Shown: positions 1 to 64,000 of the stretch, one piece after another
Layout of the letters: every line of letters begins with the position of its first letter
Numbering within the stretch: position 1 is the first letter of the stretch
Source of the DNA: Kibdelosporangium persicum
Lineage (GTDB): Bacteria > Actinomycetota > Actinomycetes > Mycobacteriales > Pseudonocardiaceae
Length of the DNA: 64,000 nucleotides
NCBI RefSeq assembly: GCF_013280595.1
Contig: NZ_JAAATY010000028.1
Location: 1 to 64,000, forward strand
Direction of reading: 5' to 3'
Notes under the pieces: generated by a model
What the model saw: only the letters and a program-made list of their open reading frames with translations
The model's database searches: none
What the model was told of the DNA's origin: nothing
Made by a program: the position numbers and the translations under genes

Positions 1-3000
1 TTGTGGCTGGGCATTCGATTGGTGAGATTGCGGCGGCTCATGTGGTGGGTGTGTTGTCGCTTGCGGATGCTGCTCGGTTGGTGGAGGCGCGTGGTCGGTT
101 GATGCAGGCGTTGCCGTCGGGTGGTGCGATGGTGGCTGTTGAGGCGAGTGAGGACGAGGTCAGGGAGTACCTGTCGGATGAGGTGTCGCTGGCGGCGGTG
201 AACGGACCTCAGGCGGTTGTTCTGTCTGGTGTGGACACAGCGACTGTTGCTGTGGCCGAGCATTTCAAGGCACTGGGTCGTCGGGTCAGGCGGTTGTCGG
301 TGTCGCATGCGTTCCATTCGGTGTTGATGGAGCCGATGCTGGACGAGTTCCGTGCTGTCGTGCAGGGCTTGACCTTCAACGAGCCATCCGTTCCCGTGGT
401 GTCCACTGTGGTCGGCGAGCCCACGGACCGGTTGGTTGATCCTGAATACTGGGTCGAGCACGTTCGTGCGGCTGTACGGTTCGGCGATGCGCTGTCTTGG
501 TTGCGTGGCGCGGGCGTCAGGCGCTTCTTGGAAATCGGCCCGGATGGTGTCCTGTCGGCCATGGGTGCCGACGAATCCGGCGACCTGTACGCGTCGTTCC
601 TGCGTAGGGACCGTGACGAAGTCACGACCGCGATGACCGCTTTGAGCACCGCGTACGTACACGGTGTCCCTGTTGACTGGCGCAGGTATTTCGCTGGCAG
701 CGGTGCCCAGGTCATCGACCTGCCGACGTACGCCTTCCAGCATGAGCGGTTCTGGCTGGAGAGTGGTGCGGCGGTTGGTGATGTTGCTGGTTTGGGTTTG
801 TCTGCGGCTGAGCATCCGTTGTTGGGTGCTGTTGTGCCGACTGCGGGCGGCGATGGGTTGATTTGTTTTGGGAGGTTGTCTCGTTCGGCGCAGCCGTGGT
901 TGGCTGATCACACCGTGCTTGGTTCGGTGTTGGTGCCGGGTACGGCGTTGTTGGAGATGGTGGTGCGTGCGGGTGATGAGGTGGGTTGCCCGCGTGTGGT
1001 CGAGTTGAACCTGATGGCGCCGGTGGTGGTGCCGGAGCAAGGTGGTCTTGCGGTTCAGGTTGTGGTTGGTGGTGCTGGTGGCGACGGTGTTCGTGAGGTC
1101 GCGATTTATTCTCGGCAGCAGGGTGCTTCTGGTGAGATGCCGTGGACCGAACACGCCACTGGTGTGCTCGCTCCACAGGAGGCGCAACCGGCGACAGTGG
1201 CCGGTGTCTGGCCGCCCGAGGGCGCGGAACCTGTGGACGTGACCGATCTTTATGGCGATCTGGCTGGTGTGGGATTGGGCTACGGGCCCGTGTTCCAAGG
1301 CCTGAAAGCCGCTTGGCGGCGGGAGGACGAGGTTTTCGCTGAGCTTGCTCTGCCTCCGGCGGCGCATGGTGAGGCGGCCGGTTTCGGTTTGCATCCGGCG
1401 CTGCTGGATTCGGCTCTGCACGCGATCGGTTTGTTGCCGTCCGATGGGAACTCCGCTACCCGGCTGCCTTTCATGTGGCAGGGTTTCTCGTTGCACGCCA
1501 CGGGCGCGACCGTGCTGCGTGTCCGGCTCCGCTCCACCGGTCCGGACTCGGTCGAGCTGGAACTGACCGACACCACAGGAACCCCAGTGGCCTCCGTCGG
1601 CTCGCTGACACTGCGCGAAGTTACGGCGGGGCAGTCGGTTTCGGCGCCTGCGGTGATGGATTCGTTGTTCCGGGTGGGTTGGGTTCCGGCGGCGTCGCAG
1701 GGTGAGGTGGGTGCTTGGGCGTTCCACGATGAGGTGGGCGACGAGGCGCCGCCGGTGGTTGTGCTTCCGGTTCGTTCGTCTGTTGAGGAAGTTCCGGGTG
1801 CTGTGCAGGCGGCGCTGACTGACACTTTGGCTGTCGTGCAGGCTTGGTTGGCCGATGAGTCGGACAGCAGGCTTGTTGTGTTGACGTGTGGTGCGGTGAA
1901 GGTGGTCGGGGCTGATGTGGTGGATCCGGTTGCCGCGTCGGTGTGGGGTTTGTTGCGGAGTGCTGAGGCGGAGAACCCGGGTCGTCTGGTTTTGGTGGAT
2001 GCTCGGGACGAGGATGTCGAACGAGCCCTTGCTGCGGTGGGTGATGAGACGCAGTTGGCGGTGCGTGATGGTGAGGTGTATGCGTGTCGTTTGGTGCGGG
2101 CTGACAGTGTGGCGGAGTTGGTTCCGTCGGGGGGTGTGGTGGCGTGGCGGGTGGATTCGCCGGTTCGGGGGAATTTGGATCGGTTGGAGTTGCGGCCGTT
2201 CCCTGAGGCTGTCGACTCGCTGGAGCCGCATGAGGTGCGGATCGGGGTTCGTGCGGCGGGTGTGAACTTTCGGGATGTGCTGAACTTGCTGGGCATGTAT
2301 CCGGGTGATGCTGGGTTGCCTGGTTATGAGGCCGCCGGTGTTGTCCTGGAGGTCGGCGAGGCCGTCACTGATCTGTGTGTCGGTGACCGGGTGATGGGCT
2401 TGGTGAACGGCGGTTTCGGTCCGATCACCCGGATCGACCGCGCATATGTCACACAGGTTCCGGACGGATGGACGTTCGAGGAAGCGGCGTCGGTGCCGTT
2501 GGTGTTCCTGACGGCCTGGTACGCCCTCAATGACCTCGCGGAGCTTTCAGCCGGAGAATCGGTGTTGATTCACGCTGCTGCTGGTGGTGTGGGTATGGCT
2601 GCGACGCAGATCGCTCGTCATCTTGGGGCGACGGTGTACGGCACGGCGAGCGAGGGTAAGTGGGATGTGCTGCGTTCGGCGGGTTTGCCGGACGAGCGGA
2701 TCGCGTCGTCGCGAAACCTGGATTTTGAGGCGAAGTTCCTCAGCGTGAGCGGTGAGCGTGGTGTCGACGTGGTGCTGAACGCGTTGGCTGGTGACTTTGT
2801 GGATGCGTCGATGCGGTTGTTGCCGCGTGGCGGGCGGTTCGTGGAGATGGGCAAGACCGATGTCCGCGACGCCGATCAGCACAACGGCGTGAAATACCAG
2901 GCGTTCGACGTGATGGACGCGGGTCCTGAGCGGATCGCGTCGATGTGGGACGAGTTGAGCGCGTTGTTCGAGTCGGGCGCGTTGGCTCCGTTGCCGATTC

Positions 3001-6000
3001 GGACTTGGGATGTGCGGCAGGCGTCGGAGGCCTTCCGGTTTGTCAGTCAGGCCAAGCACATCGGCAAGGTCGTGCTGACCGTGCCACGTGATCTGGACGC
3101 CAACGGCACAGTGTTGATCACCGGTGGTACCGGTGGCCTGGGTGCGGTTTTGGCTCGGCACATGGTTGCCGTGCGGGGCGTACGGAACCTCGTCCTCACC
3201 AGCCGCCGTGGACTTGACGCGCCAGGCGCGGCCGAGTTGGCCGTCGAACTGGCCGAGCTCGGTGCCGATGTGCGGGTCGAGGCGTGTGACGCGGCCGATC
3301 GCGCGGCGTTGCAAGCCCTGCTGGCGGGGATTACCGACCTGACCGGGGTGATTCACGCCGCTGGCGTGTTGGATGACGGTCTGTTCACGTCGTTGACGCC
3401 GGAGCGATTGCACAAGGTGCTGCGTCCCAAGGTGGACGCGGCCTGGAACCTGCACGAGCTCACGCTGGACCGGGAACTGGCCATGTTCACGCTGTTCTCC
3501 TCCGTAGCGGGCGTGCTCGGCGGACCAGGGCAGGCGAACTACGCCGCAGCCAACACGTTCCTCGACGGATTGGCGGAATACCGTCGCTCGCAGGGACTTG
3601 TCGGCACGTCGCTCGCCTACGGCCTGTGGGCAGGCGACGGAATGGGCGACTCGGCAGACGCGGACCGGATGAACCGTGACGGCGTGGGAGCCTTGACACC
3701 GGCCGAAGGCTTGGCGCTGTTCGACCTGGCGACGTCGATGTACGCCCCGGCGACGGTTCCGGTGAAGCTGGACCTCGCGACACTGCGGACACACGCCCGT
3801 ACCGCGGCCATTCCGCCGTTGTTGCAGGGCCTGGTCCGGACGCCGAAGCGACGGGCCGCGGCCAACGTTCAGACCGTGTCAGGCCTGACGGGTGAACTGT
3901 CGCGGCTGTCCGGTGCGGAGCAGCAGGCGCACCTGCTCGATTTGGTGCGTACCGAGGTCGCCTCGGTGCTCGGCCACAGCAAGCCAGAGGCGATCGGCTC
4001 GGACCGGGCGTTCACCGAGCTGGGCTTCGACTCGCTGACTTCGGTCGAGTTGCGGAACCGGCTGGGCGCAGCGACGGGGCTGCGGCTGGCGTCAACAGTG
4101 ACGTTCGACTACCCGACTCCTGGCGCGCTGGCCGAGCACATCCGTGGTGAGCTCGTCGGCGATCTGGGTGCTGAGACAGAGGTGCGGGCACGCGTCGGCA
4201 CCACGGACGAACCGATCGCGATCATCGCGATGGCCTGCCGGATGCCCGGCGGCGTGACCTCGCCGGAGGAGCTGTGGGAGCTGGTGGCCCAGGGCGGCGA
4301 CGGCATGACCGGCTTCCCGGCCAACCGTGGGTGGGACCTGGACTCCCTGTACCACCCGGACCCGGAGCACCGCGGCACCACTTACGCCGACGTCGGCGGG
4401 TTCCTGCATGACGCCGACCAGTTCGACGCCGAGTTCTTCGGGATCTCGCCGCGGGAGGCCGTGGCGATGGATCCCCAGCAGCGGTTGCTGCTGGAGGTTT
4501 CCTGGGAGGCGTTGGAGCGGGCCGGGTTCGATGTGTCCTCGTTGAAGGGCAGCGACACCGGTGTGTTCGCCGGTGGTATGCGTGCGGACTACATGTCCGG
4601 GCTGAGCTCTGTGCCCGAGGAGATCGAAGGCTTCCTGGGCACCGGCACTTCGGGCAGTGTGTTGTCCGGCCGGGTCGCGTACGCCCTCGGCCTGGAAGGC
4701 CCAGCGGTGTCGGTGGACACGGCGTGTTCGTCCTCACTGGTCGCCATGCACTGGGCGGCGCAGGCGTTGCGCTCGGGCGAATGCTCCCTCGCCTTGGCAG
4801 GCGGTGTCACGGTGATGTCCACGCCGGAGACGTTCATCGACTTCTCCCGTCAGCGTGGTCTGGCCGCCGATGGCCGGTGCAAGGCCTTCGCCGCGTCGGC
4901 TGATGGCACAGGATGGTCCGAGGGTGTCGGCATGCTGGTGCTGGAACGGCTGTCCGACGCCCAGCGCAACGGTCACCGCGTTCTGGCTGTGTTGCGTGGG
5001 TCGGCGGTGAACCAGGATGGCGCGTCGAATGGCCTGACGGCGCCGAACGGTCCGTCGCAGCAGCGGGTGATCCGCCAGGCGCTGGCCAGTGCCGGCCTGC
5101 GGACGTCCGATGTGGACATGGTGGAGGCGCACGGCACCGGCACGCGGCTCGGTGACCCGATCGAGGCGCAGGCACTGCTGGCGACCTACGGCCAGGACCG
5201 GGAAGAACCGATCTTCCTCGGGTCGATCAAGTCCAACATCGGGCACACGCAGGCCGCCGCGGGCGTGGCGGGCGTGATCAAGGCCGTCGAGGCCATGCGG
5301 CACGGCATGCTGCCCAGGACACTGCACGTGGACGAGCCGTCGCCGCACGTGGACTGGGAAGCCGGCGCGGTGGAGCTGCTCACCGAGCAGCGGCCATGGC
5401 CGCAAGCCGGCCGGCCGCGCCGGGCCGGTGTGTCGTCGTTCGGTATCAGCGGGACGAACGCGCACGTCATCCTGGAGCAGGCACCGGAGCTTCCGGAGAA
5501 ACCACGGGAGGTCAAGGCTCCCGCGTTGCTGCCACACGTGCTGTCCGGACGGACTGAGCAGGCATTGCGCGTCCAGGCTACGCGGCTGCTCACCGCGGAT
5601 CTCAGCGAGCCGGTGGACGTGGCCTACTCGTTGGTCACCACACGGACCGCGTATGAGCGGCGTGCTGTGGTGTGGGGTAACCAGGCCGATGTACGGGCTG
5701 GGTTGGCCGCGTTGGCCGAAGGGCAGCCCGCGGCGAATGTGGTGACCGGTCGTGCGGTCGCGGGCAAGTTGGCGTTCCTGTTCACCGGTCAGGGTTCGCA
5801 GCGGCTCGGCATGGGTGCGGGTCTGTACGAGGAGTTCCCGGTTTTCGCTCGGGCGTATGACGAGGTGTGCGACCTCATTCCGGGTATCCGCGAGGTCACC
5901 GATCAGGAAACACTCGACCTGACTGGCCATGCGCAGCCTGCGATCTTCGCGCTTGAGGTCGCGCTGTTCCGGTTGATGGAGTCGTGGGGGATCAAGCCCG

Positions 6001-9000
6001 ATTTTGTGGCCGGGCACTCGATCGGTGAGATCGCGGCTGCTCATGCGGCTGGTGTGTTGTCGCTCGCGGATGCTGCCCGGTTGGTGGAGGCGCGTGGCCG
6101 GTTGATGCAGGCGTTGCCGTCGGGTGGCGCGATGATCGCTGTCGAGGCGAGTGCGGACGAAGTCCGTGAGCACCTGTCGGACGAGGTCTCACTGGCGGCC
6201 GTGAACGGCCCGAACGCGGTGGTCCTGTCCGGTGTGGACAATGCGGTGCTCGCCGTGGCCGAGCATTTCAAGGCAATGGGTCGCCGGGTCAAACAACTCG
6301 CGGTGTCGCACGCGTTCCACTCGGTGCTGATGGAACCGATGCTGAGCGACTTCCGTGCCGTCGTACGGGACTTGACCTTCAACGAGCCGTCCGTTGCGTT
6401 CGTGTCCACGGTCACCGGGAAACTCGCCGACCGGTTGACTGATCCCGAGTACTGGGTCGAGCACGTGCGCGAGACTGTCCGTTTCGCCGACGGCGTCCGC
6501 GTCCTCGAAGAGGCTGGCGTCACGAAGTTCGCCGAGCTCGGCCCGGACGGTGTGTTGACCGCGATGGGCCAGGAATCGGTCGCCGGTACCGCGGTGTTCG
6601 TTCCGCTGTTGCGTAAGGACCAGGACGAATCATGGTCCACGGCGACCGCGTTCGGCCGCTTGGTCGCGAACGGGATGGCCGTCGACTGGGCGAAGTTCTT
6701 CGCGGGCACCGGGGCACGTCGTACCGCGTTGCCGACGTACGCGTTCCAGCGCCTCCGGTTCTGGCTCGACGGCGCCCCGCCGGCTGGGGACGCGGCCGGG
6801 CTCGGCCTGACCGCGACCGAGCACCCGTTGCTGGGTGCGGTTGTGCCGACCGCGGGCGGGGACGGGCTGATCTTCTTCGGCAGGTTGTCCCGTTCGGCCC
6901 AGTCCTGGCTGGCCGACCACGCCGTGCTTGGCTCGGTGGTGATCCCTGGTGCCGCCGTGGTCGAGCTGGCCGTTCGCGCGGGCGACGAGGTCGGCTGCCC
7001 GACGGTGACCGAACTGAGCCTCGAAGCACCGATGGTGCTGCCGGAACAGGGCGGGCTCGCGATCCAGGTGGTCGTTGGTGGTGCCGCTGAAGGCGGCAAG
7101 CGCGAATTCACCGTGTACTCAAGGAAGCAGAGTGCTTCCGGTGAGGAACCGTGGACCCAAAACGCGACGGGTGTGCTCAGCTCCGACGTGAGCCGTCCCG
7201 CGGCTACGGCCGGGGTTTGGCCGCCCGCGGGCGCCGAACCGGTCGATGTCACGGGCTTGTACGACGGTCTGGCCGCCGCCGGGCTTGCCTACGGCCCCGT
7301 GTTCCAAGGCCTCAAGGCCGCATGGCGGCACGGGGACGAAGTCCTCGCCGACGTGGCCCTGCCCGCCGACGCGCACGGTGACGTGCCGCGCTTCGGAATG
7401 CATCCGGCACTGCTTGACGCGGCACTGCACACGATCGGGCTGCTGTCCGGTGGTGAGCAGGCGACCCGGCTTCCGTTCGCGTGGCGGGACGTCTCGTTGT
7501 ACGCCACCGGTGCGACGGCCTTGCGTGTCCGGGTCAAGTCCACTGGTGCCGGCTCCGTCCAGCTGGACCTGACCGACACCACAGGCGCCCCGGTGGCCTC
7601 GGTCGGGTCGTTGATGATGCGGGAGGTCTCGGCGGCCAACCTCGATACCGGCTCGTCCACTATGGACTGGATGTTCCGGGTGGGCTGGGTTCCGGTCGTG
7701 GGTGACGGTGCTCCGGTCGTCTGGGCTTACCACGACGACGACAGCCAGGACGTACCTCCGGTTGTCGTGCTTCGGGCGCCGAAGGCGTCCACAAGTGACA
7801 TTCCGCGGGCCGTGCACGAGGTGTTGAACGACACCCTCATGACCGTTCAGGCATGGCTGGCGGACGAGCGCAACGCGGACAGCACGTTGGTCGTGCTTAC
7901 CCGCGACGCGGTGAAGGTCGTTCCCACGGACGAGATCGACCCGGTCGCGGCGTCGGTCTGGGGTCTGCTCCGCAGTGCCCAGTCGGAGAACCCCGGGCAA
8001 CTGGTGCTGCTGGACGCCGCCGAACAGCACGTCGAGACAGCGCTGGCACGCCTCGGTGAGGAAACACAGTTGGCGGTGCGCGACGGCGTTCTGCAGGCGT
8101 GCCGCCTGGTGCGGGCGAACACCGCATCGGAACTGGTCCCACCGCAAGGCGAACGGACCTGGCGGCTGGGCACGCGGGTCCAGGGGAGCCTGGACGAACT
8201 GGCATTCCAGCCGTTCCCGCAAGCCGCCGAGCCGTTGGCGGCCCACGAGGTCCGGATCGCGGTCCGGGCCGCGGGCGCCGACTCCCGCGACTTGCTCGAC
8301 CCGGTGGGCCACGAAGCCGCCGGCATCGTGCTCGAGGCCGGCGAGGCGGTCACCGATCTGCGGGCCGGCGAGCCGGTGACGGGTTTGGTCCGCGGTGGTT
8401 TCGGCCCGGTCACGGTCGCTGAACGCGGGTGGATCACGCGGGTGCCGCAGGGCTGGTCGTTCGAGCAGGCGGCGTCGGTGCCGTCGGCGTTCCTCACCGC
8501 CTGGTACGCGCTCAACGACGTTGCCGGGTTGAAGGCGGGTGAATCCGTCCTGATTCACGCCGCCGCGGGGGATATGGCCGCCGCGCAGATCGCCCGCCAC
8601 CTCGGCGCGGAGGTCTATGCCACCGCCGGTGAAGGCACGCACGTACACAGCGTGTGCGACTGGGAGGAGAAGTTCCTCGCGGCCAGTGGTGGTCGTGGTG
8701 CGGACGTGGTGCTGAACCTGCTCGCCGGTGACTTCGCGGGCGCGTCGCCGCGCCTGTTGCCGCGCGGTGGGCGGTACGTGGAAATGGGGAAGGCCGGCGT
8801 ACGTCCCTCAGGCGATCTCGACGGGCAGTATCCAGGTGTGACTCACCAGGCGTTCGACGTGATGGACGCGGGCACCGAGCGGATCGCGGCGATATGGGAG
8901 GAGTTGGTCGGCTTGTTCGAGTCCGGCACGCTCACCCCGTCGCCGATCCGCACGTGGGATCTCCGCGAGGCCCCCGAGGCGCTCCGCTTCCTCAGTCGCG

Positions 9001-10346
9001 CCGACCACAACGACAAGGTCGTGCTGACCGTGCCGCGGGCGCTTGACCCCGAGGGTGCCGTGCTGGTCACCGGAGGTACCGGTGGGCTGGGTGCGGTGTT
9101 GGCCCGGCACTTGGTCACCGAGCGCGGTGTCCGGAAGCTGGTGCTGACCAGTCGTCGTGGTCTCGACGCGCCGGGTGCGGTGGAGTTGGTGACTGAACTG
9201 GATGCGTTGGGTGCGCAAGTGCGGGTCGAGGCGTGCGACGCCGCGGATCGTGCGGCGTTGGCCGCGTTGCTCGACAGGATTCCGGCGCTGACTGGTGTCG
9301 TGCACGCGGCTGGTGTTCTGGATGACGGCCTGTTCACGTCGTTGACGCCGGAGCGGTTGTCGAAGGTGTTGCGGCCGAAGGTGGACGCGGCGTGGAACCT
9401 GCACGAGCTGACGCTGGGCCGGGACTTGGCGATGTTCGTGATGTTCTCCTCGGTCGCGGGTGTGTTCGGTGCGGCGGGGCAGGCGAACTACGCCGCCGCG
9501 AACTCCTTCCTGGACGCTCTCGCCGAGTACCGGCGTTCGCAGGGGTTGCCCGGCACTTCGTTGGCGTTCGGTCTGTGGTCCGACGGGATGGGCGACGCCG
9601 TGGACGCCGGACGGATGGCCCGCGACGGTGTCGGGGCGCTGACCACGGCCGAAGGGCTGGCGCTGTTCGATCTGGCCACGTCGATGCCGGCCCCGGCGAC
9701 GGTGCCGGTGAAGCTGGACGTGGCCGGGATGCGGGCCACCGGACGGACCGCCGCCGTGCCCCCGATGTTGCGGGCACTGGTTCGCTCGGTCGCTCGCCGG
9801 GCTGCCTCGGCGGACGCCGGGGAGCGGGCCGGCGAGCTGAAGCGGCGCCTGACCGGGCTGTCCGCGGCCGACGCCGAACTGACGCTGCTCGGCCTGGTCC
9901 GCGGCCGGGCGGCCGCGGTGCTCGGCCACGCCGGTCCGGACGCGATCGAGCCGGACAAGGCGTTCACCGAACTGGGCTTCGACTCGCTGACCTCCGTGGA
10001 ACTGCGCAACGGCCTGAGCGAGGCCACCGGCCTGCGGCTGCCCGCGACGCTGATCTTCGACTACCCGACTCCCGGCGCGCTGGCGAAGTTCCTGGTGGCC
10101 GAGGTGGCGCCCGCGGACGGTGCCGCCGCGGGCGGCGGGGTCGAGGCGGAGATCGCCAGGCTGGCAGCGGCGCTGTCGGCGCTCGACCCGGCGGGCACCG
10201 ACGGCGGCCGTGTGGAGGCGAAGCTGCGGCACCTGGTCTCGCTGTGGCAGGACAAGACCCGTGCCGCGGCAGGCGAACAGGACAACGCGGACGTCGAGTC
10301 GGCCACTTTGGACGAGATGCTTTCCCTGCTGGACAACGAACTCTGA
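1..10346 (+). CDS. Type I modular polyketide synthase, two modules (5' end outside window)
   Basis: Extends and modifies a polyketide chain in the cytoplasm. The gene is already open at the left edge; the reading frame starts at base 3 inside an AT. Domains by residue from base 3: AT (1-250, GHSIGE and HAFH, malonyl-type); DH (268-545, His motif and Asp present); ER (725-1030, intact HAAAGGVG cofactor motif); KR (1033-1220, LDD, B-type); ACP (1310-1385); KS (1400-1830, DTACSSS, EAHGTGT and GHTQ all present); AT (1920-2250, GHSIGE/HAFH, malonyl-type); DH (2270-2545); ER (2728-3010); KR (3018-3200, LDD); ACP (3295-3370, GFDSLTS); C-terminal docking segment. The second ER has three in-frame deletions relative to the first, including its NADPH loop, and is probably inactive. 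The two modules are close relatives at DNA level, so they look like a duplication. The docking tail and the 57-base gap suggest hand-over to the next PKS. Product unknown. Confidence 0.95.
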
Positions 10347-10403
10347 CTTCCTTTTCGTTCCAGGCGACGGCCACACCGGACGTCGCCGCAAGGAGGACTC
10401 GGC

Positions 10404-13400
10404 ATGACCACCGACCACGACCGGACCCTTGACTACCTGAAACGGCTGACCACCGAACTGCGCGACACCAGGCGCCGCCTGCGTGCCGCCGAGGAGAGCG
10501 GGTCGGAGCCGTTGGCCGTCATCGGGATGGCCTGTCGGTTCCCCGGCGGGGTGAGCTCGCCGGAGGAGTTGTGGCAGCTGGTGGCCGAAGGCGGTGACGG
10601 CGTGTCCGGCTTTCCGGTCAACCGGGGCTGGGACCTCGCCTCGCTGTACCACCCGGATCCGGACCACCGGGGCACCAGCTACACCGACTCGGGCGGTTTC
10701 CTGCACCGGGCGGACGAGTTCGACGCGGAGTTCTTCGGCATCTCGCCCCGTGAGGCGCTGGCGATGGACCCCCAGCAGCGGTTGCTGCTGGAGGTCGGCT
10801 GGGAGACGTTCGAGCGGGCCGGGATCGACGTCACCACGCTCAAGGGCAGTGACACCGGGGTGTTCGCCGGGGTGATGTACGCGAACTACACCGCCGCGCT
10901 GGGCTCGGTGCCCGAGGAGATCGAAGGTTTCCTGAGCACAGGGACCTCCGACAGTGTGCTGTCCGGCCGGGTCGCCTACACCCTGGGTCTCGAAGGTCCG
11001 GCGGTCTCGCTGGACACGGCGTGCTCGTCCTCGCTCGTCGCCATCCACCTGGCGGGGCATGCACTGCGCACCGGCGAGTGCTCACTCGCCTTGGCGGGCG
11101 GCGTCACCGTCATGTCCACAGCGGACACGTTCGTCGAGTTCTCCCGCCAGCGTGGGCTGGCCAAGGACGGCCGGTGCAAGTCCTTCGCCGCCTCGGCCGA
11201 CGGCACCGGCTGGGCCGAAGGCGTCGGCATGCTCCTGCTGGAGCGCCTGTCCGACGCGCAGCGCAACGGCCACCGTGTCCTCGCGGTGGTCCGTGGTTCC
11301 GCGGTCAACCAGGACGGGGCGTCCAACGGGCTCACCGCCCCCAACGGCCCGTCGCAGCAGCGGGTGATCCGTGCCGCGCTCGCCAACGCCCGGCTGTCCA
11401 CATCGGACGTCGACATGATCGAGGCACACGGCACCGGCACGCAGCTCGGCGACCCGATCGAGGCACAGGCACTGCTGGCCACCTACGGCCAGGACCGGAC
11501 GGAGCCGGTCTACCTGGGGTCGTTCAAGTCCAACGTCGGGCACACCCAGGCGGCCGCGGGCGTCGGCGGGGTGATCAAGGCGATCCAGGCGATGCGCCAC
11601 GGGGTCATGCCGCGCACGCTGCACGTCGACGAGCCGTCGCCGCACATCGACTGGGAAGCGGGCGCGGTCGAACTGCTCACCGAACAGCGGCCATGGCCTG
11701 AGGTGCGACGGCCGCGCCGGGCCGCGGTGTCGTCGTTCGGTATCAGCGGTACGAACGCGCACGTCATCCTCGAACAGGCGCCGGAGCAGGAGCCGGTCGA
11801 CGCCGATCGGACTCCTCCCGCGGTGCTGCCGTGGGTGCTGTCGGCCAAGAACGAGACGGCCCTGCGGGCCCAGGCTTCCCGTGTCCTGGCGGCCATGGAC
11901 GAGCTCGACCCGCTCGATCTGGCCTGGTCACTGGCGACGACGCGATCCCCGCTCGAACGCCGGGCGGCAGTCGTCGGCTCGACGCGAGACGATGTCGTCG
12001 CCGGGCTGACCGCGCTCGCGGCAGGCGAGCCCGCGGTGAACGTCGTCGAGGGCACGCCGCTGCTTGGCCGCACTGCGTTCCTGTTCCCGGGGATCGGTTC
12101 GCAGCGCTGTGGCATGGGGCGGGAGCTTTACGAGGCTTTCCCCGCCTACGCCGAGGCGTTCGACACCGTGGTGGCCGCGCTCGACGAGCACCTGGACCGG
12201 CCGCTGGCCGGCGTCGTCTTCGGCGACGATCAGGAACTGCTTGACCGGATGACCTACGCCCAGCCCGCGATGTTCGCCGTCCAGACGGCGTTGTTCCGGC
12301 TGCTGGAGTCCTGGGGCGTCCGTCCCGACTTCATGGTCGCCCACTCGGCGGGCGAGCTGACCGCGGCGCACGTCGCCGGGGTGTGGACGCTCGCCGACGC
12401 GGCCAGGATGGTCGCCGCGCGCGGCAGGCTGATGGAGGCGCAGCCCGCGGGCGGCGCCATGGTGAGCGTGCAGGCGACCGAGGACGAGGTCCGGGCCGAG
12501 CTCACCGACGGCGTCGAGATCGGCGCGATCAACGGACCGGACTCGGTGGTGCTGTCCGGCCACGAGGACGCCGTTCTCGCGGTGGCGGAGAAGTTCGCCG
12601 CACGGGGCCACAAGATCAAGCGCCTGCGGATCACGCACGCGTCCCACTCGGCGCGGATGGACGGCATGCTCGCCGAGTTCGGCGAGATCGCCGAGAGCGT
12701 CGCGTACGGCACCGCGGCCATTCCGGTGGTGTCCAACGTGACCGGCAAGCTCGCCGGTCCCGACGAGGTCACCACGCCTGGCTACTGGCCGCGGCACGTC
12801 CGCCAGCCGGTCCGGTTCGCCGACGGGATCACCTGGCTGCGTTCCGAGGGCGTCTCCCGGTTCGTCGAGCTGGGCCCGGACTCGGTGCTTGCCGGAATGG
12901 CCGCGAACATGCTGCCCGCCGAGGGCGTGCTGAGCGTGCCGATGCTGCGCCGCGACCGTGACGAGCCGACAACAGCGATGCGCGCGCTGGCCTCGTTGCA
13001 CACCCACGGTGCTCGCGTCGACTGGACGGCGTTCTACGCGGGCACCGGGGCACGCACGGTGGATCTGCCCACCTACCCGTTCCAGTGGGAGAGCTACTGG
13101 TTGTACCCCAGCGGCGCCGCGGGCGACCCGGCCGGGCTGGGCCTGGCCGACGCCGATCACCCGTTGCTCGGTGCGTCGGTGACGCTCGCCGACGGCGCCG
13201 GACTGGTCTTCACCGGCCGCGTGTCACCCGCCGCCCACCCATGGCTGACGGACCACGCCGTCGCGGGCACGGTCCTGCTGCCCGGCACCGCGCTGGTCGA
13301 GCTGGCGCTGCGCGCGGGCGACGACGCGGGCTGCGCGCATCTGGAAGAGCTGACCCTGCACGAGCCGATGTTCCTGACGGACGCCCTTGACATCCAGGTC

Positions 13401-16400
13401 GTGCTGACCGCTCCGGACGAGTCCGGCCGCCGTGGGGTTTCCCTCTACTCGCGCGCCGGCGACGCGGACTGGACGCGGCACGCTTCCGGCACGCTCGCTC
13501 CGTCCGCTCCCGCCGCGGACTTCGACCTGACCGAGTGGCCACCCCGAGGCGCCACCGCCATCCCGCTCGACGGCGTCTACGAGGAACTGGCCCGCAACGG
13601 CCTGGAGTACGGGCCGGTCTTCCGTGGCCTGCGCGCTGCCTGGAATCTCGGGGACGAGGTCTACGCCGAGGTCGAGCTGCCCCAGGGGACCGGCGCGGTG
13701 GGCGACACCCACAAGCAAGCGGCGAAGTTCGGCCTGCACCCGGCGTTGCTCGACGCGGGCCTGCACGCCATCGGCCTGATGACCGGCGAGGGCTCCGGCG
13801 CCCGGCTGCCGTTCGAGTGGCAGGACGTGGCCCTGCACGCCGTCGGCGCGACCGCGTTGCGGTTGCGGCTGTCGCCCGGCCGGTCGGGCGGCGTCACCCT
13901 GCGGGCCGCGGACGGCACAGGCACGCCAGTCGCCACCGTCGGTTCGTTGGTACTGCGGGAGATTTCGGCGGACCAGTTCACGGCAGCCGCGCCGTCCGGG
14001 CTGGATTCCCTGTTCCGGCTGGAGTGGACGCCAGTGCCCACGCCCGACGCGGACCAGGTCGAGTGGGCCTTCCACGACTCACTGAGTGACAGCGTGCCGC
14101 CGGTCGTCGTGCTTCCGGTGCGCGCCAACGACGCGTCCGTGATCGACAGCGCGCACAGCGCGACCCACCAGGCTCTCGCGGTGGTCCAGCGATGGATCGC
14201 CGACGAGCGGTTCGCCGACGTGAAACTGGTCGTCCTGACCCGTGATGCCGTCCACTGCGACCGGCCGGACCTGGCCGCGGCCGCGGTCTGGGGACTGGTG
14301 CGCGCGGCCCAGTCCGAGCAGCCAGGCCGGTTCGTGCTGGTTGACAGCGACTCCGGCGAGCTGACCCCTGCACAGCTCGCCGGAGCGCTGGCCACGGGCG
14401 AGGCGCAGCTGGCACTGCGTGGCGACGAGTTCGCCGTACCACGCCTGGCCACGGTGCCTGATCCGGACGAGCTGATCCCACCGGCCGAACCGGCCTGGTG
14501 GCTGACCATGACCTCCCGGGGCACGCTGGACAATCTGCGCCTCGAACCGTATCCGCCCGCGCTGGCACCGCTTGGCCCGCGAGAGGTCCGGATCGCCGTG
14601 GCCGCCACGGGCCTGAACTTCCGCGACGCGCTGAACGTGCTCGGCATGTTCGACCACGAACCGGGCCCGCTCGGCAACGAGGTGGCGGGCACCGTGCTCG
14701 AAGTCGGGTCCGAAGTGGACGATCTCGCCGTCGGGACGGCCGTGATGGGCGTCGCGGTCGGCAGCGCGGGCCCGATCGCCGTCACACCGCGCGGGATGGT
14801 GACGCGGATACCGGACGGCTGGTCGTACGAGACCGCCGCCGCGATCCCGGTGGTGTTCCTCACCGCCTACTACGGGCTCAAGGAACTGGCCGGGCTGTCG
14901 GCGGGCGAGTCGGTGCTCATCCACGCGGGCGCGGGTGGCGTCGGCATGGCCGCCACGCAGCTCGCCAAGTACTGGGGTGCCGAGGTCTACAGCACCGCCA
15001 GCCCCGGCAAGCAGCACATCCTGCGTGAGGCCGGGCTGGACGACGGCCACATCGCCAACTCCCGCACCCTGGACTTCGAACGGCACTTCATGGCGACCAG
15101 CGGCGGCCGTGGTGTGGACGTCGTGCTTGACGCGCTGGCCAACGACTTCGTCGACGCGTCGCTGCGGCTGATGCCGCGCGGCGGCCGGTTCCTCGAGATG
15201 GGCAAGATGGACATGCGCGACCCCGGCGAGGTCGCCGCCGCCCATCCCGGCGTGGCCTACCGCGCCTATGACCTGTTCGAGGCCGACGAGGACCTCTTCA
15301 CCCGGATGTGGGCGGAGCTGGTCGACCTGTTCGAGCGGGGCGTGCTCACGCCGCTGCCGGTCCGCGTCTGGGACGTGCGCCGCGCCCGGGAGGCGTTCCG
15401 CTTCCTCAGCCAGGCCAAGCACATCGGCAAGCTGGTGCTGTCCATTCCGGCCGGCCCCGAGCCGGACGGGACGGTGCTGATCACCGGTGGCACGGGTGGT
15501 CTCGGCGGCCTGCTGGCCAGGCATCTGGTCACCGAGCACGGCGTCCGGCACCTGGTGCTGACCAGTCGCAGCGGCCCGGCGGCGCCGGGTGCGGCGGACC
15601 TCGCCGCCGAGCTGACCGAACTGGGCGCCAAGGTCACCGTGGCCGCGTGCGACAGTGCCGACCGGGAGGCCGTGGCCGATCTGCTCGCCGCGATCCCGGC
15701 CGAGCACCCGCTGACCGGTGTCGTGCACTCGGCGGGCGTCCTGGACGACGGCCTGGTCGACGCGCTCACCCCGGAGCGCGTGGACCGCGTGTTCGCACCG
15801 AAGGTGGACGCCGCCTGGCATCTGCACGAGCTGACCCGGCACCTGCCGTTGCGCTGGTTCGTGTTGTTCTCCTCGGCCGCCGGTGTGCTGGGCAACGCCG
15901 GACAGGCCAACTACGCCGCCGCCAACGGTTTCCTGGACGGCCTGGCGGCCCTGCGCCGTGGCGAAGGGCTGGCCGCCCAGTCGATCGCCTGGGGCCTGTG
16001 GTCGGCGGGCATGCGTGGGCAGCTCGGCGAAGCGGGCGTGGAACGCATGCGCCGCAGTGGTTTCCCGCCGATCGCGGCCGACGAGGGCATGGCGATGTTC
16101 AGCCGCGCGGTCGACGTGGACCAGTCGCTTCTGGTCGGGCTGAAGCTCGACCGTGCCGCGGTGCGGGCCACGGCGGCGGACGCCCCGGTCTCGCCCTTGG
16201 TCCGCGGCCTGATCGGTGCGCCCGGCCGGGCCAGGGCCAAGGCCGCCACCACCGCGCAGCGCGGCGAACTGCACGCCAGCCTCGCCGGGCTCGGCCAGGC
16301 CGAGCAGGAGAAGCTGCTGCTGGACCTGGTCCGGCGCGAGGCCGCGTTGGTACTGGGCCGTTCCGGCGGCGACACCATCGAAGCGACCCGTGCGTTCAAC

Positions 16401-19400
16401 GAACTCGGGTTCGACTCGCTGACCTCGGTCGAACTGCGCAACCGCCTTGGTGCGGCCACCGGGCTGAGGCTGCCCGCGACCCTGGTCTTCGACCACCCGA
16501 CCCCGGCCGTGATGGCGGCGTTCCTGCGGACCGAGCTGCTCGGTGACATCGAGAACGTCGTGGCGGCGCCCGTGGCCGTGGTCGCCGGGGACGATCCGAT
16601 CGCCATCGTCGGCATGGCCTGCCGGTACCCCGGCGGCGTGAATTCACCGGACGAGCTGTGGGACCTGGTCGCCGAAGGCCGTGACGGCGTCGGCGCGTTC
16701 CCGGACAACCGCGACTGGGACCTGTCCACGCTGTTCCACGCCGACCCCGACCACCGTGGGACCACCTACGCGTCCGAGGGCGCGTTCCTGCACGGCGCGG
16801 GCGACTTCGACGCGGAGTTCTTCGGCATCTCGCCCCGCGAGGCGCTGGCGATGGACCCGCAGCAGCGGCAGGTGCTGGAGACGTCGTGGGAGGCACTGGA
16901 GCGCGCGGGGATCGACCCGGAGTCGTTGCGCGGCACCGCGACCGGCGTCTTCGCCGGTGCGCTGGCCAACGACTACATCTCACGGCTGCACGCCATTCCG
17001 GAGAACGTCGAGGGATTCCTGACCACCGCGTCCTTCGCCAGTGTGGTGTCGGGCCGGGTCTCGTACGCGCTCGGCCTGGAGGGGCCGTCGGTGTCGATCG
17101 ACACCGCGTGCTCGTCCTCGCTGGTGGCGGTGCACCTGGCGGCGCAGGCCCTGCGCTCGGGTGAGTGCACGCTGGCACTGGCGGGTGGCGTGAACGTGAT
17201 GGCCTCGCCGGCCATGTTCGTCGAGTTCGCCCGCCAGCGCGGGCTGGCCGCCGACGGCCGCTGCAAGTCCTTCGCCGCCGCCGCGGACGGCACCAACTGG
17301 GCCGAGGGCGTCGGAATGCTTGTGCTGGAACGGCTGTCCGACGCACAGCGCAACGGCCACCGGGTGCTCGCGGTGGTCAAGGGATCGGCGGTGAACCAGG
17401 ACGGCGCTTCGAACGGCCTGACCGCGCCGAACGGCCCGTCGCAGCAGCGGGTGATCCGCGCCGCGCTCGCCAACGCGGGCGTCGAACCGTCCACTGTGGA
17501 CGTCGTGGAGGCGCACGGCACCGGGACGCCGCTCGGCGACCCGATCGAGGCGCAGGCGTTGCTCGCCACCTACGGCCAGAACCGGGAACGCCCGCTGCTG
17601 CTGGGGTCGGTGAAGTCCAACATCGGCCACACCCAGGCCGCCGCGGGCGTCGCCGGGATCATCAAGATGGTCGAGGCCATGCGCCACAGCGCCGTGCCGC
17701 GCAGCCTGTACATCGACGAGCCGACCCCGCACGTCGACTGGTCGGCCGGCGCGATAGACCTGCTCACCGAGCAGGTGGCCTGGCCGGAGACGGACCGGCC
17801 GCGGCGCGCGGCGGTGTCGTCGTTCGGCATCAGCGGCACCAACGCGCACGTGGTCCTGGAGCAGGCACCGGAGGTGCCCGCCGGGCAACGGGGGACCGGC
17901 GGCCCTGCCGTGGTCCCGTGGGTCCTGTCCGGCCGTACCGAAGAAGCCGTGCGGGCCCAGGCTCAGCGGCTGCTGGATGCCGGCCTGGTCGATTCCGCCG
18001 ATTCCGCCGACGTGGCGTACTCGCTGGCCACCACCCGCACGGCCCACCCGTCGCGTGCCGTCGTGGTCGGCGACCGAGCGGTTCTGCGGGCCGGACTGAT
18101 CGCGCTGGCCGACGGCAGGTCCGTGCCCAACCTGGTGACCGGGCAGGCCCAGACCGGGCGGCTGGCGGTGCTGTTCACCGGCCAGGGATCGCAGCGGCTG
18201 GACATGGGCCGCGGGCTGTACGAGGCGTTCCCGGCCTTCGCGGCCGCGTACGACGAGGTGTGCGCCCTGCTGCCCGGCATCCATGACATCACCGACGCCG
18301 AGACGCTCGACCTGACCGGCAACGCCCAGCCCGCACTGTTCGCGCTGGAGGTCGCCCTCTTCCGGCTGCTGAGCTCCTGGGGAATCCACCCGGACTTCGT
18401 CACCGGGCACTCCATCGGCGAGCTGGTCGCGGCGCACGTCGCGGGTGTGCTGTCCCTCGAAGACGCCGCCGAGCTGGTCTCCGCGCGCGGACGGCTGATG
18501 CAGGCGTTGCCCACCGGTGGTGCGATGGTCGCGATCGAGGCGGGCGAGGAGGAGGTCCGGCCGCTGCTGTCCGACGAGGTCTCCCTCGCGGCGATCAACG
18601 GCCCGGCATCGGTCGTGGTGTCCGGCGCGGCGGCGCCGGCCCTTGGCCTGGCGGCGGAGTTCGAGGCGCGGGGGCGCAAGACCAAGCGCCTCGCCGTGTC
18701 GCACGCCTTCCACTCGGCCCTGATGGAGCCGATGCTGGCCGACTTCGCCGAAGTGGCCGCCCGGCTGACCTACCACGAGCCGTCGATCCCGGTCGTGTCC
18801 AACGTGACCGGCCGCATCGCCGAGAACCTGACGGACCCGGCCTACTGGGTGCGTCACGCCCGCGAGGCGGTCCGCTTCGCCGACGGCGTCCAGACGCTGA
18901 AGGACCAGGGCGTCACCACGTTCCTGGAGCTGGGTCCCGACGCGGTGCTGTCCGCGCTCGTCGACTCGGGGACTGCGGTCGCCGCGCTGCGCAAGGACCG
19001 CGACGAGGTCACCTCGCTGCTCACCGCGCTGGGCAGGCTGCACGCCACGGGCACGGCAGTGGACTGGGAGGCGTACTTCTCAGGCACCGGGGCGCGGGTC
19101 GTGGAATTGCCCACGTATCCCTTCCAGCACCAGCGTTACTGGCTACGTGACCCGGTCGTGGCCGGCGGGGGCGGCACTGTCGTGCACCCGGTCCTGTCGT
19201 CCGCCGTGACCTCCGCGGCGGAAGGCGGGGTGCTCTGCACCGGCGTCCTGCCCGCCGAGGTCTCCGACACGCTGCTGGTCGAACTGGCCATCCGCGGCGG
19301 TGACGAGGCCGGCTGCGGCACACTCGAGGAGTTCACGGTCGAAGCCCCGCTGGTGGGTGACCGGGAAGTGCAGGTCGTTGTCGGTGCCGAGGACGACGGC

Positions 19401-21596
19401 CGCCGCGCGGTCTCCGTCTTCACGAAGGCAGGCCATCAGTGGCAACGGCACGGCACCGGCTTTGTCTCCGACGCTCACGTCCCAGCGACCGTGCTGACCG
19501 AGTGGCCCGAGGGTGAGGCCGGGCTTCCGTGGCAGCACGGCGACGACTGGTTCGCCGAACTCACCGTGCCGGGCGCGCGGGAGGACACCGCGCAGCTGCT
19601 CGGCATCCATCCCGCTCTGCTGGACCCGGTTCTGGAGCAGCGAGGCTGGGTCGCGTCATGGCGACAGGTCGCTCTGCACGCTATCGGTGCCACCGCGGCG
19701 CGCGTGCGGCTGACCGCAGACGGCGAACTGCACGCCTACGACACCACTGGAGCGCCAGTGCTGACCGCGACGGTCAGCTTCGGTGAGCGGCCGGCAGTGC
19801 CGGGGGAGACCACCGGATCGCTGCACCGCCAGGTCTGGACCCGTGTCGCCCTCGGCACGGACGAGCTGGCCTGGGTGCCCCGCGAGAACGTGACCGACGA
19901 CGTTCCGGAAGCCGTCGTCCTGACCTTGCCCAAGCAGGACGACATGGACCGGGCTTCGGCCGCGCGGGAGGCGACCGTCACTGTTCTGGCGGAGATCCAG
20001 GCATGGCTCGCCGAGCCCGCCGGGTCACCGCACGCCAACGCGAAACTGGTCGTGCTCACCTCGGAGGCGATCAGCCTGTCCGACGACGTGTTCGTCGATC
20101 CGGCCGCCAGCGCGGTGTGGGGCCTGGTTCGTTCGGCCCAGTCCGAGCACCCCGGCCGGTTGGTGCTGGTCGACACGGACGGCGATACCACCGCGCTCGG
20201 CCGGGCGCTGGCCACCGGCGAGGACCAGATCGTGCTGCGCGACGGCGAAGCCCACGCACCCCGGCTCGCCACCGTGCCGGCCACCCCCGGGGAGGCGCTC
20301 GACCTCGCCCAAGGCGAGGTACTGGTCACCGGCGGCACCGGCGGACTCGGCGCGCTGCTGGCCCAGCATCTGGTCCGCGAGCACGGCGCCCGCCGGCTGG
20401 TGCTGACCAGCCGCAGTGGACTGGCCGCGCCTGGCGCCGCCGAGCTGACCGCCGCACTCACCGAACTGGGCGCGACCGTCCGGATCGTCGCCTGCGACGT
20501 CAGCGACCGCCGGGCGGTGGAGGACTTGCTCGCGGGCATCCCGAACCTGGCAGGAGTCGTGCACGCGGCAGGCGTGCTCGACGACGGCGTCATCGAGGCC
20601 CTTACGCCTGAGCGGGTCGACACCGTGTTCGGTCCGAAGGTCCGTGCGGCATGGAACCTGCACGAGTTGACCTTGCACGCGCGACCGGGCCTGTTCGTGT
20701 TGTTCTCCTCCGCCGCGGGTGTGCTCGGTAACGCGGGCCAGGGCAACTACGCCGCCGCGAACGCGTTCCTCGACGGGCTCGCCGCGCACCGCCGTGCGTT
20801 CGGTCTGCCTGCCACGTCCCTCGCGTGGGGCCGTTGGGCGGACGGCATGGGCGGCGCGATCGACGACGCGGCGGGACAGCGCTTGAGCCGCACCGGTTTC
20901 CTGGCGTTCACCGCGGAGGAAGGCCTGGCACTGTTCGACGCCGCGGTGTCCGCCGACGAGGCCACGCTGGTTCCGGTGAAACTGGACTCGACGGCGTTGG
21001 GCGCGGTGGCGGCCGCGGGTGTGTTGCCGCCGATGCTGCGTGGCCTGGTCAAGGTGCCGCGCCGCCGGGTCGTGGCCCACGACGCCGAGGCGTTGCGGCG
21101 CAGGCTGGCCGGGCTGGCCGGGCCGGAGCAGGAGCACGAACTGCTCGACCTGGTGCGTGGCCAGGCGGCGTTGGTGCTCGGCCACACCAGCCCGACGGCG
21201 ATCCAGCCGGGCCGCGGTTTCCTGGATCTCGGCTTCGACTCGCTGACCGCGGTCGAGTTCCGCACCGCACTCGCCGCCGCGACCGGGCTGGCGCTGCCGT
21301 CGACCGTGGTGTTCGACTACCCGGCCCCGGACGCGCTGGCCAAGTACCTGCAGACCGAACTCGCGCCGCGGGCCGGTGCCGCGGGGACCGCGCTGACCGA
21401 ACAGATCACCAGGCTGGAAGCCATGCTCGCGGCCACCGACCCCGGTGCCGCCGACCTGGACGACATCGACCGGCACCTGCGGCGCCTGGTGTCCGGCTGG
21501 ACGGCCAAGCGCCCGGCCCAGCCGGAAGCCGACCTCGACGCCGCCACCCCGGACGACATCCTCGCGCTGATCGACACCGAGTTCGGCTCGCGCTGA
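10404..21596 (+). CDS. Type I modular polyketide synthase, two modules (KS-AT-DH-ER-KR-ACP, KS-AT-dh-KR-ACP)
   Basis: Start ATG follows a good AAGGAGG. Residues 1-33 form an N-terminal coiled-coil docking segment (class 1 type), which fits acceptance of the chain from the preceding PKS. First module: KS (36-460, complete Cys-His-His set), AT (550-895), DH (915-1190, His motif and Asp present), ER (1378-1680, HAGAGGVG), KR (1690-1880, LDD, B-type), ACP (1965-2045). Its AT is odd: the active site reads AHSAGE and the specificity motif HASH (residues 745-748, bases 12636-12647), neither malonyl HAFH nor methylmalonyl YASH. It is a candidate for an unusual extender. Second module: KS (2060-2490, intact), AT (2585-2910, GHSIGE/HAFH, malonyl), degenerate DH (2925-3130) lacking the catalytic His segment, KR (3300-3490, LDD, B-type), ACP (3575-3655), then a C-terminal docking region. 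Predicted outcome: a fully reduced, possibly substituted unit, then a beta-hydroxy unit. Confidence 0.95.
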
Positions 21597-21630
21597 GCAG
21601 CCCCGAAGCCGTCATAGGAGCCAGAAACCG

Positions 21631-24600
21631 ATGCCAACGGAAGAGCAGTACGTCGACTACCTCAAGCGAATGGCGGCCGACCTGCGGGAGAGCCGTCGGC
21701 AGCTGCGGCAGGCCGAGGAACTCCAGACCGCGCCGATCGCGATCGTCGCGATGAGCTGCCGGTTCCCCGGCGGGGTCCGCTCACCCGGGCAACTGTGGGA
21801 TCTCGTCGCCAACGGCGTCGACGCGATCTCACCGTTCCCCACCGACCGGGGCTGGGACATCGACGGGCTGTACGACAGCGATCCGGAGCGGTCCGGCACC
21901 AGCTACGTGCGGGCAGGCGGCTTCCTGCACGATGCCGCCGACTTCGACGCCGAACTGTTCGGCATCTCGCCCAGGGAGGCCGAGGCGACCGACCCGCAGC
22001 AGCGGCTGCTGCTGGAGACCGCGTGGGAAGCCGTGGAACGCGCCGGGATCGATCCGTCCTCGTTGAAGGGCAGCGCGACCGGGGTGTTCGCCGGTGTCGG
22101 CTACACCGACTACGCCTCACGGCTGACCGCGCCGCCCGAGGAGTACGAGGGCTATCTGGGGACCGGTACGTCGGGCAGCGTGGCCTCCGGCCGGATCTCC
22201 TACGTGCTGGGCCTGGAGGGACCGTCGGTGTCGATCGACACCGCGTGCTCGTCGTCGTTGGTGGCAGTGCATCTGGCCATGCACTCGCTCCGGACGGGGG
22301 AGTCCACCCTGGCCTTGGCGGGTGGTGTGACGGTGATGTCGACCGCGGCGCCGTTCGTCGAGTTCTCCCGTCAGCGCGGACTGGCCCCGGACGGCCGCTG
22401 CAAGCCGTTCGCCGCCGCCGCGGACGGCACGAACTGGGCCGAGGGCGTCGGTGTGCTTGTGCTGGAGCGGCTGTCGGACGCTCAGCGCAACGGTCATCCC
22501 GTGCTCGCCGTGGTTCGCGGCAGCGCGGTCAACTCCGATGGCGCGTCCAGCGGACTGACCGCGCCGAACGGCCCGTCGCAGCAACGGGTGATCCGTGCCG
22601 CGCTCGCCGACGCCCGGCTGTCCACATCGGACATAGACGTGGTCGAGGCGCACGGCACCGGGACCAGGCTCGGCGACCCGATCGAGGCACAGGCGCTGCT
22701 GGGCACGTACGGCCGGGACCGCACGCAGCCGTTGTGGCTCGGCTCGGTCAAGTCCAACATCGGGCACACCCAGTCGGCCGCGGGTGTCGCCGGGATCATC
22801 AAGATGGTCGAGGCCATGCGGCACGGGGTGCTTCCGGCCAGCCTGCACGTCGACCGGCCGACCCCGCACGTCGACTGGTCGATGGGCGCGGTGTCGCTGC
22901 TGGCCGAACAACAACCGTGGCCGGAGGTGCAACGGCCGCGCCGCGCGGCGGTGTCGTCGTTCGGCATCAGCGGTACTAACGCGCACATCATCCTGGAGCA
23001 GGCCCCCGAGGCTGCCCTGCCGTCACGTGACGTGGTCGCGCCACCGGTCGTGCCGTACGTGCTGTCCGGAGCGTCACCGGCCGCGGTCCGGGCTCAGGCG
23101 GCCTCGCTGCTGCCCAGTGTGGACGAACCCGGCGGTGAGCCGGTGGACCTCGCGCTGTCGCTGTCCACCACCCGTGCCGCGCTGGAACACCGAGCGGTCG
23201 TCGTCGGTGCCGATCGCGACGAGCTGGCCGCAGGGCTACGAGCCGTCGCCGACGGCGATGCCGGCGCGATCACCGGAGTCGCCACCGCGGGACGCCTGGC
23301 CGTCCTGTTCACCGGCCAGGGTGCGCAGCGGATCGGCATGGGCCGTGAGCTGTACGAGGCCTTCCCGGTCTTCGCCACGGCGCTCGACGAGGTCTGCGCG
23401 CACCTGCCAGGCGTGCGCGAGGTCATGTTCGGCGATGACACTGAGCGGTTGAACCGCACGGAGTTCGCTCAGCCCGCGCTGTTCGCGATCGAGGTGGCAC
23501 TGTTCCGCCTGGTCACCTCGTGGGGTGTGGCTCCTGACTTCCTTGCCGGCCACTCGATCGGTGAGCTGGCCGCCGCGCACGTCGCCGGGGTGCTGTCGCT
23601 CGCCGACGCGGCCAAGCTGGTGCAGGCCCGTGGCCGTCTGATGCAGGCGCTGCCCGCGGGTGGCGCCATGGTCGCCGTCGAGGCGACCGAGGAGGAGATC
23701 CGCCCGCACCTGACCGACGACGTCTGCCTGGCCGCGGTCAACGGCCCGCGTGCCGTCGTCATCTCCGGTGCCGAGGCCGCCACCCTCGCGGTGGCCGGGC
23801 GGTTCGCCGACCGCCGGACCACTCGGCTGAAGGTGTCGCATGCCTTCCACTCCAGCCTGATGGACCCGATGCTGGCCGACTTCGCCGAGGTCGCCCGTGG
23901 CCTGGTGTACGCCGAGCCCACGATCCCCGTGGTCTCCACGCTGACCGGTGACCTCGCCGACCGGCTGACCGATCCGCGGTACTGGGTCGAGCACGTCCGC
24001 GAGGCCGTCCGATTCGCCGATGCCGTCCAGACTCTGCACGGGCGCGGCGTGACCGCGTTCCTTGAGGTTGGCCCGGACGCCGTGCTCACCGCGATGGGCC
24101 GGTCCACGCGCCCGGACGAGACCGTGTTCGCCGCCGCCCAGCGCAAGGACCGCGACGAGGTCCACACCCTTGTCAGCGCACTGGGAATGCTGCATTCCCA
24201 CGGCATCCGCGTCGACTGGACCGCCTATCTCGACGGCAGCGGTGCGCGTGTTGTCCCCCTCCCGACATACCCGTTCCAGCGTCGGCGCTACTGGCTGGAG
24301 GATTCCGGCGCCGGGGAAGCGGTCACCGGTACCGAGGACGCCCGGTTCTGGACCGTCGTGGCGAAGGGTGACGTCGACGAGCTCGCCGCGGAGCTGGACC
24401 TGCCTGGTGCGCAGGCGCCGCTCGGCGAGGTTCTGCCCGCGCTCGCCCGCTGGCGCCGGGCCCGCGCGGTCGAGTCCGAAGTGGACGATCTGGCCTATCA
24501 CATTCGGTGGAAGCCTTTCACCCCCACGGCCCGTACGGCCACCGGTCGCTGGTTGGTGGTGTCCTCCGCCACGGCGAACGACTGGACCGAGGCCGCTGCG

Positions 24601-27600
24601 GCGGCGTTGTCCGGCGCTGAGGTGGAGCGGGTGGTGCTCGACGCGCCTGACCACGCGTATGTGGCCGCCGCGCTGGACGGTCTCGCCCCGGTCGACGGCG
24701 TGCTGTCGTTGGTCGCCTTGGACGAGACCGAGACCGATGGCTTGTCGTTCGGTGCCGAAGCGACCATGTCGTTGGTGCGGGTACTGGCCGAGCTGGATCT
24801 TGGCGGTCTACTGTGGACGGTCACGCGGCGGGCCGTGGCCACCGGCCCGCACGAGGCGCCCGCCTCCGCACCCCAGGCCCAGATCTGGGGTTTCGGCCGG
24901 GCCGCGGCGCTGGAGCACGCCCGGCTGTGGGGTGGTCTGGTCGACGTCCCGGCCGAGCCGTCCGACCGGGTGCGCGGGCTGCTGCGCGACGTGATCACCG
25001 GTGACCTGGGCGAGGACCAGGTCGCGCTGCGGTCCGCGGGCGCGTTCGGCCGCCGCCTGGTGCACGCCGAGCCCGTCGAACCGAAACGCACCTGGAAGCC
25101 ACGCGGCACGGTGCTGGTCACCGGCGGCACCGGCGGCCTGGGCGGCGTCCTCGCGCAATGGCTGATCGGCTCGGGTGCCGAGCACGTCGTGCTGATCTCC
25201 CGGCAAGGCGACGACGCACCCGGCGCCGCCGCCCTGCGTGCGGAGCTGGGCGACAGGGTGACCATCACCGCCTGCGACGTCGGCGACCGTGCCGCCCTCA
25301 AGGCCGTGGTCGACAGCGTCCGCGCCGACCTCCGCGCGGTGTTCCACGTCGCCGGTGTGCTCGACATCGGCCAGATCACGGCCCTGGACCGCGACCGCTA
25401 CGCCGACGTGCTGCGCTCGAAGGTCGCGGGCACGCGGAACCTCGAAGAGCTCACCGAAGGCCTCGATCTGGACGCCTTCGTGCTGTACTCCTCGATCGCC
25501 GCGTCCATCGGCAACAGCCTGCAGAGCGCGTACGGCGCGGCCAACGCCTACCTGGAGGCCGTCGCCCAGCAGCGCCGGTTCCGTGGCCTGGCGGGCACGT
25601 CGGTCGCGTGGGGCCGCTGGGGCCGGGTCGGCATGAGCGTCCACGAGGAGATCGGCCAGGTCCTCGAAGACCTCGGCGTGCCGGCCATCGACCCGGAACT
25701 GGGCATGGCGGCGTTGCAGCGGGTGCTGGACCGTGACGAGACAGCGGTGACCGTGGCGGCACTGAACTGGCCGAAGTTCGCGCCGCCGTTCCGCGCGCTG
25801 CGACCGCACCTGCTGGTGGACGACCTTCCCGAGGTCGTCGCGATGGCCGAGGCCGAAGCCCGCCTGGCCGAGGAGGGCGCCGAGGCCGCCGAAGCCTGGC
25901 GGGCCCGGCTCGCCGGAATGCCCGCGGCCGAACGGGAGCGTGTGCTGCTCGACGTGGTGATCACCCACACCTCAGCCGTGCTGGGCCATGACGGCGACGG
26001 CGTGGGGCCGCAGCAGCTGTTCACCAAACTGGGCATCGACTCGCTCACCGCTGTCGAGTTGCGTGGCCGGGTCAACGCCGAGACCGGCTTGGCATTGCCG
26101 CCGACCGTCGTGTTCGACCATCCGAGCCCGGCCGCCCTCGCCGCGCACCTGCTCGCCGAACTCGGCCCACGGGCCGGTCAGGCGCTGACGGGCCCCGCGC
26201 GCACGGAGACCCAGCGGGGGCAGGAGATCGCCGTGGTCGGCATGGCGTGCCGGTTCGCCGGCGGCAGCGACACCCCGGAGCGGTTCTGGCAGCACCTCGT
26301 CGAGGGCAAGGACCTCATCCGGGAAGTCCCGCCGGAGCGCTGGGACGCGGCCGACTACTACGACCCCGACCGCACCGCACCCGGCAAGGCCTACACCCAG
26401 CAAGGCGGGTTCGTCTCGGACATCATCGACTGGGACGCGGCGTTCTTCGGACTGGCCCCGCAGGAGGCGCGCCGGCTCGACCCGAGCTTCCGGCTGCTCA
26501 TGGAGCTGGTCTGGGAAGCGCTGGAGGACGCGTCGCTCACCGCCGAGCAACTACGGGGCAGCCGCACCGGCGTGTTCGCCGGGCTGATCGACACCATGCA
26601 GTACACGACGGTCCAGTTGCGGGCCGACGGTGACGGCGCCTCCAACGACCCGTACTTCACCCTGGGCAGTTCGCTGTCCGCCGCCGCCGGGCGGATCGCG
26701 CACCAGCTCGACCTGAACGGGCCCTGCCTGACCGTGGACACCGCCTGCTCGTCCGCGCTCAGCGCCATGCACCTGGCCGTGCAGAGCCTGCGCCGGGGCG
26801 AGTGCGACATCGCGATCGTCGGTGCCACGTCGGCGATGACCAGTCCGGAGGTGTTCGTCCAGTCCTGCAAGATGAGCATGCTCGCCGCGGACGGCCGCAC
26901 CAAGACCTTCGACGAGTCCGCCGACGGCTACGTGATCGGCGAAGGCGGCGGCGCGGTCATCCTGCGCCGCGCGCAGGACGTCGGCCCGGCCCAGCGGGCC
27001 CGCGCGGTGATCCGCGGCACCGCGACCAACCAGGACGGCCGCAGCAACGGTCTCACCGCGCCCAACCGGACCGCGCAGACCGCGGTCATCCGTGCCGCAC
27101 TGGCCGATGCGGGCCTGCGAACGGACCAGGTCGGCTACGTGGAGGCGCACGGCTCGGGCACGCCGCTCGGCGACGCCATCGAGTTCACCGCGTTGCAGGA
27201 CGTCTTCAGCGACCGCGCCGCGCCGGAACCGCTGCTCGTGGGCGCGGTCAAGACCAACGTGGGGCACACCCAGGCCGCGGCCGGGATGGCCGGCTTGATC
27301 AAGACCGTGCTGGCGCTGGAAAACGGCCGGCTGCCGGGCAACCTGCACATGACCAACCCGAATTCGGTGGTCACAGTGGACGGTCCGGTCCGGCCGGTGG
27401 AGGCCGTGCGGCCGTTCCCGGCGGACGCCGACGGCGTGCTGCGTGCGGGCGTCAGCTCGTTCGGCTGGTCCGGCTCCAATGTCCACTTTGTCCTGGAACA
27501 GGCACCCGGGGCCACGGTTTCCCGCCCTGGCCCCGAATGGCAGCTGCTCACGTTGTCCGGGCACAACGACTCGGCGTTGCGGGCCAACGCCGCCGCGCTG

Positions 27601-30432
27601 GCGGACCACCTCGAAGCCCATCCGGAACTGGAGCTGGCCGACGTCGCCTACACCACCCAGGCGGGGCGCAGTGCGCTGCCGGTACGGTCCGCACTGCTGG
27701 TGCGCGACCTCAACGATGCCATTGCTTCGCTGCGCACGGACATCACCGGTTCGGTCGTGGAGGACAACCGTCGCTTCGGCCTGCTGCTCCCGGGACAGTC
27801 CGGCGCGTGGCGTGGCACGACTCGCGAGCTGTACGACACCGAACCCGCGTTCCGTGCCGCGATCGACGAGTGCGCCGGCCTGCTCAACGGCCGGGTCGAC
27901 CTGCTGGACGCGCTCCACGGCGACGCCGCTGCTGATGATGACGGCGCTGCGGCCGATGGGGCTGCGGCGTTCGCGGTGCAGTACGCGCTGGTCCAGATGC
28001 TGGCCTCGTGGGACTTGGTCCCGGCCGTGGTACTGGGCCAGGGGAGCGGCGAGTACGTCGCCACTGTCGTCGGCGGGATCGTCTCGCTGGCCGACGGTCT
28101 CGCACTCACCCTTGACGGCACAGTGCCCGCGACCGCGTCCGACCCGGTGATCACCGTCGTCTCGCCGCGCACGGGCGATGCGCTGACTGCCGCCGAAGCG
28201 CGCGACGCCGCCCACTGGGCACGAGCCGCCGACCGCTTCGCCGATGGGCTGCTCGGCCTGGGCCGCCATGCCGAAGTCCTCGTCGAGGCCGGTCTGGGCG
28301 ACGCGGGCGCCGAGGCCGCAGGCGAACACCTCGCCGGGACGCCGGTCGTTTCCCTGCTGCCCGCCCCGTCGCCCGGCACGGACCGGCGCAGCTGGCTCAA
28401 GGCACTCGGCGCACTGTGGGAGCACGGCGTGCCGGTGGATTGGGCACGTGGCGCTGGCGAGGACCGCAGGTTCGTCACGCTGCCCGCGTACCGCTTCCAG
28501 CGCAGCCGCTACTGGCCCGAGACCACAGGGCGCGGCGAGAACTGGTCGATGGACAAGACAGCCCCCGCGAAGCCCGTCTACGACGGCCTCAAGACCTACA
28601 CACCGACCTGGCGCCGCGACAACAGCCGTCCGGCCCCGGCCACTGGTGGCCCGCTCGTGCTCTTCGCCCAAGCCGGTCCGTTCGCCGAGCGGTTCACCGC
28701 GCTGGCCACCGAAGCCGGGCACGAAGTGATCCACGCCGGCACGGAGGACCACCGGAGCCTGCTGGCGGGCATCACCGGCGCGCCGGTGCGGATCGTGCAC
28801 GCCCACGGCCTGACCGACACCGGCCTGGAAAGCGGCTTCTACAGCCTGATGCGGCTGGGCAAAGCCATCGGCGCGGAGTGCGCCGACCGGCGGGTCGAAC
28901 TGGTTTGCCTGGCCGCGAACGGGTTCGACGTGCTCGGCGGGGACGCAGGCGATCCGCATGCCGCGACCATCGCGGCGATGACGGACGCCATCGCCGCGGA
29001 GTATCCGCTGGTCCGTTCGCAGTACGCGGACTTCGCGGCGGACGGCGACCTGGCCGCGCAGGCGTTGCGGGAGCTGGACATCCTGGCCGCGTCCACTTCG
29101 GACACCGTGGACGGTGTCGGCGTCGCCGCCTGGCGCGGCGGCCGCCGCTGGGTCCGCGACTTCGATCCGGTGGTGCTGCCGGAGGCCGACGACGCCGAAG
29201 CCTGGCGTCCCGGCGGGGTCTACCTGATCACCGGCGGCCTGGGTGTGCTCGGCTTGGCACTGGCCCGGCGGCTGGCGCGGAGCGGCGCCCGGCTCGCCCT
29301 GACCGGGCGCACCGCGTTGCCGCCGCAGGACACCTGGGACACCTGGATCGCCGAGCACGGCGTGGACGACAAAACCAGTGGAGTGCTGCTGGCCGTACGG
29401 CAGTTGCGTGCTCTCGGTGCCGAAGTGCTCGTCGTGCAGGCCGACGTCAGCGACCCGGAACAGGTCGGGCCGATGCTGCGGCAGGTCCGCGAGCACTTCG
29501 GCGAGCTGCACGGCGTCATCCACGCGGCGGGCGTCGCGGGCGGCGGGCTGTTGCAGAACAAGACCGAGGAGCAGGCCGCGGCCGTGCTCGCCCCGAAGGT
29601 CGCGGGCACCCTCGCCCTTGCCGACGCGCTGCGCGCCGATCCGGTGGAGCTGCTGGTGCTCTACTCGTCCTCGGTCACGCTGACCGTCGGCGTCGGCGAG
29701 ACGGACTACTCCGCGGCGAACGCGTTCCTCGACGCCTTCGCAGCCGTGACGGCCAACACCGGCGAGGTGGCCAAGCGGGTCGTCTCGGTGGCCTGGGGAC
29801 CGTGGCAGCTGGACGCCTGGACATCGGCGGGGCTGGCGGGTTCGGCCGAACTCCAGCAGAACGCCAAGCGGTTCCGTGAGGAATTCGGCATCCCGGCCGA
29901 GGACGGCACGCAGCTGCTGTCCCGCATCGTCGCCTCGGGCGAGTCGCAGGTGACCGCGTTGCCGATCGGGCTTTCCGACGCGCTGGCCGCGTTGGCCCAG
30001 CTCGGCTCGGTCGACGCGCTGGTGGCCGGAGCAGACGGGGAGCTGGGCGGCAGGGAGCGCTACCCGCGCCCCGAGTTGCGTACCCCCTACGTGGCTCCCC
30101 GCACGCCGGCCGAGGAACGGGTGGGCGCGATCTGGGAGGACTGCCTGGGCATCGAGCGGGCCGGCGTCAACGACCGGTTCTTCGATCTCGGGGGCACCTC
30201 GCTGATCGGCATGGTGGTGATCAGCCGGGTCGCCAAGGAGTTCGGTGTCGAGCTGGCCCCGGCCAGCCTGTTCGAGAAGCCGACCATCGCCGAGTTCGCG
30301 ACGCTGTTCGGCGAGCCGGACGCCGCCGCGCCGCCCCCCGCCGCGGTGGCCGAGGACGCGTCCGCGCGCGGTGAGCGCCGCCGGGCTCGTGCCGCCAACC
30401 TGCGTAAGCGCCAGAACCGGACCGGGAAGTGA
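21631..30432 (+). CDS. Type I polyketide synthase, module 5 plus AT-deficient module 6
   Basis: ATG after AGGAG. Residues 1-33 are an N-terminal docking helix pair. Module 5: KS (35-460, intact), AT (550-890, GHSIGE/HAFH, malonyl), KR (catalytic half 1155-1330, Ser/Tyr/Asn present but LDI instead of LDD, so not B-type), ACP (1430-1510). Module 6 is of another lineage. Its KS (1528-1960) keeps Cys and both His but resembles KSs of hybrid NRPS/PKS systems (for example PERFWQHL near the start). It is followed by an AT remnant (about 2045-2290) reading GQGSGE at 2136-2141 and missing the whole substrate-binding subdomain, with no HAFH-like motif. Then come a KR (catalytic half 2525-2720, Tyr in TDYSAAN) and a PCP-like ACP with LGGTSL (2815-2895). 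The protein ends in an Arg/Lys-rich tail rather than a thioesterase. Module 6 must receive its extender from elsewhere if it is active. Confidence 0.95.
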
Positions 30433-30439
30433 CCGACAG

Positions 30440-33385
30440 ATGAGCATGCGGGAACGCGACACCGGCGACGACATCGCCATCGTGGGCATGGCGGGCACCT
30501 TCCCCGGTGCCCCCGATATCGCGAAGTTCTGGGCCGATCTGTGCGCCGGGCGCGACGGCATCACCAGGATGAGCCGGGCCGAACTGCTCGCCGCCGGAGT
30601 GGAGCCGGAACTGGCCGACGACCCCGCGTTCGTCCCGGCCGCCGGGCTGCTGCCGGACATCGACCGGTTCGACGCGGACTTCTTCGGCTACAGCGCGACC
30701 GACGCGGAACTGCTCGACCCCCAGCACCGGCTGTTCCTCGAATGCGCATGGCATGCCTTGGAGGACGGCGGCATCGACCCCGATCGGATCGACGGTCCCG
30801 TCGGGGTGTTCGCCGGTGGCGCGCCGAGCAGTTATCTGCTGTCGAATCTGTTGCGCGACGAGTCCGCCGTGCTCACCCACGGCCCCGGCCACCTGGTTCT
30901 GCAGAACGAGAAAGACCTGATCCCGTCCCGTCTGTCGTACGCGCTCGACCTGACCGGGCCGTCGGTGAGCGTGCAGAGTTGCAGCTCGACCGCGCTCACG
31001 GCGGTCGCCCAGGGCTGCACCAGCCTGCTGACCGGCGAATCGGACGTGGTCGTCGCCGGAGCGGTGTCCGTGATCGTGCCGCAGACCCCTGGCTACCTTT
31101 ACGTTGACGGCGGCCAGTTCTCCCCGGACGGGACGAACCGCGTCCTCGACGCGGGCGCCAACGGCAAGATCCCCGGTGACGGCGTCGGCGTCGTGGTGTT
31201 GCGCAGGCTGGAGGACGCGCAGGCCGACGGCGACCGGATCTACGCGGTCATCCGCGGCTGGGCGGTGAACCACGAGGGCAACCAGGGCCGTCAGCGGTTC
31301 GACCTGCCCGGCGTGCCGGGGCAGACCGCTGTGGTCGCCGAGGCACTGGCCGCGGCGGGCGTGGACCCGGCCGAGGTCGGCCACGTCGAGGTGGGCACGA
31401 TGGGCACACCGTTCGGCGATGTCGCGGAGATCTCGGCGCTGCAGAAGGTTTTCGACGTCGACGGCGTCGAGCGGGTCACGCTCGGCTCGACCGACGCGAA
31501 CCTCGGCCACATCAACCAGGCGGGCGGGATCGCGCGGCTGATCAAGACCGCGCTCGCGCTGCACCACGGGAAACTCCCGCCCGCGGTGAACTTCGCCACG
31601 CCGAACCCGCAGCTTCCCCTGTCCGGCGACAAGCTTTCCGTGGTCGCCGAACTGACTGACTGGCCGCGCGGCGACCGTCCCCGGATCGCGGGGGTGACCG
31701 CGCATGGCTACGGCGGCGCCGATGTGCACGTGGTCGTCGAGGAAGCCCCGGAGGAGTCGCGGGAGAGGGAAGCTGAGCGGCCGCACCAGCTGTTGGTGTG
31801 GTCGGCCCGTACGCCCGAAGCCGTGGCCGCCGCGACGTCCCGGCTGGCCGCGAGTAGTCCTGAGTGGACAGACCTGGCGGACGTCGGCTACACGCTCCAG
31901 TTCGGCCGCAAGGCGTTCGAACACCGGCGGATGACCGTGGTCTCGTCGCCGGCCGACGCGGCGGAGGCGCTGGCGTCGGAGACCCGTGTGCTCGCAGACG
32001 CCGCAACGGTCTCGCGGCAGGCGGGGTTCCTGCTGGCCGGAGTCGGCGAGCAGTACGCGGGCATGGCGGGCGGGCTGTACGCCACCGAACCGGCGTTCCG
32101 CACGGCGATCGACGAATGCGCCGAGCTGTTCCGTGACCAGCTGGGGTTCGACCCGGTCGCGGACCTGGTCGGGCCGAGATCCGCCGGCGGCGGCGACCTG
32201 GCTCGGTTGCTCGGCCGGGTGCCGGACACCGAGTCCGCCGAGACGACGACCGTCCAGCCGGGTGTTTTCGCGATCGACTACGCACTCGGCACGCTGCTGC
32301 GAGCCTGGGGAGCCGAACCCGCGATCCTGGCCGGGTACAGCGTCGGCGAGTTCGCCGCCGCCGCACTGGCGGGCAGCCTGACGCTGCCGGAGGCGACCGC
32401 GCTGGTCGCCACCAGGGCCCAGCTGATCTCGGCGCTGCCCGCGGGCGCGATGGCCGCGATCCCGCTGTCCACGGACCAGCTGACCCGGATGGCCGGTGAC
32501 ATCACCGCGTCCGGCCTGGACATCGCCGCGGTCAACGGGCCGCGGATGCTGGTGGTGTCCGGCCCGGTGGACGCGGTCGCCGAGCTGACCGAAAAGCTTG
32601 CCGCGCGGGAAGTTCCCGCCCGGCCGCTGCGTACCACGCACGCGTTCCACTCGCGGGCACTGCGCCCGGTCGCGGCCGAACTCACCGCGTGGGCCCGTAA
32701 GAACCTCAAGCCGCGCACCCCTGACACGCCCTACCTGTCCAATGTCACCGGCGTGCCGATCACCGGCGAACAGCTGGCGGACCCGGGCTACTGGGCCGAG
32801 CACATGTGCCGCCCGGTGCGGTTCGCCACGATGATCGCGCACATCGCGACGCAATGGCCGGACGCCGTACTCGTCGAACTGGGCGCGGGCCAGTCACTCG
32901 GCTCGATGTTCCGCGGGCACCCCGACTTCCCCCAGGATCGCTGGGCGCGGCTCGTCCCCTCGCTGCCCGGCGAGGCCGATCCGAGGCCCGGCACCGAAGT
33001 GCTCACCGAGGCGCTCGGCCGGCTGTGGCTGTCCGGTGTGGACATCGACTGGCGGGCCTACCACGACGGCCGTGAGCCACGGAAGACGACCTTGCCCGGC
33101 TACGCCTTCCAGCGTGAGCGCTACTGGATCGAACCGGCCGCCGGGCTGTCCGGCACGGTGGTCCCGTACGGGACACGTGCCGCTCAACCGGTGTACCTGG
33201 TCGACGGCGACGTCACCGGGACCGGCCGGGCGCTGGCCGTCCGGCTGGGCAGGGAACTGGGCGCCACAGTCGTGTTCGCGGACGAGTTCGGCGGACCGGC
33301 CGACCAGGTCGCCGAGGCGGTGCGGCGGGCGCACGGCCGCGTCGACGGTGTGCTGGATCTGACCACAGTCAAGGAGAATCGATGA
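30440..33385 (+). CDS. Free KS-AT didomain protein with KS lacking the active-site Cys
   Basis: 981 residues with no ACP. Start chosen at ATG 30440, eight bases after the previous stop; an ATG at 30446 is an alternative, and upstream in-frame codons lie inside the preceding gene. KS-like domain at about 12-435. Aligned without gaps to normal KSs, the nucleophile position is Ser182, with a Cys one residue earlier (QSCSST). The first catalytic His position is Gly319 (VEVGTMGT instead of EAHGTGT), while the second His (NLGHIN, about 357) remains. It is therefore probably not a condensing enzyme. AT domain at about 530-870 with GYSVGE (about 632-637), the Arg that binds the malonyl carboxylate, and HAFH, so transferase activity is plausible. 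The last 60 residues look like the beginning of a truncated KR fold. It overlaps the next gene by ATGA. By context it may load the AT-less module 6 or handle the special extender; this is inference. Confidence 0.85.
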   Translation: MSMRERDTGDDIAIVGMAGTFPGAPDIAKFWADLCAGRDGITRMSRAELLAAGVEPELADDPAFVPAAGLLPDIDRFDADFFGYSATDAELLDPQHRLFLECAWHALEDGGIDPDRIDGPVGVFAGGAPSSYLLSNLLRDESAVLTHGPGHLVLQNEKDLIPSRLSYALDLTGPSVSVQSCSSTALTAVAQGCTSLLTGESDVVVAGAVSVIVPQTPGYLYVDGGQFSPDGTNRVLDAGANGKIPGDGVGVVVLRRLEDAQADGDRIYAVIRGWAVNHEGNQGRQRFDLPGVPGQTAVVAEALAAAGVDPAEVGHVEVGTMGTPFGDVAEISALQKVFDVDGVERVTLGSTDANLGHINQAGGIARLIKTALALHHGKLPPAVNFATPNPQLPLSGDKLSVVAELTDWPRGDRPRIAGVTAHGYGGADVHVVVEEAPEESREREAERPHQLLVWSARTPEAVAAATSRLAASSPEWTDLADVGYTLQFGRKAFEHRRMTVVSSPADAAEALASETRVLADAATVSRQAGFLLAGVGEQYAGMAGGLYATEPAFRTAIDECAELFRDQLGFDPVADLVGPRSAGGGDLARLLGRVPDTESAETTTVQPGVFAIDYALGTLLRAWGAEPAILAGYSVGEFAAAALAGSLTLPEATALVATRAQLISALPAGAMAAIPLSTDQLTRMAGDITASGLDIAAVNGPRMLVVSGPVDAVAELTEKLAAREVPARPLRTTHAFHSRALRPVAAELTAWARKNLKPRTPDTPYLSNVTGVPITGEQLADPGYWAEHMCRPVRFATMIAHIATQWPDAVLVELGAGQSLGSMFRGHPDFPQDRWARLVPSLPGEADPRPGTEVLTEALGRLWLSGVDIDWRAYHDGREPRKTTLPGYAFQRERYWIEPAAGLSGTVVPYGTRAAQPVYLVDGDVTGTGRALAVRLGRELGATVVFADEFGGPADQVAEAVRRAHGRVDGVLDLTTVKENR

Positions 33386-34227
33386 CTTTTGTCGGTGTCG
33401 TCGGCGCCGGTGTGATGGGCACCGGTGTCGCGCAGAACCTCGCCCAGAGCGGGCATTCCGTTGTCCTGGTGGACAACGACCCGGATGCGCTGGACCGGGC
33501 GGTGACCAGGATCGAGCTGGACTGCCGGATGAGCCGGATGCTCGGCGGGCCGGAGGTCGACCCGGCGGCCGTGCTGTCCCTGATCGCCACCGGCACCTCG
33601 CTCGGCCTGCTCGCCGAGACCGAGGTGGTGATCGAGAACATCACCGAGAGCTGGGAGCTCAAGAGCGCCCTGTACCCGAAGCTCGACGCGGCCTGCAAGG
33701 CGGGCACTGTGTTCGTCGTCAACACGTCGGCGATTCCGATCACCAAGATCGCCTCGCTGACGTCGCGCCCGGACAAGGTGATGGGCGTGCACTTCATGAA
33801 CCCGGTGCCGATGAAGCCCGCGTGCGAGTTCATTCCGGGCTACCACACCAGCGAGCAGACCAAGGACACCGTCCGCGCGTTGCTGGAGTCGATGGGCAAG
33901 AAGCCGATCCCGGTCAACGACGCCTCCGGGTTCGTGTCCAACCGGGTGCTCATGCTGACGGTCAACGAAGCGGCTTTCCTCGTGCACGAAGGCGTCGCCG
34001 ACGCCGAGACGGTCGACGAGGTGTTCCGCAGCTGTTTCGGTCACCCGATGGGGCCGTTGGAGACGGCCGACCTGATCGGCGTGGACACGATCCTCTACAG
34101 CGTCGAAGTGCTCTACGAGCAGTTCAACGACAGCAAGTACCGCCCATGCCCGTTGCTGAAGAAGATGACGGACGCGGGTCTGCATGGCCGCAAGAGCGGC
34201 AAAGGCTTCTACACCTACGCGGGCTGA
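33382..34227 (+). CDS. 3-hydroxyacyl-CoA dehydrogenase family protein of hydroxy/methoxymalonyl-ACP synthesis (FkbK-like)
   Basis: 281 residues, the usual size for the family. The N-terminal Rossmann fold shows GAGVMG at residues 7-12 followed by an acidic residue for NAD binding. The C-terminal helical domain carries the family signature around HFMNPVP and the PLE segment after GHPMG. In methoxymalonyl pathways this enzyme (FkbK/AsmM type) oxidises the glyceryl-ACP hydroxyl toward the aldehyde; that role is assigned here from its neighbours: free ACP, acyl-ACP dehydrogenase and FkbH. ATG overlaps the stop of the KS-AT gene (ATGA), so it is translationally coupled to the PKS. RBS AAGGAG lies just upstream. 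A catabolic 3-hydroxybutyryl-CoA dehydrogenase is the sequence-level alternative, but the context argues against it. Confidence 0.9.
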   Translation: MTFVGVVGAGVMGTGVAQNLAQSGHSVVLVDNDPDALDRAVTRIELDCRMSRMLGGPEVDPAAVLSLIATGTSLGLLAETEVVIENITESWELKSALYPKLDAACKAGTVFVVNTSAIPITKIASLTSRPDKVMGVHFMNPVPMKPACEFIPGYHTSEQTKDTVRALLESMGKKPIPVNDASGFVSNRVLMLTVNEAAFLVHEGVADAETVDEVFRSCFGHPMGPLETADLIGVDTILYSVEVLYEQFNDSKYRPCPLLKKMTDAGLHGRKSGKGFYTYAG

Positions 34228-34266
34228 CCTGTCCGTACTTCCCCGACCAGACGAGAAAGGCCCATC

Positions 34267-34521
34267 ATGTCGCAGGATGCCCGCAACGAGATCCGCGCCT
34301 TCATCACCGCCAAGTTCCCCCGGATGACCTTCACCGACGAGCAGGACATCTTCGCGCTGGGGTTCGTCAACTCCTTGTTCGCGATGGAGCTGGTGATGTT
34401 CATCGAGAAGGCGTTCGGCACGCGCATCCCCAACGAGGAGCTCAACCTGGACAACTTCCGCACGGTGGCGCGGATGGCCGACCTCGTGCGGCGGCAGCAG
34501 TCGGCCGCGACGGCGCGCTGA
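34267..34521 (+). CDS. Discrete acyl carrier protein for glyceryl/hydroxymalonyl extender (FkbJ-like)
   Basis: 84-residue free ACP. Ser36 in GFVNSLF is the phosphopantetheine attachment site; this GF-x-NS form is typical of the stand-alone ACPs of methoxymalonyl cassettes rather than the DSL motif of modular PKS ACPs. It is expected to carry glycerate loaded by the FkbH-type protein and to keep it through the two oxidations, then deliver hydroxymalonyl to an AT. ATG follows AGAAAGG. It sits 39 bases after the dehydrogenase in the same direction and is evidently co-transcribed. Confidence 0.92.
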   Translation: MSQDARNEIRAFITAKFPRMTFTDEQDIFALGFVNSLFAMELVMFIEKAFGTRIPNEELNLDNFRTVARMADLVRRQQSAATAR

Positions 34522-34541
34522 GCGCGAGCGGGGGTGTGCAG

Positions 34542-35663
34542 GTGGAGACCTGGGACCTGGCCGAGGTCGGGCGGTTCGTCGACGATGAGGTCGCGCCGCA
34601 CGCGAACGAGTTCGACCGCGCGGAGCGCATGCCCGAGGACGTCCTGGGCCGGGTGGCCGAACTAGGCCTGTGGGCGCCGTTCCTGCCGGCGGAGTCCGGC
34701 GGCTGGGGCATGGACATGGTCACCCTTGGCCGGGTGCACGAGGAGATCGGCCGCGGCTGTTCCTCGCTGCGCAGCCTGCTGACCGTGCACACGATGGTGT
34801 CCGCGTCGGTGCACCGCTGGGGCAGTGACGGGCAACGGGAGCGCTGGCTGCGGCCGCTCGCGGAAGGCAAGGCGCTCGGCGCGTTCTGCCTCACCGAGCC
34901 CGATCACAGCGGGAGCGATTCCACCGCCGAGGGCACCAAGGCGGTGCCGGACGGCGACGGCTGGATTCTCGACGGCCGCAAGAAGTGGATCACCGGCGGC
35001 CAGCTCGCCGACCTGTTCATGGTCTTCGCGGGGACCGGCGGTGGGATGAGCGCCTTCCTGGTGGAGGCCGATCAGCCGGGCGTGGACGTGACTCCGCTGC
35101 GGCACGTGATGGGCACGCCGGCCAGCATGCTCGCCACCGTCGAGTTCACCGGCGTACGGCTGGAGGCGTCGGCATTGCTCGGCCCGCGGGGCTGGGCGGC
35201 GGGAACGGTGATGACGAGTGCGCTGGATCTGGGCCGCTACAGCGTCGCGTGCGGCTCGGTCGGCATCATCCGCGCCGCCCTCGACGCGTGTGCGGCCTAC
35301 ACGTCGGCCCGCACCGCCGGTGGCGCCGCATTGCGGGACCTGCCCCAGGTGCGGGCGATGGTCAGCAACATGGTGACCGCCCGGGACGCGGCACAACTGC
35401 TGTGCCAGCGGGCGGGCGCGCTGAAGGACGCCGGCGACCCGGCGACGATCATGGCCACGTGGGTGGCGAAGTACTTCGCGTCGACAGCGGCCGTGCGAGC
35501 GGCGAACGACGCGGTCCAGATCCACGGCGCTAACGGTTTCAGCGCCGACTATCCGGTGGCGCGGTTGTACCGCGACAGCAAAGTGACCGAGGTCATCGAG
35601 GGCAGCACCCAGATCCAGGAGCTGACCATCGCGGCCGAGGCGTATCGAGAGGTGGCGCGGTGA
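34542..35663 (+). CDS. Acyl-CoA (acyl-ACP) dehydrogenase of extender-unit synthesis (FkbI-like)
   Basis: About 373 residues. Flavin-dependent acyl-CoA dehydrogenase fold: N-terminal helices, the FCLTEPDHSGSD flavin/substrate segment, central beta domain, and the C-terminal RDSKVTEVIEGSTQIQ region that includes the usual base-containing stretch. In methoxymalonyl-ACP cassettes the FkbI-type enzyme oxidises the ACP-bound C3 unit to give the second carboxylate; assignment rests on family plus context. The start is uncertain: GTG at 34542 gives good spacing from GGGGG, GTG at 34536 is the other option, and longer in-frame extensions would overlap the ACP gene. The stop overlaps the FkbH start (GTGA). 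Confidence 0.88.
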   Translation: METWDLAEVGRFVDDEVAPHANEFDRAERMPEDVLGRVAELGLWAPFLPAESGGWGMDMVTLGRVHEEIGRGCSSLRSLLTVHTMVSASVHRWGSDGQRERWLRPLAEGKALGAFCLTEPDHSGSDSTAEGTKAVPDGDGWILDGRKKWITGGQLADLFMVFAGTGGGMSAFLVEADQPGVDVTPLRHVMGTPASMLATVEFTGVRLEASALLGPRGWAAGTVMTSALDLGRYSVACGSVGIIRAALDACAAYTSARTAGGAALRDLPQVRAMVSNMVTARDAAQLLCQRAGALKDAGDPATIMATWVAKYFASTAAVRAANDAVQIHGANGFSADYPVARLYRDSKVTEVIEGSTQIQELTIAAEAYREVAR

Positions 35664-36721
35664 CGCAGGCGGACACCGCGGCTTCGGCGAAGCCGAAGCG
35701 CGGTCGGATCAAGTGCGTGGTGTGGGACCTGGACAACACGCTGTGGGACGGCACGCTCCTGGAGGACAGTCAGGTGCGGGTCCGTCCGGAGGTCGTCGCG
35801 GAGATCAAGCGGCTCGACGAGATCGGCATCCTGCATTCGGTGGCCAGCCGCAACGACCACGAAGCGGCGACGGCCCGGCTGGAGGCGGCCGGACTGGCCG
35901 AGTACTTCCTGTATCCGCAGATCAACTGGAATCCGAAGTCGCAGTCGGTCGAACGGATCGCCAAGGCGCTCAACATCGGCCTGGACGCCATCGCGTTCGT
36001 CGACGACCAGCCGTTCGAACTGGCGGAGGTCGCGCACGCGCTGCCCGCGGTGAAGACCGTGGACGTCAGCAGGCTCGCCGCCGAACTGGCGTCCGACGAG
36101 TTCCGGCCGAAGTTCGTCACCGACGAGTCCCGTGTGCGCCGCGAGCTCTACCGCGCGGCCGCGGTGCGTGACCAGGTGGAACAGGAGTACACGGGCACCA
36201 ACGAGGAATTCCTGTCCACATTGGACATGGTGTTCACGATCAGCCGGGCGCGGCGGGAGGACCTGCAGCGGGCGGAAGAACTGACCGTACGCACCAACCA
36301 GCTGAACTCGACCGGGCGCACGTACTCCTACGAGGAACTGGACGAGCTGCGCACGTCGCCGGACCACCTGCTGCTGGTCGCGTCGCTGACCGACAAGTAC
36401 GGCGGTTACGGCAAGATCGGCCTCGCGCTGGTCGAGCGCGGGCAGCCCGCGTGGCACCTGCGGATGATGCTGATGTCGTGCCGGGTGATGGCGCGCGGTG
36501 TCGGCACCGTGTTGCTCAACCACGTGATGCGGCTGGCCAAGGAGGACGGTGCCAGGCTGCGGGCGGACTTCGTCGAGACCGGACGCAACCGGGTCATGTT
36601 CGTGACCTACGCGTTCGCCGGTTTCACCGAGATCTCCCGTGACGGCAACCAGTTGGTGCTGGAGTCCGACCTCAGCCAGATCCAGCCGTCACCGACGTAC
36701 CTGGTGGTGAACGTCGAGTGA
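35660..36721 (+). CDS. FkbH-family glyceryl-ACP synthase (HAD-type)
   Basis: 353 residues, the normal FkbH length. The HAD catalytic motif WDLDNTLWDG lies at residues 22-31, with D23 and D25 as nucleophile and acid. ASRND and the FVDDQ segment further on complete the phosphatase-like core, and the C-terminal half is the GNAT-like domain typical of FkbH. Family members take 1,3-bisphosphoglycerate, remove phosphate and place the glyceryl group on a discrete ACP, the first step to (methoxy/hydroxy)malonyl-ACP. GTG start overlaps the previous stop by GTGA, and its own stop overlaps the thioesterase start, so the three are translationally coupled. No FkbG-type O-methyltransferase is present in the window. 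Confidence 0.93.
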   Translation: MTQADTAASAKPKRGRIKCVVWDLDNTLWDGTLLEDSQVRVRPEVVAEIKRLDEIGILHSVASRNDHEAATARLEAAGLAEYFLYPQINWNPKSQSVERIAKALNIGLDAIAFVDDQPFELAEVAHALPAVKTVDVSRLAAELASDEFRPKFVTDESRVRRELYRAAAVRDQVEQEYTGTNEEFLSTLDMVFTISRARREDLQRAEELTVRTNQLNSTGRTYSYEELDELRTSPDHLLLVASLTDKYGGYGKIGLALVERGQPAWHLRMMLMSCRVMARGVGTVLLNHVMRLAKEDGARLRADFVETGRNRVMFVTYAFAGFTEISRDGNQLVLESDLSQIQPSPTYLVVNVE

Positions 36722-37467
36722 CCGCGGCGAACACCATCTCGCCCTGGCTGCCGTACGGCCGATCCGGGACCGGGACGCGGTTGTACTGCTTCCCGCACGC
36801 GGGCGCCAGCGCCGCCGTCTACGCGAACTGGCGGGACGCCGCAGGGGATGATCTGGTGGTCTGCCCGGTGCAGCTGCCCGGCCGCGCCGCGCGCGGCCGG
36901 GAGGCCGCGCACCACGACGCCAGGAAGCTCGTCAACGACGTGCTTTCCGGACTGGGCAGCGAGTTCACCGGTGACTACGCCATCTTCGGGCACAGTGTCG
37001 GCGCGTTGACCGCCTACCTGGTCACCCGGAAGATCGTCGAACAGGGCGGCCGGCCGCCCCGGCACCTGTTCGTCTCGGGCCGGGCGGCGCCGCACCTGCC
37101 CAGCACTCGCAGGGAGTTGCGTGCGCTGCCGGTCGACGACCTCGTCGTGGAACTGCGCGCGCTCGGCGGCTTCCCAGACGTGCTTCAGCGTGACCGTGCC
37201 CTGCTGGAGATGTTCCTGCCGCTGCTGCGAGCGGATCTCTCGGTGAACGAGACCTACCGGCACGTTCCCGGACCGCCGCTGCCGATCCCGTTGACGGTGT
37301 TCGGCGGGCACGGCGACCCGCGCGCCGACGACGCCGAACTGGCCGCGTGGCGGGAGCTGTCAGCGGACTCGGCGCTGTTCACCTACCCCGGCGGGCACTT
37401 CTACCTGGAGAAGCGGGCGCCGGAGCTGCTCGGCGTCATCCGCGAGCGCCTGACCGTGAAGGTGTGA
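36718..37467 (+). CDS. Type II thioesterase (editing)
   Basis: 249 residues, alpha/beta hydrolase. Nucleophile Ser in GHSVGAL at about 93; Asp in GGHGDPRAD near 202; His in PGGHFYLEK near 226. These free thioesterases remove misprimed or decarboxylated acyl groups from PKS carrier domains rather than release the final product. It is the last gene of the operon, GTG overlapping the FkbH stop (GTGA), and is followed at once by a strong hairpin. Because no modular thioesterase domain is seen in this window, a release role cannot be excluded but is not the usual function of this family. Confidence 0.92.
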   Translation: MTAANTISPWLPYGRSGTGTRLYCFPHAGASAAVYANWRDAAGDDLVVCPVQLPGRAARGREAAHHDARKLVNDVLSGLGSEFTGDYAIFGHSVGALTAYLVTRKIVEQGGRPPRHLFVSGRAAPHLPSTRRELRALPVDDLVVELRALGGFPDVLQRDRALLEMFLPLLRADLSVNETYRHVPGPPLPIPLTVFGGHGDPRADDAELAAWRELSADSALFTYPGGHFYLEKRAPELLGVIRERLTVKV

Positions 37468-37468
37468 A

Positions 37469-37506
37469 CCAGGTGAGGCGGAGCGCGCACGCTCCGCCTC
37501 ACCTGG
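37469..37506. terminator. Perfect hairpin between convergent thioesterase and regulator genes
   Basis: A 17-base arm (37469-37485) repeats exactly inverted at 37490-37506 around a CGCA loop. It starts right after the thioesterase stop and ends nine bases before the regulator stop on the other strand. There is no T-run, as usual in high-GC actinomycetes. It should work in both directions. Confidence 0.85.
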
Positions 37507-37515
37507 GCCCGGCGA

Positions 37516-40362
37516 TTACGGCACCCGCGACATGGCTTCCCGGCGCGAGAGAGCGAACCTGGTGCCGATGCTCCGGTCCGGTGCGGGAACGATCGTGGGC
37601 ATGTACGGCGCCATGCGCTTACCCGCTGCCGCCGTGACGTGCCGGTGGTGATGCATGCGGAGCGGGTGCTGCGGATCATGGTGCCAGCCTTCGACATTGG
37701 CGAGGCTGTCGATCCACGACGCCGCGTTGCGGTGCTTGGCCGCCCGTTGTGCGCGCGGCAGCTCCAAGTAGGAGATGTCGCGGATGAGCACCTGGGAGAA
37801 CTCGTACGTCTGCTTTTCCGCCACGACGCGGTAGGGCGCCCGGCGCAGCAGTCGCTTTCGTTCCAGCCGTGCCAGGCAGTGGCTGATGTCGTCGATGTGG
37901 TCCTCGCCGTACTCGCCGACCGCGGCGATACCGGCCGCGGTGATCATCTCGCCGAGCACCGCGGCGTCCTTGAGCACCGTCTTCTCGTCCGGGGACAGCG
38001 TGGTCAGCTGGGCGGTGAGCACTCTGCGCACCTGGTCTGGCGGCAGTTCCTCATGGAACCGGCCGGTGCCGATCGCCGCGGCGTACTCCATGGCGAACAG
38101 CGGATTGCCGTTCACCTTGGTCAGGATCGACTGCCGCAACTGCTCGGGCCAGACACCGTTCGGCGTGCCCAAGCCCGAGTTCAGCAACTCCGCCATGGCC
38201 GAGTCCGGGAGCGGCTCCAGTGTCACCGTGGTCGCGTTGCGCGCCGTGCCCTGCCATCCCGGGTGCGCCGTGAGCAGCTCGGGGCGGGCGGTGACGATGA
38301 CCAGCAGGGGAACGGAACCGAAGCCGTGGGAGAGCCTGGCGACGAACTCCAGCAGTTGCTCGTCGGCGAGGTGGAGGTCTTCGAAGACGGTGATCAGCGG
38401 CTGCTTCGCGGCCATCGCTTCCAGCAGGGCGCGCAGTGCGAAGAACGCCTGCTCGATGTCCAGCCCGTCGTGCGACGGGGACAGCACCAGTGGCCTCAGC
38501 CAGGACATCAGCCGCTCGCTGTGCTCGCAGCCGACGCCGTGGCGGTCCAGGGCATCGCTGAGCTTGGCCTGCGCGTCCGGCATGGTTTCGCCGGGCCGGA
38601 TGCCGAGGCACTCACGGGCGATGCCTGCCAGGGTGCGTGCGGCCACATCCTCGCAGAGGTCGGGAATGTGCGCGGTGAGCACCTTGGGACGCGTCCGGGT
38701 CACCCCGTTGCCGGCGTCTTCGCCGGGAGTGCCGCTCGCCGCCACCGACTGGACGAACTCCTCGACCAGCCGCGACTTGCCGATACCCGCCTCGCCGAGG
38801 ATGGTCAGCAACTGCGGGCGCGCGTGCCGTTCGGCCTGGTTCAGCATGCGGTGCAACAGATCCAGGTCCACGTCGCGACCCAGGAACGGCGCGCGGACGT
38901 GCCGCTGTGGACCGGGAACCGGGGTGTCCCGGACCGCTTCGACTCGCCACATCGAGGCCACCTCCGACTGCTCGGAGCAGATGACCAGTGACGCGCTGGC
39001 CTGCCGGGTGACGTCGCAGATCCATACCGTCGCGTGGTGTGCCGCGTTCGTCATCAGTACGCAGGTGTCCACAACCGTGCCGGTGATGGTCGGCGTCGAG
39101 TCGCCGTCGAGGGGGTACTTCGCCAGCACCTCACCGGTGGCGACGGCCAGCCGGACGTCCGCGCCCGCGGTCGTCAAAGAGTCCAGTGCCAGAAGACGGT
39201 CCCTGATCCGCAAAGCCGCGCGCACCGCTCGCGGCGCGTCGTCGTCACGCGTGCGGGGCACGCCGAAGACGGACAACAGCAAGAGCGAACCCGTGGTCCC
39301 GACGACAGTCCCGCACGCCCGGTCCACCACCTCGCGCACCACTTCCGCGATGTCCCCCAGCAGTTGCTCGACTTCCTCCGGGTCCCGGTCGATCCGCTGG
39401 CGGAGAGTCACCGCCATCACGCTGACAAGCCGCCGTTCCGTCACCGCCTCGGGAGCCACCGCCCGGCGGACATTCTCCTGCGCAGGCACCACGGCTGCCG
39501 GCGCGGGAACGGGGGCCGCGGGGCGGAAATCCTCAGCCGTGGCCAGGAAGGCGCTGCTCGGCGGTTCCTCGTCGGGCTGCGCGGGCTGAACCGGTGCGGG
39601 CAGTTGCAGGGCGGAGTCGTGCTCCAGGATCGCCCGCTCGAGGTCGCGCAGTTCACGCCCGGGTTCAAGGCCGAGATCGGCCTGTAGCGCGTCGCGGGTC
39701 CTGCGGTAGACCTGGAGGGCGTCCACGTGCCGTCCCGCGCGGTAGAGCGCGGTCATCAACTGGCGGCACAGCCGCTCGCGGTGGGGCTCCGATCCGAACA
39801 CCTGCTCCAGTTCGGGCAGGATCTCGATGTGCCTGCCGTGGTCGAGCTGGATGTTGAAGTAGTCCTCCTGCACGGCCACATGCATGTCACGGATCTTCGT
39901 CAGTTCGGGCCAGTTGACGCCGGACTCGACCAGATCGGCCAGTACCGGGCCGCGCCACAGGCGTAACGCCTCGCGCAGCGCCTGTGCCGCCTGGTCGCTG
40001 TGCCCCTGGGCCAGGCTGGTGCGTGCGGCCTGTGCCAGCGTCTCGAACCGCAAAAGGTCGACGCGCTCCGGCGGGACGCGCAGCACGTACCCGGGGGCAT
40101 GGGTGAGTAGCAGAGCGGACTGCTTCTGGTCGGCGTGCGCGGCGAGTACGTTGCGCAGTCCGGAAACGGCATTCTGCACCATCTTGCGCGCCGTCGGCGG
40201 GACCTTCTCCGGCCACAGGGCCTTGAGCAGCTTGCTTGTCGCGACCACCTGGTTCGCGTGCAACAGGAGGTAGGCGAGTACCGCGCGCTGCTTGGTGCCT
40301 TTGATCGGTGCAACGACGCCGCGATTGACCACCTCAAGCGAACCCAACACAGTAAATTGCAC
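37516..40362 (-). CDS. SARP-family pathway regulator with cyclase-like and ATPase domains (PimR-type architecture)
   Basis: About 948 residues. N-terminal OmpR-type winged helix (about 1-95) and bacterial transcriptional activation domain (about 96-245) define a SARP. Next, a degenerate class III nucleotide-cyclase-like domain (about 305-475) opens with RRLVSVMAV. An AAA/LAL-type ATPase follows with Walker A GEAGIGKSR (about 522-530) and Walker B-like TVFEDLH (about 655). No C-terminal LuxR helix-turn-helix is visible. This SARP plus cyclase plus LAL layout is that of PimR, the pimaricin activator. Start GTG 40362 is chosen because the SARP fold begins there (QFTVLGSLEV) and GAGGG is correctly spaced; an in-frame ATG 40 codons upstream adds a basic non-homologous leader. 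Codon 133 is TTA (bases 39964-39966), so translation may depend on the bldA tRNA. Probable activator of the adjacent PKS operon. Confidence 0.92.
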   Translation of the reverse strand: MQFTVLGSLEVVNRGVVAPIKGTKQRAVLAYLLLHANQVVATSKLLKALWPEKVPPTARKMVQNAVSGLRNVLAAHADQKQSALLLTHAPGYVLRVPPERVDLLRFETLAQAARTSLAQGHSDQAAQALREALRLWRGPVLADLVESGVNWPELTKIRDMHVAVQEDYFNIQLDHGRHIEILPELEQVFGSEPHRERLCRQLMTALYRAGRHVDALQVYRRTRDALQADLGLEPGRELRDLERAILEHDSALQLPAPVQPAQPDEEPPSSAFLATAEDFRPAAPVPAPAAVVPAQENVRRAVAPEAVTERRLVSVMAVTLRQRIDRDPEEVEQLLGDIAEVVREVVDRACGTVVGTTGSLLLLSVFGVPRTRDDDAPRAVRAALRIRDRLLALDSLTTAGADVRLAVATGEVLAKYPLDGDSTPTITGTVVDTCVLMTNAAHHATVWICDVTRQASASLVICSEQSEVASMWRVEAVRDTPVPGPQRHVRAPFLGRDVDLDLLHRMLNQAERHARPQLLTILGEAGIGKSRLVEEFVQSVAASGTPGEDAGNGVTRTRPKVLTAHIPDLCEDVAARTLAGIARECLGIRPGETMPDAQAKLSDALDRHGVGCEHSERLMSWLRPLVLSPSHDGLDIEQAFFALRALLEAMAAKQPLITVFEDLHLADEQLLEFVARLSHGFGSVPLLVIVTARPELLTAHPGWQGTARNATTVTLEPLPDSAMAELLNSGLGTPNGVWPEQLRQSILTKVNGNPLFAMEYAAAIGTGRFHEELPPDQVRRVLTAQLTTLSPDEKTVLKDAAVLGEMITAAGIAAVGEYGEDHIDDISHCLARLERKRLLRRAPYRVVAEKQTYEFSQVLIRDISYLELPRAQRAAKHRNAASWIDSLANVEGWHHDPQHPLRMHHHRHVTAAAGKRMAPYMPTIVPAPDRSIGTRFALSRREAMSRVP

Positions 40363-41021
40363 GGTTTTCCCTCGACTCCTCGCACTTGGCCAACTGGCTT
40401 GCCGGACTCGCCGATCACGTGACCGAAACGGTAGTCGCCCGGTCCTGTTCCCCAGAGTCGCCGTCCGGCGGCCTTGCCGCAATAAGAATGCGTGGAACCT
40501 GCGCTTTCGAATAGATCGTATTGGTCCCGTCGTTTGTTCTTGACAGGCTCGGCACGGTTCTGGTAGCTAACAATTCTTCCTGTTGTAATCTGCGTCACAC
40601 TTTACGCGGACTGAATCTGGTTGGCGGCTGTGTTGCCTCCCGAGAACCTTCACGTGAACAGCGGTTTTCCTCGACCGTACCCGCTGTCTGTCCTCGGCGG
40701 GGAAGTGCGATGGCATAAAAGTGAAATGTCGCGTGTATAAAAGTGCAACATCGTCAGAACGGGCAAACGGTATTCGTTGTCGCGACTTCCGTCGTCGCGC
40801 CGTTCGCCGCCCGGCAATTGCGCGCGCCGCACGCCAGTGCGTCGTGATTGGACAGGGCGAACCATAGTCCAAATGGACTTGAATGGTGGCGCCTCGCCCG
40901 GTGCCGGTCGTGACCGCCGGGTGTCAGTCGCAGCGGATGCCGGTCTCCGCGTCCGGAGCGGGGCTAGGATGTCGGCGCGCGTCCAGGGCCGGCGCACACG
41001 GCGACCATCGCAGGGGACCAG
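40363..41021. promoter_or_regulatory. Regulatory intergenic region upstream of the SARP gene
   Basis: This 659-base gap holds no convincing gene. Its part from about 40490 to 40770 is clearly less GC-rich than the surroundings, as expected for promoters. It contains the direct repeat annotated separately, an imperfect palindrome AGTCCAAATGGACT at 40866-40879, and a HrdB-like -10 TAGGAT at 40965-40970 correctly placed for the rightward gene at 41022. A TTGACA at 40540-40545 has no good -10 partner. Confidence 0.5.
40714..40752 (+). repeat. Tandem direct repeat, possible SARP binding site
   Basis: ATAAAAGTG occurs at 40715-40723 and again at 40736-40744, each embedded in a longer similar block (CATAAAAGTGAAATGTCG and TATAAAAGTGCAACATCG), offset by 21 bases, about two helical turns. 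SARPs bind direct repeats phased by one or two turns. The site lies about 350 bases upstream of the SARP start, so autoregulation or control of the rightward gene is possible. Inference from pattern only. Confidence 0.4.
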
Positions 41022-41462
41022 ATGAGGCGACAGGTGATCTGTCTCGACGTGCGCGTGGATACCGGCGAGACGCAGGAGCAAGTGGCCACCCGGGTCGGGC
41101 GGGCACTGAACTGCACCTTCACCGAAGTCGAACAACCGAAAAACCGGTATCCCCATGTCGCCACCGTGTTCGGCCTCCGGCTGCGGCTGATCGGCGCGCT
41201 CGGCATCGGCCGCAAGGAGGTGTGCAAACTCGTCGGTCACGTCACCGACGAAGGCTTTCGCACGCCGGGCAAGGGCCTGTCCGAGCACGACCAGGTGGAC
41301 ATCTCCGCCTACGTCGTCGACCTGCTCACGATGCGTACCGGCCTGCGGTGGTACCAGCCCACCGCCGAAGACCGCGCCGCCGAGAACAAGTGGGCCGCCG
41401 CGTACGACGACTGGCTCGGCGGCGTGGACGATCAACGCCGCATACAGGACCTCTACGAATGA
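41022..41462 (+). CDS. Hypothetical protein, function unknown
   Basis: 146 residues, not recognised. ATG follows AGGGGA, and a TAGGAT -10 lies about 50 bases upstream, so it looks like a genuine, separately transcribed gene. Coding statistics fit the genome (strong third-position GC). There is no signal peptide, membrane segment or cysteine-rich motif. The protein mixes basic N-terminal and acidic C-terminal halves, with a W-rich end (ENKWAAAYDDWLGG). It stands between the PKS regulator and the glycoside hydrolase genes and may belong to neither. Confidence 0.65.
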   Translation: MRRQVICLDVRVDTGETQEQVATRVGRALNCTFTEVEQPKNRYPHVATVFGLRLRLIGALGIGRKEVCKLVGHVTDEGFRTPGKGLSEHDQVDISAYVVDLLTMRTGLRWYQPTAEDRAAENKWAAAYDDWLGGVDDQRRIQDLYE

Positions 41463-41490
41463 CTTCGCGCGCCAGGAGGCGGTGGAAGCC

Positions 41491-41619
41491 ATGAGCGTGC
41501 TCCGCGCACAGGCCATCGCCGCTGCTACCGCCCTGCTGAAGAACGGGCAGCGGCATCAAGGCGTGGGCGGACGGAACGCCGCCGCGCGACAGCGTTCAGG
41601 GTCGTATCCGCCCGGCTGA
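41491..41619 (+). CDS. Possible 42-residue small protein
   Basis: ATG 41491 preceded by AGGAGG (41474-41479, 11-base spacing) and ending at TGA 41617-41619. The peptide starts MSVLRAQAIAAATALLKNG and becomes Gly/Arg-rich. It follows the hypothetical gene by 28 bases and would be co-transcribed with it. The good ribosome site is the only strong support. Confidence 0.3.
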   Translation: MSVLRAQAIAAATALLKNGQRHQGVGGRNAAARQRSGSYPPG

Positions 41620-41633
41620 AGCACGTTGATCCG

Positions 41634-41676
41634 AGGCTCGGGTGCCCGGAAGGTTTCCCGGCGGGCGTCCGAGCCT
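41634..41676. terminator. Inverted repeat between convergent genes
   Basis: AGGCTCGG at 41634-41641 pairs with CCGAGCCT at 41669-41676 around a GC-rich loop that can fold further. It lies between the rightward small genes and the stop of the leftward GH127 gene (41690), a typical place for a shared terminator. Confidence 0.5.
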
Positions 41677-41689
41677 GTCTACGGCGGGT

Positions 41690-44008
41690 TCAGTTGGCGA
41701 CCAGCCGCCAGCGGTTGTCGGGTGACCCGTTGTCCGAGTCCTGCACGGCCTGGGCACCGGCACTGCTGGAGCCGTTGAGGATGCCCAGGAGTTTGCCGCT
41801 GTTGACGTTCCGGATCTTGTACGTGCCGTCGTTGTTGTCGATCAGAGTCCACTTGTGGTCGGCGGTGCCCGTGTCGGACCACTGCAGGACACGGGCGTTG
41901 TCCGCGGTCGACATGTTCTCCACGCCAAGGACCTTGCCGCTGTTGAGGTTGCGGATCCGGACGTTGCCGCCGTCGGTGATCAGGTGCCAGTTGTGGTCAG
42001 GGGTGCCGGAGTCGTGCCACTGCAGGGCCATGGCACCGTCCGCGAGGGACATGTCCCGGATACCGAGCACCATGCCGGTGGCCGCGTTGACGAGCCGGTA
42101 GCTCGTGGAGCCGCCGCCACCGACGCTCCAGTAAACGGTGTAGTTGTAGCCGTGGGCGTCGTGGAACGCACCGAGGTTCACGGTGGTCCCATCGGCTGTG
42201 GCGGTGAAGGCGAGCGACGAGTTGCTGGTGCGGGTGATGGAGTTGACGTTGAGCGAGGGCAGCCGGTTCAACGCGGTGTTGCCGTAGTTGCCTGCCAGGA
42301 CGGCGGGGCCGTAGGTGACCGCCGCGACGTTCGGATTGTCGTTGGCGGGCCGCATGATCACCCGCATGGGCAGGCGGAGGGTGACTGTGTCGCCGGATGT
42401 CCATGTCCGGGTGAGGTTCGCGTAGCTGCCGGGAGTGGCCGTGATGTTCTGGGCCACGCCGTTGACGCTGACAGTCGCGTTGCTGGTCCAGCCGGGGATG
42501 CGCAGGCGCATGGTCCAGGAGCCGCCGACGTTGCCGCTGACGGTGAGGGTGGTCGTGTCGGCGGCCGGGTAGTTGGTGGTCTGGGTGACCGTGATGTCGC
42601 GGGCCGACCAGGTCAGGACCGACGGCGTGTAGAGATTCACCGTCAGGGTCGTGCCGTTGTGGAAGTAGATGGAGTCGGCGAGCTTGGTGTTGGTCTCCAG
42701 GCCCGTGCCCTGGCAGCACCAGAAGGTGCCGTAGTCGGTGCTCCAGTTGCCACCACCCCAGGCAGGCCCGGTGTTGCCCCGGCGGTGACCGGGGTTCAGT
42801 CCGGTGAAGTAGCAGATGTGGCCGTGGCTGTCGTTCGGGTTCTGCTGGCCGATGAGGTGATTGAGCAGCGCACGTTCGTAGTAGTCGAAATAGCCGGCGT
42901 CGTTGGGGTCGAGCAGCCAGAGTTCCCGGGTCAGCTTCAGCATGTTGTACGTGTTGCACGCCTCGGCGGTGTCGGTGTGCAGATAGGAGGCGATGGCGTT
43001 GGGGGCACGGAAGTGCTCGGCCTGGCTGTTGCCCCCGATGACGTACGTGTGCGCCGAGACGGTGATGTTCCAGGCGTTGCGGGCGATGTCCCGGTATCGC
43101 GTGGTGCCGGTGGCCTTGTACTCACGAATGGCACCGATCCACTTGGGAACCTGCGTGTTGGCGTGCAGACCGTTGAGCTGGTCACGGCCTGCGGCCAACG
43201 GGTCGAAGACGGCCGCGTGGTCGAACCGCTGCGCCGCGGCGAGCCAGCGGGAATCACCCGTCTGCTGGTACAGGTCGGCCAGCACGGCGTTCATCCCGCC
43301 GAACTCGGTTCGCAGCACGGTTTGCATCTGGCTGTAGGACAGCCTCCCGGTGCGCCAGTCCACCCAGCCGGCGAACCGGAGCAGCACGTCACGCGCCTGG
43401 GTGTTGCCGATGTACCGCCACACGTCCAGCAGGCCCGCCAGCGTCTTGTGGATGGCGTAGTAGGAGACGGCCTTGGGCGTGCCCGCTTCCAGGGCGTCCA
43501 GGTCCGACTCCGGGAACCCGGACAGGTAGCCGGCGCTGAAACCGGCCGCGGCGTTGTTGGCCTGGCACTTGGCCAGTTCGGCGACCATGTGGTTCGCTCT
43601 GTCGCGGCAGGTGGTGTCACCCAGGACTGCCCAGGCCTGCGCCCACGCCGTGAGGAAGTGCCCCTGGCTGTGGGTGCGGAACGGGAAGTTCGGCGCCTCC
43701 CAGCCGCCGAGCGGCGTGGCGCCGTTGGTCGGCAGCCGGTGGTTGGCCCGGAAGGTGTACAGCAGCCGGTTGACGTCGACGAATCGAAGGTAGGACAGGG
43801 TACGGTCCTGGTTGCCCAGCCAGCGGCCCGCGGTGAGCCGGACCTCGCCGAGGTCGAAGGGATGGGCCGAGACCCCGATGTCCGCGCGGACCGGCGGAAC
43901 GGCGGCCGCCTGCGCGGGCGTGGTGAACAGCGCCGGCGCGGCGCCGGCGACACCGGCGACGCCCAGGGCCTGAAAGAGCTTCCGCCGGTTCAACGGTGAG
44001 GACGACAT
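41690..44008 (-). CDS. Secreted GH127 (DUF1680) beta-L-arabinofuranosidase-like enzyme with C-terminal ricin-type lectin
   Basis: 772 residues. The N-terminus has a Tat-like signal (NRRKLFQALG, cleavage near ...PAQA-AA). The catalytic (alpha/alpha)6 barrel and beta-sandwich run to about 625. The GH127 zinc-thiolate site is intact: Glu349 and Cys351 (EACNTYN) and Cys431-Cys432 (FWCCQGTG) match the Glu/Cys/Cys/Cys set of the characterised bifidobacterial enzyme in spacing. Residues about 632-772 form a RicinB_lectin_2-type beta-trefoil with repeated N(S/A)..G.V/LG. motifs. Family members remove beta-L-arabinofuranose, and some GH127 proteins act on aceric acid in pectin, so the exact substrate is open. 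It lies 21 bases downstream of the GH43 gene, forming a leftward operon controlled from 46280. Confidence 0.9.
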   Translation of the reverse strand: MSSSPLNRRKLFQALGVAGVAGAAPALFTTPAQAAAVPPVRADIGVSAHPFDLGEVRLTAGRWLGNQDRTLSYLRFVDVNRLLYTFRANHRLPTNGATPLGGWEAPNFPFRTHSQGHFLTAWAQAWAVLGDTTCRDRANHMVAELAKCQANNAAAGFSAGYLSGFPESDLDALEAGTPKAVSYYAIHKTLAGLLDVWRYIGNTQARDVLLRFAGWVDWRTGRLSYSQMQTVLRTEFGGMNAVLADLYQQTGDSRWLAAAQRFDHAAVFDPLAAGRDQLNGLHANTQVPKWIGAIREYKATGTTRYRDIARNAWNITVSAHTYVIGGNSQAEHFRAPNAIASYLHTDTAEACNTYNMLKLTRELWLLDPNDAGYFDYYERALLNHLIGQQNPNDSHGHICYFTGLNPGHRRGNTGPAWGGGNWSTDYGTFWCCQGTGLETNTKLADSIYFHNGTTLTVNLYTPSVLTWSARDITVTQTTNYPAADTTTLTVSGNVGGSWTMRLRIPGWTSNATVSVNGVAQNITATPGSYANLTRTWTSGDTVTLRLPMRVIMRPANDNPNVAAVTYGPAVLAGNYGNTALNRLPSLNVNSITRTSNSSLAFTATADGTTVNLGAFHDAHGYNYTVYWSVGGGGSTSYRLVNAATGMVLGIRDMSLADGAMALQWHDSGTPDHNWHLITDGGNVRIRNLNSGKVLGVENMSTADNARVLQWSDTGTADHKWTLIDNNDGTYKIRNVNSGKLLGILNGSSSAGAQAVQDSDNGSPDNRWRLVAN

Positions 44009-44029
44009 TGTTCTCCCAAGGATCGCGGA

Positions 44030-46096
44030 TTACGGCGTGGTCAGATCGAAGCGCCGGACGGTGACCGCGCCGCCGAGGGCCTGAGTGGCGTGGTTGAAGA
44101 TGCCGTAGCGGTAGCCCATGAAGAACTGCCAGGCGTTGTTCAGGGTGAAGGCGGGGCCCAGTGCGGCGAAGGTGACTCCGTCCGTGCTGTAGGAGAACCG
44201 GGCCTGCCGGTTCGCCCCGGGACGGATGTCGGCCTGGACGCGTAGCCAGATCCGGCCACCGGACACGGTGGCACTCGCGGCTTCCGTGCCGGTACCTGTG
44301 GTGTTCCAGTTGCTGTCCATGGTCAGGTTGTTGGTCATCACGACCCGTGTGCCGCCGTTGTCGCGTTTGACCCCGATCCACGCCGACGATTGGCGGAGCA
44401 TGGCCAGCCCGGCGCGGTCGCCGTCACGCATGCCGCCGTAGTCCAGTTCTATCGTCGCCGTCGACGTAGGCCCCTGGATGCGGTGCGTCAGGGTGTTGCG
44501 GGCGGAGTACAGGTCGTTGGTGACCGTCGCGGTTTGCAGCCGCAGGCCATTGTTGACCGACCAACGGGTGTTGTCCGGGTTGTGGTTCCACTCCCATTGC
44601 GGCCCAAGGGTGGTGCCTGTGAACGTGTCGGTGCCCGTGAGGGGTTTGACCGCCCGCGGCGGCTTGGGCACGTTCGGGTAGGGGTAGTTCACGCCCCACG
44701 TGCCGTTGACGGTCTGCAGGACGGGCCATCCGTCCGAGCTCCAGGAGATCGGCGCGAGAGCGGGCACCCGGCCGCCGGGGTAGGCGTCCACAAAGGACAT
44801 GTAGTACCACTGGCCGTTCTGCGTCTGCACGAGCCCGCCCTGGTGCGGTACACCCCCGCCCGGGATCGGGCCGGGGAGGTCGAGCAGGAGCTGCCGCATG
44901 GTGTACGGGCCGAACGGTCCGTTGTCGGACTTCAGGATGTACTGCCCGTTGGCCGGGCGCGTCAGGAAGATGTAGTAGCTGCCGTTGCGCTTGTAGAAGC
45001 GGGCTCCCTCCAACGTGCCGACGTTGGAGGGCGTGCTGAACACCTGCTGTGCGCGGACCTGGCTGCGCCCGTCGGCCGACAACTGGGCGACGCTGATCGT
45101 GGTGTTGCCGTAGGCGACGTACATCGTGTCGTTGTCGTCGATCAGCAGACCGGCGTCGTAGTAGCAGTTGTCGATCGTGGCGTGCCGGGTCCACGGCCCT
45201 TCGACGGTGCTCGCCGTGTAGATGTAGGTGTTGTCGAAGTCGATGCAGCCCGCCCAGTAGAAGGTGTTGTTGCTGGGGCGGTGGTTGAGGGTCGAGGCCC
45301 AGATGCCGCGGACGTAGCCGCGGCCACCGCTGAGGTCGTACTTCGACCCGAAGTCCAGGCGGGGGACCGCGTGCCCGGCGAACTCCCAGTTGACGAGGTC
45401 GTAGGAGCGCAGGACCGGGGCGCCGGGGGAATAGTGCATGGTGGAGGAGGTCGCGTAGTACGTGTCGCCGACGCGGATGATGTCGATGTCCGCGAAGTCC
45501 TGCCAGACAACCGGGTTCGTGTACGGCGTCGACGGCGGCCAGTCGCCGGTGCCGACGCGGACGAGCCGCCATTGCTGGTTGGCGCCGTTCCAGTCGGTGT
45601 ACTGCACGATGGCGGCACCGTCCGCTGTGGACGCGTTCTGCACTTCGACGGACTTGCCGCTGTTGCGGTTGATCAGGCGGACGTGTCCGCCGTCGGAGTC
45701 GCTGAGCCGGAACTGCTGGTTGGTGCCGTTCCCGTCGGCCCACTGGACGATGCCGGCGCCGTCCGCGGTGGACCGGTTGGCGACATCGAGAACCTTGCCC
45801 GAGTGGCGGGACTTCAGCCGGTAGTACCCGTCGCCGGAATCGACGAACTGCCACTGCTGGTTGGTGCCGTCGCCGCGGGTCCACTGGGTGATCCGGGCGC
45901 CGTCGCCGGTGGCGAAGTTGTAGACGTCCAACGCCTTGCCGCTGTTACGGTTCACCAGGACGTACCACGCGCTCGTGTCGACTGTGGCCGCCGAACTCGG
46001 AGTCGCACCCAGCGCGGCCACGAAACCGCTCGCCAGGACCGTTGCCAGTGTCAACGCCAGCCTTGACCGCCAGCCACGTCGCTGTACGGCGGACAT
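44030..46096 (-). CDS. Secreted ricin-lectin/GH43 glycosidase (xylosidase/arabinofuranosidase type)
   Basis: 688 residues. A Sec signal peptide (RSRLALTLATVLASG, cleavage near SSA-AT) is followed by a beta-trefoil lectin at about 40-170 with three GK.L/VDV...STADGA repeats. The five-bladed GH43 propeller lies at about 187-470: DFADIDIIRVGD supplies the general base Asp, YDAGLLIDD the pKa-tuning Asp and TLEGARFYK the acid Glu. The last 200 residues are a C-terminal beta-sandwich with the FTGTTLGPQWEWNHNPD opening common to GH43 subfamilies of this length. It should hydrolyse alpha-L-arabinofuranosyl or beta-xylosyl links outside the cell. ATG has an excellent AAGGAGA ribosome site. It is first gene of the leftward operon with GH127; a LacI-type operator lies 184 bases upstream. 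Confidence 0.92.
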   Translation of the reverse strand: MSAVQRRGWRSRLALTLATVLASGFVAALGATPSSAATVDTSAWYVLVNRNSGKALDVYNFATGDGARITQWTRGDGTNQQWQFVDSGDGYYRLKSRHSGKVLDVANRSTADGAGIVQWADGNGTNQQFRLSDSDGGHVRLINRNSGKSVEVQNASTADGAAIVQYTDWNGANQQWRLVRVGTGDWPPSTPYTNPVVWQDFADIDIIRVGDTYYATSSTMHYSPGAPVLRSYDLVNWEFAGHAVPRLDFGSKYDLSGGRGYVRGIWASTLNHRPSNNTFYWAGCIDFDNTYIYTASTVEGPWTRHATIDNCYYDAGLLIDDNDTMYVAYGNTTISVAQLSADGRSQVRAQQVFSTPSNVGTLEGARFYKRNGSYYIFLTRPANGQYILKSDNGPFGPYTMRQLLLDLPGPIPGGGVPHQGGLVQTQNGQWYYMSFVDAYPGGRVPALAPISWSSDGWPVLQTVNGTWGVNYPYPNVPKPPRAVKPLTGTDTFTGTTLGPQWEWNHNPDNTRWSVNNGLRLQTATVTNDLYSARNTLTHRIQGPTSTATIELDYGGMRDGDRAGLAMLRQSSAWIGVKRDNGGTRVVMTNNLTMDSNWNTTGTGTEAASATVSGGRIWLRVQADIRPGANRQARFSYSTDGVTFAALGPAFTLNNAWQFFMGYRYGIFNHATQALGGAVTVRRFDLTTP

Positions 46097-46279
46097 CGGT
46101 ATCTCCTTCCAGCCAAGGGATGAAGCAACGAGCGCCTCTCGGTGTCGACAGACGGCTGTTGTGGGTGGTCAGAAAGCGTGGTGGCGGCAACGCTGTTTCG
46201 GACGACACCGGGCCATCGCGGGCGCCAGGAGCTTCGTCAGCCGTTCAGCCCGCGGCACCTGTGGTGCGCCGGGCCGTAG

Positions 46280-46293
46280 TGTTAGCGCTAACA
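46280..46293. promoter_or_regulatory. LacI-family operator palindrome upstream of GH43-GH127 operon
   Basis: TGTTAGCGCTAACA is a perfect 14-base palindrome of the GCGC-centred LacI/CcpA class. It lies in the 431-base gap between the GH43 start and the GntR gene. A -10-like TATGTT on the minus strand (46290-46295) overlaps its edge. The rest of the gap shows no convincing gene. Confidence 0.8.
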
Positions 46294-46527
46294 TAGTCGT
46301 CCGTTCGTCGTGCAGGCGCGAATCGGCTCATGGGTGGGCGAGGTCAGGGGTTCCAGGTGCAGGTAACCCCGGCCGGGCTTGCTCTAGACTCTGGACGACG
46401 ACTTCCTGATAGTCAAGACAAGTCGCACGTCTCGCAACCGGCCTGGCGCCTGGACGATCAACTGCCGCGACTGTCTACTATGGAATGTAAGGCTGACGTC
46501 GAAACTTTCGATCGCTGAACCGTGCGG

Positions 46528-47214
46528 TCACTGTTGTGCGGCGTGGACCTGACGCAGCCATCGCTCGGTGGTGCTGATGTGGATGAGGGCTGTTGCTTGG
46601 GCGAGAACACCATCGCGGTCGACGAGCGCCGCGTAGATCGCCTCGTGTTCGGCGAGGGTGCGGTCCGCGGCGTTGGCGTCGACCATTCCGCGCCATACCC
46701 GCGCACGGAGCGTGCGGCTGGAGATTCCGTCGAGCAGCGTGGTCAGCGCCTCATTGCCGGTTGCCGCGACAACCGCGCGGTGGAATGCGGAATCGTGCTG
46801 GTTGAGCAACTCGACGTCGTCGCGCACGGCGTGCATCGCGTCGAGATGGCCGCGGATCTCGGCGAGGCTGTCGGGGGTCACCCGGTCGGCCGCGAGCCCG
46901 GTGGCGATCGGTTCGAACAGCCTGCGCACTTCGGTCAGTTCGAGCAACGTGTGGCCCTGCATGAGTTCCACCGCCAGGCTGAGTCCTTCGAGCAGCACGG
47001 CGGGGGCGAGGCTGGTGACGTACGTGCCGTCGCCGCGGCGCACGTCGAGGACCCGTGCGACGGCCAAGGCCTTCACCGCCTCACGCATGGGGCTGCGGGA
47101 AATGCCCAACTGTGCTGCGAGTTGCTGTTCGGGCGGCAGTTTCGAGCCGGGCGGCAGCTCGCCGGACTGGATGAGCGACCGGATGCGCGCGATCGCCTCG
47201 TCAGTGAGTGACAC
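46528..47214 (-). CDS. GntR-family (FadR subfamily) transcriptional regulator
   Basis: 228 residues from GTG 47214. N-terminal winged helix with the GntR signature (LPPGSKLPPEQQLAAQLGISRSPMREAVK region, residues about 18-50), followed by an all-helical FCD effector domain with the Asp/His residues (around E..R.L.E..A, FH.A, EH..I) that bind metal and ligand in FadR-type proteins. The ligand is usually a sugar acid or similar. Start choice: the domain begins here, and the longer frame upstream is intergenic; no clear ribosome site was found, so it may be leaderless. Two ACATATG(A/T)TGT motifs upstream may be its own operators. It sits between two divergent carbohydrate-enzyme operons. Confidence 0.85.
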   Translation of the reverse strand: MSLTDEAIARIRSLIQSGELPPGSKLPPEQQLAAQLGISRSPMREAVKALAVARVLDVRRGDGTYVTSLAPAVLLEGLSLAVELMQGHTLLELTEVRRLFEPIATGLAADRVTPDSLAEIRGHLDAMHAVRDDVELLNQHDSAFHRAVVAATGNEALTTLLDGISSRTLRARVWRGMVDANAADRTLAEHEAIYAALVDRDGVLAQATALIHISTTERWLRQVHAAQQ

Positions 47215-47230
47215 CCTGCCGACCGTAGGC

Positions 47231-47247
47231 CAGACATATGATGTCTG
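47231..47247. promoter_or_regulatory. Palindrome immediately upstream of the GntR gene
   Basis: CAGACATATGATGTCTG: seven-base arms around ATG, starting 16 bases before the GntR start codon. The core ACATATGATGT recurs with one change at 47353. Probable autoregulatory GntR operator; inferred from position and symmetry. Confidence 0.55.
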
Positions 47248-47352
47248 CAATCGACGGGCACGGTGACATCCCACGTCGTCGTGCCGAGATCGTCTGTACT
47301 TCTCGCACGCCACATCTGGGGCTGGACGGATGTGCGCATCTGCTCTATACAT

Positions 47353-47363
47353 ACATATGTTGT
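47353..47363. promoter_or_regulatory. Second copy of the GntR-type motif
   Basis: ACATATGTTGT shares ten of eleven bases with the core of the palindrome at 47231-47247 and lies in an AT-rich patch (CTATACATACATATG) that could be the promoter of the GntR gene. Confidence 0.4.
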
Positions 47364-47541
47364 TTGTGGCCCTGGTCGGTCGAGTGGGCCAGCCGCGACA
47401 GAACCGGACCGCCCGGCGATCGGTGTGTCGAGTGCCGGTGTGGTCGTCGCTCGCGGACGGACAAAGGAGTCCACAATGGAATGGCGGCAGACCGCTGCGA
47501 CTCGTCGAGATGAGCGCTCCATCCTGCTTCGCGCACGGTTG

Positions 47542-47555
47542 TGTTAGCGCTAACG
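47542..47555. promoter_or_regulatory. LacI-family operator palindrome upstream of the esterase-GH95 group
   Basis: TGTTAGCGCTAACG matches the operator at 46280-46293 in 13 of 14 positions. It lies 150 bases before the rightward esterase gene, in the 491-base gap between the GntR and esterase genes. No gene-like reading frame is convincing in this gap. Confidence 0.8.
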
Positions 47556-47675
47556 CCCAAGGTGAGTAACAGCCCGGACGGCCGGAAGTGGCTTGTGGGC
47601 TGTGGTCCCGCCGCGAATGCCACCCACGCACTCGGTGCGGTCATCCCTCAGCGCTACGCGCTGACGACGCCATAG

Positions 47676-49070
<1,395 letters not shown>

Positions 49071-49113
49071 GTCCGGTCAGCGCCCGCACAGCAAGGACCA
49101 GTGGAGGATCGAC

Positions 49114-51963
49114 ATGCCGGATGTGACGCGACGGCAGGCGATGAAGTTCGGCGCGGCGGGTGCGGGAGCCGTGCTGTTGCCGGGCCAGTGGGTGGCGGAC
49201 GCACGCCCAACGGCGTTACAGGCGGCCGACGATCTGGCCCTGTGGTACGACAAGCCGGCTGGCACGGACTGGCTCCGAGCGCTGCCGATCGGCAACGGGC
49301 GGCTCGGGGCCATGGTGTTCGGCAATACCGACACCGAGCGGCTGCAGCTCAACGAGGACACGGTCTGGGCCGGCGGCCCACACGACTACAGCAACCCGCG
49401 CGGCGCGGGAGCCCTGCCGGAGATCCGGCGCCTGGTGTTCGCGAACCAGTGGACGCAGGCACAGGACCTGATCAACCAGACGATGCTCGGCAACCCGGCG
49501 GGCCAGCTGGCGTACCAGCCGGTCGGCGATCTCAGGCTCACGTTTCCGGCCGCCGGCGGGGTGTCCGGTTACCAGCGGCGGCTGGATCTCACCACCGCCA
49601 CCACGGTCGTGACCTACGTCGCGAACAACGTGCGGTACCGGCGTGAGGTTTTCGCCAGCGCTCCGGATCAGGTGATCGCCGTACGCCTGACCGCCGAGAC
49701 GCCGGGCTCGGTCTCCTTCACGGCCTCGTTCAGCACCCCGCAGCGTGCCACGGCGTCCAGCCCGGACAGCACGACGATCGCGTTGGACGGCCGTTCCGGT
49801 GACCAGCGGGGCATCGCCGGCTCCGTGCGGTTCCTCGCACTGGCCAAGGCCGTGGCGGAGGGCGGCAGCACCACCAGTTCGGGCGGCACGCTGCGAGTGT
49901 CCAATGTGAACAGTGTGACGCTGCTGATCTCGATCGGCACGAGCTATGTCGACTACCGGAACGTCAACGGCGACTACCAGGGCATCGCCCGCAGGCACCT
50001 CAACGCCGCGCAGGGCACCGCGTACGACGCTCTCCGAGCCCGGCACGTGGCCGACTACCAGAAGTTGTTCGGGCGCACCACCTTGGACCTGGGCCGCACC
50101 TCGGCGGCCGACCAGCCGACCGACGTCCGGATCGCCCAGCACAACAACACGAACGACCCGCAGTTCGCCGTGCTGCTCTTCCAGTACGGCCGGTACCTGC
50201 TGATCTCCTCCTCGCGGCCCGGCACTCAGCCGGCCAACCTGCAGGGCATCTGGAACGACCAGATGGCCCCGTCGTGGGATTCGAAGTACACCCTCAACGC
50301 CAACCTGCCGATGAACTACTGGCCCGCCGACACGACGAACCTCGCCGAATGCCACGAGCCGGTGTTCAGGATGATCAACGACCTCACGGTGACCGGTGCC
50401 CGGACCGCCCAGGTGCAGTACGGCGCCCGCGGCTGGGTCACGCACCACAACACCGACGCCTGGCGGGGATCGTCGGTCGTCGACGGCGCGTTCTGGGGGA
50501 TGTGGCAGACCGGCGGCGCCTGGCTGGCCACGATGATCTGGGACCACTACCGGTTCACCGGCGACGTCGCTTTCCTGCGCGCCAACTATCCCGCGATGAA
50601 GGGTTCGGCCCAGTTCTTCCTGGACACCCTGGTCACCGAACCGGGCCTGGGCTACCTGGTCACCAATCCGTCGAACTCGCCGGAGCTGGCGCACCACGCG
50701 AACGCGAGTGTCTGTGCGGGGCCCACGATGGACATGCAGATCCTGCGTGACCTGTTCGACGGCTGCGCTCGCGCCAGCGAGGTGCTGGGTGTGGACACCG
50801 AGTTCCGGGGACAGGTCGTGGCCGCTCGTAACCGGCTGGCCCCGATGAAGGTCGGCTCGCGCGGGAACATCCAGGAGTGGCTGCACGACTGGGTGGAGAC
50901 CGAGCCGGGCCATCGGCACATCTCGCACCTGTACGGCCTGCATCCCGGCAACCAGATCACCAAACGCGGTACGCCCCAGTTGTTCGAGGCCGCTCGCCGG
51001 ACCTTGCAACTGCGCGGCGACGCGGGCACCGGCTGGTCGCTCGCCTGGAAGATCAACTACTGGGCACGGATGGAGGAGGGCGGCCGGGCACACGACCTGA
51101 TCCGGTACCTCGTGACCCCGGACAGGCTCGCGCCCAACATGTTCGACCTGCATCCGCCGTTCCAGATCGACGGCAACTTCGGCGCGACGTCCGGCATCGC
51201 GGAGATGCTGCTGCACAGCCACAACGGTGAGCTGCACCTGTTGCCCGCGTTGCCGTCGGCGTGGCCCACGGGGAATGTCCAGGGCCTGCGCGGGCGCGGC
51301 GGATACACGGTCGGCGCCGCGTGGAGCGCGGGCCGGGCCACGGAGCTGTCCGTCACGCCAGACCGCGACGGCACTGTCCGCGTCCGCAGCCGGATGTTCG
51401 CCGGTGGCTACGAGCTGCATGACCGAACCAGCGGCGCCCAGATCCAGCCGCAGCGGATCGAGTCCGACCTGATCGAGTTTCCCGTCCAGGCGGGCCACAC
51501 CTACCGCGCGACGGCCGTCGGGCCGCCGCCCTCGGATCCTGAGCCAGGCGTGTACTACCGGTTGACGGCCGCCCACAGCGGCAAGGCCCTTGACATCAAC
51601 GGCGCGTCCACGGCCGCCGGCGCGACGCTGATCCAGTGGTCGGCCACCAGTGCTGCCAACCAGCAGTTCGACTTCGTGGATTCCGGTGGTGGCCATTACC
51701 GCGTCCGGGCCCGGCACAGCGGTCTGGTGCTCCAGGTCGCCAGTTCGGGTACCGGCGCCGACATCACCCAGCAGCCGGACACCAACGCCACGAACCAGCA
51801 ATGGCGGGTGGTCGATCACGGCGGCGGCGTGGTCAGCCTCGTCAACCGGCAGAGCGGCTTGGCGATGGACGTGTGGAACACGTCGACCGCTGACGGCGCC
51901 CGTGTTTCGCAGTGGACCGTCACCGGCGCGGCCAACCAGCGGTTCCACCTCCAACGGTCCTAG
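49114..51963 (+). CDS. Secreted GH95 alpha-L-fucosidase/alpha-L-galactosidase-like enzyme with ricin lectin
   Basis: 949 residues. A Tat-like leader (TRRQAMKFGAAGAG) is followed by the GH95 N-terminal beta domain (LPIGNGRLGAMVFG, LNEDTVWAGGP) and the (alpha/alpha)6 barrel. Catalytic landmarks of the family are present: NANLPMNYW (the two Asn), NSPE (acid Glu) and FQIDGNFG (Asp). C-terminal beta domain to about 805, then a RicinB_lectin_2-type trefoil to the end. GH95 enzymes remove alpha-1,2-L-fucose, and some remove alpha-L-galactose from pectin or xyloglucan. ATG 49114 has GGAGG at ideal spacing; longer in-frame starts overlap the esterase gene. Codon 35 is TTA (49216-49218). Forty-three bases after the esterase gene, so co-transcription is likely. 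Confidence 0.92.
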   Translation: MPDVTRRQAMKFGAAGAGAVLLPGQWVADARPTALQAADDLALWYDKPAGTDWLRALPIGNGRLGAMVFGNTDTERLQLNEDTVWAGGPHDYSNPRGAGALPEIRRLVFANQWTQAQDLINQTMLGNPAGQLAYQPVGDLRLTFPAAGGVSGYQRRLDLTTATTVVTYVANNVRYRREVFASAPDQVIAVRLTAETPGSVSFTASFSTPQRATASSPDSTTIALDGRSGDQRGIAGSVRFLALAKAVAEGGSTTSSGGTLRVSNVNSVTLLISIGTSYVDYRNVNGDYQGIARRHLNAAQGTAYDALRARHVADYQKLFGRTTLDLGRTSAADQPTDVRIAQHNNTNDPQFAVLLFQYGRYLLISSSRPGTQPANLQGIWNDQMAPSWDSKYTLNANLPMNYWPADTTNLAECHEPVFRMINDLTVTGARTAQVQYGARGWVTHHNTDAWRGSSVVDGAFWGMWQTGGAWLATMIWDHYRFTGDVAFLRANYPAMKGSAQFFLDTLVTEPGLGYLVTNPSNSPELAHHANASVCAGPTMDMQILRDLFDGCARASEVLGVDTEFRGQVVAARNRLAPMKVGSRGNIQEWLHDWVETEPGHRHISHLYGLHPGNQITKRGTPQLFEAARRTLQLRGDAGTGWSLAWKINYWARMEEGGRAHDLIRYLVTPDRLAPNMFDLHPPFQIDGNFGATSGIAEMLLHSHNGELHLLPALPSAWPTGNVQGLRGRGGYTVGAAWSAGRATELSVTPDRDGTVRVRSRMFAGGYELHDRTSGAQIQPQRIESDLIEFPVQAGHTYRATAVGPPPSDPEPGVYYRLTAAHSGKALDINGASTAAGATLIQWSATSAANQQFDFVDSGGGHYRVRARHSGLVLQVASSGTGADITQQPDTNATNQQWRVVDHGGGVVSLVNRQSGLAMDVWNTSTADGARVSQWTVTGAANQRFHLQRS

Positions 51964-52016
51964 CGGCAAGGTGGTGCTGGGAAGCGTTTCACCCAGTGAG
52001 CAAGGAAGGAGTGAGC

Positions 52017-52580
52017 ATGGCACGAGTGCTGGTTCTGACGGCCGACGCCGCTGAGGAGCTCGACTCGATGTACCCGGTGTTCCGGTTGCGGGAAGGTGGT
52101 CACGAGGCGATCGTGGCCGCGCCCACGACGCGCGCGGTGAAGCTGGTGGTCCACGACTTCGAGCCGGGCTGGGACGCCTACACCGAGAAGCCCGGCCACC
52201 AGTTGCCCGTGGATCTGGCGTTCAAAGACGTGGATCCCCAGGACTACGACGGACTCGTGATCCCGGGCGGCCGGGCACCGGAGTACATCCGGCTGGACGA
52301 GGACGTGGCCCGGATCGTCAGGCACTTCTTCGAGCACGGGCTGCCGGTCGGCACCATCTGCCACGGCCCGCAGGTGCCCGCGGCGCTGGGACTGCTGCGC
52401 GGTCGCACCACGGCCGCGTACCCGCCGTTGAAGGCCGACATGGAGCAGGCGGGTGCCACGTTCGTGGACGGACCGGACGTGGTGGACGGTGCGATGGTGT
52501 CCTGTCGCGGCTGGCCGGACCTGCCCGAGTGGTCGCGCGCGTTCATGCAGGTGCTGGAGAAGGCGGACGTTCCGGCTTGA
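52017..52580 (+). CDS. DJ-1/PfpI family protein
   Basis: 187 residues, class I glutamine-amidotransferase-like fold. Nucleophile-elbow Cys in TICHGPQ (about 115), preceded by the IPGGRAPEY loop containing the usual acidic partner region and DYDGLVIPGG. Such proteins act as proteases, glyoxalase-like deglycases or chaperones; nothing here tells which. ATG has AAGGAAGGAG at good spacing. It follows the GH95 gene by 53 bases and is probably in the same transcript, which is an unusual neighbour for secreted glycosidases because it has no signal peptide. Confidence 0.9.
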   Translation: MARVLVLTADAAEELDSMYPVFRLREGGHEAIVAAPTTRAVKLVVHDFEPGWDAYTEKPGHQLPVDLAFKDVDPQDYDGLVIPGGRAPEYIRLDEDVARIVRHFFEHGLPVGTICHGPQVPAALGLLRGRTTAAYPPLKADMEQAGATFVDGPDVVDGAMVSCRGWPDLPEWSRAFMQVLEKADVPA

Positions 52581-52597
52581 CGGGCCTGCGGAGGAGG

Positions 52598-53341
52598 TCA
52601 GCCGAAGACGCGGCGCTGGATCTCGCGACGGTAGTCCTCCAGGGTGTTGTCCAGGTGCACAGCGGCGGCCTGCGCCGCCGCTTCCGGATCGCCGTCGCGG
52701 ATCGCCCGGTAGATCGCGGCGTGCTCCTTGATGGCCTCATCCGCGTGGCCGCCGACGGTGCCGTGCAGGCCGATGGTGCTGGACTGGCGTTGCAGGCGGC
52801 GGGCCTCGCGCACCGAGGCGACCAGGAAGTGGTTGTGCGACGCGGCGGCGATGCCGAGGTGGAAGTCGTCGTCGCCGCGGTCGAACAGCGCGGCCTGCCC
52901 GGTGAGGTGGCCCTGCCGGCAGGTCTCCGCGGCGGTTTCGATGGCGCGCAGTTCCGCTGGAGTCGCGCGGGTCGCCGCGAGCCGGCTGGCGGCGGTCTCC
53001 TGGAACCGGCGGAACTCGAAGAGCATGTAGACGTGGTCGAGGTCGGTGGGCAGGAAGAACCCGTTCCATCGTGCCGGGCCGAGCATCCCGTCGTCGTCGG
53101 CGACGTAGAGCCCCCGGCCCTTCTGGGCCCGGACCCGGCCGATCGCGGAGAGGATCTTGACTGCCTCCCGTACCACGGTACGGCTGGAGCCCAGCCGGGT
53201 GGCGAGTTCGTTCTCGGTGGGCATCCGGTCACCCGGCTGCAGTCGCAGTTCGGCGATGAGCTCCAGGATCCGCTCGGCCACCGTCTCGTAACCCGGCTTG
53301 TACGAACCGGCGTGCTGTTCCTCCGCGGATACGCTGTCCAC
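52598..53341 (-). CDS. GntR-family (FadR subfamily) transcriptional regulator
   Basis: 247 residues from GTG 53341, with AGAGGAGG just upstream. N-terminal winged helix (LQPGDRMPTENELATRLGSS region) and C-terminal FCD domain (RRFQETAASRLAA, DDDFHLGIA, EHAAIYRAI, VHLDNTL) with the metal-binding Asp/His pattern. Transcribed divergently from the carbohydrate ABC transporter genes, separated by 296 bases, so it most likely represses that importer until a sugar acid or sugar-derived ligand is present. It is distinct in sequence from the other GntR protein at 46528. Confidence 0.9.
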   Translation of the reverse strand: MDSVSAEEQHAGSYKPGYETVAERILELIAELRLQPGDRMPTENELATRLGSSRTVVREAVKILSAIGRVRAQKGRGLYVADDDGMLGPARWNGFFLPTDLDHVYMLFEFRRFQETAASRLAATRATPAELRAIETAAETCRQGHLTGQAALFDRGDDDFHLGIAAASHNHFLVASVREARRLQRQSSTIGLHGTVGGHADEAIKEHAAIYRAIRDGDPEAAAQAAAVHLDNTLEDYRREIQRRVFG

Positions 53342-53485
53342 CTATGCCTCCTCTGTTCCGGACCCGCCTCGGAAGAGTGTGACTCATCAGAGGGTCCCTG
53401 TAGACCGTACATGTGCCGTGCCAGGCGAAGACGGCATTCGGGCGGCTCCGGCTGAGAGGATCGGGGTATTCGACAGGCTTATCTC

Positions 53486-53516
53486 TTGACCTGCGCGCCA
53501 CGGGCCGCTGTTATGT
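53486..53516 (+). promoter_or_regulatory. Candidate promoter for the ABC importer operon
   Basis: TTGACC (53486-53491) and TTATGT (53511-53516) are separated by 19 bases, at the long end of the acceptable range. A small palindrome CCACGACGTGG (53616-53626) precedes the start codon and overlaps the ribosome-site region. No GntR site is obvious in this gap. Confidence 0.35.
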
Positions 53517-53637
53517 GTGTGATCTAAGCGACCGACCCTGCACCGGTGAACCCCCGAGAGCTGCCTCAACGCGGCGGACGCCTGTCTTCAACTGCGGGAT
53601 AAGTCAGACACATTTCCACGACGTGGTGGAGTAACTC

Positions 53638-54990
53638 ATGACGGCGAAGCTCGACAGCGGAACAAGTCAAGGCAACGGCCGCAGGCGAATCGCTTCGCTG
53701 GCATGTGGCGTCGCGCTCCTGCTCAGCGCATGCGGCAGCGGCGGCGGGGCGGTGAGCACCCGGAACGAGTTCAAGCCGGTGGAACAGACGGGTGGCAAGG
53801 TGACGGTGTGGGTGGATTCCACCCGCCTGGCCGCCGCGCAGCTGTACCAGAAGCAGCATCCCTCGGTGCCCATGGAGATCGTCACCTACGACGGCAACGC
53901 CAACGGCTCGAACTACCTGCAGACGAAGGTGAGCCTGTTCAACCGGACCGGCGGTGGCTGGCCGGACGTGGTCTTCAGTTCGCAGAACAACGAGACCACC
54001 TGGGCGGTGCAGGCAAAGTTCACCGCGCCGCTGAACAAAGGGCTGCTCCCGCAGTCGCTTCTCGACGGCTGGGCGCCCGGTGCGAACGACCCGTGCACGG
54101 TCGACGGCACGCTGCACTGTCTGCGCAACGACCTTTCCCAGACCGTGCTCTGGTACGACGCGACCCTGATGAAGCAGTGGGGCTACCAGGTTCCCACCAC
54201 GTGGGAGCAGTACGAGGCCCTCGGCAAGCAGGTCGCCGCCGAACACCCCGGCTACCTGGTCGGGTCCGCGGGCGACACGTTCACCCCGGAGATCTACCTG
54301 TGGGCGGGCAAGTGCGGCGCCAACCAGATCACCGGGCCCAAGGCGGTCACCGTGAACACCACCAGCCCGGCCTGCACCCGGATGGCGGCGCTGCTCGACA
54401 CGCTGATCAAGAACGGGACGCTGTCCGTCAGCAGCGTGTTCAGTTCGGACTTCGGCAAGAACCACGCCGGCAAGATCCTGATGATGCCCGGCCCGGCGTG
54501 GTACGGCGGCGCGCTGTTCCAGGGCACGTTCAAGGTTCCGGCCGGGCGGATCGCGGTGGCGCCGATGCCGCAGTGGTCCGGCGACAACACCCCCTCGGTC
54601 GGCAACGTCGGCGGTGGCACGTGGCTGTTGTCCGCGCACAGCGCCAACCTGAAGGCCGCCACTGACTTCCTGACGTGGGTGACCACATCGGACGACTATC
54701 AGGGCAAGGTCGCCCCCGGCTACCCGGCATACGGGCCCGCGGCCAGGACGTGGCTGGCGAACCAGAACTCCTCCGGGTACTACGCCGGTGACATCGCCGC
54801 ACCCCTGCAAGCCGCGGCGGGACAGGTGTGGCCCGGGTGGGGGTACGGGCAGTTCAGCCAGGAGGCGATCTGGGCCGCGACGGTCACCCCGGGCCTGAAC
54901 GCGGGCAAGTCGATCGTGTCGATGCTCCCGGACTGGCAGAACGCGATCGTCAACCGCGCGCGGGCCGACGGTTACCAGGTGAACCAATGA
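53638..54990 (+). CDS. Carbohydrate ABC transporter substrate-binding lipoprotein
   Basis: 450 residues, family 1 extracellular solute-binding protein. Basic N-terminus, hydrophobic stretch and lipobox LLSAC with Cys32 for lipidation. The mature part shows features of sugar binders (KVTVWVDSTR, GWPDVVFSS, PTTWEQYEALGKQ, GGGTWLLSAHS). It captures a mono- or oligosaccharide, presumably released by the neighbouring enzymes, and passes it to the two permeases downstream. Its stop overlaps the permease start (ATGA). No ABC ATPase is encoded here, as in many actinomycete sugar importers that share a general MsiK-type ATPase. Confidence 0.93.
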   Translation: MTAKLDSGTSQGNGRRRIASLACGVALLLSACGSGGGAVSTRNEFKPVEQTGGKVTVWVDSTRLAAAQLYQKQHPSVPMEIVTYDGNANGSNYLQTKVSLFNRTGGGWPDVVFSSQNNETTWAVQAKFTAPLNKGLLPQSLLDGWAPGANDPCTVDGTLHCLRNDLSQTVLWYDATLMKQWGYQVPTTWEQYEALGKQVAAEHPGYLVGSAGDTFTPEIYLWAGKCGANQITGPKAVTVNTTSPACTRMAALLDTLIKNGTLSVSSVFSSDFGKNHAGKILMMPGPAWYGGALFQGTFKVPAGRIAVAPMPQWSGDNTPSVGNVGGGTWLLSAHSANLKAATDFLTWVTTSDDYQGKVAPGYPAYGPAARTWLANQNSSGYYAGDIAAPLQAAAGQVWPGWGYGQFSQEAIWAATVTPGLNAGKSIVSMLPDWQNAIVNRARADGYQVNQ

Positions 54991-55862
54991 GTTCCCGGGT
55001 CCGGTGGCGCGTCCGCGCCGGTCACGGTTTCGTCGCTGCCTACGTGGTGTTGCTGGTCGCCTTCGGGCTCGTGCCGACCGGTTACGCGATAGCCTTCGCC
55101 TTCACCGATTCCACTGGCGCCTTCGCCGGACTGGCGAACTTCGCCGCCGCCGCGAGCGACTTCCGGTTCGCCGCCGCTGCCGGACACGTCGCGGTCTACC
55201 TGGTCCTCTGGTTGGTCACGCTGGTGGTGTTCGTGGTCGGGCTCGCGCTGCTGCTGCATCGCGTGACATCCCGGAGCCTCAGCAGGTCTTTGCGTTTCCT
55301 GTACTACATCCCCGGCGCACTGGCCGGCTCGGCGAGCGTGCTGGTCTGGCTGTTCCTGCTGGACCCGGCGGTCAGCCCGGCCGGCTTCCTGCTGCGGGCG
55401 TTCGGTTTCGACACCTTCGGTCAAGTGGTCGCCCCCGAACACCTGCCGGTCCTGTTCACGCTGATCGCGTTCTGGACCGGCGCGGGCGGGTGGATCGTGG
55501 TGATGTACGGGGCCTTGAACACGATCTCCCCGGATCTGATCGAGGCGGCACGGATCGACGGTGCCGGCGCTTGGCAGACCGCGCGGCGCGTCCAGTTGCC
55601 GTTGCTGCGCAAGTGGATCGTCTACATGGTGATCCTCGCGTTCGCCGGCGGGACACAGCTGTTCGTCGAGCCACAGCTGTTGTCGCAGGCGAGTGTCGGT
55701 GTCGCCGGGCGTGACTATTCGCTCAACCAGCTCTCGTACGACTTCGCCTTCCGTAACGACAACGTCAACACCGCCGCCGCCGTCTCGGTCGAACTGCTGC
55801 TGGTCGGGCTTGTCGCCGCAGGGGTGTTCGTCGTCAGGTCGAGGTTCTTCGATGCCGACTGA
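54987..55862 (+). CDS. Carbohydrate ABC transporter permease (MalF/UgpA type)
   Basis: 291 residues with six predicted membrane segments. The ATPase-coupling EAA loop is clear (EAARIDGAGAWQTARRVQLPLL, about 185-206). First of two inner-membrane permeases of the importer. ATG overlaps the binding-protein stop (ATGA), and its stop lies inside the next gene's start region. Confidence 0.93.
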   Translation: MSSRVRWRVRAGHGFVAAYVVLLVAFGLVPTGYAIAFAFTDSTGAFAGLANFAAAASDFRFAAAAGHVAVYLVLWLVTLVVFVVGLALLLHRVTSRSLSRSLRFLYYIPGALAGSASVLVWLFLLDPAVSPAGFLLRAFGFDTFGQVVAPEHLPVLFTLIAFWTGAGGWIVVMYGALNTISPDLIEAARIDGAGAWQTARRVQLPLLRKWIVYMVILAFAGGTQLFVEPQLLSQASVGVAGRDYSLNQLSYDFAFRNDNVNTAAAVSVELLLVGLVAAGVFVVRSRFFDAD

Positions 55863-56787
55863 CACCCGGCGGTCCGCCCCGCCCCTCCACCCGGCCGCCG
55901 CGCCGCGACCGGCGACCTCGCGCCCGCACGGGAAAGCACGCAGTCCGCTGGCCGCCCTGGTCCTGGGATTCTTCCTGCTGTTCTTCGCGTTGCCGGTGCT
56001 CTGGCTGGTACTGGCGGCAACCAAGACCGACGACCAGCTCGTGCACGGCGATCCGCTGTCCTTCGGGTCGTGGCAGGCGTTGCGGGCGAACTGGGAGGCG
56101 CTGACGGCCTTCCAGGACGGCGCGATCCTCGTGTGGCTGGGCAACTCGGCGCTGTACGCGTTCCTGGCACTGGTCATCACGCTCTGCGTGGCGATCCCCG
56201 CGGGATACGGGCTCGCGAAGACGGAGTTCCGTGGCCGGAATACCCTGCTGGTCGTCACCCTCATCGTGATGCTCATGCCCAACGCGACGTTGGTGGTGCC
56301 GCTGTTCCTCGAGCTCAACGCGGTCGGCCTGATCGGCTCGATGTGGTCGGTCATCCTGCCGTACTCGTTCTACCCCTTCGGGGTGTACCTGGCGTACATC
56401 TTCTTCACCACCGCGTTGCCCACGGAACTGCTGGACGCGGCCAGGCTCGACGGCTGCTCCGAGTTCGGCGTGTTCCGCCGCGTGGCCCTGCCGTTGGCCG
56501 CCCCGGTGATCGCCCTGGTCGGGTTCTTCGGCTTCGTGGCCAACTGGACCAACTACTTCCTGCCCTACGTCCTGCTGCCCACGAGCGGCCAGTTCCCGGT
56601 CCAGGTGGGCCTGGGCGAGCTGCTCAACAACGTCCCCCAGTTCAACCCGACCGTCGGCGAACTCGCCGTCCAGCGCCCGCAACTGGCGCTCGCGACACTG
56701 CTGGCGATCACCCCGGTCCTTCTCGTCTTCCTGTTCTCCCAACGATTCCTCGTCGCCGGAATGCTCGCCGGCGCGACCAAGGAGTGA
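55852..56787 (+). CDS. Carbohydrate ABC transporter permease (MalG/UgpE type)
   Basis: 311 residues. A Pro/Ala/Arg-rich N-terminal tail of about 30 residues precedes six membrane segments. EAA-type loop LLDAARLDGCSEFGVFRRVALPL near 205-227; Asn/Trp-rich WTNYFLP follows, typical of the MalG side. Start ATG 55852 overlaps the end of the other permease by 11 bases. Longer in-frame starts would lie inside that gene. Confidence 0.93.
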   Translation: MPTDTRRSAPPLHPAAAPRPATSRPHGKARSPLAALVLGFFLLFFALPVLWLVLAATKTDDQLVHGDPLSFGSWQALRANWEALTAFQDGAILVWLGNSALYAFLALVITLCVAIPAGYGLAKTEFRGRNTLLVVTLIVMLMPNATLVVPLFLELNAVGLIGSMWSVILPYSFYPFGVYLAYIFFTTALPTELLDAARLDGCSEFGVFRRVALPLAAPVIALVGFFGFVANWTNYFLPYVLLPTSGQFPVQVGLGELLNNVPQFNPTVGELAVQRPQLALATLLAITPVLLVFLFSQRFLVAGMLAGATKE

Positions 56788-56817
56788 TCGACCGGCCCCG
56801 GAACGGAGAAATCCCGG

Positions 56818-58728
56818 ATGCACCCCGTCATCACCGCGTCTGTCCCCCTGCTCGAGCCACCGCACTGGGCGGTCGCGCAGCGCGACCTGTTCGACCTGCT
56901 CGACCACGCCTGGCGCCGGTTCGAACGCGACTTCACCGGCCCGGACGGCCGGCTGACCTACCAGGACCGGCTCACCTCGCGCGACGGCGTGGACGACTTC
57001 TACGAGACCTTCTTCAACTGGCCACAGCTCTACCTGCTCGGCGGGGCCGACGATCTGCTGGCCGCGTCCGAGAGGCACTGGGAGGGCGTCACCCGGCAGC
57101 TCACCGAACTGGGCATGCTGCACAACGAGTACGAGCGCGGCTACGACTGGTTCCACCAAAGCGAGAGCCTGCAGCTGTTCTACTTCCTGTGCATGGCCGC
57201 GCCCGATCGCTGGTCCGAGCGAGCGCTGCGCTTCGCCGACCTGTACGTCGACCCCGAGTGCGGCAACTACGACCCGGAACACCGGGTGATCCGACGGCCG
57301 CACAACGGTAGCGACCCGTTGCGGGAAGGGCTGTTCGACGGCCCGGCCTATCCCTGGCTGACCGAGGAAGCCCGCATGTACGGCTTCCCCTTGGACTGGG
57401 TCCTGCCACCCGGCACGGACGAACCGGCGCGCGACCGCGACCCGCGCCTGGGGGAGGAGATGCGCCGCAGGATGGGCATCGGCGACACCGCCGTGAATCT
57501 GGCGGTGTCCGGACTCGTCCTGAACGCGCTGATACTGTCCGGCCGGCCACGCTACCGGGACTGGATCGCGGACTACGTCGGCGCATGGCGAGAGCGGGCC
57601 GCTGCCAACGGCGGCATGATCCCTGACAACGTCGCGCCTGATGGCACGGTCGGCGGGTTGTTGGAAGGCCGCTGGTACGGCGGGCATTACGGCTGGTCCT
57701 GGCCGCACGGCTGGTACAGCGTCGGGCAGGCCGCGACCGTGGCGGCACTGGCGTCCGTCGCGGCCACCGGCGACGAGTCGTTCCTCGACCTGGTCCGGTC
57801 CACTCTGGACGAGGCCATCGCGCAGGGCAAGACCATGGCGTTCGCTGAGGCGGACTCCAGCCTGCGGTCCAGGTGGGTGGCGCAGTTGGGCGACGACGTC
57901 CGTACACCCACGCTGCACGTGCCGATCCGGTACGCCGACCACGGCTGGTTCGACTACAACCCGATGCTGATGGCGGTACCCACGGCGTTGTGGCACCACT
58001 CCGCCGATCCCGCCGACCGGGAACGCATCGAGCGGCTACGCGCGGCCAGCGGCCACGACTGGCGCACTGTGCGAGCGTTCCGCGGTAAAGAGGAGGCCGG
58101 CCACGAGGAGCCGTGGCTCGCGTTCCTGGCCGGGGACAACCCCGACTACCCGGAGCGGATCCTGGCAGCGGCGCAAGCCCAGGTGCGGCACCGGCTGGCC
58201 CGGATGGAGCGCTACCGGGATCAGGACGTGACCGAGGCCGACATCCACTTGTGGCAGCAGTCGAACCCCGTGGTCACCGAGGCATTGGTGCAGCTGACCT
58301 GGGGCGGTCCGCAGGTGATGTACAACGGTGGGCTGCAGCAGGCGCGGGTGCGGTACCACGACGCCCAGGCCCGGCGGCCCGGCCTTCCGCCGTCGGTGGC
58401 GGCGCTGGTGTCCGGCATCGATCCGGAGGCGACCACAGTCGACCTGGTCAACCTCCATCCGGCAGTCTCGCGATCCGTTGTGGTGCAAGCAGGTGCGTTC
58501 GCCGAGCACACCATTCGATCCGTGTCCCACACGGTCTGCGAGGACTCGTCCTGGATCGGCGATCTCTACGACTACGGACACCGCGAGCCGGTGGTCACTT
58601 CGGCGTCCACACAGGTCGACGGGCCGTGGCTACGGGTGGAGCTGCCCCGCTCCACCCGTGTCCGCCTGACGTTGCGCCTCGACCTGCGCGACCGGCTCCC
58701 GTCCTACCGGACACCCTTCGAGACCTGA
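56818..58728 (+). CDS. Uncharacterised 636-residue protein, probable intracellular carbohydrate-active enzyme
   Basis: I do not recognise a named family with confidence. No signal peptide or membrane segment is visible. Composition suggests an (alpha/alpha)-barrel core: aromatic- and acid-rich segments such as DDFYETFFNWPQLY, HNEYERGYDWFHQ, WYGGHYGWSWPHGWYS and HGWFDYNPMLM, followed by a beta-rich C-terminal 130 residues. That pattern is common in glycosidases and lyases acting on uronic-acid-containing glycans; GH154-like is a guess only. It is the fourth gene of the importer operon (30 bases after the permease), so it most likely processes the imported oligosaccharide in the cytoplasm. Confidence 0.75.
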   Translation: MHPVITASVPLLEPPHWAVAQRDLFDLLDHAWRRFERDFTGPDGRLTYQDRLTSRDGVDDFYETFFNWPQLYLLGGADDLLAASERHWEGVTRQLTELGMLHNEYERGYDWFHQSESLQLFYFLCMAAPDRWSERALRFADLYVDPECGNYDPEHRVIRRPHNGSDPLREGLFDGPAYPWLTEEARMYGFPLDWVLPPGTDEPARDRDPRLGEEMRRRMGIGDTAVNLAVSGLVLNALILSGRPRYRDWIADYVGAWRERAAANGGMIPDNVAPDGTVGGLLEGRWYGGHYGWSWPHGWYSVGQAATVAALASVAATGDESFLDLVRSTLDEAIAQGKTMAFAEADSSLRSRWVAQLGDDVRTPTLHVPIRYADHGWFDYNPMLMAVPTALWHHSADPADRERIERLRAASGHDWRTVRAFRGKEEAGHEEPWLAFLAGDNPDYPERILAAAQAQVRHRLARMERYRDQDVTEADIHLWQQSNPVVTEALVQLTWGGPQVMYNGGLQQARVRYHDAQARRPGLPPSVAALVSGIDPEATTVDLVNLHPAVSRSVVVQAGAFAEHTIRSVSHTVCEDSSWIGDLYDYGHREPVVTSASTQVDGPWLRVELPRSTRVRLTLRLDLRDRLPSYRTPFET

Positions 58729-58767
58729 CGTTCATCCACCCTGCACTCCGGAAAGGTGAAGAAGTCC

Positions 58768-61155
58768 ATGCCTCCCTGCACCAGACAGGTGGTCGCCGCG
58801 CTCGCGGCGGCGACTACCGCACTCACCGTGGTGACGCTCGCCGCCGCGCCGGCGCAAGCCGCCGACGCGGCGATCGCGCGAATAGTCGTCTCCCCGGCCG
58901 GGAACGACCTCGCTTCGGGCGATCGTGATCGTCCGGTCGCGACGCTCGTCAAGGCCCAGGAAATGGCACGCGCCCTGTCGGACAAAACCGATGTGGTCGT
59001 GGAACTCGCGGGCGGCGTGCACCGGCTGTCGGCCCCACTGCGGTTCACCAGCGCGGACTCCGGCCGCAACGGTCACACCGTCACCTGGCAGGCCCTGCCC
59101 GGCGCGACACCGACGGTGTCCGGCGGGCAGCCGGTGACCGGCTGGACCCAGCACGACCCGGCCGCGAACATCTGGGTCGCACCGGTGCCCCAGGGCGCCG
59201 AGTCCCGGCAGCTCTACGTGGACGGAACGCTGGCACCCCGCGCGTCGATCGGCATCTCACGCAACGACGTACAGATCACCGCCACCGGCATGACGATCAC
59301 GAACCCCGCCCTCAACTACCTGGCCACGTTGCCCCAGCAGAACCGCATCGAGCTGGAGAGCCTGAACTCGTTCACCGACCGGTACTCGCCCGTGCAGAGC
59401 ATCAGCGGGACCACGATCACCATGCAGCAGCCCGCGTGGAACAACAACAACTGGGGCTACGACACCCTCGCGCGGCCCTTCGCCGGTGGTGGGCTGACGC
59501 TGCACAATTCGTACTCGTTCCTGCGGACCGCAGGCCAGTGGTACCTGGACCCACCCGCCGGGCGGCTCTACTACAAGGCGGCAGCCGGGCAGTCACCGGT
59601 CGGACGCGACATCGTGCTGCCGCGGTTGACCTCGCTGGTCCAGATCAGCGCCAGCCACGCCGACCCGGTCCGCGACATCACCATGCGCGACGTGGTGTTC
59701 GAGCACACCACCTGGCTCCAGCCGGGAACATCGGTCGGCTACGCCAACCAGCAGAGCGGCACGTTCATCCCGGCCGCCTACCAGATGCCGTCGAACTTCC
59801 TGACGTCCTGCCAGTCCGGCTGCCCGATGTTCGAGGCCGCACGCAACGGCTGGGGCCAGATGCCCGCCGCCGTGCAGGTCTCGGCCGCCACCGGGATCAC
59901 GTTCACCGGCAACACCTTCCGCCACCTCGGTCAGGTCGGCCTGGGCATCGGCAACGACGCCAACGCCAACCAGTCGGGCGTCGGCCTGGGCGCGTCGGCC
60001 GTCACCGTCTCCCAGAACACCTTCACCAACCTTTCCGGGGGCGCGATCGTCGTCGGCGGAGTCCGGCCGGACGCCCACCACCCCGCCGGCCCGGCGATGG
60101 TGAACAAGGACATCACGATCAGGAACAACCTGGTGACCGATGTCGCGAAGGACTACAAGGACATGGCGGGCATCCTGTCCACGTACGTCACCCACGCCGT
60201 CATCGAGCACAACGAGGTGGCCAACCTCGCCTACGACGGAATCGACGTCGGCTGGGGCTGGGGCGCCAACGACCCGGGCGGCAGCCAGGACTACCGCAAC
60301 CGTGGCCTGTACAACTACCAGCCCGTCTACACGACACCGACGACCCTGCGCGACACCGTCGTCAGGTACAACGTCATCCACGGCACCAAGAAATCCCTGC
60401 ACGACGGCGGCAGCCTCTACAACCTGTCCGCCAACCCAGGCGGCTCGATCGACCACAACCTCATCTACGACAACCGCGGCACCGTCGGCCTGTACCTGGA
60501 CGAAGGATCACGCTACGTCTCGGTGTCCAACAACGTGGTCATCGACAGCGGGGTCTGGGCCTTCACCAACGCCAGCGCCACCAACAACACCAACGACAAC
60601 GTCTTCGCTGGAAACTGGTACAACACCGGTGTCGCCAACGTGGCCACCGGCCCGCCGCACAACAACGTCCTGACGGGAAATGTCCCGGTGACCGGAACAT
60701 GGCCCACCGGCGCGCAGCAGGTGATGGCCCAGGCGGGCATCGAACCCGCCCTGCGGCCCAGAACCGGTGACGTCCTCGCGCTGGGCGCGGGCAAGTGCCT
60801 GGATGTCAACGGCGGCAGTACGACGCCGGGCACGCAGTTGCAGATCTGGGGCTGCAACGGCGGGGCCGGCCAGGTCTGGACGCGGACCGCGTCCGGTCAG
60901 CTGACCGTCTACAGCGGCGCCAACACCAGGTGCATGACTGCCCTCAACAACCAGACCGCCCCTGGCACACAGGTCGTGATCGCGCAGTGTGACAGTGGAG
61001 CCGGCCAGCAGTGGCAGATCAACGCCAATGGCACTATCACCGGAACGCAATCCGGGATATGTCTGGACATCAACGGCGGCGCCACCGCCAACGGCGGCAA
61101 GACCATCTTGTGGACGTGCCACGGCGGCGCCAACCAGCAATGGACCCTTTCGTAG
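58768..61155 (+). CDS. Secreted right-handed beta-helix glycosidase (GH141-like) with ricin lectin
   Basis: About 795 residues. Sec signal peptide (VVAALAAATTALTVVTLAAAPAQA). A parallel beta-helix region (about 40-650) shows repeated N-rich rungs (ITFTGNTFRHLG, VTVSQNTFTNLSGG, ITIRNNLVTDV, VIEHNEVANLAYDGIDVGWGWG, VSNNVVIDSG), and the GIDVGWGWG segment resembles GH141 proteins known as alpha-L-fucosidases or xylanases. The C-terminal about 130 residues are a QxW-type trefoil (GKCLDVNGG...GQVW, GQQW, NQQW). Start: ATG 58768 has AAAGGTGA at ideal spacing; GTG 58756 is an alternative adding four residues. It probably belongs to the same operon as the importer. Catalytic acids cannot be fixed by eye. 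Confidence 0.8.
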   Translation: MPPCTRQVVAALAAATTALTVVTLAAAPAQAADAAIARIVVSPAGNDLASGDRDRPVATLVKAQEMARALSDKTDVVVELAGGVHRLSAPLRFTSADSGRNGHTVTWQALPGATPTVSGGQPVTGWTQHDPAANIWVAPVPQGAESRQLYVDGTLAPRASIGISRNDVQITATGMTITNPALNYLATLPQQNRIELESLNSFTDRYSPVQSISGTTITMQQPAWNNNNWGYDTLARPFAGGGLTLHNSYSFLRTAGQWYLDPPAGRLYYKAAAGQSPVGRDIVLPRLTSLVQISASHADPVRDITMRDVVFEHTTWLQPGTSVGYANQQSGTFIPAAYQMPSNFLTSCQSGCPMFEAARNGWGQMPAAVQVSAATGITFTGNTFRHLGQVGLGIGNDANANQSGVGLGASAVTVSQNTFTNLSGGAIVVGGVRPDAHHPAGPAMVNKDITIRNNLVTDVAKDYKDMAGILSTYVTHAVIEHNEVANLAYDGIDVGWGWGANDPGGSQDYRNRGLYNYQPVYTTPTTLRDTVVRYNVIHGTKKSLHDGGSLYNLSANPGGSIDHNLIYDNRGTVGLYLDEGSRYVSVSNNVVIDSGVWAFTNASATNNTNDNVFAGNWYNTGVANVATGPPHNNVLTGNVPVTGTWPTGAQQVMAQAGIEPALRPRTGDVLALGAGKCLDVNGGSTTPGTQLQIWGCNGGAGQVWTRTASGQLTVYSGANTRCMTALNNQTAPGTQVVIAQCDSGAGQQWQINANGTITGTQSGICLDINGGATANGGKTILWTCHGGANQQWTLS

Positions 61156-61186
61156 CACCTGTCCTCACCACCCCGGAGGAGTGGCA

Positions 61187-64000
61187 ATGAGACACAGATT
61201 CGCGCGCCTGTTATCAGTCATCGGCGGCGCTTTGCTGGTGATCGGGCTGGCCTCGCCGGTCGCCACCGCACACCCGGAAGGTCTGCACGTCCTGCTGTTC
61301 AGCAAGACCACGGGCTACCGGCACGACTCGATCCCGGCCGGGATCACGATGTTCGACCAGTTGGCCGCGCAGAACCAATGGGAGGTGACCAAGAGCGAGA
61401 ATTCGACGGTCTTCAACGACGCCACGCTCGCCACGTTCGACGTGGTCGTGATGTTGCAGACCTCGGGAATGGTGTGGGACAACGACGCCCAGCGCGCCGC
61501 CGTGCAGAAGTACGTGCGCGGCGGTGGTGGCATCGTGGCGATCCACAACGCGACGGACATGAACATCGAGCAGCAGTTCCCGTGGTGGGACCAGATGCTC
61601 GGCATGACGATGACGCAGCACTCGGCGATCGTGTCCGGCACCGCCAAGGTGGCCGACCGCGAACACCCGTCCGGGCAAGGACTTCCGGACCGGTGGACGC
61701 GCACCGAGGAGTGGTACAACTTCAACCGCTCCGCACGCGGTGACGTGCACGTGCTGGCCACCGCGGACGAGACCACCTACGACGCCGGTCCGAACAAGAT
61801 GGGCCACGACCACCCGATCTCGTGGTGCCGCAACTTCGAGGGCGGACGGTTGTGGGCCACCGCCATGGGCCACCAGGCTTCCAGTTACTCCGAGCCGCTG
61901 TTCCGCGAGCACGTCAAGGGCGGCGTGGAATCGGCCGGTGGCCGGGTCGCGGCGGACTGCGGTCCCACGGTGTGGAGCAGCTTCGAGAAGGTCACCCTGG
62001 ACGACAACACCGTCGGGCCCGCCGCGCTGGACGTCGCCAAGGACGGCCGCGTGTTCTACGCCGAGTACGGCGGCAAGGTGAAGATCCACAAGCCGGACAC
62101 CCGCACCACCGTCACGGCGGCCACGATCAACGTGTACACCGGGGGCGAGGACGGCCTGACCGGTCTCGCGCTCGACCCGGACTTCGCCACCACCAGGTGG
62201 ATCTACCTGATGTACTCGCCGGCGGGCGGCAGCGAGCACATCGCGAGGGTTTCCCGGTTCACCGTCAACGGTGACACGCTGGACATGGCCACCGAGCAGG
62301 TGATCATGAAGGTGCCGTCGTCACGTCAGGCGCCCGAGCCGGGCCACACCGGCGGTTACATCACGTTCGGACCGAACGGCAACCTCTACATCGGCACCGG
62401 TGACGACATCGAGCCGTTCCGCTCCGACGGGTACGCGCCGATCGACGAGCGGCCGGGCTGGGCGAACAACGACGTCCAGGGCACCTCGGCGAACACCAAC
62501 GACCTGCGGGGCAAGATCCTGCGCATCCACCCGGAGGCCAACGGGACCTACACGATCCCGTCCGGCAACATGTTCGCGCCGGGTACGGCCAGGACGAAGC
62601 CCGAGATCTACGCGATGGGCTTCCGCAACCCGTTCCGGTTCTCGGTGCACCCGACGACGGGCGTGATCTACGCGGCCGACTACGGCCCGGACGCGGCCAA
62701 CGACAACGCCAACCGGGGCCCGGCGGCGATCGTCGAATGGAACATCATCAGCTCGCCGGGCTTCTACGGCTGGCCGTACTGCGTCGGCGACAACATCGCG
62801 TACAACGACTACAACTTCGCCACCGGGCAGTCGAGCGGGAAGTTCAACTGCGCCAACCCGGTGAACAACTCGCCGAACAACACCGGGCTGACCCAGCTGC
62901 CGGCCGCTCGCAAGGCCGACGTCTGGTACGGCAACGGCGCCAACGGGTTCAAGTTCCCGGAGGTCGGCGACGGTGGCGAGGCGCCGCACGCGTTCCCGGT
63001 CTACCAGTACGACCCGGCCAACCCGTCACCGACGAAGTTCCCGGAGTACTTCGACCAGACACCGTTCTTCGGCGAGTGGTCCCGCAACAAGATGTTCGAG
63101 TTCCGGCTCGGCCAGGACGGGAAATTGCTGAAGATAAACAGCTTCCTGTCGAACCTGAGCTTCAAGTCGCCGATGGACGCCAAGTTCGGCCCCGACGGCG
63201 CGATGTACCTCCTGGAGTGGGGGACCGGATTCGGCCGGGACAACCCGGACTCCGGGCTCTACCGCATCGACTACACCACCGGCGACCGCAGCCCGGTCGC
63301 CACGGCGACAGCCACCCCGAGTTCGGGTGGCTCGCCGCTGACGGTGCAGTTCTCCAGCGCCGGATCGAGGGACCCGGAAGGCGGTCCGGTGACCTACCGG
63401 TGGGAGTTCGGTGACGGCGGCACGTCCACCGCGGCCAACCCCAGTCACACCTACACGTCGAAGGGACAGTTCAACGCCAAGCTGACGGTCACCGACGCGG
63501 GCGGCAAGACAGGCGTGGCGAACGTGATCGTGACCTCGGGCAACACCGCTCCGACGGTCAACCTCAGCATCCCGGACGGCGGCATGTTCGACTGGGGCAC
63601 CACCATCCCGTACACGGTCACAGTCACCGATCCCGAAGACGGCACCGTCGACTGCACGAAGGTGAGCACGACACCAGCGCTGGGACATGACCAGCACGCC
63701 CACGACCTCACGCCGATCCCGGGCTGCTCCGGCACACTGAACCCGCAGACCGACAGTGCGCACGCCGCGGTGAACGTGTTCTACGTCGCGGACGCCAAGT
63801 ACACCGACAAGGGCGCGACCGGGGTTCCCCCGCTGACCGGCAGCCGAAAGATCGTGCTGCAACCCAAGCACAAGCAGGCCGAGTTCTTCACCGGCTCGTC
63901 CGGCGTGCGCGTCGTCTCGCAGTCCGGCGCGCAGTCAGGCGCCCGGGTCGGCGACATCAGCAACAACGACTGGATCTCGTTCAAGCCGTACAACTTCACC
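61187..64000 (+). CDS. Secreted ThuA-like/sugar-dehydrogenase/PKD protein (3' end outside window)
   Basis: At least 938 residues, open at the right edge. Sec signal peptide (RFARLLSVIGGALLVIGLASPVATA) with a TTA codon at position 9 (61211-61213). A ThuA-like, class I amidotransferase-fold domain (about 30-255: LLFSKTTGYRHDSI, GGGGIVAIHNATD, GHDHPISW) precedes a glucose/sorbosone-dehydrogenase-type beta-propeller (about 260-690: EDGLTGLALDP, LRGKILRIHP, MGFRNPFRFSVHP). A PKD domain follows (about 700-785, YRWEFGDGG). The last visible residues (GDISNNDWISFKPYNFT) look like the beginning of a CBM6-like carbohydrate-binding module. ATG follows GGAGGAG. Likely an extracellular PQQ-linked sugar oxidoreductase or a binding protein; the ThuA domain has no proven reaction. 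It follows the beta-helix gene by 31 bases. Confidence 0.9.
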   Translation, partial: MRHRFARLLSVIGGALLVIGLASPVATAHPEGLHVLLFSKTTGYRHDSIPAGITMFDQLAAQNQWEVTKSENSTVFNDATLATFDVVVMLQTSGMVWDNDAQRAAVQKYVRGGGGIVAIHNATDMNIEQQFPWWDQMLGMTMTQHSAIVSGTAKVADREHPSGQGLPDRWTRTEEWYNFNRSARGDVHVLATADETTYDAGPNKMGHDHPISWCRNFEGGRLWATAMGHQASSYSEPLFREHVKGGVESAGGRVAADCGPTVWSSFEKVTLDDNTVGPAALDVAKDGRVFYAEYGGKVKIHKPDTRTTVTAATINVYTGGEDGLTGLALDPDFATTRWIYLMYSPAGGSEHIARVSRFTVNGDTLDMATEQVIMKVPSSRQAPEPGHTGGYITFGPNGNLYIGTGDDIEPFRSDGYAPIDERPGWANNDVQGTSANTNDLRGKILRIHPEANGTYTIPSGNMFAPGTARTKPEIYAMGFRNPFRFSVHPTTGVIYAADYGPDAANDNANRGPAAIVEWNIISSPGFYGWPYCVGDNIAYNDYNFATGQSSGKFNCANPVNNSPNNTGLTQLPAARKADVWYGNGANGFKFPEVGDGGEAPHAFPVYQYDPANPSPTKFPEYFDQTPFFGEWSRNKMFEFRLGQDGKLLKINSFLSNLSFKSPMDAKFGPDGAMYLLEWGTGFGRDNPDSGLYRIDYTTGDRSPVATATATPSSGGSPLTVQFSSAGSRDPEGGPVTYRWEFGDGGTSTAANPSHTYTSKGQFNAKLTVTDAGGKTGVANVIVTSGNTAPTVNLSIPDGGMFDWGTTIPYTVTVTDPEDGTVDCTKVSTTPALGHDQHAHDLTPIPGCSGTLNPQTDSAHAAVNVFYVADAKYTDKGATGVPPLTGSRKIVLQPKHKQAEFFTGSSGVRVVSQSGAQSGARVGDISNNDWISFKPYNFT

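Follow-up and report, generated by a model that had tools for sequence, protein, structure and literature searches.

The modules of the butyrolactol A synthase of Streptomyces sp. TP-A0882 (orf16-18 and a cassette) run full-reducing, AT-less, two KS/AT/KR/ACP and again AT-less (PMC5355916, PMC5932044), two of the last four modules being given without an AT (PMC5932044). The last AT-less module is followed by a 3HCDH-ACP-ACAD-FkbH-thioesterase cassette (PMC5355916, PMC5932044), which recurs in the locus analyzed here. According to the published labelling, C1-C8 of butyrolactol derive from a glycolytic intermediate, possibly as hydroxymalonyl-ACP (PMC5355916). By colinearity, the last modules would build C1-C8. 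If this assignment is right, the AT-less modules need loading from outside, and the adjoining GYS ATs are the obvious donors.

The zwittermicin A ATs ZmaA-AT (hydroxymalonyl-ACP) and ZmaF (aminomalonyl-ACP) both serve ACP-linked extenders and read GYS in place of GHS (PMC4207774). The free KS-AT protein described below shares their Tyr in GYSxG but lacks the MxW and GAAH/GPFH motifs given there (PMC4207774). ZmaA-AT acts in cis and ZmaF is a discrete AT (PMC6164871). OzmC, KirCII, and the disorazole-type trans-ATs are discrete ATs of trans-AT systems that serve AT-less modules (PMC6164871). A separate AT is likewise proposed here, but it rides on a KS, it is proposed for a single module, and the other visible modules of the line have ATs.

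A free KS-AT protein downstream of an AT-dead module

The DNA analyzed, hereafter the window, covers bases 1-64000 of a 128,588-base contig of Kibdelosporangium persicum (genome 10.35 Mb). The contig starts within a PKS gene, leaving earlier modules out of view. Three PKS genes on the + strand (3-10346, 10404-21596, and 21631-30432) are followed, on the same strand, by the gene for a free KS-AT protein, a 3HCDH-ACP-acyl-CoA dehydrogenase-FkbH cassette, and a thioesterase gene (table 1). The ATG of the free KS-AT gene lies 7 bases past the stop of module 6 (30432), and its TGA overlaps the ATG of the 3HCDH gene at 33382, which bears out the ATGA coupling to the extender genes reported in a first-pass annotation of the sequence. 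All four components of a hydroxymalonyl-ACP cassette (3HCDH, ACP, acyl-CoA DH, and FkbH) stand together at 33382-36721. No O-methyltransferase gene was found beside them, the next genes scanned encoding the thioesterase and then a SARP-like regulator. Pfam detected no TE domain after ACP6.

Table 1. Features of the PKS locus, in window positions
Feature	Position	Strand	Remarks
Bimodular PKS	21631..30432	+	Module 5 (KS-AT-KR-ACP) and AT-dead module 6 (KS-remnant AT-KR-ACP)
Module 5 AT	23290..24120	+	Groups with GHS/HAFH (malonyl-type) ATs; contrast case
Module 6 KS	26221..27507	+	Active-site C, H, K, H present
Module 6 AT remnant	27760..28110	+	GQGSG at GxSxG; small subdomain with Arg and HAFH deleted
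Module 6 KR	29131..29910	+	
Module 6 ACP	30031..30270	+	Proposed acceptor
Basic C-terminal tail of module 6	30361..30429	+	23 aa; candidate docking element
Free KS-AT protein	30440..33385	+	981 aa; dead KS and live AT; proposed trans-loader of module 6
KS domain of free KS-AT	30467..31753	+	Inactive; fold kept in model; Ser182 for Cys, Gly319 for His, Asp for Lys
AT domain of free KS-AT	32003..32944	+	Intact: GYSVGEF, Arg659, HAFH
C-terminal tail of free KS-AT	33140..33382	+	Possible KR remnant; basis weak
3-hydroxyacyl-CoA dehydrogenase family gene	33382..34227	+	Cassette
Free acyl carrier protein	34267..34521	+	Proposed extender donor
Acyl-CoA dehydrogenase family gene	34518..35663	+	Cassette
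FkbH-type HAD enzyme	35660..36721	+	TIGR01686, 292.1 bits (cut-off 146.65)
Discrete thioesterase	36718..37467	+	Possible release or editing enzyme

In the butyrolactol line, module 7 is a full module whose KS is active, and two more modules lie behind it, whereas in the window module 7 is a KS-AT alone with a dead KS, and neither a complete module 7 nor modules 8 and 9 were found. The line also departs from trans-AT PKSs, in which ATs are absent from modules throughout and supplied as discrete proteins: module 6 alone is AT-dead among the visible modules, and the AT sits in a KS-AT protein.

Pfam matched the free protein to KS at residues 10-260 and 268-385 and to AT at 530-810. No ACP or KR domain was detected at E up to 0.001, so that the absence of an ACP, noted from the sequence, stands. 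So does the claim of a dead KS joined to a live AT. In the KS, the nucleophile motif is VQSCSSTAL (Cys181, Ser182), HGTGT has become GTMGT with Gly319 for the first catalytic His, and the Lys of KxxxGH is replaced by Asp; the second His (357) is retained. The AT keeps GYSVGE with Ser634, Arg659, and HAFH at 734-737. The first-pass annotation had read the KS Cys as lying one residue early. Cys181 and Ser182 were read correctly, but comparison with active relatives (VQSYCSTSL) reveals two substitutions, Tyr181 to Cys and Cys182 to Ser, and no shift.

AlphaFold models the free protein as a complete KS-AT didomain (pLDDT 89.6, pTM 0.85). The top Foldseek match is the KS-AT of ClbI (36% identity), and further matches include loading-module KSQ-AT didomains such as those of GfsA and pikromycin. 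In KSQ, which belongs to the loading module, Gln occupies the position of the KS Cys, and a KSQ-AT didomain is thus a KS fold without catalytic Cys fused to a live AT. The free protein resembles it in these respects but has Ser182 rather than Gln, has also lost the first His, lies downstream of the last module, and carries no ACP. The KR-like remnant first reported at its C-terminus is a tentative assignment: residues 918-973 form a beta-alpha-beta segment in the model, and the top BLAST match covers 62 aa at 37% (E 1.3e-4, database of eleven proteins). This tail is unmatched in the Lentzea-type and Allokutzneria loci.

By its residues, module 6 mirrors the free protein, with an active-looking KS and a dead AT. 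The C, H, K, and H of its KS are invariant in a 26-row alignment (A3), and AlphaFold models a KS-AT didomain with a truncated AT (pLDDT 85.5). Although the nucleophile Ser is lost, part of the large subdomain remains; module 6, first described as AT-less, is therefore AT-dead instead, its AT being nonfunctional by residues.

Distribution and co-occurrence with the state of module 6

Free homologs were collected by a protein search of 200 genomes of the family and by a contig scan that yielded 78 loci; since the scan rested on two peptide patterns, with the best 80 of 354 matches retained, its counts are lower bounds. We found at least 20 distinct free members in at least 18 genomes, window included. 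These are 17 named loci (L069-L084 and L090), the window, G085, and G034, other free matches in the 200-genome sample being taken as repeats of the same records. Loci cut by contig ends (L086 and L092) or without a module-7 call (L104, L107, and L109) were left out of these counts. For L069, L083, L084, and L096, the state of module 6 comes from separate readings of the loci. The hosts comprise Amycolatopsis, Lentzea, Sciscionella, Allokutzneria, and, by record title, Nocardia sp. NRRL S-836. Among 394 genomes sampled across the class, five matched at E 1e-215: the genome that contains the window, which has the free protein, and four others, whose proteins are modular.

All 20 free proteins combine a dead KS with a GYSVGEF AT. 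Ser182 is present in each by residue count, and position 319 is never His (Ser in 8, Thr in 6, Asn in 3, Asp in 2, and Gly in 1), whereas His357 is retained throughout, as are Tyr633, Ser634, Val635, Phe638, Arg659, His734, and His737 of the AT. A condensing KS using a shifted Cys is ruled out: the three Allokutzneria-type proteins read VQAHSATSL, without Cys at the motif, and the first His is lost in all 20, so that the condensing residues are out of place in every free homolog. Within genera, omega of the dead KS is 0.05-0.21, which is 1.4 to 3.5 times that of KS6 and far below 1, and that of the free AT is 0.10-0.19. The dead KS is thus under purifying selection.

Eighteen of the 20 free proteins follow a module 6 that is AT-dead or AT-less and precede the 3HCDH/ACP/ACAD/FkbH cassette, the association for which the first-pass annotation had proposed a genome search. 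Upstream of these 18, module 6 retains an AT remnant in 15 cases (among them L069, where the contig starts inside the remnant and KS6 is not covered) and has no AT in three. Around the other two, both from Sciscionella, about 17-20 kb on each side contain no match to PKS domains or to the cassette; the protein can thus be kept without a module 6 nearby, a point against the loading role proposed below. Genes for a diol dehydratase reactivase and an ornithine cyclodeaminase-type protein lie near one of them (L075).

Twenty-one of the 200 genomes were read for the state of module 6 and the AT motif of module 7. A query made of KS6 and the AT remnant matched 12 of the 200 at E 1e-215. All 12 carry a module-7-type KS-AT with GYSVGEF, free with a dead KS in ten and modular with an active KS in two (G132 and G148). 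Below this threshold, G023 and G061 have a module 6 without AT, and their modular KS-AT reads GYSIGEF and has an active-looking KS. A GYS(V/I)GEF AT in module 7 thus goes with the lack of a working AT6 in 14 of 14 genomes read and a GYS(L/V)GEY AT with a full-length GYSLGEY AT6 in seven of seven, counts that are not independent because the genes adjoin and are co-inherited under common descent. The latter seven come from eight further protein-search matches (49-52% identity) whose upstream region was read; for the eighth, G068:C40, KS and AT were not found in the 7,250 bases upstream. A pattern search recovered HAFH in at least one of the seven full-length AT6.

Among the named loci, at least 18 have an intact GYSLGEY AT6 followed by active-looking modules 7 and 8, including loci of Herbidospora, Nonomuraea, Acrocarpospora, and some Amycolatopsis. 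In L111, the AT6 match is split and both AT motifs are present. Within the stretch examined, the cassette is visible in 16 of the 18, and none of the 18 has a free dead-KS protein. Close relatives with an intact AT6 therefore do not carry it there, and the idea that it is an extra copy beside an intact module 6 was discarded.

Ancestry of the free proteins

At least five named loci (L085-L089), from Actinophytocola, Streptomyces hygroscopicus, S. olivaceus, and S. zagrosensis, combine an AT-dead module 6 with a module 7 that has an active-looking KS and a GYSVGEF AT. In four of these (all except L086, which is cut by a contig end), the line continues with modules 8 and 9, the latter AT-less, and then with the cassette and the thioesterase gene, as it does in G023. 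The butyrolactol order of modules and cassette was also found in L088 taken with L151. Among the matches listed for four butyrolactol-type genomes (the 868-aa orf28 of the published butyrolactol cluster apart), there is no further free KS-AT beside modules 7-9.

A tree of 65 AT domains unites the 13 GYSVGEF ATs, whether free or modular, in a single clade (SH-aLRT 100) within the GYS clade, beside the module-7 ATs of all-cis lines with intact AT6; the GHS ATs fall outside. A quick KS tree groups the KS6 of the free and butyrolactol types (support 99). It had also set the free KSs beside all module-7 KSs, a placement replaced in a more careful tree, where the free KSs are monophyletic (100/100) and sister to the Actinophytocola module-7 KSs (87/87), the union of the free KSs with all five butyrolactol-type KSs being supported at just 67/65. 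These trees place the free protein as a former module 7 cut down to KS-AT.

We favor, with some reservation, a history of reciprocal loss that turned modules 6 and 7 into a single split module. Excision of the small subdomain would have left module 6 without its AT; the AT of the neighbor would then have served it in trans, the state seen in butyrolactol-type lines; finally, the neighbor would have lost its KS activity, KR, and ACP and become a dedicated loader, with the dead KS as docking platform. If this history is right, assembly lines could become shorter in this way and yet keep a rare extender.

Proposed loading of module 6 in trans

Taken as a whole, the locus is probably explained by a KS-scaffolded trans-loader that moves hydroxymalonyl from the free ACP to ACP6. 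In the scheme that we infer for substrate, transfer, docking, and release, the FkbH cassette would charge the free ACP with hydroxymalonyl, which the AT of the free KS-AT would take up and hand to ACP6; the KS of module 6 would condense and its KR reduce. The dead KS would be kept as a dimeric scaffold and platform for docking of ACP6, an interaction possibly inherited from the former handover of the chain from ACP6 to KS7. That ACP6 docks on the KS-AT dimer within reach of the AT is the least certain step. Chain release would come after module 6 and may be the task of the discrete thioesterase. With one hydroxymalonyl unit and a malonyl-type AT5, the predicted product has an acyl end with a 2,3-diol, the KR5 hydroxyl lying two carbons further on. 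Service in trans to module 6 and its link to the FkbH cassette, proposed in the first-pass annotation, gain support from conservation, co-occurrence, and phylogeny, all at the level of sequence.

That annotation had left the unit as malonyl or hydroxymalonyl. Hydroxymalonyl is favored because the AT belongs to the GYS clade, not with the GHS ATs, and because no O-methyltransferase gene adjoins the cassette. The free protein has the sole GYS AT in the visible part of the line, and the Tyr before the nucleophile (GYSxG), characteristic of ATs for ACP-linked extenders, is present in 20 of 20 free proteins. Before the YASH motif, however, it reads PxR instead of MxW, and it has HAFH, as in malonyl ATs, where ZmaA-AT has GAAH. 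ACP6 might then still be loaded in trans, with malonyl from malonyl-CoA, the cassette supplying some other step or lying idle. Malonyl-CoA ATs, ZmaK-AT among them, carry HAFH (PMC4207774), and PxR retains one Arg of the CoA-type RxR motif. We nevertheless regard a malonyl supply as unlikely, given that the AT groups separately from the GHS ATs that occur in the same clusters and that 18 of the 20 free proteins adjoin the cassette. The window moreover offers the cassette no rival AT, because its other ATs read GHS or AHS, the modules before the contig start being out of view.

Two further explanations give the AT a lesser part or none. A KS with Ser for Cys might act on the ACP6 chain, in release, lactone formation, or proof-reading, the AT being secondary. 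The constancy of Ser182 and of the second His, the purifying selection on the KS, and the missing TE domain after ACP6 would all suit such an enzyme; its first His, however, has given way to five different residues, the AT residues are intact in all 20 proteins, and the fixed Ser may be plain inheritance because the free KS clade has one origin, which makes this activity quite improbable. Hardly credible is a functionless, decaying pseudo-module, with module 6 skipped or served by a neighboring AT. The loss of KR and ACP, and the ATs apparently common to several modules in butyrolactol-type lines, would fit decay, but both domains have low omega, 20 distinct proteins keep an open frame and all AT residues, and the dead-KS protein never accompanies an intact AT6 in the 18 named loci.

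Searches of the open-access literature turned up no KS-AT with a dead KS that acts in trans. The arrangement had been put forward as undescribed, which holds as far as those searches reach, except that trans-AT loading itself is a known category, of which this is a new form; the noteworthy part is the conserved reciprocal inactivation with readable intermediates. Loading of module 6 by the free KS-AT would be a conserved natural means of supplying a cis-AT module with an ACP-bound extender by way of an external protein, and might be turned into a tool for modules whose AT is null. It would also give a testable account of the hydroxymalonyl-type supply to AT-less modules of the butyrolactol type, the living intermediates showing how modules are split and re-used.

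A basic tail with an RGxRRR core follows ACP6 in all 37 loci whose module-6 end was read, and these include all-cis lines. The N-terminal stretch is acidic in modular module-7 proteins and in the Allokutzneria type; in window-type and Amycolatopsis free proteins it is near neutral, which counts against an acidic/basic pairing of this stretch with the tail. Also weighing against the loading scheme, some constraint remains on the AT6 remnant, with an omega of 0.10-0.32. It is not always the more relaxed domain: in Amycolatopsis, its omega is 0.099 and that of the free AT 0.150.

Module-6 KS variants and upstream modules

Two Amycolatopsis clusters (L102 and L108) carry a module-6 KS in which VEAEREGT replaces the VEAHGSGT of the others. 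The Cys motif is retained, and the AT of module 6 is intact in both clusters. The altered motif suggests that these KS domains are possibly inactive.

The AT of an upstream module in the window carries AHSAGE and HASH, as opposed to GHS and HAFH, and these replacements suggest that its substrate may be different. The loci L155 and L156 of genome G023 together form a line of the butyrolactol type, with an AT-less module 6, an active-looking KS7, and a GYSIGEF AT7. This line has an extra upstream module whose AT is nearly gone, being reduced to a 46-aa match.

Coordinates of the features described (relatives numbered by locus)
Feature	Location	Position
Module-6 KS with altered motif	L102, Amycolatopsis	5520-6773
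Module-6 KS with altered motif	L108, Amycolatopsis	4542-5795
Upstream-module AT	window	12069-12908
Second free KS-AT copy	L075, Sciscionella	10001-12895
Second free KS-AT copy	L076, Sciscionella	10001-12874
Run of predicted glycoside hydrolases and esterase	window	41690-61155

Further KS-AT proteins and GYSLGEY lines

Two Sciscionella species each harbor a second copy of the free KS-AT. No matches to PKS domains or to the 3HCDH/ACP/acyl-CoA dehydrogenase/FkbH cassette were found within about 17-20 kb on both flanks of either copy. The genes near the L075 copy include a diol dehydratase reactivase. A related KS-AT in genome G057 (L027) has an active-looking KS and the GYSLGEY motif, in an open frame of just 1119 aa, which may represent either a short protein or a break in the frame. 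Three GYSLGEY modules and the same cassette are encoded by L109, a metagenome contig labelled Ardenticatenaceae.

Window genes outside the PKS cluster

Outside the PKS cluster, the window encodes a run of predicted glycoside hydrolases and one esterase, with ricin-type lectin domains.
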